Positions 1-29,107 of a DNA stretch of 29,107 nucleotides are shown here, piece by piece. The DNA lies in the IMG/VR virus record IMGVR_UViG_3300003841_000005, positions 128 through 29,234 of that record; one strand, given 5' to 3'. The notes below the pieces were generated by a model that had not been told where the DNA came from, did not search any database, and saw nothing but the letters and a program-made list of their open reading frames with translations. This stretch comes from a virus. Within the stretch, counting starts at the first letter, position 1, and each line of letters starts with the position of its first letter. Made by a program: the position numbers and the translations under genes.

Positions 1-4
1 TTAT

Positions 5-369
5 GGGGGCGTTCTTGGATTCGACGGGGATAGTTCGGGCTCGGGTAGCGGGTAGTGGGGACGCGTCCACTTCATCAACGCTAAAGCCATTTAAACGGCA
101 AACAACAAACAAACTACGCTTTCGCAGCTTAATAACCTGTGAGCGTGCTTCTACTCTGCATCGCCCATGTGCCGAGATAGGGGCTCAACTTTTAGTGGGA
201 TACGCTGTCACATCTCCGCCTGGGGTGTGCTGAAGAAGACAATCAGGCTGACCCAAAGCATAGCCGGTTACGGGGCGATGCTCGGGTGACATCAAAACTG
301 TGACTACACCCGTAGAAGCTCGTGTTGCGTTATCTTCGGACAGGGGTTCGAATCCCCTCGCCTCCACCA
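5..369 (+). ncRNA. ssrA: tmRNA (transfer-messenger RNA)
   Basis: tmRNA rescues ribosomes stalled on broken mRNAs and adds a degradation tag. The 5' end GGGGGCG (5-11) pairs with CGCCTCC (359-365) to form the acceptor stem, and CCA is encoded at 367-369. The T-arm GGGGTTCGAATCCCC is at 343-357. The tag reading frame runs from GGC at 97 to the double stop TAATAA at 130-135 and reads GKQQTNYAFAA, preceded in the cell by the alanine carried by tmRNA. The hydrophobic AFAA end is the usual ClpXP degron type. The gene looks complete and functional even though a prophage is inserted at its 3' end. Confidence 0.97.
330..369. other. Prophage attachment site (left junction) at the ssrA 3' end
   Basis: The phage integrase gene lies right next to the ssrA 3' end and its reading frame continues into it, with the stop codon at 330-332 inside the tmRNA. 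This places the phage-host junction in or near this segment. The exact crossover and core length cannot be set without the other junction, which is outside the window. The phage must carry a copy of the ssrA 3' end, because the tmRNA is still intact. Seen: the overlap. Inferred: that it is an att site. Confidence 0.6.
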
Positions 370-1862
370 CTAAAAACCCTGTATGTTATATCAACATTAT
401 ATGAGTTGATATCTTTAGACGGTTGAATAGTGATCCTTTCTACATATTCTTGTAGCACTTCTTTTTGCTGTTGCTCGTCAGCAGTGCTGAGCAAGTGTTT
501 TTTATCTTCAATGATTTTCATAATCGCCTCGTCGGGCAACTCTTCAGTGTTTTGAATAAGCTCTATTCGCAGAAGTTCTTCTTCCAAGGCTTCTTGTCTG
601 TGTTGAGCTTCCACAATTTTGTCCTCAAGCCCTTTAATACCCTTGCCAAGAGCGTCGATCCAATTATTTATTTTTTGACTTAGCTCCTTCAATTCACTTT
701 TTATTGGGTATACATCATCTTGCGTAGAATGACGTTGCTGCTTATACAGTTCTTTAACTCTGTACAATATTTCCTTTGTTCCTTCAGACGAAAAGCAATT
801 CTCGATAAGGTTATCTTTTGCGATATCCTCGATATCGTCCTTTCTTACACTCGTATTTCCGCACTTCGACGAACATTTGTAATAACATAGTAGCGTTTTG
901 TCTGCGGCTTTTGGATTTCTATATGAGTTTCCAGCGTAAGCAGACCCACAATTGCCGCAATATATCTTTCCAGTTAATAAGTACGTAACTTTAGCTTTCA
1001 TGCGGCCGGGCTTATGTTTCCGTTCCATCATTTTTTTATACACCCTCTCAAACAGGCTTTCTTCAATAATAGCAGGGAAGGCGTTAGGAATCACTTGTTG
1101 TTCTTCGATAGGCTTTTTTTTATGAGTGTTTCTTTTGCCATCATCATCTTTCGCAGAGGAAACATTCCAAGTGTAATCACCCTTGTATTTTCGATTAAAA
1201 GCCCAACCATCAAAGGAATTTTTAGTGAACTTCCTGCCTGTTTGTGTCCTATATCCTGCTGCGTTAATCTGATCGGCTATTACCTCGTTGGATAGATCGT
1301 TGTCTATTCCAACAAAATACATCTTTACTGCTCCATATCTTTTGCGGTCTATTTCGTATTTCCTTTCTTTATTAACGAGCAATCCATATGGAGGTCTACC
1401 ACCGACATGAATACCTGCTTCGGCATTCTCGTTCATCCCCTTCAGGACTTCACGGGAGAGGTTCTTTGAATAGTATTCCCCCATGCCTTCTAATACGGAT
1501 TCCAGGATAATCGATTCGGGTGAATCGTCCAACTGTTCAAGGACGCTTTCTACACGTACGCCATTTCTTTTTAACTTCCGTTTATAATGGGCAGAATCAT
1601 ATCTGTCACGAGCGAATCGATCTAGCTTATGAACGACCACAACATCGAAAAGGCCTCTATCACTATCCTTAATCATTTTTTGGAAATTCGGTCTTCTATC
1701 AGTGGTGGCAGTCTTAGCTTCGTCGGGGTAACTTCCGATCAGCGAGTACCCTTTTCTCTTACAGTACTCCGATATAGCTTTCATTTGCGCTGATATAGAT
1801 TCCTCTCGTTGGTTGTCTGAACTATATCGAGGATAGGCAACTGCACGAATAATAGATTTCAT
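330..1862 (-). CDS. int: Large serine recombinase, phage integrase
   Basis: Site-specific integrase of the large serine recombinase family, 510 aa, which inserts and, with a directionality factor, excises the phage. The N-terminal resolvase domain (about 1-150) has YPRYSSD with the likely nucleophile Ser14 and Arg12, and the LDRFARDRYD motif at 80-89. The recombinase domain follows, with GGRPPYG at 154-160. A zinc ribbon has Cys302, Cys305, Cys330 and Cys334. A coiled coil lies at about 390-450. A GGGAG ribosome-binding site precedes the ATG. The last 11 or 12 codons (from position 369 down) are read from the ssrA 3' end, giving the GEGIRTPVRR tail typical of translated T-arm DNA. It is convergent with ssrA and downstream of the repressor on the same strand, so the two may share transcripts. 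Family assignment is secure. Confidence 0.96.
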   Translation of the reverse strand: MKSIIRAVAYPRYSSDNQREESISAQMKAISEYCKRKGYSLIGSYPDEAKTATTDRRPNFQKMIKDSDRGLFDVVVVHKLDRFARDRYDSAHYKRKLKRNGVRVESVLEQLDDSPESIILESVLEGMGEYYSKNLSREVLKGMNENAEAGIHVGGRPPYGLLVNKERKYEIDRKRYGAVKMYFVGIDNDLSNEVIADQINAAGYRTQTGRKFTKNSFDGWAFNRKYKGDYTWNVSSAKDDDGKRNTHKKKPIEEQQVIPNAFPAIIEESLFERVYKKMMERKHKPGRMKAKVTYLLTGKIYCGNCGSAYAGNSYRNPKAADKTLLCYYKCSSKCGNTSVRKDDIEDIAKDNLIENCFSSEGTKEILYRVKELYKQQRHSTQDDVYPIKSELKELSQKINNWIDALGKGIKGLEDKIVEAQHRQEALEEELLRIELIQNTEELPDEAIMKIIEDKKHLLSTADEQQQKEVLQEYVERITIQPSKDINSYNVDITYRVFSGGGEGIRTPVRR

Positions 1863-1887
1863 TTCAATTCAACTCCCTGTCAAACCG

Positions 1888-2235
1888 TTATTTCCACATA
1901 ATCGCTTCAATCATCCCTAGCAGCTTGATTCTTTCTTCTGCGGTCAATTCTCGCCCGGAGAAATATAGTAGATTTGATCTTTCGAGAAGTGTTTTGATGT
2001 CGCTCATATTTATGTCAGAAGGCGGAAGAGGATTGTCGGTATTGCATAACAAGAAGTCAGCAGATGTATCAAAAATCTTAACAATCAAATTCAATTTATC
2101 GCTAGGTGGGACAATTGCGTCTCTTTCATAACCAGAAAAAGTGGCTCTGTTTATTCCCAAATAGTTAGCCATATCCTCTTGTGTCAATCCTTTTTTCTTC
2201 CTTAGAAGGCTAATTCTATTACCAACCGTGGACAT
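1888..2235 (-). CDS. cI-like XRE-family repressor
   Basis: Predicted lysogeny repressor of 115 aa. The N-terminal half is a clear XRE helix-turn-helix (LRKKKGLTQEDMANYLGINRATFSGYERD, residues about 10-38). The remainder is helical and may be a dimerisation domain; it is too short to hold a LexA-type self-cleaving peptidase. AAGGAG stands eight bases before the ATG. The gene is divergent from the Cro-like gene at 2342 and upstream of the integrase. It should bind the dyads at 2274-2294 and 2638-2658. I see only a weak promoter immediately upstream, and the leftward promoter at 2628-2656 could supply its transcript. The fold is certain; the role follows from position. Confidence 0.9.
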   Translation of the reverse strand: MSTVGNRISLLRKKKGLTQEDMANYLGINRATFSGYERDAIVPPSDKLNLIVKIFDTSADFLLCNTDNPLPPSDINMSDIKTLLERSNLLYFSGRELTAEERIKLLGMIEAIMWK

Positions 2236-2273
2236 CTCATCTTCTCCTTAGATAAAAAGAAATTTAAAATTAC

Positions 2274-2304
2274 TATTGCGTTAGTCAGAGTAACGTTATA
2301 TAAT
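2274..2304 (+). promoter_or_regulatory. Early rightward promoter with embedded operator (O1)
   Basis: -35 TTGCGT (2276-2281), a 17-base spacer and -10 TATAAT (2299-2304) read toward the Cro-like gene. An imperfect dyad, GTTAGT-N3-AGTAAC (2280-2294), fills the spacer. It belongs to a 21-bp element (2274-2294) that recurs inverted at 2638-2658 with 18 of 21 matches. A bound repressor would cover the -35 and the spacer. The 13-mer AATTTAAAATTAC lies just upstream (2261-2273) and recurs at 2702-2714. Confidence 0.8.
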
Positions 2305-2341
2305 GCAATTACACCGACGGATAAAAAGGGAGGTGAACTGC

Positions 2342-2605
2342 ATGGCAAAGAAAGCCCTAAGAAAAAACAAGAGCTTGGAGACGCGCGTTGTGCGCACTCA
2401 CTTCAAAAAATTGCGTGAAAGCAAAGGTTCTCAACGTTACGTAGCTGAACAGGTTGGGGTTAGTGAAGTTACAGTAAGACACGTTGAGAATGGTTGGCTT
2501 GATCCGGGCGTTAAATTGATAGTAGATTTCGCGATTTATTTCAACGAAAATGCGGAAGATTTATTCCCAGATTTGTTTATAAGAAATGGAAAAAATGTAA
2601 TTTAA
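2342..2605 (+). CDS. Cro-like XRE-family regulator
   Basis: DNA-binding protein of 87 aa, first gene of the rightward early operon and divergent from the repressor. The XRE helix-turn-helix spans about residues 28-52 (SQRYVAEQVGVSEVTVRHVE), followed by the DLFPDLF ending often seen in small phage XRE proteins. An upstream in-frame ATG at 2303 lies inside the -10 region, so I place the start at 2342, where AAAGGGAGGTG (2325-2335) is well spaced. Its likely job is to repress the lysogeny side of the switch. It could instead be an early activator. The same operator occurs on both sides of this gene. Confidence 0.85.
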   Translation: MAKKALRKNKSLETRVVRTHFKKLRESKGSQRYVAEQVGVSEVTVRHVENGWLDPGVKLIVDFAIYFNENAEDLFPDLFIRNGKNVI

Positions 2606-2627
2606 AACACCTATTTGGCTTAAATAA

Positions 2628-2658
2628 AGTATACACCGTTAGTATTACTAACGCAATA
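2628..2658 (-). promoter_or_regulatory. Leftward promoter with embedded operator (O2), antisense to the Cro-like gene
   Basis: On the minus strand, -35 TTGCGT (2656-2651), a 17-base spacer and -10 TATACT (2633-2628) form a good promoter pointing left. The spacer holds the dyad GTTAGT-N3-ACTAAC (2638-2652). The 21-bp element 2638-2658 is the inverse of O1 with three mismatches. A transcript from here would be antisense to the Cro-like gene and continue into the repressor and integrase, as lambda PRE does. Promoter strength and activity are inferred. Confidence 0.7.
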
Positions 2659-2688
2659 TATTTTATTCCTTTTGGATTGCTTTTTTTT
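2653..2688 (+). terminator. Possible weak terminator after the Cro-like gene
   Basis: GCAAT (2653-2657) can pair with ATTGC (2676-2680), with an inner TCC/GGA pairing around a TTTT loop, directly followed by eight T. The stem is short, AT-rich and bulged, and it overlaps O2. It may reduce read-through from the Cro-like gene into the early operon. Confidence 0.3.
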
Positions 2689-2752
2689 ATGATTTTTATG
2701 TAATTTAAAATTACGTTATGTACATTTAAAATCCCGTTTTGGAAGTGATGAT

Positions 2753-2875
2753 ATGGCGAACATAAATGTAACTATCAAGAAGGTTCCGCACCCTAACAAC
2801 AAAGCACTAATTGAGCTATGGGCATCACTGGCCGTGTCGGAGATTGAAAGAATTAAGAATTCAAACCAGAAATGA
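2753..2875 (+). CDS. Small phage protein, 40 aa
   Basis: A short gene with the ribosome-binding site GGAAGTGATG just before the ATG. The product starts MANINVTIKKVPHP and continues as one amphipathic helix (ALIELWASLAVSEIERIK). The KKVPHPN...LW layout resembles short unnamed proteins seen in Bacillota prophages near the switch region, but I cannot give a function. It lies between the Cro-like gene and the gene at 2908 in the same direction. No catalytic or metal-binding residues are visible. It is probably real because of the ribosome-binding site and gene packing. Confidence 0.6.
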   Translation: MANINVTIKKVPHPNNKALIELWASLAVSEIERIKNSNQK

Positions 2876-2907
2876 ATGCTTCTTTTTAATAAAGGGGTGA
2901 ATGGGAG

Positions 2908-3150
2908 ATGTCAAGAAAGCAGGAGAATATCACCGGGCAACTTGTAGTCGAGGGAGGCAAGGTATCGCTGCAACAAGAGAACGGCAGCCTGGTCGAACTT
3001 AGCAAGAATGATCGCATTGAAGTATTCAACGACGGGAAATTTGAACCGGCACCGTATTCACAGATTCTCGAAAAGGTCGATTCGGCAGGGTGGCCGCTTT
3101 ACGCTGGGCTATATGCTTCGGCAGAGAATATGAAGGGAGGGAAGGGGTAA
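2908..3150 (+). CDS. Small beta-rich phage protein, DUF5348-like
   Basis: 80-aa protein preceded by AAAGGGGTGAATGGGAG. Residues 10-70 alternate in a beta pattern (GQLVVEGGKVSLQQENG, then DRIEVFNDGKFEPAPYSQIL, then WPLYAGLY). This resembles the DUF5348 family of small prophage proteins, which have a similar GKW-P ... WYLVG arrangement; the match is from memory. No function is established. The C-terminus (ENMKGGKG) is short and basic. The stop codon TAA is followed at once by the ATG of the next gene, so the two are probably translationally coupled. Confidence 0.65.
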   Translation: MSRKQENITGQLVVEGGKVSLQQENGSLVELSKNDRIEVFNDGKFEPAPYSQILEKVDSAGWPLYAGLYASAENMKGGKG

Positions 3151-3330
3151 ATGAGAAAGTTTCCGATTGTAAGAGAACCGGATTGGGCTTTGGAAGAGTT
3201 GGATCAGGAGTTGGTCGAAAAGATTATCTCAGTTTTGAAAGAGGCGAAGGTTTCATACGCCGAAGCATACGAAACCTTAGAAGCTGTGTACAAAACTATG
3301 GAGTATCGTTCAAAGTTTTTGCATCTTTAA
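3151..3330 (+). CDS. Small acidic helical phage protein, 59 aa
   Basis: It begins immediately after the stop of the gene at 2908, whose end (GAAGGGAGGGAAGGGG) supplies the ribosome-binding site. A longer frame over the same stretch (3090-3446) lacks its own ribosome-binding site and is out of register with this coupling. The product is acidic and almost wholly helical (DWALEELDQELVEKIISVLKEA, then YAEAYETLEAVYKTMEYRSKFL). I do not recognise a family. Its 3' end overlaps the convergent minus-strand gene 3296-3544 by 35 bases. Confidence 0.65.
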   Translation: MRKFPIVREPDWALEELDQELVEKIISVLKEAKVSYAEAYETLEAVYKTMEYRSKFLHL

Positions 3331-3544
3331 GCTCAAAGGCAATTTTCCAACTTGGATTTAATTTCGAGAAATCATTTGAAAGATTATTTATGCGCGTCAA
3401 GATTCTTTCAGGTAATTCATTACCACAAGCAGGACACGAAAGGTAAACATCTTTAAATGGGTCTGCTATGACACGTTGCGAGTATTTTTCAAAATCAATC
3501 TTCAAGGTTGTATCACATTCGCCACACACTAGTGTTAAAAACAT
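3296..3544 (-). CDS. Small zinc-ribbon protein, opposite strand to its neighbours
   Basis: 82-aa protein with two zinc-binding pairs, CGEC near residue 8 and CPAC near residue 38, the second in the context VYLSCPACGNELPERI, followed by a helical tail. The ATG at 3544 is chosen because AAGGGAGGTG stands seven bases upstream; a longer frame to 3652 has no such signal. It is the only minus-strand gene in the early region, which suggests separate, possibly lysogenic, expression. A TACAAT -10-like box (3587-3582) and a half-operator match (3595-3606) lie upstream. Function unknown; it could bind DNA or RNA, or a partner protein. Confidence 0.7.
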   Translation of the reverse strand: MFLTLVCGECDTTLKIDFEKYSQRVIADPFKDVYLSCPACGNELPERILTRINNLSNDFSKLNPSWKIAFELKDAKTLNDTP

Positions 3545-3637
3545 AAGCTTCACCTCCCTTAAATGGTGTCTGGACAACTCTATTGTAATAGGGAAACGCA
3601 ATATATCACAGCAAATTATTGGAAAGGAGGGAGTGGC

Positions 3638-3811
3638 ATGACAAGAGCACAATGGCTCCGCGCTTGTGGCAATTTGCTACAAATGCGGGATATAACTCAA
3701 TCTGCCAGCGCGCGGCAGTTTTATCAGCGGCAATACCAACAACTAAAGGAGAAGTTAGACCGTGACAAGCGAAGAATTAAAAGAAGTTATGAAGCATGGC
3801 GTGCCAGTTGA
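3638..3811 (+). CDS. Small basic phage protein, 57 aa
   Basis: Start ATG at 3638 follows GGAAAGGAGGGAG (3621-3633). An in-frame start at 3563 has no ribosome-binding site. The product is Gln/Arg-rich and helical (ARQFYQRQYQQLKEKLDRDKRRIKRSYEAW), with a strongly basic C-terminal half. I do not recognise it. It overlaps the next gene, which starts at GTG 3762 in another frame, by 50 bases. This is typical of compact early phage operons. Confidence 0.65.
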   Translation: MTRAQWLRACGNLLQMRDITQSASARQFYQRQYQQLKEKLDRDKRRIKRSYEAWRAS

Positions 3812-3962
3812 GCACAGAGGAATTACATACAGTCGTATCACTGCAATCATTCATCGAATTATTAATAAAAAACCGTACATCCAAGTAGAGCTGCTGGACA
3901 AAACAAAAAACAGCATTGTGATAGCAAATCCAATCGAGGTCAAGAGAATGGAGAAAAAATGA
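3762..3962 (+). CDS. Small phage protein, 66 aa
   Basis: GTG start, with AAAGGAGAAG ten or so bases upstream inside the previous gene. The protein has a short N-terminal helix (SEELKEVMKHG) and then beta strands (VEHRGITYSRITAIIHRIINKKPYI and IQVELLDKTKNSIVIAN). This pattern matches short prophage proteins of about 65-70 aa located before replication genes in Bacillota phages, none with a known role. The stop overlaps a possible ATG at 3959 (ATGA). Confidence 0.7.
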   Translation: MTSEELKEVMKHGVPVEHRGITYSRITAIIHRIINKKPYIQVELLDKTKNSIVIANPIEVKRMEKK

Positions 3963-4036
3963 ATACAGAAATGAAATCGCCCCGTGTACGCTTCTCAGAA
4001 AAGCGACCACGGGGCGAAGTCAAAGCGAAATGCTAA
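3959..4036 (+). CDS. Possible 25-aa leader peptide
   Basis: An ATG overlapping the preceding stop (ATGA) opens a 25-codon frame, MNTEMKSPRVRFSEKRPRGE and five more residues, ending at TAA 4034-4036. The hairpin at 3977-4017 lies wholly inside it. Overlap coupling would allow translation without its own ribosome-binding site. Alternatively the frame is accidental and the hairpin is the functional element. Confidence 0.3.
   Translation: MNTEMKSPRVRFSEKRPRGEVKAKC
3977..4017 (+). other. Long hairpin upstream of rep, candidate replication origin or RNA element
   Basis: TCGCCCCGTG (3977-3986) pairs perfectly with CACGGGGCGA (4008-4017). An inner stem, CGCTT (3989-3993) with AAGCG (4001-4005), leaves the loop CTCAGAA. 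No T tract follows, so it is not an ordinary intrinsic terminator. A second small dyad, GCTCG/CGAGC (4083-4087 and 4097-4101), lies downstream. Its place 148 bases before an HUH Rep gene makes a nick-site hairpin possible; a translational or RNA-stability element is the alternative. Confidence 0.5.
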
Positions 4037-4164
4037 TAATCTCCTAATAAGTATAGCAAACTTCGCGGCGACAAAGCAACGCGCTCGTAGCGTATGCGAG
4101 CTCGTAATGGGTATTAACATTCCCACGATACACAAATGTAGGGGAGTACAGCCGGAGGATAACC

Positions 4165-4956
4165 ATGAAGAATGTCGTACGTGAGAAGAAAATATACTGC
4201 GGGAATTACATGGAAGTAGATATATATAATCACACGATGTTAACCACAATGCGAAAGGGGAGGGCGAAGAAGGAAAAGGTATCTGCTCCTAAGCAGAAGA
4301 ACCTGAACGACAAGAACGCCAAGCGGTATTTCATACAGCTGGTAAATACAAACTTCGGTGATGATGATCTTCATGTAACAGTCACATATGCAAAAGTGCC
4401 AGAGTCGGTAGAAGAAGCCGAGAAGGAAGTGACGAACTACCTTCGAAGAATAACGCACAGAAGGAAGCGGGAAGGACTGTCACCTTTAAAATATGTGCTT
4501 GTGACAGAGCATAACACCGGAAAGAACGGAGAAAAGCCAACTAGGATACATCATCACATAATCATGAACGGTGGATTGGATCGGGATGTGATAGAAGGTC
4601 TGTGGAGGAAACCACGGAAGAAAGGGGAGAGGGAAGGCGAACGGATTGGATACGCCAATGCTGATAGATTGAAGCCGAATGACTATGGGCTAGAGGCGCT
4701 TTCCAGGTATCTGATGAAGAATCCAAATGGAAAGAAGCGTTGGAGCTCTTCACAAAATCTTGAAAAGCCAGAATATAGATTCAACGATTTCAAGTATTCA
4801 AAGCGTCAGGTGGAGAAGATCGTCCGGGATGAAATAGACAATCAACTCTACTGGAAGAAGAAATATCCTGAGTGGGATGTCACCAAAGTAAAGCCAGTAT
4901 ACAACGACATAACCGGATGGTCGATATACCTAAAATTGCGAAAGGCGAGGGAATGA
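4165..4956 (+). CDS. rep: HUH-family rolling-circle replication protein
   Basis: Predicted HUH endonuclease of 263 aa that nicks an origin strand through a tyrosine and stays linked to the 5' end, starting rolling-circle replication. Motif 1 is DDLHVTVTY (67-75). Motif 2 is TRIHHHIIMNG (126-136), the metal-binding histidines, preceded by VTEHNTG. Motif 3 is ALSRYLMKN (178-186) with Tyr182, then the RWSSSQNLEKP element common in the ORF2/G2P-type Rep family. One catalytic tyrosine is evident. GGAGGA precedes the ATG at 4165. It occupies the usual place of the replication genes, and no helicase loader, DnaD-type initiator, primase or helicase is found nearby. Role in phage replication is inferred. 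Confidence 0.85.
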   Translation: MKNVVREKKIYCGNYMEVDIYNHTMLTTMRKGRAKKEKVSAPKQKNLNDKNAKRYFIQLVNTNFGDDDLHVTVTYAKVPESVEEAEKEVTNYLRRITHRRKREGLSPLKYVLVTEHNTGKNGEKPTRIHHHIIMNGGLDRDVIEGLWRKPRKKGEREGERIGYANADRLKPNDYGLEALSRYLMKNPNGKKRWSSSQNLEKPEYRFNDFKYSKRQVEKIVRDEIDNQLYWKKKYPEWDVTKVKPVYNDITGWSIYLKLRKARE

Positions 4957-5002
4957 TCATATTTCAATGCCAACTATACACATTCGAAAAGAGGGTAAAG
5001 GC

Positions 5003-5365
5003 ATGAAGATAGAGATTGAGGGCGAACTGCCTTCGCTCAATGAGATTATCGATGCAGCAAAATCACATTGGTCAGCATATCGCGAGATGAAAGAAGTGAA
5101 CACAAGCCTTGTAGCATGGACGGCGAAGAAGCTTCCTCCAGTTGGTAGGGCTGATTTCACTATCATTTGGCACTGCAAGAACAAGCGCAAGGATAAAGAC
5201 AACATCATGGCGGGGCAAAAGTTTATATTTGACGGACTAAAGGAAGCGGGAGTAATCGGCAATGATGGCTGGAGGCAGATTGGGGACGTAACCCACCGTT
5301 TTCGAGTTGATGCACGTAATCCGCGGATTGAAATTGAAATAGATGAAGTGCTAGGGGATTCATAG
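5003..5365 (+). CDS. rusA: RusA-family Holliday junction resolvase
   Basis: Crossover-junction endodeoxyribonuclease of 120 aa that cuts four-way DNA junctions formed during replication and recombination. The family core is visible: NKRKDKDNI (60-68), IFDGLKEAGVIGNDGW (75-90) and a final beta pair ending in RIEIEIDEV. Asp64, Asp66 and Asp88 are the likely metal ligands. I choose ATG 5003 (GAGGG seven bases upstream, and the product opens MKIEIEGELPSLNE as relatives do); an in-frame ATG at 4967 is possible but has no clear ribosome-binding site. It follows rep directly. Confidence 0.88.
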   Translation: MKIEIEGELPSLNEIIDAAKSHWSAYREMKEVNTSLVAWTAKKLPPVGRADFTIIWHCKNKRKDKDNIMAGQKFIFDGLKEAGVIGNDGWRQIGDVTHRFRVDARNPRIEIEIDEVLGDS

Positions 5366-5378
5366 GGGGGTGTGACAG

Positions 5379-5990
5379 TTGGCATTCATGAAAAAGAAAA
5401 AGAAAAAGAAAGAAGTACAGCCTTGGCGGCAAAATATTCTCGCCCATCACCAACACACGCCCACCCGAGCAGACCGTGCGGAGTTTCCGAAAAAGGTCAT
5501 TGAAGAGTTAATCACGGAAGCAGATGGGAAATGTCAGTGTGGTTGCGGACAACCAGACCATGAAACACATCACGTTATGCCTCGCGGCCGCAATGGGCGC
5601 GGGGTGAAGACGAACGGTATGCGCCTTAATAGTGCTTGTCACACACGTATCCAAGATAACGAGGAAGAGCTACAGAAATGGATTCTGGTATACAGAACAC
5701 GGCACGGCAATTACTTTTGGTACGACGAGCAAGATTGGGAAGAACACAACCGAAGACAGGCCGAATTGAAAAAGGCAGAGATAGAAGAACGATTGAAGAA
5801 GGAGCGGGTGGAGCCAGTTCTGGAGCTTATGGCTACGGCAGCAGGCCGCGGGCTGAAAGCAAAAGAACGGCGGCTCATAGAATCACTCTCGGAAAAGGAT
5901 ATAAAAACGTTCGGTGAGATTATGAGGGACGTTGTGAATGCATTAGCTCCACCAGAAAAACCATTCGGATATGGATGGTTCGACGACTAA
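5379..5990 (+). CDS. HNH endonuclease-like protein
   Basis: 203-aa protein with an HNH-type fold near the N-terminus. Cysteines in GKCQCGCGQPDHETHHVMPRG (50-70) and the later NSACHTRI (84-91) form the zinc/HNH core, with His64-His65 as likely catalytic residues. The C-terminal half is a charged helical arm (residues 120-190). The start is TTG at 5379: GGGGGGTG (5365-5372) is well spaced for it, less so for ATG 5388. Residues 5-11 are a run of lysines. It could process DNA or help recombination; alternatively it is a selfish HNH gene. It sits between the resolvase and the methyltransferases in one operon. Confidence 0.8.
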   Translation: MAFMKKKKKKKEVQPWRQNILAHHQHTPTRADRAEFPKKVIEELITEADGKCQCGCGQPDHETHHVMPRGRNGRGVKTNGMRLNSACHTRIQDNEEELQKWILVYRTRHGNYFWYDEQDWEEHNRRQAELKKAEIEERLKKERVEPVLELMATAAGRGLKAKERRLIESLSEKDIKTFGEIMRDVVNALAPPEKPFGYGWFDD

Positions 5991-6007
5991 GCAAGGGAGG
6001 AAATCGA

Positions 6008-6481
6008 ATGAACGCTGTCATGTATTCATCAAAAACGGACGAGCATCCAACACCGCAATGGTTCTTCGATGCTCTCAATAAGGAGTTTGGATTCACACTC
6101 GACCCGTGCGCCACTCATGAAAACGCGAAGTGCCCGACTTACTTCACGAAAGATGATGACGGGCTAACACAAAGCTGGGGCGGACACACCGTATTCATGA
6201 ACCCTCCATATGGTCGGACGATAGGCCAGTGGATGCGCAAAGCATATGAAACAAGTCTGGGTGGGGCAACAGTTGTATGCCTCGTCCCAGCACGGACAGA
6301 CACGAAATGGTGGCGTGACAATGTTGGGTACTACGATTGGGAAGCGGGTAGGCAAGTGAATCATGCAAGTGAAGTACGGATGGTTACAGGGAGGCTCAAA
6401 TTCGGAGCAGCGAAGCACACCGCACCATTTCCGAGCGCGGTAGTGATTTTCCGTCCCGTATGTTTGGAGGGGAGAGCATGA
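6008..6481 (+). CDS. dam: Phage DNA N-6-adenine methyltransferase (phage Dam family)
   Basis: 157-aa methyltransferase of the phage N-6-adenine family (PF05869 type). It shows the family opening DEHPTPQWFFDALNKEFGFT (11-30), LDPCAT, the catalytic MNPPYG (64-69) and a C-terminal FPSAVVIF strand. ATG 6008 follows AAGGGAGG; an upstream in-frame start at 5975 overlaps the previous gene and has no signal. It transfers a methyl group from S-adenosylmethionine to adenine, probably to protect phage DNA from host restriction or to mark it. Its stop overlaps the next ATG (ATGA at 6478), so the two methyltransferases are coupled. Confidence 0.92.
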   Translation: MNAVMYSSKTDEHPTPQWFFDALNKEFGFTLDPCATHENAKCPTYFTKDDDGLTQSWGGHTVFMNPPYGRTIGQWMRKAYETSLGGATVVCLVPARTDTKWWRDNVGYYDWEAGRQVNHASEVRMVTGRLKFGAAKHTAPFPSAVVIFRPVCLEGRA

Positions 6482-7281
6482 GCATACCACGGATACTTCA
6501 CTACCCAGGCAGCAAGTGGAGCATGGCGGACTGGATTATATCGAACATGCCGCAGCACGAAACATATTTAGAGCCGTTCTTCGGTTCTGGCGCAGTTTTG
6601 TTCTCGAAGGAGCGAAGCCGACTCGAAACGGTGAACGATATTGATGGGGAGATAGTGAATTTATTCCGAGTGATCCGCGAAAGACCGGACGAGCTGGCAT
6701 ATGCGGTTCAATGGACTCCACACAGCCGCGAGGAATACTATCACAGCTACGAATCAATAGAAGATGATCTCGAAAGAGCGCGCAGGCTGCTAGTGAGGCT
6801 CTGGCAGGGTCGCGGAGGAAAAACATCACACCGCACAGGATGGCGCAGCATGATAGAAGCGAATGGACCTTTACCAGGCAAAGAGTGGATTCAATTCCCG
6901 GAAAAGATCGCAGTGGTGGCGGAACGTCTAATAGGTGTACAGATAGAAAATCAACCAACATTGAAGTTGCTTCCACGCTATCGGCGGCCAAATGTCCTTA
7001 TATATGCCGATCCACCTTACATCATGGCAACGAGAACAACTTCGAGCTATCGCTTCGAGATGACGGAAAGCGACCATATAGAACTGCTGGACGAATTAGA
7101 TAAGCATCCTGGACCCGTATTGCTGTCCGGATATGCCCATGAAATATATGACGATAGATTGAAACATTGGAAGCGGGAAACGAAGAAAGCGAAGGCGGAA
7201 AACGGAGCTAGTAGGGAAGAAGTGCTTTGGATCAATCCCGTTGCTGCAGCACAAGTTGGCCAGCTCGTTTTGAATCTATAA
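6478..7281 (+). CDS. DNA adenine methylase, D12 class
   Basis: 267-aa adenine-N6 methyltransferase of the D12 (type II alpha/Dam) class. The S-adenosylmethionine site is HYPGSKW (8-14) plus EPFFGSGAVLF (32-42), and the catalytic motif is ADPPY (177-181). The target-recognition region lies between, about 80-170. The start ATG 6478 overlaps the stop of the preceding methyltransferase, with TTTGGAGGGGAG upstream. No restriction endonuclease is next to it, so it is likely a solitary protective methylase. A length of about 270 aa is normal for the class. Confidence 0.93.
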   Translation: MSIPRILHYPGSKWSMADWIISNMPQHETYLEPFFGSGAVLFSKERSRLETVNDIDGEIVNLFRVIRERPDELAYAVQWTPHSREEYYHSYESIEDDLERARRLLVRLWQGRGGKTSHRTGWRSMIEANGPLPGKEWIQFPEKIAVVAERLIGVQIENQPTLKLLPRYRRPNVLIYADPPYIMATRTTSSYRFEMTESDHIELLDELDKHPGPVLLSGYAHEIYDDRLKHWKRETKKAKAENGASREEVLWINPVAAAQVGQLVLNL

Positions 7282-7284
7282 AAG

Positions 7285-7629
7285 GGGAGAGTGTAGAACA
7301 TGAAATATTGTCCTGAATGTGGCGTTAAATATGGCTTTGTAAAACGCGAATATGGGAAGGAGTACTGTAGCAATGGGAAGCACCATACACGGCGAATTGC
7401 ATTGCGAGAATGGGAGAATGAACGTGTTGAGCTTGTTTCATCAAGTTACGAAGACGGTGGTCACCGCAGCGGAGATGTAGGTAATGTTGTGGACGTTAAA
7501 GCTTGCGTGCGAACAGGTGAAATCGACTTACGAATTCGGTGGGACAACGGGGCGGAAGAATGTTGGCTCGTTGCTGAAGACTGCTTATCATACTAGGGCT
7601 TGCGAGCCATTGAGGGAGAGTGTAGAACA
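7285..7629 (+). repeat. Duplicated 16-base leader GGGAGAGTGTAGAACA
   Basis: The same 16 bases occur at 7285-7300 and 7614-7629. Each copy carries the ribosome-binding site immediately before the start of a zinc-ribbon gene (7300 and 7630). This points to duplication of a leader, or copying of a gene cassette. Confidence 0.75.
7300..7596 (+). CDS. Zinc-ribbon phage protein
   Basis: 98-aa protein. The N-terminal 40 residues form a zinc-ribbon module, MKYCPECGVKYGFVKREYGK then EYCSNGKHH, with Cys4, Cys7 and Cys23 as ligands and His27 or His28 as a possible fourth. The rest is a beta domain ending in IDLRIRWDNGAEECWLVAEDC, resembling a small barrel. The same N-terminal module opens the gene at 9774, where it is joined to a different domain. 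It is preceded by GGGGAGAG, 18 bases after the methylase stop. Function unknown; nucleic-acid binding is a guess from the ribbon. Confidence 0.7.
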   Translation: MKYCPECGVKYGFVKREYGKEYCSNGKHHTRRIALREWENERVELVSSSYEDGGHRSGDVGNVVDVKACVRTGEIDLRIRWDNGAEECWLVAEDCLSY

Positions 7630-7797
7630 ATGGAAATGATATTCAAAGCAGGCGAACCATGCAGCCAGTGCGGGGAAGTAAGGGGAAGAATCCTTTCCCT
7701 GCAATACGATCACGAAGAAGATGGGGCGGCAGGAGAAATAGATCTTTGTACAGACTGCGTGAATCGATACATTGAGGGAAAAGTCGTATTCGAATAG
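7630..7797 (+). CDS. Small zinc-binding phage protein, 55 aa
   Basis: Two CxxC pairs, CSQCG (near residue 12) and CTDC (near residue 42), flank a beta hairpin, forming a treble-clef or zinc-ribbon fold. The ATG at 7630 follows the repeated leader GGGAGAGTGTAGAACA; an in-frame ATG at 7600 lacks one. No family is recognised. A small hairpin, GAGGGC/GCCCTC (7797-7813), overlaps the stop. Confidence 0.65.
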   Translation: MEMIFKAGEPCSQCGEVRGRILSLQYDHEEDGAAGEIDLCTDCVNRYIEGKVVFE

Positions 7798-7828
7798 AGG
7801 GCTTCATGCCCTCCAAGGAGGAAGCGGG

Positions 7829-8170
7829 ATGAGGAAGTGGATCGGAAAACCTTCACCAAAGAGTAGACATGTAGGAACAGGGTGGTTCGGAGAACTCGAC
7901 AGAGCATATTCGAATGGGGAATATGCTGTGATGACAAGGCAAGTTTCTACGGAGTGGGGAGACGTCATTCATGCGTGCATTCGTCATATCAGCAGTACTG
8001 ATATTCCTTGGGCAGAAAAACAACGGATTAAGAATGAATTGTTTGGCAACAGCAGGACGGCCATTGAGGTGTTCCCAGCAGAAAGTGAACTAGTGGACGA
8101 GGCCAATATGTATCATATTTGGATTTTGCCAGAAGGAATGAAGTTACCATTCACCTTGAAAGGGGATTAG
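7829..8170 (+). CDS. Conserved phage protein, probably DUF7694
   Basis: 113-aa protein. The central stretch (TEWGDVIHACIRHIS, then DIPWAEKQRIKNELFG, then AIEVFPAESELVDEANMYHI) is recognisable from many Gram-positive phage genomes as an unnamed conserved protein, now grouped to my memory as DUF7694. Its biochemical role is not known. ATG 7829 follows AAGGAGG (7815-7821) at good spacing; the upstream frame to 7772 overlaps the previous gene without a signal. It belongs to the early operon before the late-gene regulator. Confidence 0.78.
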   Translation: MRKWIGKPSPKSRHVGTGWFGELDRAYSNGEYAVMTRQVSTEWGDVIHACIRHISSTDIPWAEKQRIKNELFGNSRTAIEVFPAESELVDEANMYHIWILPEGMKLPFTLKGD

Positions 8171-8173
8171 GGA

Positions 8174-8749
8174 ATGAGTGAACGGCTAACAGATGAGGAA
8201 AGAAGCGACTGGGAGCAATATCGCAAATATTTGCTAATGATTTGGAGAAGAAGCGAGACGGTAGTCGATACAAAAAGATTATGCGCTCTCATAGAGTCAG
8301 AAAAGACAGGGTGGGCAGAAGCCGACAAGTGGCGAACAGAAGCGTTTAAACAGCATCCCACACAAGACGCATATGACCATGCATGCAAGGCATTATGGAT
8401 TCATCGCGGAAACAGTGAAATGCTTCGCTCAGAAGTAGGGAAGCTTGAGGAACTGCTGCTTGATGCTTACAACGCATTATTGGAACTGGACAAGTGGTAT
8501 AACGACGGTGTTTGTACATGGGAGCCACATTGCCCAGCAGAATTGGCAGCAATTTGGAGACGTGCCGCGAGTGTCCGGCAACGCATACAGGGGCATGGAG
8601 ATGAAGGGGAGCGGGAACAGAAATTGAAAGACTTGCTCCACCGAATTCTAAAGTACACAAGTAATTCCCAAGCCTACACAAACGCGGCATATATTCATTT
8701 CTGGACTCGGTCAACGCTGAAATCAGTATACGGGGAAGAAGAGATATGA
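8174..8749 (+). CDS. Hypothetical helical phage protein, 191 aa
   Basis: It starts three bases after the previous stop, with AAAGGGGATTAGGG as the ribosome-binding site. The product is almost entirely alpha-helical, rich in Trp and charged residues (DWEQYRKYLLMIWRR; GKLEELLLDAYNALLELDKWY; LHRILKYTSNSQAYTNAAYI). No motif or family is recognised. The stop overlaps the next start (ATGA at 8746). A cytoplasmic early protein is likely, since there is no signal peptide or membrane segment. Confidence 0.7.
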   Translation: MSERLTDEERSDWEQYRKYLLMIWRRSETVVDTKRLCALIESEKTGWAEADKWRTEAFKQHPTQDAYDHACKALWIHRGNSEMLRSEVGKLEELLLDAYNALLELDKWYNDGVCTWEPHCPAELAAIWRRAASVRQRIQGHGDEGEREQKLKDLLHRILKYTSNSQAYTNAAYIHFWTRSTLKSVYGEEEI

Positions 8750-9009
8750 GCAAGGCGATTGCACGAACTCACTGGGTATGGACGGAGACGGCGGCAAGCA
8801 ATTGGGATAACCGATACAATGGGCGAAAGAGAATCGCGGGAAAACCAATAAAGGATAAAGCAGAAGACTCCCGAGAAGCCGACTCAGCTTGGTTGATGCG
8901 TGGGTATGTAATAGACGCTGCAGACTACATCCCAGCGGACGGCCAGATGGATTTGCTCGAATACATTGACGATTTAATCAAATACATGGAAGCGGGTTTA
9001 TCAAAATGA
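8746..9009 (+). CDS. Hypothetical phage protein, 87 aa
   Basis: It overlaps the genes before and after by ATGA junctions (8746 and 9006), so it is translated as part of a coupled string. The N-terminal half is rich in Trp, Asn and Arg (THWVWTETAASNWDNRYNGR). The C-terminal half is acidic and helical (GQMDLLEYIDDLIKYMEAGL). No family is recognised. Confidence 0.7.
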   Translation: MSKAIARTHWVWTETAASNWDNRYNGRKRIAGKPIKDKAEDSREADSAWLMRGYVIDAADYIPADGQMDLLEYIDDLIKYMEAGLSK

Positions 9010-9392
9010 AATTAGGGGCTGAGGCGATGGGACAATTAGAAATCTTTCCACGGGCAACCGAGGAAGATATAAGAACCGTCAAGGCCATGGTAGACAAATA
9101 TCCGACCATGAAAAGGAGGGTTGATGTTCTATCGACGAAAGCGGAGCTGACGGCCATTGAAAGTAAAGTATACCAAGAATATTCGACAGAAATAGAAAAC
9201 GTTGAGACGGCAATAGATTCGATTGCAGATGATGAGATACGGCAGATCATGAAGTACCGCTTCATCCTAAATTACCCGCGAAAATCGGCAGTTGTGAAGT
9301 GGAGGACGTTCACTGATCGAACGCTAGATAGAAAGATCGCCGAGGGATTTGAGCACATGGCGGATGTACTCAAGCTATACGGAAGGATATGA
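9006..9392 (+). CDS. ArpU/sigma-70 region 4-like candidate late transcription regulator
   Basis: 128-aa helical protein and last gene of the early operon. The C-terminal part (IADDEIRQIMKYRFIL ... AVVKWRTFTDRTLDRKIAEGFEHMADVL, about 73-122) has the spacing of a sigma-70 region 4 helix-turn-helix as in the ArpU, Xpf and DUF1492 phage regulators. Such proteins commonly end the early operon and activate late transcription. The start overlaps the previous stop (ATGA); an in-frame ATG 21 bases on is an alternative. A 380-base structured, non-coding region follows it, a fitting target. The assignment rests on layout and length, so it is moderate. Confidence 0.6.
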   Translation: MKLGAEAMGQLEIFPRATEEDIRTVKAMVDKYPTMKRRVDVLSTKAELTAIESKVYQEYSTEIENVETAIDSIADDEIRQIMKYRFILNYPRKSAVVKWRTFTDRTLDRKIAEGFEHMADVLKLYGRI

Positions 9393-9704
9393 AAATATAA
9401 AAATAATGTCTGTATCATGTCTGTTATGCGTCGGCACAGTGTCGGTGGTATCGGGCTACAGTAGGCACATAGAGCGAGAAAGCTTCGCTCGGGTCATGCC
9501 TACTGTACCCTTATCACGGGTAGGCACTCGGTCACGCTGAATGGTTGCAGCCGATGCACCCTTAGCTGTATTGCGATTGTGTGATACGGGGGAATCAATG
9601 ATCAATGGTTTTAGTGTGATGGTGTCGTTCGAGGCAAGGAGAACGGACTATCACAGTGATACCATTACGGAATCACTACACACCTTTTTTATCCTCCTAT
9701 TTTG
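9393..9704 (+). other. Structured non-coding region between early and late genes
   Basis: No convincing gene is present: the open frames here lack ribosome-binding sites and family features. It holds the hairpin 9457-9507, further copies of GTAGGCA, a CACAGTG dyad twice (9435-9441; 9652-9658, the latter inside the palindrome TATCACAGTGATA 9649-9661) and a T run (9685-9690). It may contain the late promoter and activator sites, or a small RNA. Confidence 0.5.
9457..9507 (+). other. Hairpin with alternative pairing
   Basis: TACAGTAGGCA (9457-9467) pairs perfectly with TGCCTACTGTA (9497-9507), and GAGCGA (9472-9477) with TCGCTC (9485-9490) inside. TGCCTAC (9497-9503) can instead pair with a second GTAGGCA at 9520-9526. 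The two structures exclude each other. Confidence 0.6.
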
Positions 9705-9732
9705 CCGCTCCTTTACGGGGCGGATTTTTATT
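9705..9732 (+). terminator. Intrinsic terminator at the end of the early operon
   Basis: CCGCTCC (9705-9711) pairs with GGGGCGG (9717-9723), seven pairs with one G-T, loop TTTAC, followed by ATTTTTATT. It stands about 310 bases after the last early gene and 41 before the next gene. Confidence 0.8.
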
Positions 9733-9773
9733 ACTAATAGAAAACTAATGGCTTATCAATGAGGGGTGGGAAC

Positions 9774-10208
9774 GTGAAACATTGTCCAGTATGCGGTCAT
9801 AATTACGGAGGTATTGAGAGGATTAACGGCAGAGAGTATTGCTGCAGTCCAAACCACCAGTATGGAAGACGTCATGAATTGATGAAAGATAAGGAAGTAG
9901 ATTGGGGGGCGACAATTCCAATAATCGAAAGGGCGCTAGGTTTTGAACTTCACCAGTGGCAACGAGAGTATTTGATAACGGGGGCATATAACAAGTTCGG
10001 AAGAGTGAGCGGCAGAACAACTGCTTACTGCATCAAGCTTGCGCTTACTTATCAAGGTGGGCCAATAAGAATCAAGGATATTGATAGACTTCATGATGGA
10101 GAATACGGAACCCAATACCATAGATGGTTTAATCGCTTCTTCCTTAGTATTTGGGAATGTCTCAAAGATGCAGGACTTCCGGTGATGGAGATTCGTCGCG
10201 AGGTTTGA
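9774..10208 (+). CDS. Zinc-ribbon protein with a Walker A-like loop
   Basis: 144-aa protein. The N-terminus (VKHCPVCGHNYGGIERINGR then EYCCSPNHQYGRR) is the same zinc-ribbon module as in the gene at 7300. The remainder matches a recurring Bacillota phage domain: IIERALGFELHQWQREYLI, then GRVSGRTTAYCIKLAL, a loop like the Walker A of terminase ATPases but lacking the usual Lys before the Thr pair. No ATPase motif B is evident. GTG 9774 is chosen because GAGGGGTGG precedes it and the ribbon begins there; ATG 9759 is the alternative. The gene is flanked by terminators (9705 and 10214), so it may be its own transcription unit. Confidence 0.65.
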   Translation: MKHCPVCGHNYGGIERINGREYCCSPNHQYGRRHELMKDKEVDWGATIPIIERALGFELHQWQREYLITGAYNKFGRVSGRTTAYCIKLALTYQGGPIRIKDIDRLHDGEYGTQYHRWFNRFFLSIWECLKDAGLPVMEIRREV

Positions 10209-10213
10209 AACAA

Positions 10214-10236
10214 GTCGCTCATATAGAGCGGCTTTT
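10214..10236 (+). terminator. Intrinsic terminator
   Basis: GTCGCTC (10214-10220) pairs with GAGCGGC (10226-10232), loop ATATA, followed by TTTTAATTTT. It lies six bases after the stop of the gene at 9774. Confidence 0.8.
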
Positions 10237-10263
10237 AATTTTGCCTTAAAGGATGGTGATGGA

Positions 10264-10356
10264 ATGAAACTACTAGAATGGTTGGTTCGGCTCACGCATA
10301 GAGGCGGGGCAGCACCGCGCAACAGGGAGGAACGGAGACATGGCAGGAAGACATAA
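10264..10356 (+). CDS. Possible 30-aa protein
   Basis: ATG at 10264 follows AAAGGATGGTG. The frame encodes MKLLEWLVRLTHRGGAAPRN and a basic tail, overlapping the next gene by 17 bases. Too short to classify. The ribosome-binding site is its only support. Confidence 0.3.
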   Translation: MKLLEWLVRLTHRGGAAPRNREERRHGRKT

Positions 10357-10528
10357 GGCGCAGCTGCCCCAAAAGGAATGGAAGCAGCCGGAGCAATGTA
10401 AAGGTTGTGGTTGGGGGAGATGGGATGGTGTAAGCCAGTACTGTATGTTGCCTTTAAAGGTTTGCTGGCGTTCAAAGGGAGATAAGAAGCATGGCACTAA
10501 AAAAGTTTTGCCGCAGGACAGGTTGTAA
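10340..10528 (+). CDS. Small cysteine-rich zinc-binding protein, 62 aa
   Basis: Four cysteines in CKGCGWGRW (20-28), YCML (34-37) and CWRS suggest a zinc site. The chain begins MAGRHKAQLPQKEWKQPEQC. ATG 10340 has AGGGAGG nine bases upstream. It overlaps the HNH gene by 38 bases in a different frame. Its place just before HNH and the terminase suggests a late or packaging-associated role, which is inference from position only. No named family is recalled. Confidence 0.6.
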   Translation: MAGRHKAQLPQKEWKQPEQCKGCGWGRWDGVSQYCMLPLKVCWRSKGDKKHGTKKVLPQDRL

Positions 10529-10844
10529 GAAACTGACGACAGATGCATATTGCGAAGATCACAAGGTCAGTAGGTACAGCTATGACCAGCACCGTGAATC
10601 AGCGGCTAAGCGTGGATATGACCATAGATGGCGTAAGGAGCGATTGAAGTTCTTAGAGAAGAATCCAATATGTAAGTATTGCTTTGATGCTGGCAAGCTC
10701 ACAGGGGCAACGGTGGTTGACCATATCATACCGCACAAAGGAAATAAGGAACTGTTCTGGAACCGAAAGAATTGGCAAGGGCTTTGCGAAACATGTCATG
10801 GTGTGAAAACGGCCAAGGAGGATGGAGGATTTGGTAATAAATAA
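10491..10844 (+). CDS. HNH endonuclease of the packaging module
   Basis: 117-aa HNH nuclease of the type found beside terminase genes in cos phages, where it works with the terminase in cutting DNA at the packaging site. An N-terminal knuckle, CRRTGCKK ... YCEDH, precedes the HNH core: CKYCFDAGKLTGATVVDHIIPHKG (59-82) with the catalytic Asp-His, then Asn in NRKNWQGLCETCHGVKT. Cys59, Cys62 and the LCETC pair bind zinc. AGGGAGATAAGAAGC precedes the ATG. It lies upstream of the small and large terminase genes in the usual order. Confidence 0.93.
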   Translation: MALKKFCRRTGCKKLTTDAYCEDHKVSRYSYDQHRESAAKRGYDHRWRKERLKFLEKNPICKYCFDAGKLTGATVVDHIIPHKGNKELFWNRKNWQGLCETCHGVKTAKEDGGFGNK

Positions 10845-11067
10845 ACCCACAACGCTTTTAACGCCGCCTAAGCAATACAATATTAAGGACATTCAAGCGA
10901 GCATAGGAGTAGGGAAGTGGTTCCATGTTCTATCGCATGAGATGTCCGAAGCCATGCAAAAGGCAGCGATTGCAGGCATGCCATGTTCATTGGCTGAGCA
11001 GGTTTACAAGGAAGCATTGGGTACAGCTTTGCCAATAGCTATCAAAGTAAGAGAAAGGCGAGATTAA
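10822..11067 (+). CDS. Hypothetical phage protein, about 80 aa
   Basis: It overlaps the end of the HNH gene. AAGGAGG (10815-10821) touches the ATG at 10822, leaving no spacing, so TTG 10831, nine bases on, may be the true start (MVINKPTTLLTPPKQYN). The protein is helical (WFHVLSHEMSEAMQKAAIAG; LAEQVYKEALGTALPIAIKVRERR). No family is recognised. It stands between the HNH gene and the small terminase. Confidence 0.55.
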   Translation: MEDLVINKPTTLLTPPKQYNIKDIQASIGVGKWFHVLSHEMSEAMQKAAIAGMPCSLAEQVYKEALGTALPIAIKVRERRD

Positions 11068-11259
11068 GACACGTCTGAAAACAAATTCTAAGGGGTCATA
11101 GAGGGATTTTGGTTCTCTACCTTCCAAAGACATATCCAAGCCCTGAAAAGGGGGAGGGGGGTCAAATTCTTGGGAGCCTTTGGGCGATAGACCGCGTGCC
11201 CCTTTATTCGCGTAAAAATTCGTTTTATGAAATTTTCGGGGTTTTAGGAGGTGAACCCG
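11068..11259 (+). other. Non-coding region before the small terminase, candidate cos site
   Basis: No gene is seen in these 192 bases. They contain a purine-rich tract (GGGGGAGGGGGGTC, near 11150-11163), a GGGC ... GCCC dyad (near 11180-11201) and an AT-rich stretch with AAAATTC/GAAATTTT symmetry (11213-11237). In HK97-like cos phages the packaging site lies between the HNH gene and the small terminase. The overhang cannot be read from sequence alone. Confidence 0.4.
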
Positions 11260-11883
11260 ATGGGACGGAATAACAAACCGATTGGTTTGCACCTCGCTGA
11301 GGGGAATCCGAACCGACTTACGAAAGAACAAATTAAGCACCGTCAGGAAGCAGAAATCAAACTCGGAAAAAGTGATCTCGACAAGCTGAAACCCCCGCCG
11401 TTTGTGAAGTCTGACGTGAATGCATACTCCTGTTGGAAGAACTGTATGAAGGAATATAAAGAGGCTGCAAAGCAAGGGATTGACCTTTTAACAAGTTCGG
11501 ACGTCGGATTGCTGGCAATGTATTGTAGAACTTTTTCGGAGTATGAAAAGCTGCTAAACAAATATCAAAAACTCGAAAAAATTGCAATAGATGATTACGT
11601 TTTTGAAGAATATTTCGAGGCATTGATAGCGAAGGCTGATGCGAATGAAGTTGATATAAATGAATACGGACTCCGTGCTCAGAAATATCTATCTCAGCTC
11701 GCGTCGATGGAAGGTGTTCTGAAAATCGAGACAGCCGTCAACAAGAAAATGGACATGCTGCTCAAAATGCAAGATAGATTATTCTTGAACCCACTGTCAA
11801 AAGTTAAAAACGTTCCTAAGCCAAAGAAAGATGATAAGCCACCAAGCAAATTTAATAAGTTCGGGGGCGGGCGAGGTGTCTAG
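11260..11883 (+). CDS. terS: Terminase small subunit, P27 family
   Basis: 207-aa small terminase that recognises phage DNA and loads it on the large subunit. The family opening GRNNKPIGLHLAEGNPNRLTK is present, followed by the helical core (AYSCWKNCMKEYKEAAKQG; LLAMYCRTFSEYEKLLNKYQK) and a basic, Pro-rich C-terminus (VPKPKKDDKPPSKFNKFGGGRG). AGGAGGTG (11246-11253) fits ATG 11260; GTG 11251 lies inside that signal. Its last bases overlap the likely GTG start of the large subunit. The HNH gene and candidate cos region lie just upstream. Confidence 0.92.
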   Translation: MGRNNKPIGLHLAEGNPNRLTKEQIKHRQEAEIKLGKSDLDKLKPPPFVKSDVNAYSCWKNCMKEYKEAAKQGIDLLTSSDVGLLAMYCRTFSEYEKLLNKYQKLEKIAIDDYVFEEYFEALIAKADANEVDINEYGLRAQKYLSQLASMEGVLKIETAVNKKMDMLLKMQDRLFLNPLSKVKNVPKPKKDDKPPSKFNKFGGGRGV

Positions 11884-13633
11884 CTCGCAGATTTACCCAT
11901 ACAACACGGTTCAAGAGCTAGATCGGGTCACTGCTTACGCTCATGAGGTGGTTTCGGGCAGGATCATCGCTGGGCAAACGCAGCGACAGGCGTGTGAACG
12001 GCATTTAAGAGACTTAGAGCGGCAAGGAACAGAAGATTTTCCGTACTATTTCGATCCAGACAAAGCCCATGAAATCATAGAATTTGCCGAGTCCTTGACG
12101 CTTGCAGAAGGTGAAGAACCGGAGCCACTCAAATTATGGGGCTTCCAAGACTTCATTTTTGGTAGTTGGAATGGTTGGTTGAAGGAAGATGGGTACCGAA
12201 GATTCCGAACTTCATACGTTCAAGTGGCTCGTCAAAACGGTAAATCCTTGGGGAATGCTGTTCCATCGCTGTTTTATGGAAACTTTGATGGATACAACTA
12301 CCCTCAAATATATTGCGCTGCGACAAAAGAGGATCAGGCGCGAATTGTGCTCAAGGAATGCCTGAAATTCATAAATGCCGATCCTGAGCTTGGTGGAACT
12401 AAGTACGAAGAAGGGCTTTTCACTTCCAAGGAATATAAGAGTACGATTCTTTGTAACATCACACGTGGGGAAATAAAAGCGATAGGTCGAGATACCGAGA
12501 CGATAGACGGTTTCCGGCCTTATTTTGCGTCCGTCGATGAATATCACAAGCATAAGACCAACCAAATGTACAAGTTGCTTACGGGCGGACAACGCAAGCT
12601 GAAACAATGCCTGACTTCGATCATCACAACAGCTGGATTCGACTTGAATTTACCGTGCTATGAAGAATATGAGTACGGAAAAATGATCTTGGCCGGACTT
12701 CATGCGGACGAAACCCATTTCGTCTTTATCTGCGAACTGGATAAAGGGGATGACATTTGGGACGAAGCAAACTGGCCGAAAGCTAATCCACTTTGGACTG
12801 AGGAAACGCTCACTAGCTTACGAACCGACGCCATAAAGGCGAAGAAGAAACGCGGCGCGGATCTTCGCGATTTCATGACAAAGGCTCTTAATATATGGGT
12901 ACAATTCGCAGATAACCAGTACATGAACATGGAACATTGGAAAAAATGCGAATCTGACACCACGTTGGAAGCAATGCGCGGACGAGAATGTTATCTCGGA
13001 CTCGACCTGTCATCTGGTGGCGACTTAACATCTGGTTGCTTGGAGTTTCCGTTAGACGACGAACCGCACCGGAAATATTATGTTCACTCGCACAGCTTCA
13101 TACCAGCAGCAAGGGTTGACGATCATGTACAGTCTGATGGCGCACCTTATGATATGTGGATCATGGAAGACTTGATTACTATCACCGAGACACTCGGCGG
13201 CGTGAAGACGGATTATAAATATATCATCCGGTACTATAAAGATTTGATCAAAAAATACGATCTGAAGCTCAAAGGCATCGCATATGACCCTCATAATGCG
13301 GATGCCTTTTTATCTGACCTTGAAGAATTTGGCGTGGATTGTGTAGAAATCATCCAAAGTGCGCGAAGTCTTAACGATGCTACCGAAGATTTTCGGCTGG
13401 AAGTTGAAGCGGGTAACGTGAGTTACGACCGAACCAATAAGCTGCTGACGTGGTCAATGGTCAACGCCAAAACAGTTAGCAATAGTTTCGGAGAAATCAA
13501 GATCGACAAAGATCCGAAAGCCAAGACAAGACGGATCGACCCTGTGGATGCAGTGATCAATGCACACAAGCTATGCATGGCAAACAAAACGAAGCGTTCC
13601 GTGTACGAGGAGAGAGGCGTGCGGACAATTTGA
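11876..13633 (+). CDS. terL: Terminase large subunit
   Basis: 585-aa packaging motor. The ATPase domain has the Walker A-like VARQNGKS (117-124) and Walker B YFASVDE (216-222). The nuclease domain has GLDLSS (Asp377), AYDPHNA (Asp471) and RIDPVDAVINA (Asp555, Asp558), matching metal-binding acidic residues. This is the Terminase_1 (YmfN-like) type linked to HK97 phages. I choose GTG 11876, which overlaps the small-subunit stop, because relatives begin about 15 residues before the AYAHEVVSGRI segment; ATG 11831 would run far into terS. A terminator-like hairpin lies inside the nuclease coding region (13274-13311). Confidence 0.96.
   Translation: MSSSQIYPYNTVQELDRVTAYAHEVVSGRIIAGQTQRQACERHLRDLERQGTEDFPYYFDPDKAHEIIEFAESLTLAEGEEPEPLKLWGFQDFIFGSWNGWLKEDGYRRFRTSYVQVARQNGKSLGNAVPSLFYGNFDGYNYPQIYCAATKEDQARIVLKECLKFINADPELGGTKYEEGLFTSKEYKSTILCNITRGEIKAIGRDTETIDGFRPYFASVDEYHKHKTNQMYKLLTGGQRKLKQCLTSIITTAGFDLNLPCYEEYEYGKMILAGLHADETHFVFICELDKGDDIWDEANWPKANPLWTEETLTSLRTDAIKAKKKRGADLRDFMTKALNIWVQFADNQYMNMEHWKKCESDTTLEAMRGRECYLGLDLSSGGDLTSGCLEFPLDDEPHRKYYVHSHSFIPAARVDDHVQSDGAPYDMWIMEDLITITETLGGVKTDYKYIIRYYKDLIKKYDLKLKGIAYDPHNADAFLSDLEEFGVDCVEIIQSARSLNDATEDFRLEVEAGNVSYDRTNKLLTWSMVNAKTVSNSFGEIKIDKDPKAKTRRIDPVDAVINAHKLCMANKTKRSVYEERGVRTI
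13274..13311 (+). terminator. Terminator-like hairpin inside terL
   Basis: GGCATCGCAT (13274-13283) pairs with ATGCGGATGCC (13296-13306) with one bulged G, followed by TTTTT. It encodes part of the conserved AYDPHNADAF nuclease motif. Activity is untested. Confidence 0.45.
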
Positions 13634-13640
13634 CTCTGGA

Positions 13641-14951
13641 ATGGAGGTGAAAACACTGAGGATTCCTTTTATTTCACGACTGTTTGAGAGACGCAGCGGC
13701 GAAACCAGCAACCTTAGTAACCCGAAGCGCTGGTTATATAATGCGCTCGGGATTCCTTACGGAAACAAAATAATTGTTACAGAAAGTACGGCCATGCGGT
13801 CTACGGCGGTTCTGACATGTGTTCGAATCCTCGCTGAAACGGTGGCATCCCTCCCCTTGCCGGTCTATAAGCGTTTAACTCCGAGGGGGCGGGAGCGGGT
13901 AAGCCACCGGATCGGAGATCTGCTGCAGCGTTCCCCGAACCCGAGGATGACAGCATTCACTTTTCGAGAAACGATGATGACCCACATCCTACTTTGGGGA
14001 AACTGTTACGCTGAAATTGAGTACGACGACCGCGGGGAAATCAAGGCATTGTGGCCGATCCCACCCCATCGCGTAGAGCATATGGAAACAGAGAGCGGCG
14101 ACCCGTTCTTTAGGGTGACAACGCCGGACGGAAAACAGCACAATGTTCCTTTTTACGCGATGTTCCATATTCCTGGTCTTGGATTTGACGGAAAAAAGGG
14201 AATTTCCGTTATCCAATGGGCTAAAAAAGCAATTGAACTTTCACTAGCTACGGAACAATTCGGGGCGGAGTTCTTCGAGAATGGAACAAACGTAGGCGCC
14301 GTTGTCACGCACCCCGGGTCATTATCAGATTCAGCTTTTGAACGATTGAAAAAATCGTTGAAAGAAAAATATGAGGGTTTGGGGAAATCACATCGTCTCA
14401 TGTTGCTTGAAGAGGGAATGACATTCGCAAAGAACAGCATTCCACCGAATGATGCACAGTTTTTGGAAACACGGAAATTTCAAATTCTTGAAATTGCTCG
14501 CCTCTTCCGTGTGCCGCCGCATTTGATGGCCGATTTGGAACGGGCTACATTCTCAAACATTGAACAACAAAGCACAGATTTTATCATTCATTCGGTTCGT
14601 CCTTGGTTAATACGCTGGGAGCAAGCGATTAGCTGGAAGCTGTTCAGCGCGGCAGAACAAAAGCGTTTATATGCTGAGTTTCTAATCGAGGGATACCTTC
14701 GGGGAGATTCTTCGGCGCGGGCTGCTTTCTATAAAGAAATGTTTAATCTTGGGGCATTTTCTCAGAATGACATTCGAGAAAGAGAGAACGAAAACCCAAT
14801 TCCGGGCGGGGATCGATATTTCGTACCGCTAAACATGATTCCATTGGATATCTTGGACGAGTATTACAAAGGGAAGCTCACACCAGACAAAGGAGGTGAT
14901 AACGAAAATGGACAAGGAAAAGGAGCAAAGGGAACTACTGGTTCCGAGTAA
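13641..14951 (+). CDS. Portal protein, HK97 family
   Basis: Portal protein of about 435 aa forming the ring through which DNA enters and to which the tail attaches. Family features include AMRSTAVLTCVRILAETVASLP, GNCYAEIEYDDRG, FHIPGLGFDGKKGISVI, and FQILEIARLFRVPPHLMADLE before EQQSTDFI. The conventional start is ATG 13641. However, GGAGGTGA (13643-13650) directly follows that ATG and is correctly spaced for CTG 13656 (opening MRIPFISRLFERR), and nothing resembling a ribosome-binding site precedes 13641. The 3' end overlaps the protease gene by 44 bases. Confidence 0.95.
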   Translation: MEVKTLRIPFISRLFERRSGETSNLSNPKRWLYNALGIPYGNKIIVTESTAMRSTAVLTCVRILAETVASLPLPVYKRLTPRGRERVSHRIGDLLQRSPNPRMTAFTFRETMMTHILLWGNCYAEIEYDDRGEIKALWPIPPHRVEHMETESGDPFFRVTTPDGKQHNVPFYAMFHIPGLGFDGKKGISVIQWAKKAIELSLATEQFGAEFFENGTNVGAVVTHPGSLSDSAFERLKKSLKEKYEGLGKSHRLMLLEEGMTFAKNSIPPNDAQFLETRKFQILEIARLFRVPPHLMADLERATFSNIEQQSTDFIIHSVRPWLIRWEQAISWKLFSAAEQKRLYAEFLIEGYLRGDSSARAAFYKEMFNLGAFSQNDIRERENENPIPGGDRYFVPLNMIPLDILDEYYKGKLTPDKGGDNENGQGKGAKGTTGSE

Positions 14952-15525
14952 TAAGCCTGAAATCAGAAGAGCGGACGGCGAACCGGCCAAAATTGTCGGT
15001 TATGCTGTTCGATGGGATCAATTATCACATCCGATATTCGGAATGTTCCAGGAACAGTTCAAACGGGGGGCTTTTACTAAAAGTCTTGTGAATCCAGATG
15101 TTTATGCTTCTTGGCAACACGATTCCAGAGAAATCCTCGGCCGTACCCCAAACACATTGCAATTGTTCGAGGACGATATTGGATTGCGGTATGAAATAAC
15201 ACCGCCGAATTGGGCGGAAAAACACATTGAGACGATCGAGCGCGGGGACGTGCGGGGATCGTCTTTTATTTTTCGCTCGCTTGTCGAGGAATGGGACGAG
15301 ACAAACTCAGATATGCCGATCCGTTCCGTTATCGAAGCAGAGTTGTACGAAGTAAGTCCAGTCACAACACCGGCATATCCGCAATCAAGTGTCGGAATCA
15401 GATCAGCGGAAGAAGTATTTCAATCTCGCAATAGTAAAGACGACGATTCCGATTTTACGGAGGAAGAAATCGATCTTATCATGCTGCAGCATGAAATGCG
15501 CATGAATAAGATCAAAACACTTTAA
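14908..15525 (+). CDS. Prohead protease, HK97 family
   Basis: 205-aa serine protease that cleaves the capsid scaffold during head maturation (family U35 type). It shows IVGYAVRWDQLS (29-40), FKRGAFTKSL, catalytic His71 in WQHD, and Ser118 in DVRGSSFIF, then EVSPVTTPAYP. AAGGAGGTGAT (14890-14900) fixes the start at ATG 14908. The acidic C-terminal tail (DDDSDFTEEEIDLIMLQ) is probably scaffold-like. It lies between portal and capsid, the standard order. A terminator-like hairpin lies over the codons before the catalytic serine and the serine itself (15230-15273). Confidence 0.94.
   Translation: MDKEKEQRELLVPSNKPEIRRADGEPAKIVGYAVRWDQLSHPIFGMFQEQFKRGAFTKSLVNPDVYASWQHDSREILGRTPNTLQLFEDDIGLRYEITPPNWAEKHIETIERGDVRGSSFIFRSLVEEWDETNSDMPIRSVIEAELYEVSPVTTPAYPQSSVGIRSAEEVFQSRNSKDDDSDFTEEEIDLIMLQHEMRMNKIKTL
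15230..15273 (+). terminator. Terminator-like hairpin inside the protease gene
   Basis: AGACGATC (15230-15237) pairs perfectly with GATCGTCT (15257-15264). The 19-base GC-rich loop may fold further. TTTTATTTTT follows (15264-15273). It codes for ETIERGDVRGSSFIF. Confidence 0.45.
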
Positions 15526-15540
15526 AAGGGGATGAATCAA

Positions 15541-16770
15541 TTGAAAAATTTGATCGAACTTAGAAAGAAACTTGCAGCTAAAAAAGATGAGATGCGCTCG
15601 CTTGTTGCAGCAGCCCAAGGAGAAAAACGAGGCTTTAGCGACGAAGAGGAAAGGAAATATACAACGCTAGAATCAGAGGCAGAAGCGTTGGAGGCAGAGA
15701 TCAAGCTCGAAGAAAGAGCGCAGCAACTTGCCATGGGTGGGACTGGAACAACGCGTACAGCCGATGATCCGCAACATGAACCTGAATTCCGCAATCTAGG
15801 GGAGATGATCTCCACTTATCGAAAAGACCCGTATGACCCACGATTAAGTGAATACCGCGAACTGGCGATGAAAACAAAGGCGTCGGGTGGTATCTTTGTT
15901 CCTCCTAAATTTTCGGCGCAGTTATTTGAAGTCGAGCCGGAACAGGCTATTGTCCGTCCAAGAGCATTGGTTATTCCAGCAGATGAAGACGCTCCAGACG
16001 CAGATCTTACTTTCCCTGCTCTCGATCAAGGGGCTGGCTCCAATATGTATGGCGGGGTAGAAGTAAACTGGATCGGCGAGGGTGATGAGAAGCCGGAAAC
16101 AAACGCAAACTTTAAGGATCTGAACTTGAGTCCTAAAGAAGTTGCAGGTCATATCATTGTGACGGACAAACTGCTTCGTAACGCCCCGGCTGTGAATGCA
16201 ATTGTGACACGGTTATTCCGTGGTGCGATTGCTGCGGCGGAAGATGATGCATTCCTTTATGGCACAGGGGTTGGGAAGCCGTCCGGAGCTGTGAACTCGG
16301 CTGCATCCATTACGGTTCCGCGTAAAACGGCGAACCTTATCACTTATCAAGATATCGTGAACATGTTGGCAAAGGCGAAACTCGGCGGAAGCCTTGTATG
16401 GTCAGCCTCTCAATCTATCTTACCGCAATTGTTAACAATGCGAGACGAAGCGGGAAATCTAATCTATCAACCAAACATCGCGAATGCTATGTCTGGTTTC
16501 TTGCTTGGATACCCAATCAAGTTCACTGAAAATTCTCCGACACTCGGGAGTGAAGGTGATCTGGTTCTATCTGACTTTGGGTATTACGTGATTAAAGATG
16601 GTTCAGGAATCTTCATTCACGCTTCAGAACATCCGTTATTCAGACAAAACAAAACCATCATCAAGGCATTTTGGAATGTCGATGGTAAGCCATGGGTAAG
16701 CGCACCGTTTAAATTGAAAAATGGATATGAAGTATCGCCATTCATTAAATTGGGTGTACCAAAGCCATAA
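15541..16770 (+). CDS. Major capsid protein, HK97 family
   Basis: 409-aa capsid subunit. Residues 1-75 are a charged coiled-coil scaffold (delta) domain (LIELRKKLAAKKDEMRSL; EERKYTTLESEAEALEAEIK) removed by the protease. The fold proper starts near EFRNLGEMI, with GGIFVPPKFSAQL, the E-loop region, VTDKLLRNAP, and the AEDDAFLYGTGVGKPSG signature. AAAAGGGG (15524-15531) abuts ATG 15532, so that ATG cannot be used at normal spacing; TTG 15541, nine bases on, gives MKNLIELRKK, as in relatives. A hairpin follows the gene. Confidence 0.95.
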   Translation: MKNLIELRKKLAAKKDEMRSLVAAAQGEKRGFSDEEERKYTTLESEAEALEAEIKLEERAQQLAMGGTGTTRTADDPQHEPEFRNLGEMISTYRKDPYDPRLSEYRELAMKTKASGGIFVPPKFSAQLFEVEPEQAIVRPRALVIPADEDAPDADLTFPALDQGAGSNMYGGVEVNWIGEGDEKPETNANFKDLNLSPKEVAGHIIVTDKLLRNAPAVNAIVTRLFRGAIAAAEDDAFLYGTGVGKPSGAVNSAASITVPRKTANLITYQDIVNMLAKAKLGGSLVWSASQSILPQLLTMRDEAGNLIYQPNIANAMSGFLLGYPIKFTENSPTLGSEGDLVLSDFGYYVIKDGSGIFIHASEHPLFRQNKTIIKAFWNVDGKPWVSAPFKLKNGYEVSPFIKLGVPKP

Positions 16771-16784
16771 ATTTAAAAATCCAA

Positions 16785-16806
16785 GGCTCGGCGTAACCGT
16801 CGAGCC
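16785..16806 (+). other. Hairpin after the capsid gene
   Basis: GGCTCG (16785-16790) pairs with CGAGCC (16801-16806), and inner GCG pairs with CGT around a TAAC loop: nine pairs with one G-T. No T tract follows, so it more likely protects the capsid mRNA 3' end or marks a processing site than terminates. Confidence 0.55.
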
Positions 16807-16827
16807 TATTAGAAAGGAGATAAAGCC

Positions 16828-17106
16828 ATGGAAGCAAAAGACACAAAACTCTACCATGTCATATCTGACTTCGTCGATTCACAAACAGAGGAACTTGTGT
16901 TAGCAGGCAGTACATTCGAGATCCACGACGAAAGAGTGCAAGCATTTCGTGATGCTCAAGTGATCGGGAAAGAAGTGTCAGCAGAACCGGAAACGGCTAA
17001 GGATGACGGTAAGGGCGAACAAGCAGCCAAAGACAATAAAGTCGATAAGAAGGACAAAAAAGCAGCTAAGGAAACAAGTGGTGATCCTGATGCTGGCGAC
17101 GCTTAA
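16828..17106 (+). CDS. Small post-capsid protein with a Lys/Asp-rich tail
   Basis: 92-aa protein directly after the capsid gene, with AGAAAGGAGA before the ATG. Residues 1-50 form a short folded domain (LYHVISDFVDSQTEELVLAGSTFEIHDERVQAFRDAQVIGKEV). The rest is low-complexity Lys, Asp and Ala (AAKDNKVDKKDKKAAKE). Proteins of this layout follow HK97-type capsid genes in several Bacillota phages and may be head-associated, but no function is shown. It overlaps the connector gene by 17 bases. Confidence 0.65.
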   Translation: MEAKDTKLYHVISDFVDSQTEELVLAGSTFEIHDERVQAFRDAQVIGKEVSAEPETAKDDGKGEQAAKDNKVDKKDKKAAKETSGDPDAGDA

Positions 17107-17626
17107 TGCAGCAAAGAGGTACATGGGCATTGCAGAAGACAACCATTCAATGGATTTAGATATCGTTGGTGCGTTGCAGGCAGCGACGGCTGTTATAGAG
17201 CGCGAAACAAAACGGAGCTTTGAAAAGAAAGTGTACAGGCAAGTGATCGACGGATCAGGAACACAGCATATACAACTTCGAAATTATCCGATTCATGAAG
17301 TTACTAAGCTCCTGGTATGTGACAAGTCGATTGATTCAAATAGCTATACCATCGAATCAGAATACGGAATGCTCTTCAAGCGCTCAGGGTGGCCGTGCGG
17401 CGCTCGCCTAATCGAAGTTGAGTATTTAGCCGGATATGTATTGCCGAGCGACGAGCAAGGAGCAGAGCCGTCAACATTGCCGAAAAATATCGAACTTGCT
17501 TGTGCTCTATTTGCACAAATATTATTGCGCAATCCTGGTGTGAAATCGGAACGCGTCGGGGATATATCGGTTACTTATGAGGATGGAGAACTGCCAGCAG
17601 CAGTAAAATCCCTCATTCGTCTGTGA
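17090..17626 (+). CDS. Head-tail connector protein (gp6/YqbG-like)
   Basis: 178-aa connector that extends the portal for tail joining. The opening LNAAKRYMGIAED ... LDIVGALQAATAVIERETKRSF is the DNA-packaging connector helix pair. The middle VYRQVIDGSGTQHIQLRNYPIHEV and VEYLAGYVLP, and the ending NIELACALFAQILLRNPG, fit the Phage_connect family. ATG 17090 is in frame inside the end of the previous gene, with a GTGGTGAT signal upstream; the frame stays open to 17003 but those codons shadow the neighbour. The order connector, then neck genes, is standard. Confidence 0.85.
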   Translation: MLATLNAAKRYMGIAEDNHSMDLDIVGALQAATAVIERETKRSFEKKVYRQVIDGSGTQHIQLRNYPIHEVTKLLVCDKSIDSNSYTIESEYGMLFKRSGWPCGARLIEVEYLAGYVLPSDEQGAEPSTLPKNIELACALFAQILLRNPGVKSERVGDISVTYEDGELPAAVKSLIRL

Positions 17627-17635
17627 GGTGATAGG

Positions 17636-18103
17636 GTGGCTAGAAGAAGAACAAGAACTCGTCGCGCTAACGTTGAAACCACAGAGGATTCATTCTTGTC
17701 CGAGCTGCTGGCAAACCTTCAGGATCTTGCTCAACATGAGGTGCATATCGGGATGCAAGGAAATGCAGAGCTAGCAATGATAGCAGGTGTTCATGAATAC
17801 GGATCACGTAAGATGAACATACCTGCACGGTCATTTATCGGGACGGGAAAGAAAAAATCAGCGACGCCAATCGGGAAGGTTGTCCGTGGTGCGATTACCG
17901 ATGTCGCACATGGTAGGAAGTCCGTTTCTTCTTTGCTGTCTGAGGTAGGGGAAACTGGCAAGGAGAAAGTTATAAAGAACTTCGACCGGATACGCACGCC
18001 ACCGCTATCGGCAATCTATGCGCGTCGGAAGTCCGGGCGTAAACTGTTGGTGCAGGAGCAGGATTTGAGGGACTCAATTAAATATGTGATTGTGCGGAAG
18101 TAG
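17636..18103 (+). CDS. Phage virion morphogenesis / tail completion protein
   Basis: 155-aa protein of the HK97 gp10 / phage virion morphogenesis type, acting at head-tail joining. Diagnostic pieces are HEVHIGMQGNAELAMIAGVHEYGSRKMNIPARSFI (about 34-68) and a C-terminal LVQEQDLRDSIKYVI. The N-terminus is strongly basic (ARRRTRTRRANV). It starts at GTG 17636, with GAGGTGATA seven bases upstream. It lies between the connector and the neck genes. Confidence 0.82.
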   Translation: MARRRTRTRRANVETTEDSFLSELLANLQDLAQHEVHIGMQGNAELAMIAGVHEYGSRKMNIPARSFIGTGKKKSATPIGKVVRGAITDVAHGRKSVSSLLSEVGETGKEKVIKNFDRIRTPPLSAIYARRKSGRKLLVQEQDLRDSIKYVIVRK

Positions 18104-18111
18104 GAGGGGCT

Positions 18112-18456
18112 ATGAAATTTCGGTTTGCTTCATTGCTGCAGAAGTACAATGTGCCATATATATTGGTTCGAACTGTTGACGGACATCGCGATGATGACGG
18201 TATTTGGATTCCGGAGAAGCCGCAACGCGTGCAGCTCATGGGACATATCCAACCTATCAGTTCGGAACTCAAACAGGACGAACCAGGGAGATACACGACG
18301 GAAGATAGAATGCTATTTACTACATATAAGCATTCTGCCGGCGAAGTCGTGGAATGGAAAGGGGTGCAATTCACAGTGTCCGCACCTGATGAACGCAATT
18401 ATAGCGACATTAACCAATACGTTATCAAGAAGGTGGTCGCCCATGGTTCCATTTAA
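18112..18456 (+). CDS. Probable head closure / neck protein, 114 aa
   Basis: Small beta-rich protein (VPYILVRTVDGHRDDDGIWIPE; VQLMGHIQPISSEL; GEVVEWKGVQFTVSAP), with TAGGAGGGGC before the ATG. Size, beta content and position between the connector and the tail terminator agree with head-closure or head-tail joining proteins of the YqbH/gp16 kind, but I do not recognise a signature. The last 14 bases overlap the next gene. Confidence 0.65.
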   Translation: MKFRFASLLQKYNVPYILVRTVDGHRDDDGIWIPEKPQRVQLMGHIQPISSELKQDEPGRYTTEDRMLFTTYKHSAGEVVEWKGVQFTVSAPDERNYSDINQYVIKKVVAHGSI

Positions 18457-18919
18457 AAAGATCCGTTCGGCCATAGTTCGAGGCTTAAAGGCTCAAGTAA
18501 ATCTACCTGTTATTGAGATGAACGGGGGCGGCGATGTACCGGAAGGCGCATTCATGACATATCACTTTCCTGATGGATTCGGTGAGCCTTCAAGCCAACC
18601 GATTATTGAACAGGAAGGGAACATACTACGACAGATTGAGACGGTCAACTTCACCGTCTCTTTTTTGTCTTATGCCGATGATTCCGCAATCTCAATCGAA
18701 AATGCAATGAAGGCATGTGATTGGTTTAAGGGAGCGGGACACGAAGCATTGAAAGATGCCGTGAATGTCGTGGTTGTACAGGTTGGTGCGATTGAAAACC
18801 GCGACATCGTTATAGCAGAGGTATGGGAACGCAGATGCGGCTTTGAGGTTGAGTTCCGGACATTGGATGTGGTTGAAACGGAACTCGTCACGATCAACAC
18901 AACAAATATAAGGGGATGA
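18443..18919 (+). CDS. Tail/neck terminator protein (LIC_12616-like)
   Basis: 158-aa protein resembling the LIC_12616 / gp12 neck-terminator family that caps the tail tube before head joining. Features: VPFKKIRSAIVRGLKAQ, then GAFMTYHFPD, IETVNFTVSFLSYADDSAIS, DWFKGAGHEALKD and RRCGFEVEFRTLDVVETE. ATG 18443 lies inside the end of the previous gene, with AAGGTGGT upstream; the longer frame up to 18125 is a shadow. An 8-bp hairpin with T6 is embedded at 18638-18666. The sheath gene follows. Confidence 0.82.
   Translation: MVPFKKIRSAIVRGLKAQVNLPVIEMNGGGDVPEGAFMTYHFPDGFGEPSSQPIIEQEGNILRQIETVNFTVSFLSYADDSAISIENAMKACDWFKGAGHEALKDAVNVVVVQVGAIENRDIVIAEVWERRCGFEVEFRTLDVVETELVTINTTNIRG
18638..18666 (+). 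terminator. Terminator-like hairpin inside the neck terminator gene
   Basis: GAGACGGT (18638-18645) pairs perfectly with ACCGTCTC (18653-18660), loop CAACTTC, followed directly by TTTTTT. It encodes ETVNFTVSFL. By sequence alone it is a textbook intrinsic terminator. Confidence 0.6.
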
Positions 18920-18924
18920 AGCAT

Positions 18925-19932
18925 TTGGCAGTTAAAGGCGATGTTGATGTAATCATTGAGATGCAGCGGCCAACACCAAAGCTTGGGTTCGGGAAACCGC
19001 TTATCATCGGATCGAGCACAGCGGGTCAGGCGTATAAAAATTATGCCGATCTTGAAGCAGTAAAGGCCGATTTTGACATCAAAACAGAAGAATATAAGGC
19101 GGCGCAAGCTATTTTTGCACAGGATAACGCCCCGGCAGAGATAGCGATTATGTGCCGTAAGACGGACGCGACACCACAACCTTTATCGGAAGTAATGGCC
19201 GAAGCACTCAAACGCGACTGGTACTTTGTTGTTCCTACTAGCGAGCTTGTAGCCGATATTACAGCAATTGCCGATGCAGTGGAGCAGGACGGAACCCGGC
19301 AGTTTGTCGCATGTACAAGTAAAAAAACGGATCTTTCAACGATCAAGAAAAAGGGATACAAACGAACGACAATCTTCTATCACGCAGATCCAACAAGTTA
19401 TCCAGATGCCGCATTGGTTGGCGCTGTGGGATCGTTAGATGTTGGTTCGGTAACGTGGAAGTTCAAAAATTTGAAAGGAATCGTACCGCTTGATATCGAC
19501 ACAACGGAAATGAACGAGATCCACGATCTCGGAGCCATTACCTATGTAACGAAGGCGGGAGATGCCCAAACGAGCGAAGGTAAAACGGTAAGTGGTGAAT
19601 ATATCGACATTATCCATTCGCGGGATTACTTAGTTTCCAGCATCTCTTACGCCGTGCAAAAGCTATTTAACAGAAGCGACAAAGTGCGTTATGACAATGT
19701 GGGCATTTCCATGATCGAGGGCGAAGTTAGAACCGTCCTAAAACGCGCCGATATGAACGGCATGATTGCGCACGATGATGACGGATTGCCGATCTATTCC
19801 ACATCGTTCACCACGCGGGCGCAGGTTGATCCTGCGGATCGCGAAAAGCGCGTTTACAATGGCGGCACGTTCGAATTCGAACTAGCAGGTGCAATCCACC
19901 AGACCAAAATCAAGGGCATTATCAAGCTATAA
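18925..19932 (+). CDS. Tail sheath protein (DUF3383-type)
   Basis: 335-aa contractile sheath protein. The start VKGDVDVIIEMQRPTPKLGFGKPLIIG, a central YADLEAVKADF ... AAQAIFAQD, and the C-terminal FTTRAQVDPADREKRVYNGGTFEFELAGAIHQTKIKG match the compact sheath family found in many Bacillota and proteobacterial myoviruses. AAGGGG abuts ATG 18916; TTG 18925, nine bases on, is better spaced, just as for the capsid gene. It follows the tail terminator and precedes the tube gene. It proves a contractile tail. Confidence 0.92.
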   Translation: MAVKGDVDVIIEMQRPTPKLGFGKPLIIGSSTAGQAYKNYADLEAVKADFDIKTEEYKAAQAIFAQDNAPAEIAIMCRKTDATPQPLSEVMAEALKRDWYFVVPTSELVADITAIADAVEQDGTRQFVACTSKKTDLSTIKKKGYKRTTIFYHADPTSYPDAALVGAVGSLDVGSVTWKFKNLKGIVPLDIDTTEMNEIHDLGAITYVTKAGDAQTSEGKTVSGEYIDIIHSRDYLVSSISYAVQKLFNRSDKVRYDNVGISMIEGEVRTVLKRADMNGMIAHDDDGLPIYSTSFTTRAQVDPADREKRVYNGGTFEFELAGAIHQTKIKGIIKL

Positions 19933-19945
19933 GGGAGGTTAGGGC

Positions 19946-20341
19946 ATGAAGACAGGAACATATGATGCAAGAGAGCTAACCGTCACGATAGGCGGCGTGT
20001 ATCTCACTGGATTTAGTGAAGATATGTGCGAGTTTGAGAAAGACGAAGACAACTACGAGGTGAAGGTCGGCGCAACAGGGGATGTAATGCGCTCAAGAGT
20101 GAACAACCCTCTTGCTACGCTGACCGTTACGTTGCTTCCGACAAGTCCACAAGTCGCATATTTGGACAAGTTGGCGAAGACGGGGCAGTTAGTGCCGGTA
20201 TCGATCATCTACAACGGAACACCGAAGGAAACGATCACAGTCAGCGAAGCATTTGTCAAAAAGCCTGCAGGCCGAACATATGGCAGTGAGGGCGAGGATC
20301 GAGAATACGAAATTAGCTGTCTCGATCATGACATGAACTAA
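19946..20341 (+). CDS. Tail tube protein (DUF3277-type)
   Basis: 131-aa inner tube subunit. The opening GTYDARELTVTIGGVYLTGFSEDMCEFEKDEDNYEVKVGATGDVMRSRVNNPLATLTVTL and the ending REYEISCLDHDMN fit the DUF3277 structural family paired with DUF3383 sheaths. It has AAGGGAGGTTAGGGC before the ATG, 13 bases after the sheath stop. Tubes polymerise around the tape measure protein inside the sheath. Confidence 0.92.
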   Translation: MKTGTYDARELTVTIGGVYLTGFSEDMCEFEKDEDNYEVKVGATGDVMRSRVNNPLATLTVTLLPTSPQVAYLDKLAKTGQLVPVSIIYNGTPKETITVSEAFVKKPAGRTYGSEGEDREYEISCLDHDMN

Positions 20342-20376
20342 ACTAAACCGACAAAATCAAGGGAGAGATAAATATT

Positions 20377-20682
20377 ATGACAAACTTTAAACAGAAAAAT
20401 TTCACTTCAAAAAGCGGCAAGAAATACGTGTTCCAGCATCCAGGTGTTCGAATGGTATCCAAGATTAATGACGCCAGCAAGAATAAACATGGCGTAATGT
20501 CAGAGGAGCGGCTGTCAGAAGAGATGTTGAAGCATGTTATCGTCGATCCAAAGATGCGAATCGACGATTTTACAGGCTATCGGGAATATAGCGAAGTAGT
20601 CAACGCAGCATACGCCTTCATTTCCGGTTTGGACGGTGAGGAAGATGTCGATCAGCAAGGAGGAGGCACAACGGAGGGCTAA
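20377..20682 (+). CDS. Tail assembly chaperone, first frame
   Basis: 101-aa protein in the gpG/XkdN position between tube and tape measure; such proteins coat the tape measure during tail assembly. It has an N-terminal beta stretch (KNFTSKSGKKYVFQHPGVRMV) and helices. It ends in a Gly-rich segment (QQGGGTTEG) that looks like the tail of a frameshift region. The 83 bases 20600-20682 overlap an open second frame. AAGGGAGAGATAA precedes the ATG. Confidence 0.75.
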   Translation: MTNFKQKNFTSKSGKKYVFQHPGVRMVSKINDASKNKHGVMSEERLSEEMLKHVIVDPKMRIDDFTGYREYSEVVNAAYAFISGLDGEEDVDQQGGGTTEG

Positions 20683-20836
20683 GGAAAGATGGTCACAGTG
20701 GCGATTGCTATTGTCAGACATGAACATTTCTTATGCCGACCTAATGCTTATGGATGATGATGATATTGCTGAGGCTAACGCCGCCTTAGACATCTACATA
20801 AAGCAGCAGGAATCACAAATGAAATCCAAGAAATGA
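20645..20836 (+). CDS. Tail assembly chaperone, second frame (gpGT-like extension)
   Basis: It is read in the next frame from 20600 onward (stop at 20597). The conserved part, RWSQWRLLLSDMNISYADLMLMDDDDIAEANAALDIYIKQQ, is typical of the short T-type half of tail chaperones. It could start at ATG 20645 (weak GGTGAGGAAG signal) as a 63-aa protein, at GTG 20636, or be made as a +1 or -2 frameshift product of the gene at 20377. The ending MKSKK abuts a terminator. Confidence 0.65.
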   Translation: MSISKEEAQRRAKERWSQWRLLLSDMNISYADLMLMDDDDIAEANAALDIYIKQQESQMKSKK

Positions 20837-20856
20837 GCGCCTTCGGGCGCTTTTTT
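20836..20856 (+). terminator. Intrinsic terminator before the tape measure gene
   Basis: AGCGCC (20836-20841), loop TTCG, GGCGCT (20846-20851), with TTTTTT at 20851-20856. It is a perfect stem with a stable UUCG loop. It overlaps the stop of the chaperone frame and lies 22 bases before the tape measure start, in the middle of the late operon. Confidence 0.85.
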
Positions 20857-20878
20857 GCTTGGTAAAGGAGGAATGTAG

Positions 20879-23215
20879 ATGGCGGGCGGCATCATTGGAA
20901 ACCTCATGTTTGCGGTTGGATTCAAAGTGGCGGATAAGGCCATAAGGGATGCCGACAAACAGTTAATTGGCCTAAAAGCTAACTTTGGTCAAGTTGGTAT
21001 TGCCGCAGCCGCAGCCGCTGCAGCAGTAATCGGGGTCGGTGCTGCCAGTTTACACGCAGCTTCCGAATTAAAAACTTCGATGTCAGCTATACAAATGGCG
21101 ACCGGAGCCACGAACGAACAGATGGAAGTCACGGAGAAAGTGGCTAAGAATCTATACAGCCAGAACTTCGGGCAAGACTGGAACGACCTAGGCAGCAGTA
21201 TAGCCACCGTGCAACAGATCACGGGGCAAGCGGGTGATTCATTAGAAGAAACCACGCGTGACGCGCTTTTATTGCGTGATGCCTTCGGCATTGAAATCAA
21301 AGAGTCGGCACGGGCTGCCAAGACGATGATCGAAAACTTCGGGATATCGTCCAAAGAAGCATTCAACCTTGTTGCCCAAGGAACACAACAAGGGTTGGAT
21401 TTTAGTGGTGAACTAATTGATACCATAAATGAATATTCGTTGCAGTTTAAAGCCCTTGGCTTTACTGCTGACGACATGTTTAACACAATGGCGTCTGGAG
21501 CGAAAGAAGGCGCTTTTAATCTAGATAAAGTGGCCGACGCAGTAAAGGAGTTCGGTATCCGCACAAAGGATGCCGGAGATTCCGGGGCTGTTGAAGCATT
21601 TGAAATGTTGGGTCTGAACGCTGAACAAATGATGGGCACATTTGCAGCAGGCGGGGCAAATGCCAAAAAAGCTTTCACTCAAATTATCAATATGATTGAA
21701 GATATCGAAGATCCAGTTGCACAAAATACAGTGGCCGTCAGTCTATTCGGCACACAATTTGAGGACTTGCAAAAAGATGTAATCGTGGCAATGGGACATG
21801 TCGAAAACAAGTTCGATATGACCAAAGACTCAATGGGGGAATTAAACAAGATTAAGTTTAACAAGCCCGGAGAAGCGTTTTCCATGTTCCAACGGCAGCT
21901 AGAAACTGGATTATTGATTCCGATAGGTGAAAAATTGCTGCCATATCTGACTCAATTCGGACAATGGCTGTCAGACAATCAAGGTCAGATTGTGGCGATA
22001 GGGCAAGCGATTGGTGATTATATCGGCCAAGCGTTGACAACGATTGCTGAAAAGGCGAAGGAGGTTTACTCATTTGTCTCGGACAACTGGCCGACTATTA
22101 AGGAAACAGTAATCGGATTGGGAACAGCAGTTGTTGCGCTTAAAGCTTCCTTTGCAGCCATGACAATCGTCAGCACGATTAATAAATTGTTTAGAGCATT
22201 CCGCACAGGCACATTGCTGGCGACAGTGGCGCAGTGGGGGCTTAACACTGCCATGCTGGCAAACCCCATGACATGGATTGCTGTGGGTATAGCTGCTGTT
22301 ATTACAGGCATTGTCCTGCTCGTCCGAAATTGGGACATAGTCAAGGCAGCAATGGCACGGTTTTGGAATTGGACAAAGGGTGTCTTCGGACAAATTGGCT
22401 CTTGGTTTAGTCAACGCTTTAACGAGGCGGTCAATGGAATAAAATCCGCATGGTCTACCGTTGTGTCATGGTTTTCGGGAATTTGGGAAGGGATCAAAGG
22501 TATATTCGCCTCTGTAGGGGAATGGTTCGGCTCTGTATATTCAGCAGCTGTTGCAGCAATTCAGGCGGTATGGTCAGGCGTTTCTTCGTGGTTTTCAGGC
22601 GTGTGGGAAGGAATAAAAGGCATATTTGCGACAGTTGGGGATTGGTTCGGCAATGTCTTCACGGGCGCATATGAAGGGATCAAAACTGCATTCGGTGGGC
22701 TGAAAGACTGGTTTAGTGATTTGTGGACAGGGATAGAAAGTATGTTCAATGGGTTCATAAACACGATCATCAAAGGCATGAACTTCATGATCAACGGAAT
22801 AAACAGCGTCAGCTTCGACATCCCAGACTTTTTTGGTGGAGGCACGTTTGGGGCTAACATCCCGAATATTCCTATGCTTGCAAAGGGCGGGATTGCAACG
22901 GGTCCTACATTAGCAATGATCGGTGAAGGAGCCGAAAGTGAGGCTGTGCTTCCACTGTCAAAACTCGAAGGCTTACTAAATAAACCAAGAACTATGGAGC
23001 AAGCGAAACCAACAGCTCCAATATTGGCTCCAGCAAGGGCGGTAAGCGGCGGACATAGCACAATCGACATCAATATGAATGTGAAGACGGAAGGCGCTGG
23101 AGCTAATGCAACGTTAGGTCAAGGGGCGGCGGATGCCTTGAAAATTCAACTCCAGCAGATAATTGAAAGCGCGATGCGTCAGTTAGGGCTTTCCGGCAAC
23201 GTGGAGGTGACTTGA
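20879..23215 (+). CDS. Tail tape measure protein
   Basis: 778-aa protein that sets tail length and is ejected with the DNA. An N-terminal alanine-rich hydrophobic stretch (GIAAAAAAAAVIGVGAASL) precedes the TP901-type core (LKTSMSAIQMATGATNEQMEVTEKVAKNLYSQNFG; AFNLVAQGTQQGLDFSGELIDTINEYS). Hydrophobic segments lie near 440-480 (MLANPMTWIAVGIAAVITGIVLLV). Trp-rich tandem repeats (about 531-610) follow, then a Gly/Pro linker and the common end motif GEGAESEAVLPLSKLEGLL. AAAGGAGGAATG precedes the ATG. The usual rule of about 0.15 nm per residue would give a tail near 115 nm; this is an estimate. Confidence 0.95.
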   Translation: MAGGIIGNLMFAVGFKVADKAIRDADKQLIGLKANFGQVGIAAAAAAAAVIGVGAASLHAASELKTSMSAIQMATGATNEQMEVTEKVAKNLYSQNFGQDWNDLGSSIATVQQITGQAGDSLEETTRDALLLRDAFGIEIKESARAAKTMIENFGISSKEAFNLVAQGTQQGLDFSGELIDTINEYSLQFKALGFTADDMFNTMASGAKEGAFNLDKVADAVKEFGIRTKDAGDSGAVEAFEMLGLNAEQMMGTFAAGGANAKKAFTQIINMIEDIEDPVAQNTVAVSLFGTQFEDLQKDVIVAMGHVENKFDMTKDSMGELNKIKFNKPGEAFSMFQRQLETGLLIPIGEKLLPYLTQFGQWLSDNQGQIVAIGQAIGDYIGQALTTIAEKAKEVYSFVSDNWPTIKETVIGLGTAVVALKASFAAMTIVSTINKLFRAFRTGTLLATVAQWGLNTAMLANPMTWIAVGIAAVITGIVLLVRNWDIVKAAMARFWNWTKGVFGQIGSWFSQRFNEAVNGIKSAWSTVVSWFSGIWEGIKGIFASVGEWFGSVYSAAVAAIQAVWSGVSSWFSGVWEGIKGIFATVGDWFGNVFTGAYEGIKTAFGGLKDWFSDLWTGIESMFNGFINTIIKGMNFMINGINSVSFDIPDFFGGGTFGANIPNIPMLAKGGIATGPTLAMIGEGAESEAVLPLSKLEGLLNKPRTMEQAKPTAPILAPARAVSGGHSTIDINMNVKTEGAGANATLGQGAADALKIQLQQIIESAMRQLGLSGNVEVT
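22469..22708 (+). repeat. Tandem 120-base repeats in the tape measure gene
   Basis: Two units start at 22469 and 22589, each encoding WFSG-WEGIKGIFA-VG-WFG and a helical linker, 40 residues per unit. A degenerate unit precedes (GSWFSQRFNEAVNGIKSAW) and one follows (LKDWFSDLWTGIESMF). Tryptophans fall at regular spacing. Duplication here may alter tail length. Confidence 0.75.
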
Positions 23216-23742
23216 TGCCGAAAATTAACGGGCATAGCATTTGGGTAGAGACAGAGGATTTAGGCTTTGAAGTTGACATCACTACGCAGCCTGTAGAAAA
23301 AGATATCGACATGACCGACCACGTTCAGAGACGGGCAAGAACAATGAGCCTTACAGGGGCAGTGGTCGGGTCTTCAGCAGCAAAAACACGTCAATTTTTG
23401 CAAAACGCTCAAGATAAAGGGCTTATCGTTAAGTACGTTGGACGTAATGCTTTTACGGGGCTGTTGTCTGGTCTATCGACATCCCACGATTATAAAATTT
23501 CTGATGGATTCAATTTCACGCTGACAATGGTAGAGGTTCGCACTGCAAAGTCAAGTTATGTAGACAAACTACCTGCACCGATAAAGGCGCAAGCAGTAAA
23601 AATCGTGAACAGTGGTACGAAGCAAACAAAGAGCAAGGATAAAAAGGGTAAAGGCAAGGGCGGCAGCAAAGGAAGCAAAAAGGAAAAAGAGAAAGTTGAG
23701 AAAGTAAAATTCAAGAAGGGCAGTCCATGGGAGGAGAAGTGA
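23215..23742 (+). CDS. Baseplate hub-tube adaptor (XkdP-like without LysM)
   Basis: 175-aa protein after the tape measure. The N-terminal 110 residues (KINGHSIWVETEDLGFEVDITTQPVEKDIDMTDHVQ; LTGAVVGSSAAKTRQFLQNAQDKG; LSTSHDYKISDGFNFTLTMVEVRTAKS) match the adaptor that links tube and hub. XkdP-type relatives carry a C-terminal LysM domain. Here it is replaced by a lysine/glycine-rich tail (TKSKDKKGKGKGGSKGSKKE) ending KFKKGSPWEEK, perhaps a LysM remnant. GGAGGTGA precedes ATG 23215, which overlaps the tape measure stop. Confidence 0.75.
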   Translation: MPKINGHSIWVETEDLGFEVDITTQPVEKDIDMTDHVQRRARTMSLTGAVVGSSAAKTRQFLQNAQDKGLIVKYVGRNAFTGLLSGLSTSHDYKISDGFNFTLTMVEVRTAKSSYVDKLPAPIKAQAVKIVNSGTKQTKSKDKKGKGKGGSKGSKKEKEKVEKVKFKKGSPWEEK

Positions 23743-24062
23743 TGGACTATATCGAGATAGAAAAGGATCTTATTCCGTATCGTTTTGACATTTCACTTGC
23801 GGATACAATGTACACCTTTGAGGCTCATTACAATGCTGAACACGACTATTTTACTGTTGATTTGGAGCGGGATGGCGAGGTGTTGGTTGTTGGTGAAAAG
23901 TTGGTATATGGAGCGGTATTGTTCGGCGATGTTTGGGACAATCGTTTCCCGGATGTGGCGATAATCCCCTATGATGAATCAGAAAATAGTAATGCAGTTA
24001 CATGGGACACTCTTAACGTGAGTGTCTTTTTGTTTTTGATAGAAGGTGATGACGATGAGTAA
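23742..24062 (+). CDS. Baseplate plug protein
   Basis: 106-aa beta-rich protein of the baseplate plug family (formerly a DUF in XkdP-XkdQ gene pairs). It shows YIEIEKDLIPYRFDISLADTMYTFEAHYNAEHDYFTVDL, GEKLVYGAVLF, NRFPDVAIIPYDES and VTWDTLNVSVFLFLIEG. ATG 23742 overlaps the previous stop (TGATG) with GGAGGAGAAG upstream. The last codons contain a terminator-like hairpin (24006-24037). It is thought to fill the hub channel. Confidence 0.85.
   Translation: MDYIEIEKDLIPYRFDISLADTMYTFEAHYNAEHDYFTVDLERDGEVLVVGEKLVYGAVLFGDVWDNRFPDVAIIPYDESENSNAVTWDTLNVSVFLFLIEGDDDE
24006..24037 (+). terminator. Terminator-like hairpin inside the baseplate plug gene
   Basis: GACACTC (24006-24012) pairs with GAGTGTC (24020-24026), loop TTAACGT, followed by TTTTTGTTTTT. 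It encodes DTLNVSVFLFL at the 3' end of the gene, about 18 bases before the next start. Confidence 0.55.
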
Positions 24063-24843
24063 CTTTGGAAGGCTTGTTGAAGTCATGACGGCCAACATGA
24101 AATTCAGTTCGAAGGATTACAACATAGAGGGAACGATCCCTTTCGACGACGATCCATTGCCGAATGAGTCCGAAATTAAAATCTGGAATCTATCGGACAA
24201 GACGCTGAACAACATTAAAAAAGGTAAAGTCCTTATGTTGAACGCGGGATATGAGAAGGATATCGGTCTGCTGCTTCATGGATACATTTCCAAGGTGCAG
24301 ACGGTATGGGAGGGTGTCGATAAGATCACTAGCATTTTTGTTCTGGATAGTGAGGATTTATCCAAACGGGTAATAAAAGAGATTGCGTTTGCGAAAGGAA
24401 CACTGGCAAGCAAGATTATAAAGCAGATGGCTGGATACATCGGATTGCCAATTGCACAAATGGATCTTAACCAAGATTACCGATACCAGGATGGCTACTC
24501 AGCCAAAGGAGCGGTAACCGAAGTAATCCAAAAGGTTGCAAAAGATTGCGGGACTAGCGTTTATATCAATAAAGGAAAACTGTATGTTCGCTCTTTACGG
24601 CGAGGGGCTGACAACAGATTCAAATTGAATAAGGATACTGGGTTGATCGGTGTTCCGGCACCGTTTGAACAGGATGGATCTAAGGGATTCAACATAGTGT
24701 CGCAGCTTCAATATAGAATCACTACGGCATCCGTTATTGATCTCGAAAGCCGCGCCTTTACCGGAAGGCTACATGTCCGCAGCGGGACACATACGTTTAG
24801 CCGGACGGGAGACTTTACGACCGAAATGGAGGCGATTCTATGA
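24055..24843 (+). CDS. Baseplate hub protein (XkdQ/gp27-like)
   Basis: 262-aa hub protein that joins tail tube to spike. Signs: FGRLVEVMTANMKFSS and IEGTIPFDDDPLPNESEIKIWNLSDKTLNNIKKG (barrel domain 1), LLHGYISKVQTVWEGVDKITSIFVLDSE, then GTLASKIIKQMAGYIGLPIAQM and an ending with NIVSQLQYRIT. ATG 24055 follows GAAGGTGAT; two upstream in-frame starts (24046, 24049) fall inside that signal. It overlaps the spike gene by four bases (ATGA). Confidence 0.85.
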   Translation: MSNFGRLVEVMTANMKFSSKDYNIEGTIPFDDDPLPNESEIKIWNLSDKTLNNIKKGKVLMLNAGYEKDIGLLLHGYISKVQTVWEGVDKITSIFVLDSEDLSKRVIKEIAFAKGTLASKIIKQMAGYIGLPIAQMDLNQDYRYQDGYSAKGAVTEVIQKVAKDCGTSVYINKGKLYVRSLRRGADNRFKLNKDTGLIGVPAPFEQDGSKGFNIVSQLQYRITTASVIDLESRAFTGRLHVRSGTHTFSRTGDFTTEMEAIL

Positions 24844-25226
24844 GAGTTGATCCGGCGGGCGCTATGGCGCGTATGGTTCGAGCGATTAAGGATGATGTCT
24901 CGGCGAGTCTAAGTGTCGGGATGCCGTGCAAGGTAATTAAATTCGACGCGGCAACCTGTCTCGCAGATATCCAACCACTCATACGGACGAGCGAGGATGA
25001 ACCTGCCGTACTGCAAAGTATCCCTGCACTTGGACAGCGATTGCAGATTGACGGTAGCGAGAAAGTTTGCAAGCCAGCACTGAAAGCTGGAGACGTCGTG
25101 TTTGTGGTATGTGCGGATCGCGAGATACGAAACGCCATGACAGGGAGTATCTCCAGCGCCGACAGCGGCCGTATGCACGACCACAACGATGCCGTGATCG
25201 TGGGGGTGTTTCCTTGCAGTCTTTAA
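24840..25226 (+). CDS. Baseplate spike, Gp138 N-terminal domain (XkdR-like)
   Basis: 128-aa protein of the Gp138 membrane-puncturing spike group. It shows GMPCKVIKFDAATCLADIQPLIRT, IPALGQRLQIDG, LKAGDVVFVVCADREIRNAM and the typical GRMHDHNDAVIVGVFP close. Short versions like this hold only the OB-fold platform without a long beta-helix. ATG 24840 overlaps the hub stop, with GGAGGCGATT upstream. It should sit below the hub and pierce the envelope during contraction. Confidence 0.85.
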   Translation: MRVDPAGAMARMVRAIKDDVSASLSVGMPCKVIKFDAATCLADIQPLIRTSEDEPAVLQSIPALGQRLQIDGSEKVCKPALKAGDVVFVVCADREIRNAMTGSISSADSGRMHDHNDAVIVGVFPCSL

Positions 25227-25573
25227 AACTGGTTAATGGAGATATAACCTTTGAAAACGGCGAGCTAGTCATAATCGAAGGCGGCGAGGAATTGGCACAG
25301 TGTTGCCGCGTTGGATTAGGTACTAATAGCGGAGAATGGTTCCTTAATCCAGAGCTAGGAATCGAATTCATGTTATTCCTAGACAAGAATCCGAATGAGG
25401 AAGAAATGCGGGACGAACTTATGCGTGGGCTGCTGCAAGAGGAACGCATACAGACCATTGAAGACGTTCAATTCAGCGTTGACCATAAGGCTCGAACGAT
25501 GACCATTTCTTTCACGGCCATGAGTGTCAATGGTGAGAAAATCGAGGAAAGGGGGATTGAACTTGCTCGATAG
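25214..25573 (+). CDS. Baseplate wedge protein (gp25/XkdS-like, DUF2634)
   Basis: 119-aa wedge protein. NGDITFENGELVIIEGGEELAQCCRVGLGTNSGEWFLNPELGIEFMLFLDKN is the DUF2634/gp25 signature, followed by the IQTIEDVQFSVDHKARTMTISFTA strand pair. The start is TTG 25214 with GGGGGTG upstream; no ATG fits, and the longer frame shadows the spike gene. It overlaps the spike gene by 13 bases and baseplate J by 11. With baseplate J it forms the sheath-start platform. Confidence 0.88.
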   Translation: MQSLKLVNGDITFENGELVIIEGGEELAQCCRVGLGTNSGEWFLNPELGIEFMLFLDKNPNEEEMRDELMRGLLQEERIQTIEDVQFSVDHKARTMTISFTAMSVNGEKIEERGIELAR

Positions 25574-26738
25574 CAAGGGTTTTAAACGGCAGCGCTTCGC
25601 GGAGCTGTTCGAAGAGATGGAAGCCAAGGCTAAAGAAGTGTTTGGAGAGTCAGTGAACACTTCCGAGCGCTCGCCGTTAGGTATCATATTGCGGATATTC
25701 GCATGGTTTTTGAGTAAGCTTTGGCAGGATACAGAGGCCACATACAACAGTGCCTATATAAATACCGCTGAGGGTGTGCAGCTCGATAGGTTGGGGCCGT
25801 ATGTAGGTATCATGCGGAATCTCGAACAGCACGCAACGGGACAGATCAAAATAACCGGAACGAGTGGACAAATGGTTTCTACCGGCTTTAGGGTTCAGAC
25901 TGAAAACGACATCATTTTTACAACAGTATCGGATGTGGTGATTGATGACACAGGCAGTGCAACAGTGGATATTCAGGCGCTACAAGCCGGTAGAAGCGGG
26001 AACGTTGCTGCTAACACCATAAAGATTGTGACCAATCCCGTTCCCGGTATTTCATCCGTCACGAACGTCGAAGCTACGGCAGGAGGGAGAGAGAAGGAAA
26101 CGGATCAGGAGTTTCGGGAACGATTCTCTCTATCTGTAGCGGGTGGGGGAGCTGGTACGGTTGATAGTCTCCGAAGTGCATTGCTTCGCACTGGTGGGGT
26201 GCGCGCAGCAGTCGTGATCGAAAATACATCTATGACGCCGGATGCCATTGGCCGACCACCTAAATCCTTCGAAGCATACGTTTTAGGGGGAGAAGCTGCC
26301 GAGATTGGCCGGACGATTCTCAATACCAAAGCGGCAGGGATTGAGACATTCGGAACTGAGAGTGTGGAGGTGTCTGATCTATCCGGCAATGTACACATAA
26401 TCAAGTACAGCCATGCCGTAGAAGTACCAATACACATAAAAGCAACAATCCGTAAAAATGCAAGCTATCCAGCAACGGGTGACGCTCAGATTGTGTCAGC
26501 TCTCATCCGTGATATAGGCGGGGAGGATGCGGACGGTCAGTTGTACGTAGGTCTTAACATGGGGGCTAAAGTTGTGCATTCACGACTTGTATCGGCTGCA
26601 TACAAAGTGTTAGGCATAGAGGACATCACACTGGAGCTATCCAAGGATGGCGTCACATGGTCAGAGGACAATATTTACATTGCGGCTCGTGAAGTTGCTC
26701 AAACGTCGTATGCGCTTATAACGGTGGTGGATATATGA
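25563..26738 (+). CDS. Baseplate J family protein (XkdT-like)
   Basis: 391-aa baseplate wedge (gp47/BppJ type). It has SVNTSERSPLGIILRIFAWFLSKLWQDTEATYNSAYINTAEGVQLDRLG, GTSGQMVSTGFRVQTENDIIFTT, VDIQALQAGRSGNVAANTI, VTNVEATAGGREKETDQEFRERFSLS and VAGGGAGTVDSLRSALL, all characteristic. I place the start at TTG 25563 (GAAAGGGGG seven bases upstream); TTG 25557 and GTG 25524 are alternatives. The end overlaps the next gene by four bases. Confidence 0.93.
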   Translation: MLDSKGFKRQRFAELFEEMEAKAKEVFGESVNTSERSPLGIILRIFAWFLSKLWQDTEATYNSAYINTAEGVQLDRLGPYVGIMRNLEQHATGQIKITGTSGQMVSTGFRVQTENDIIFTTVSDVVIDDTGSATVDIQALQAGRSGNVAANTIKIVTNPVPGISSVTNVEATAGGREKETDQEFRERFSLSVAGGGAGTVDSLRSALLRTGGVRAAVVIENTSMTPDAIGRPPKSFEAYVLGGEAAEIGRTILNTKAAGIETFGTESVEVSDLSGNVHIIKYSHAVEVPIHIKATIRKNASYPATGDAQIVSALIRDIGGEDADGQLYVGLNMGAKVVHSRLVSAAYKVLGIEDITLELSKDGVTWSEDNIYIAAREVAQTSYALITVVDI

Positions 26739-27373
26739 TCGCGTTTAAGGATGTCATAAGTCGATTAACAGATGTATTTACAAAAAGCCCGAACAGCAAC
26801 ATAGGCAAATTAATGTCAATCATGGCCGACCAGCTGCGCAAGGTGCAGGAGGCTCAAGCGCGCATACAAGAGTGGCGCAACATTGACATAGCCGAGGGCA
26901 CAACGTTGGACAGGCTTGGGGCTAACATCGTACAACCACGTGGTGTGGCGACGGATGAGCAATACCGCATATTGTTAAAATCGAAGATCGCCCGTAATTT
27001 CAGTCAAGGCGACATAAATACGATCATACAAGTGCTGGCAACGGCGTTGGATACAGAGTTTAAAAACATCAAGATAACTGAGCTTTACAATTATTCAGTA
27101 GCACCCGAACCAGCTGCTATCTCATTGATACAACTTCCACTGGATCGCATAAACGCTGTTGGTATCGATCCGGTGCAATTTGCGAGAATCGTTCAAAAGA
27201 CGGTTGCTGCAGGTGTGCGGGTTGGAGTCATTGAGATGACAGGAACTTTCGCCTTCGGAGCTACAGAGGCGGGGGAAATAGATGCTGATGCCGGGTTTTC
27301 AGACGGAAACGGCGGAGGCGGAACTCTAGGTGCTGTATATGCTCCGGGAACAGATCAGATTCTACCTATTTAG
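26735..27373 (+). CDS. Baseplate/tail protein, DUF2612-like (XkdU position)
   Basis: 212-aa protein. Signature segments: KSPNSNIGKLMSIMADQLRKVQEAQARIQEWRNIDIAEGTTLDRLGANIVQPRG, YRILLKSKIARNFSQGDINTIIQVLA, and GVRVGVIEMTGTFAFG, ending in a Gly-rich tail. It fills the position of XkdU or tail protein I, linking baseplate J to the tail fibre. ATG 26735 overlaps the baseplate J stop. Confidence 0.85.
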   Translation: MIAFKDVISRLTDVFTKSPNSNIGKLMSIMADQLRKVQEAQARIQEWRNIDIAEGTTLDRLGANIVQPRGVATDEQYRILLKSKIARNFSQGDINTIIQVLATALDTEFKNIKITELYNYSVAPEPAAISLIQLPLDRINAVGIDPVQFARIVQKTVAAGVRVGVIEMTGTFAFGATEAGEIDADAGFSDGNGGGGTLGAVYAPGTDQILPI

Positions 27374-27384
27374 GAGGGAAGCTC

Positions 27385-28845
27385 ATGGCATTTGAGGAAA
27401 AGCTACCAGAATGGAAGGCGGCGGGAATCGAACCACCTGCATCCAAACGCGAAGAAGGTTGGAAGGCAAGTGAACGACCATCCGCGGAATACTGGAACTG
27501 GCAGATGTCTAGGACATACAAAGCTTTGAAAGAAATTCATGAGAAAGCGGCAGAGAAGACAGATGTAACGCAGGCTGCTAAAGACGCGAAGGATTACACG
27601 GATCAGAAAGTAAAGGATATAGACCTATCAAAAATTACGCCGGATAGTATTGGGGCTGCGAAAAAGGCAGACTTGGACACGCTCCAAAAAAATAGCGTAA
27701 GCATTAAGACGAGTACCAGTAAGGATTTCAACACATACCGTGAGCCGGGGCTTTACTTTATCGGAAGCGTGAGCGAATACGCTAACGCGCCATCATCTGA
27801 CGGTAGTTTTAGTTGGGGAATTTTGCGGGTGGAAGCCTTAGGGACAACAGCCTATGTAGTTCAATCCTACACATGTGTCTTAAACAATTTTACCTTTACC
27901 CGTTCGAAAGCAGAGGATTCAACGGGTAGAGGGTGGGAACTTTGGCGAGCGGCATCCAAGCTTGATTCTGACGGTGTGCTAAGACTCAGTAAATGGCTAG
28001 ATATTAGATCAGACGGCCCAGCAGCAAATTTGATCGGCAGCACTCATGTATACCAACAATTCTTATTAGGCGATCAAAGAAAAGGTTATGTTGGGGCGGG
28101 TGACCCCAAAGCACCTAATAACATAGCGCTTGTGTCAGACCACGGCGACACATTAGTAAATGCTAAAACTAACATTTGGTTAAACGCCGCAGGTGGTGCC
28201 ATACACTTAAATGGTCGTAATATCTTGTGGGAGTTCGACCAGCTAAAGCAATCTGGAGTTAATGCCAAACAAGGCACGGTGGACGTCCTTAACTCCAAGT
28301 CGGTAGCGGCGTCCATAAATGACCCTTGGCCTACGTTGAATAGCAAGATCGGAACACTACATGGAAGACGTGATGATAGGTTCGCTGTAGAAGGTTCATC
28401 TGGTATGAACGGTACAAGTACATGGTTGTACACTTCGTTGGGTACTATACCAGCTGGAGCTACACAAGTTCTATTCAATACTCGTCCAACCGATGACTGG
28501 AATGGTACTTATGTGATATTCCCACAGAATGGTGGTTGGTCATCTCAAGCAAAGTTACAGTTGATCGACAAGAATGGAAAGATTGCAACAATTGCAGAAT
28601 TATCAGGAAGTAACTATGCAATTACTCGAGTAGTAATACAGAGTTTGATTTATGGTCCAACTGATGGAAGCCTGTATTCTAATATCGGGTATTTCTCAAA
28701 CGGTTCCAAAAGTGGGTTCGGTACTGGCTTGCGAAATGTCGGCACGCTGGATAATAGCGGTGTAATACAGATTCGGTTAGACGTATTCAATCCTGACCGC
28801 TTGGTTGAGTATAAGCTTGACATGGACCAAATATCATACCTATAG
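27385..28845 (+). CDS. Tail fibre / receptor-binding protein
   Basis: 486-aa fibre. The N-terminal adaptor (EEKLPEWKAAGIEPPASKREEGW ... PSAEYWNWQMSRTYKALKEI) fits fibre proteins of PBSX-like phages and is followed by a helical shaft (TQAAKDAKDYTDQKVKDI). A pyocin-knob-like module (REPGLYFIGSVSEYANAP ... YVVQSYTCVL ... GRGWELWRAAS) follows. The rest (from about 215) is beta-rich and likely binds the host surface; the last 140 residues match nothing I recognise. GGAGGGAAGC precedes the ATG. Its lower GC after about 28380 suggests the tip was exchanged. Confidence 0.85.
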   Translation: MAFEEKLPEWKAAGIEPPASKREEGWKASERPSAEYWNWQMSRTYKALKEIHEKAAEKTDVTQAAKDAKDYTDQKVKDIDLSKITPDSIGAAKKADLDTLQKNSVSIKTSTSKDFNTYREPGLYFIGSVSEYANAPSSDGSFSWGILRVEALGTTAYVVQSYTCVLNNFTFTRSKAEDSTGRGWELWRAASKLDSDGVLRLSKWLDIRSDGPAANLIGSTHVYQQFLLGDQRKGYVGAGDPKAPNNIALVSDHGDTLVNAKTNIWLNAAGGAIHLNGRNILWEFDQLKQSGVNAKQGTVDVLNSKSVAASINDPWPTLNSKIGTLHGRRDDRFAVEGSSGMNGTSTWLYTSLGTIPAGATQVLFNTRPTDDWNGTYVIFPQNGGWSSQAKLQLIDKNGKIATIAELSGSNYAITRVVIQSLIYGPTDGSLYSNIGYFSNGSKSGFGTGLRNVGTLDNSGVIQIRLDVFNPDRLVEYKLDMDQISYL

Positions 28846-28856
28846 GAGGGTTGTCG

Positions 28857-29107
28857 ATGACTGAAACTGCGACTATTGTATACAGAATAAGTACAAAATA
28901 CGGTTTCATGGTTCAGATGATTGCTTTTAGCGATTACATGTTGAATTTCTACAAGGAGAATTATCCGGAATCCGATGGATGGATGTACACAGAAATTGAA
29001 GCTGACTATGACAATTTGCCAGTAATTGCTGAAAAAGTCCCAGAACATTGGATGGATAAGACGTTTTACGGGTTGAAACGGATATGGGATGAGCCTAACC
29101 TCGGGTT
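28857..29107 (+). CDS. Gene after the tail fibre, cut by the window end
   Basis: Incomplete: 83 codons from ATG 28857 (GGAGGGTTGTCG upstream) remain open to the end of the window. The product begins MTETATIVYRISTKYGFMVQ and has aromatic-rich helices (MLNFYKENYPESDGWMYTEIEADYD). Its place directly after the fibre suggests a fibre-associated or assembly protein. No family is recognised. Confidence 0.6.
   Translation, partial: MTETATIVYRISTKYGFMVQMIAFSDYMLNFYKENYPESDGWMYTEIEADYDNLPVIAEKVPEHWMDKTFYGLKRIWDEPNLG

Follow-up and report, generated by a model that had tools for sequence, protein, structure and literature searches.

The late operon of the phage analysed here carries terminator structures both within and between its genes, and it is probably read through by processive antitermination mediated by an RNA element of the EAR class at its head. 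The window, a 29,107-nucleotide stretch of an IMG/VR virus record, contains early genes followed by a plus-strand late operon running from terS to the tail fibre gene (11251..28845, +; gene families and tblastn synteny). It holds terS, terL, portal, protease, major capsid protein (MCP), connectors, neck, sheath, tube, two chaperones, tape measure (TMP), LysM, plug, hub, baseplate and fibre, some of these names being assigned by position only; the neck gene is Pfam Phage_tail_terminator_9 and the plug gene Pam3_gp18. The relatives of the phage are prophages of Paenibacillus and Brevibacillus. A tmRNA (ssrA) match at 5-369 overlaps the end of a large serine recombinase ORF (330-1862, minus strand), and the prophage seems to have integrated at the tmRNA gene.

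The first-pass annotation had pointed out five coding-strand hairpins with T tracts within the late operon, and all five are present where it placed them. They lie in terL near codon 493 (13272..13311, +; a bulged stem of about -17.2 to -18.7 kcal/mol, z -4.6), in the prohead protease gene near codon 124 (15229..15273, +; about -21.6 to -22.1 kcal/mol, z -5.3), in the neck or tail terminator gene near codon 73 (18638..18666, +; -13.0 kcal/mol, z -3.3), between the second tail chaperone and tape measure genes (20835..20856, +; -13.6 kcal/mol, z -3.0) and in the baseplate plug gene around codon 100, close to its 3' end (24005..24037, +; -13.4 kcal/mol, z -3.8). The stems had been called mostly perfect, which is right for the neck site, a perfect 8-bp stem followed by T6, but not for terL and the protease, where a bulge or internal loop interrupts them; a perfect-stem scan misses these two sites, which are recovered once bulges are allowed. 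Scanning and folding show two further terminator-like hairpins ahead of the structural genes, one just downstream of the EAR (9705..9723, +) and one after the ORF at 9759-10208 and before the packaging genes (10212..10234, +), a gap in which many relatives have similar hairpins. According to the scans and folding, the sites have the make-up of intrinsic terminators, namely a stable hairpin with a U tract immediately after it on the transcribed strand.

Such structures are more frequent than the coding sequence would lead one to expect. In a scan that allowed bulges (dG <= -10, tail n >= 3), with 200 codon shuffles of the late coding sequence as controls, the plus strand had 9 sites against 1.44 in the shuffles, none of which reached 9, and the minus strand of the late genes had 6 against 3.44 (P 0.155). 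With perfect stems and strict cut-offs the counts were 2 against 0.10 on the plus strand and 0 against 0.09 on the minus strand. The first-pass annotation had held that the hairpins exceed chance without a matching minus-strand series, and had proposed a both-strand scan with codon-shuffled genes as the check; run in this way, the counts are unequal and the excess is confined to the coding strand, though a few minus-strand hairpins exist. Strong minus-strand hairpins with U tracts also occur opposite plus-strand genes at 4017-3977 (-30.6 kcal/mol), 23596-23569 (-17.0 kcal/mol) and 6855-6824 (-15.9 kcal/mol).

The sites recur in related phages at homologous positions. Among 71 non-redundant Paenibacillus and Brevibacillus loci, clustered at 95% DNA identity, the terL codon 493 site was found in 13 of 15 relatives (0.49 expected), the protease codon 124 site in 6 of 6 (0.36), the neck codon ~73 site in 24-25 of 61 (1.1-1.43) and the plug codon ~100 site in 28-33 of 68 (2.3-4.12), where the expectation comes from shuffling synonymous codons within the gene of each relative and the counts take related phages as independent. 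The terminator ahead of the tape measure gene was present in 49 of about 60 loci. On a tree of the sheath, the state of the neck site changes at least 10 times and that of the plug site at least 6 times. In the perfect-stem scan, plus-strand sites cluster at a few homologous positions (the pre-TMP gap, plug codon ~100 and neck codon ~73) and minus-strand sites inside genes recur three times at most; when bulges are allowed, some minus-strand sites recur up to nine times. It is very improbable that this pattern reflects chance or protein constraint, that is, conserved amino acids that happen to permit a palindrome. The residues concerned (ETV..TVS in the neck, TL..SV in the plug) are themselves conserved, but the codon shuffles hold protein and codon usage fixed and still yield only 0.4-4 sites where 6-28 are observed, and relatives with similar residues in different codons do not have the structure.

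Comparable sites are found elsewhere in these operons. A separate conserved intragenic hairpin marks codon ~378 of an unrelated TerL family, in 19 of 46 cases against 1.38 expected, and this terminator (in L011, L015, L022, L044, L110, L127 and others) appears to covary. A hairpin with a U tract at codon ~294 of baseplate J, absent from the window, is present in 7 of 63 relatives (L013, L015, L021, L022, L046, L048 and L108) against 0.59 expected, with energies of -19 to -22 kcal/mol. In ten loci (L013, L015, L021, L022, L104, L109, L118, L125, L130 and L144) a terminator lies at the protease stop codon, directly 5' of the MCP region. An association of the neck hairpin with the presence of head genes (23 of 46 headed against 1 of 9 headless elements) was considered and dropped, with a Fisher p of 0.06 and too few independent pairs.

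Selection acts on the pairing itself and on the U tract. Covariation in the plug stem is 0.255, compared with 0.109 +/- 0.016 in shuffles (0 of 500) and at most 0.154 in slid controls. Its pairs 15:33, 18:30 and 21:27 join third codon positions on both sides, with alternative Watson-Crick versions seen, and the neck stem, too, pairs one third position with another. The expectation that relatives would show compensatory synonymous changes is therefore borne out in the plug by wobble-to-wobble covariation but not in the neck, where covariation alone is not significant because the stem sequence is nearly invariant; the neck site draws its support from the shuffle test and from codon choice. RNAalifold predicted no pairs on the plug alignment, probably because many rows have no stem or hold it in a shifted register, and the plug covariation given above comes from counting pairs explicitly. 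The window itself keeps the right arm but has its left arm 2 nt away from where most relatives have theirs. As to the U tract, leucine directly after the neck stem is encoded by TTR in 19 of 19 relatives with the stem and in 2 of 8 without it (p=1e-4), and the plug shows the same link of stem to T-rich synonymous codons more weakly (p=0.04). The codons next to present stems are TTT and TTG/TTA, so the stem is tied to a U tract, the signature of a terminator. We conclude that the hairpins are intrinsic terminators kept by selection, their activity being what we infer from these selected structures. Intrinsic terminators can thus be maintained by selection inside essential genes through paired wobble positions, and annotation restricted to perfect stems or to intergenic regions overlooks them.

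The same data bear on two other roles for the hairpins. They might act post-transcriptionally, on mRNA stability, processed RNA ends or translation control, and several of them do lie just 5' of the next ribosome-binding site; we regard this as improbable, since synonymous choice preserves the U tract wherever the stem is present, and the terL, protease and neck sites fall in the middle of genes, distant from any start. That the T tracts are sites of programmed frameshifting or transcriptional slippage, as an in-frame slippery T6G heptamer at the neck site might suggest, is barely conceivable and was rejected: the open length in the alternative frames past the neck tract does not exceed that of codon shuffles (+1, 15.4 against 12.6 codons; +2, 6.5 against 6.4), and the plug tract, read by hand, runs at once into a stop in the frame of the next gene.

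If the hairpins terminate transcription, the genes behind them have to be reached by readthrough. From the end of the plug and pre-TMP hairpins to the following start codon the median distance is 24-25 nt, which leaves no room for a promoter, and internal promoters after the hairpins were rejected at the plug and TMP for this reason. Between the neck hairpin and the start of the sheath gene, no synonymous-conservation peak is among the top peaks, the gene end aside. RNA polymerase of Bacillota outruns the ribosomes (PMC13323073), so that translation should not reliably mask intragenic hairpins.

A candidate for the agent of readthrough precedes the late genes. The Rfam covariance model for the EAR or epsC RNA element (RF01735), a candidate processive antitermination element, matches 9491..9610 (+) over its full length (1-117) with 41.8 bits, just under the gathering score of 42 (E 6.7e-6 in a 401-nt search). 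In L149, a close relative whose regulator is 92% identical to that of the window, the match reaches 45.9 bits and is above the gathering score, and at the homologous place in the upstream regions of 16 relatives the scores are 43.3-103.6 bits, with two more below threshold. Overall, 21 of 40 related upstream regions have the element by sequence profile and 2 divergent ones by covariance model; it was not found in the other 17, some of which may hold divergent copies or copies outside the stretch. Covariation over 20 aligned copies is 0.403, against 0.231 +/- 0.014 in shuffles (0 of 500) and at most 0.107 in slid controls. Behind the 9006-9392 gene lies a strongly folding region (z -4.6) that is conserved after homologous regulator genes. 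Where both are seen the order is constant: a regulator of the phrog_21810 type, usually about 150 nt, the EAR, and then the first late gene. That gene is HNH or terS in headed members and the neck gene in elements without head genes, which also keep the EAR region; the neck directly after the EAR argues against a role as packaging site. The element thus has the placement characteristic of its class, ahead of a long operon that contains distal intrinsic terminators. The number of terminators per locus does not correlate with its presence (4.9 in EAR-positive loci, 4.4 in those where none was found, P 0.64), and leader elements other than EAR may do the job in the latter.

Several observations surround the element. 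Headless tailocin-like elements (L035, L036, L048, L098, L124 and L102) consist of repressor, late regulator, neck, sheath and the whole tail operon, and the EAR was found in the first four and not in L124 and L102. An exact EAR core motif occurs in 53 IMG/VR stretches (L227-L279), including contigs not obviously of the window's phage family, so phage EARs may be widespread, to judge by sequence. Among 296 genomes sampled from the order to which G001 (Paenibacillus) belongs, the EAR is found in 191, with up to 4 copies each, host and prophage copies being pooled. Between the regulator gene and the EAR, repeats of TGTCTGT/TGTCGGT (9407-9447, spaced about 11-22 nt) are possible activator sites of the late promoter. 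A narrow literature search found no report of EAR in phages.

The first-pass annotation had found no obvious Q-like antiterminator, and we likewise found none before the late operon, the EAR-class RNA being found there instead; the two proteins that it proposed for the part are not supported in it. The phrog_21810 protein encoded at 9006..9392 (+) has a C-terminal half that resembles sigma region 4 in a structure comparison (Foldseek match to 3hug_E, a sigma -35-binding domain, with prob 0.94 but E 0.88); the resemblance, which is not proof, makes it a probable late transcription activator, and so points to initiation instead of antitermination. The protein of 9759-10208 matches no family in PHROGs, Pfam or NCBIfam, gives a poor model (pLDDT 63) and was dropped as an antiterminator. 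Neither protein has a Q-family match.

We propose that transcription would start at a late promoter, inferred to lie close to where the activator gene (9006-9392) ends, and that the first RNA made would fold into the EAR (9491-9610), which would act in cis on the elongating polymerase by analogy with the Bacillus subtilis eps operon. Polymerase so modified would pass the terminators at 9705 and 10212 and those of terL, protease, neck, pre-TMP gap and plug, whereas polymerases entering the virion genes without the EAR, on leaky prophage or host transcripts, would halt at them. Wobble-to-wobble pairing would let the terminators persist in coding sequence without protein change, and partial readthrough may add an effect on head-to-tail dosage. 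Late antitermination had been raised as a possible need; it has gained support from conservation, wobble covariation and the EAR-class RNA at the operon head, but the graded attenuation suggested beside it, setting the ratio of head to tail proteins, is disfavoured as a sole explanation by the conserved terminators that precede the major capsid gene.

The same fact weighs against partial terminators working without antitermination, each stopping a fixed share of polymerases and so setting the ratio of virion proteins, which we consider unlikely, if less so than the other alternatives. Terminators do lie behind the major capsid gene and behind the tube and chaperone genes in several lineages, SPP1 has predicted terminators after MCP, after the tail tube and near TMP (PMC6316719), and the native T7 terminator, which follows the capsid gene and is tuned to inefficiency, is a precedent for stoichiometric partial terminators (PMC9157156). 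Attenuators of the T7 type would lie only downstream of the most needed products; here strong conserved terminators precede MCP (terL, protease) and sheath and tube (neck), the very products most needed, and partial termination leaves the EAR at the operon head unexplained.

Readthrough mediated by the EAR has a model in the host lineage. In Bacillales exopolysaccharide operons, EAR antiterminates several distal as well as heterologous intrinsic terminators (PMC7858274, citing Irnov and Winkler 2010; PMC2864571), and a pseudoknot is reported for the class (PMC2864571). The phage element matches the same covariance-model family and fold and likewise heads a long operon with distal intrinsic terminators, as those accounts describe for eps (PMC7858274, PMC2864571); it differs in being a candidate element in prophage or headless late operons, behind a sigma-4-like regulator, and in that the terminators of the window lie inside coding sequences. 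LoaP antibiotic operons, which also belong to Bacillota, likewise have intrinsic terminators inside the operon and a hairpin in the leader RNA (PMC12691694), but they need the NusG paralog LoaP, are not phage operons and use another RNA class. The T7 gene 10/11 terminator, too, is an inefficient terminator within a virion gene operon, but a single, intergenic one for T7 RNA polymerase that serves stoichiometry (PMC9157156).

Among phages of Bacillota, the SPP1 table lists predicted terminators inside late genes at 12,009 (17.5*) and 16,711 (gene 21), and its late clusters are annotated as bounded by predicted terminators with no further late promoter (PMC6316719). The A118 record annotates a terminator after its major tail protein region, and hairpin scans find the same class of sites in the late genes of 80alpha and TP901-1. 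These phages resemble the window in having predicted terminators before scaffold or MCP, behind MCP and behind the major tail protein gene; they differ in that theirs are mostly intergenic. Internal late terminators in phages are thus not new; the evidence for selection within genes and the link to the EAR are, as far as we checked.

Late antitermination is textbook knowledge for lambda, and in HK022 the put sites antiterminate by cis-acting RNA. Like lambda Q and HK022 put, the arrangement proposed here would have phage operon terminators passed by a modified polymerase, but no Q-like protein was found in the window, the RNA is of the EAR class and the host belongs to the Bacillota. For the question of how phages of Bacillota pass the terminators of their virion operons, it offers a concrete answer, an RNA of known class in fixed order with the late regulator. 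We speculate, with less than even confidence, that in many Paenibacillaceae prophages and headless tail elements, and perhaps in other Bacillota phages, the EAR serves as a pass for the polymerase, and the conserved terminators in essential virion genes block all transcripts that do not come from the late promoter of the phage itself. Were this so, the EAR may be an old late-antitermination device of phages that host polysaccharide operons share or have borrowed. Finally, though the likeness to the neck site of the window could be chance, the Clostridioides difficile phage phiC2 (L153, 8097-8124) has a hairpin and U tract in the gene just before its tail sheath gene.
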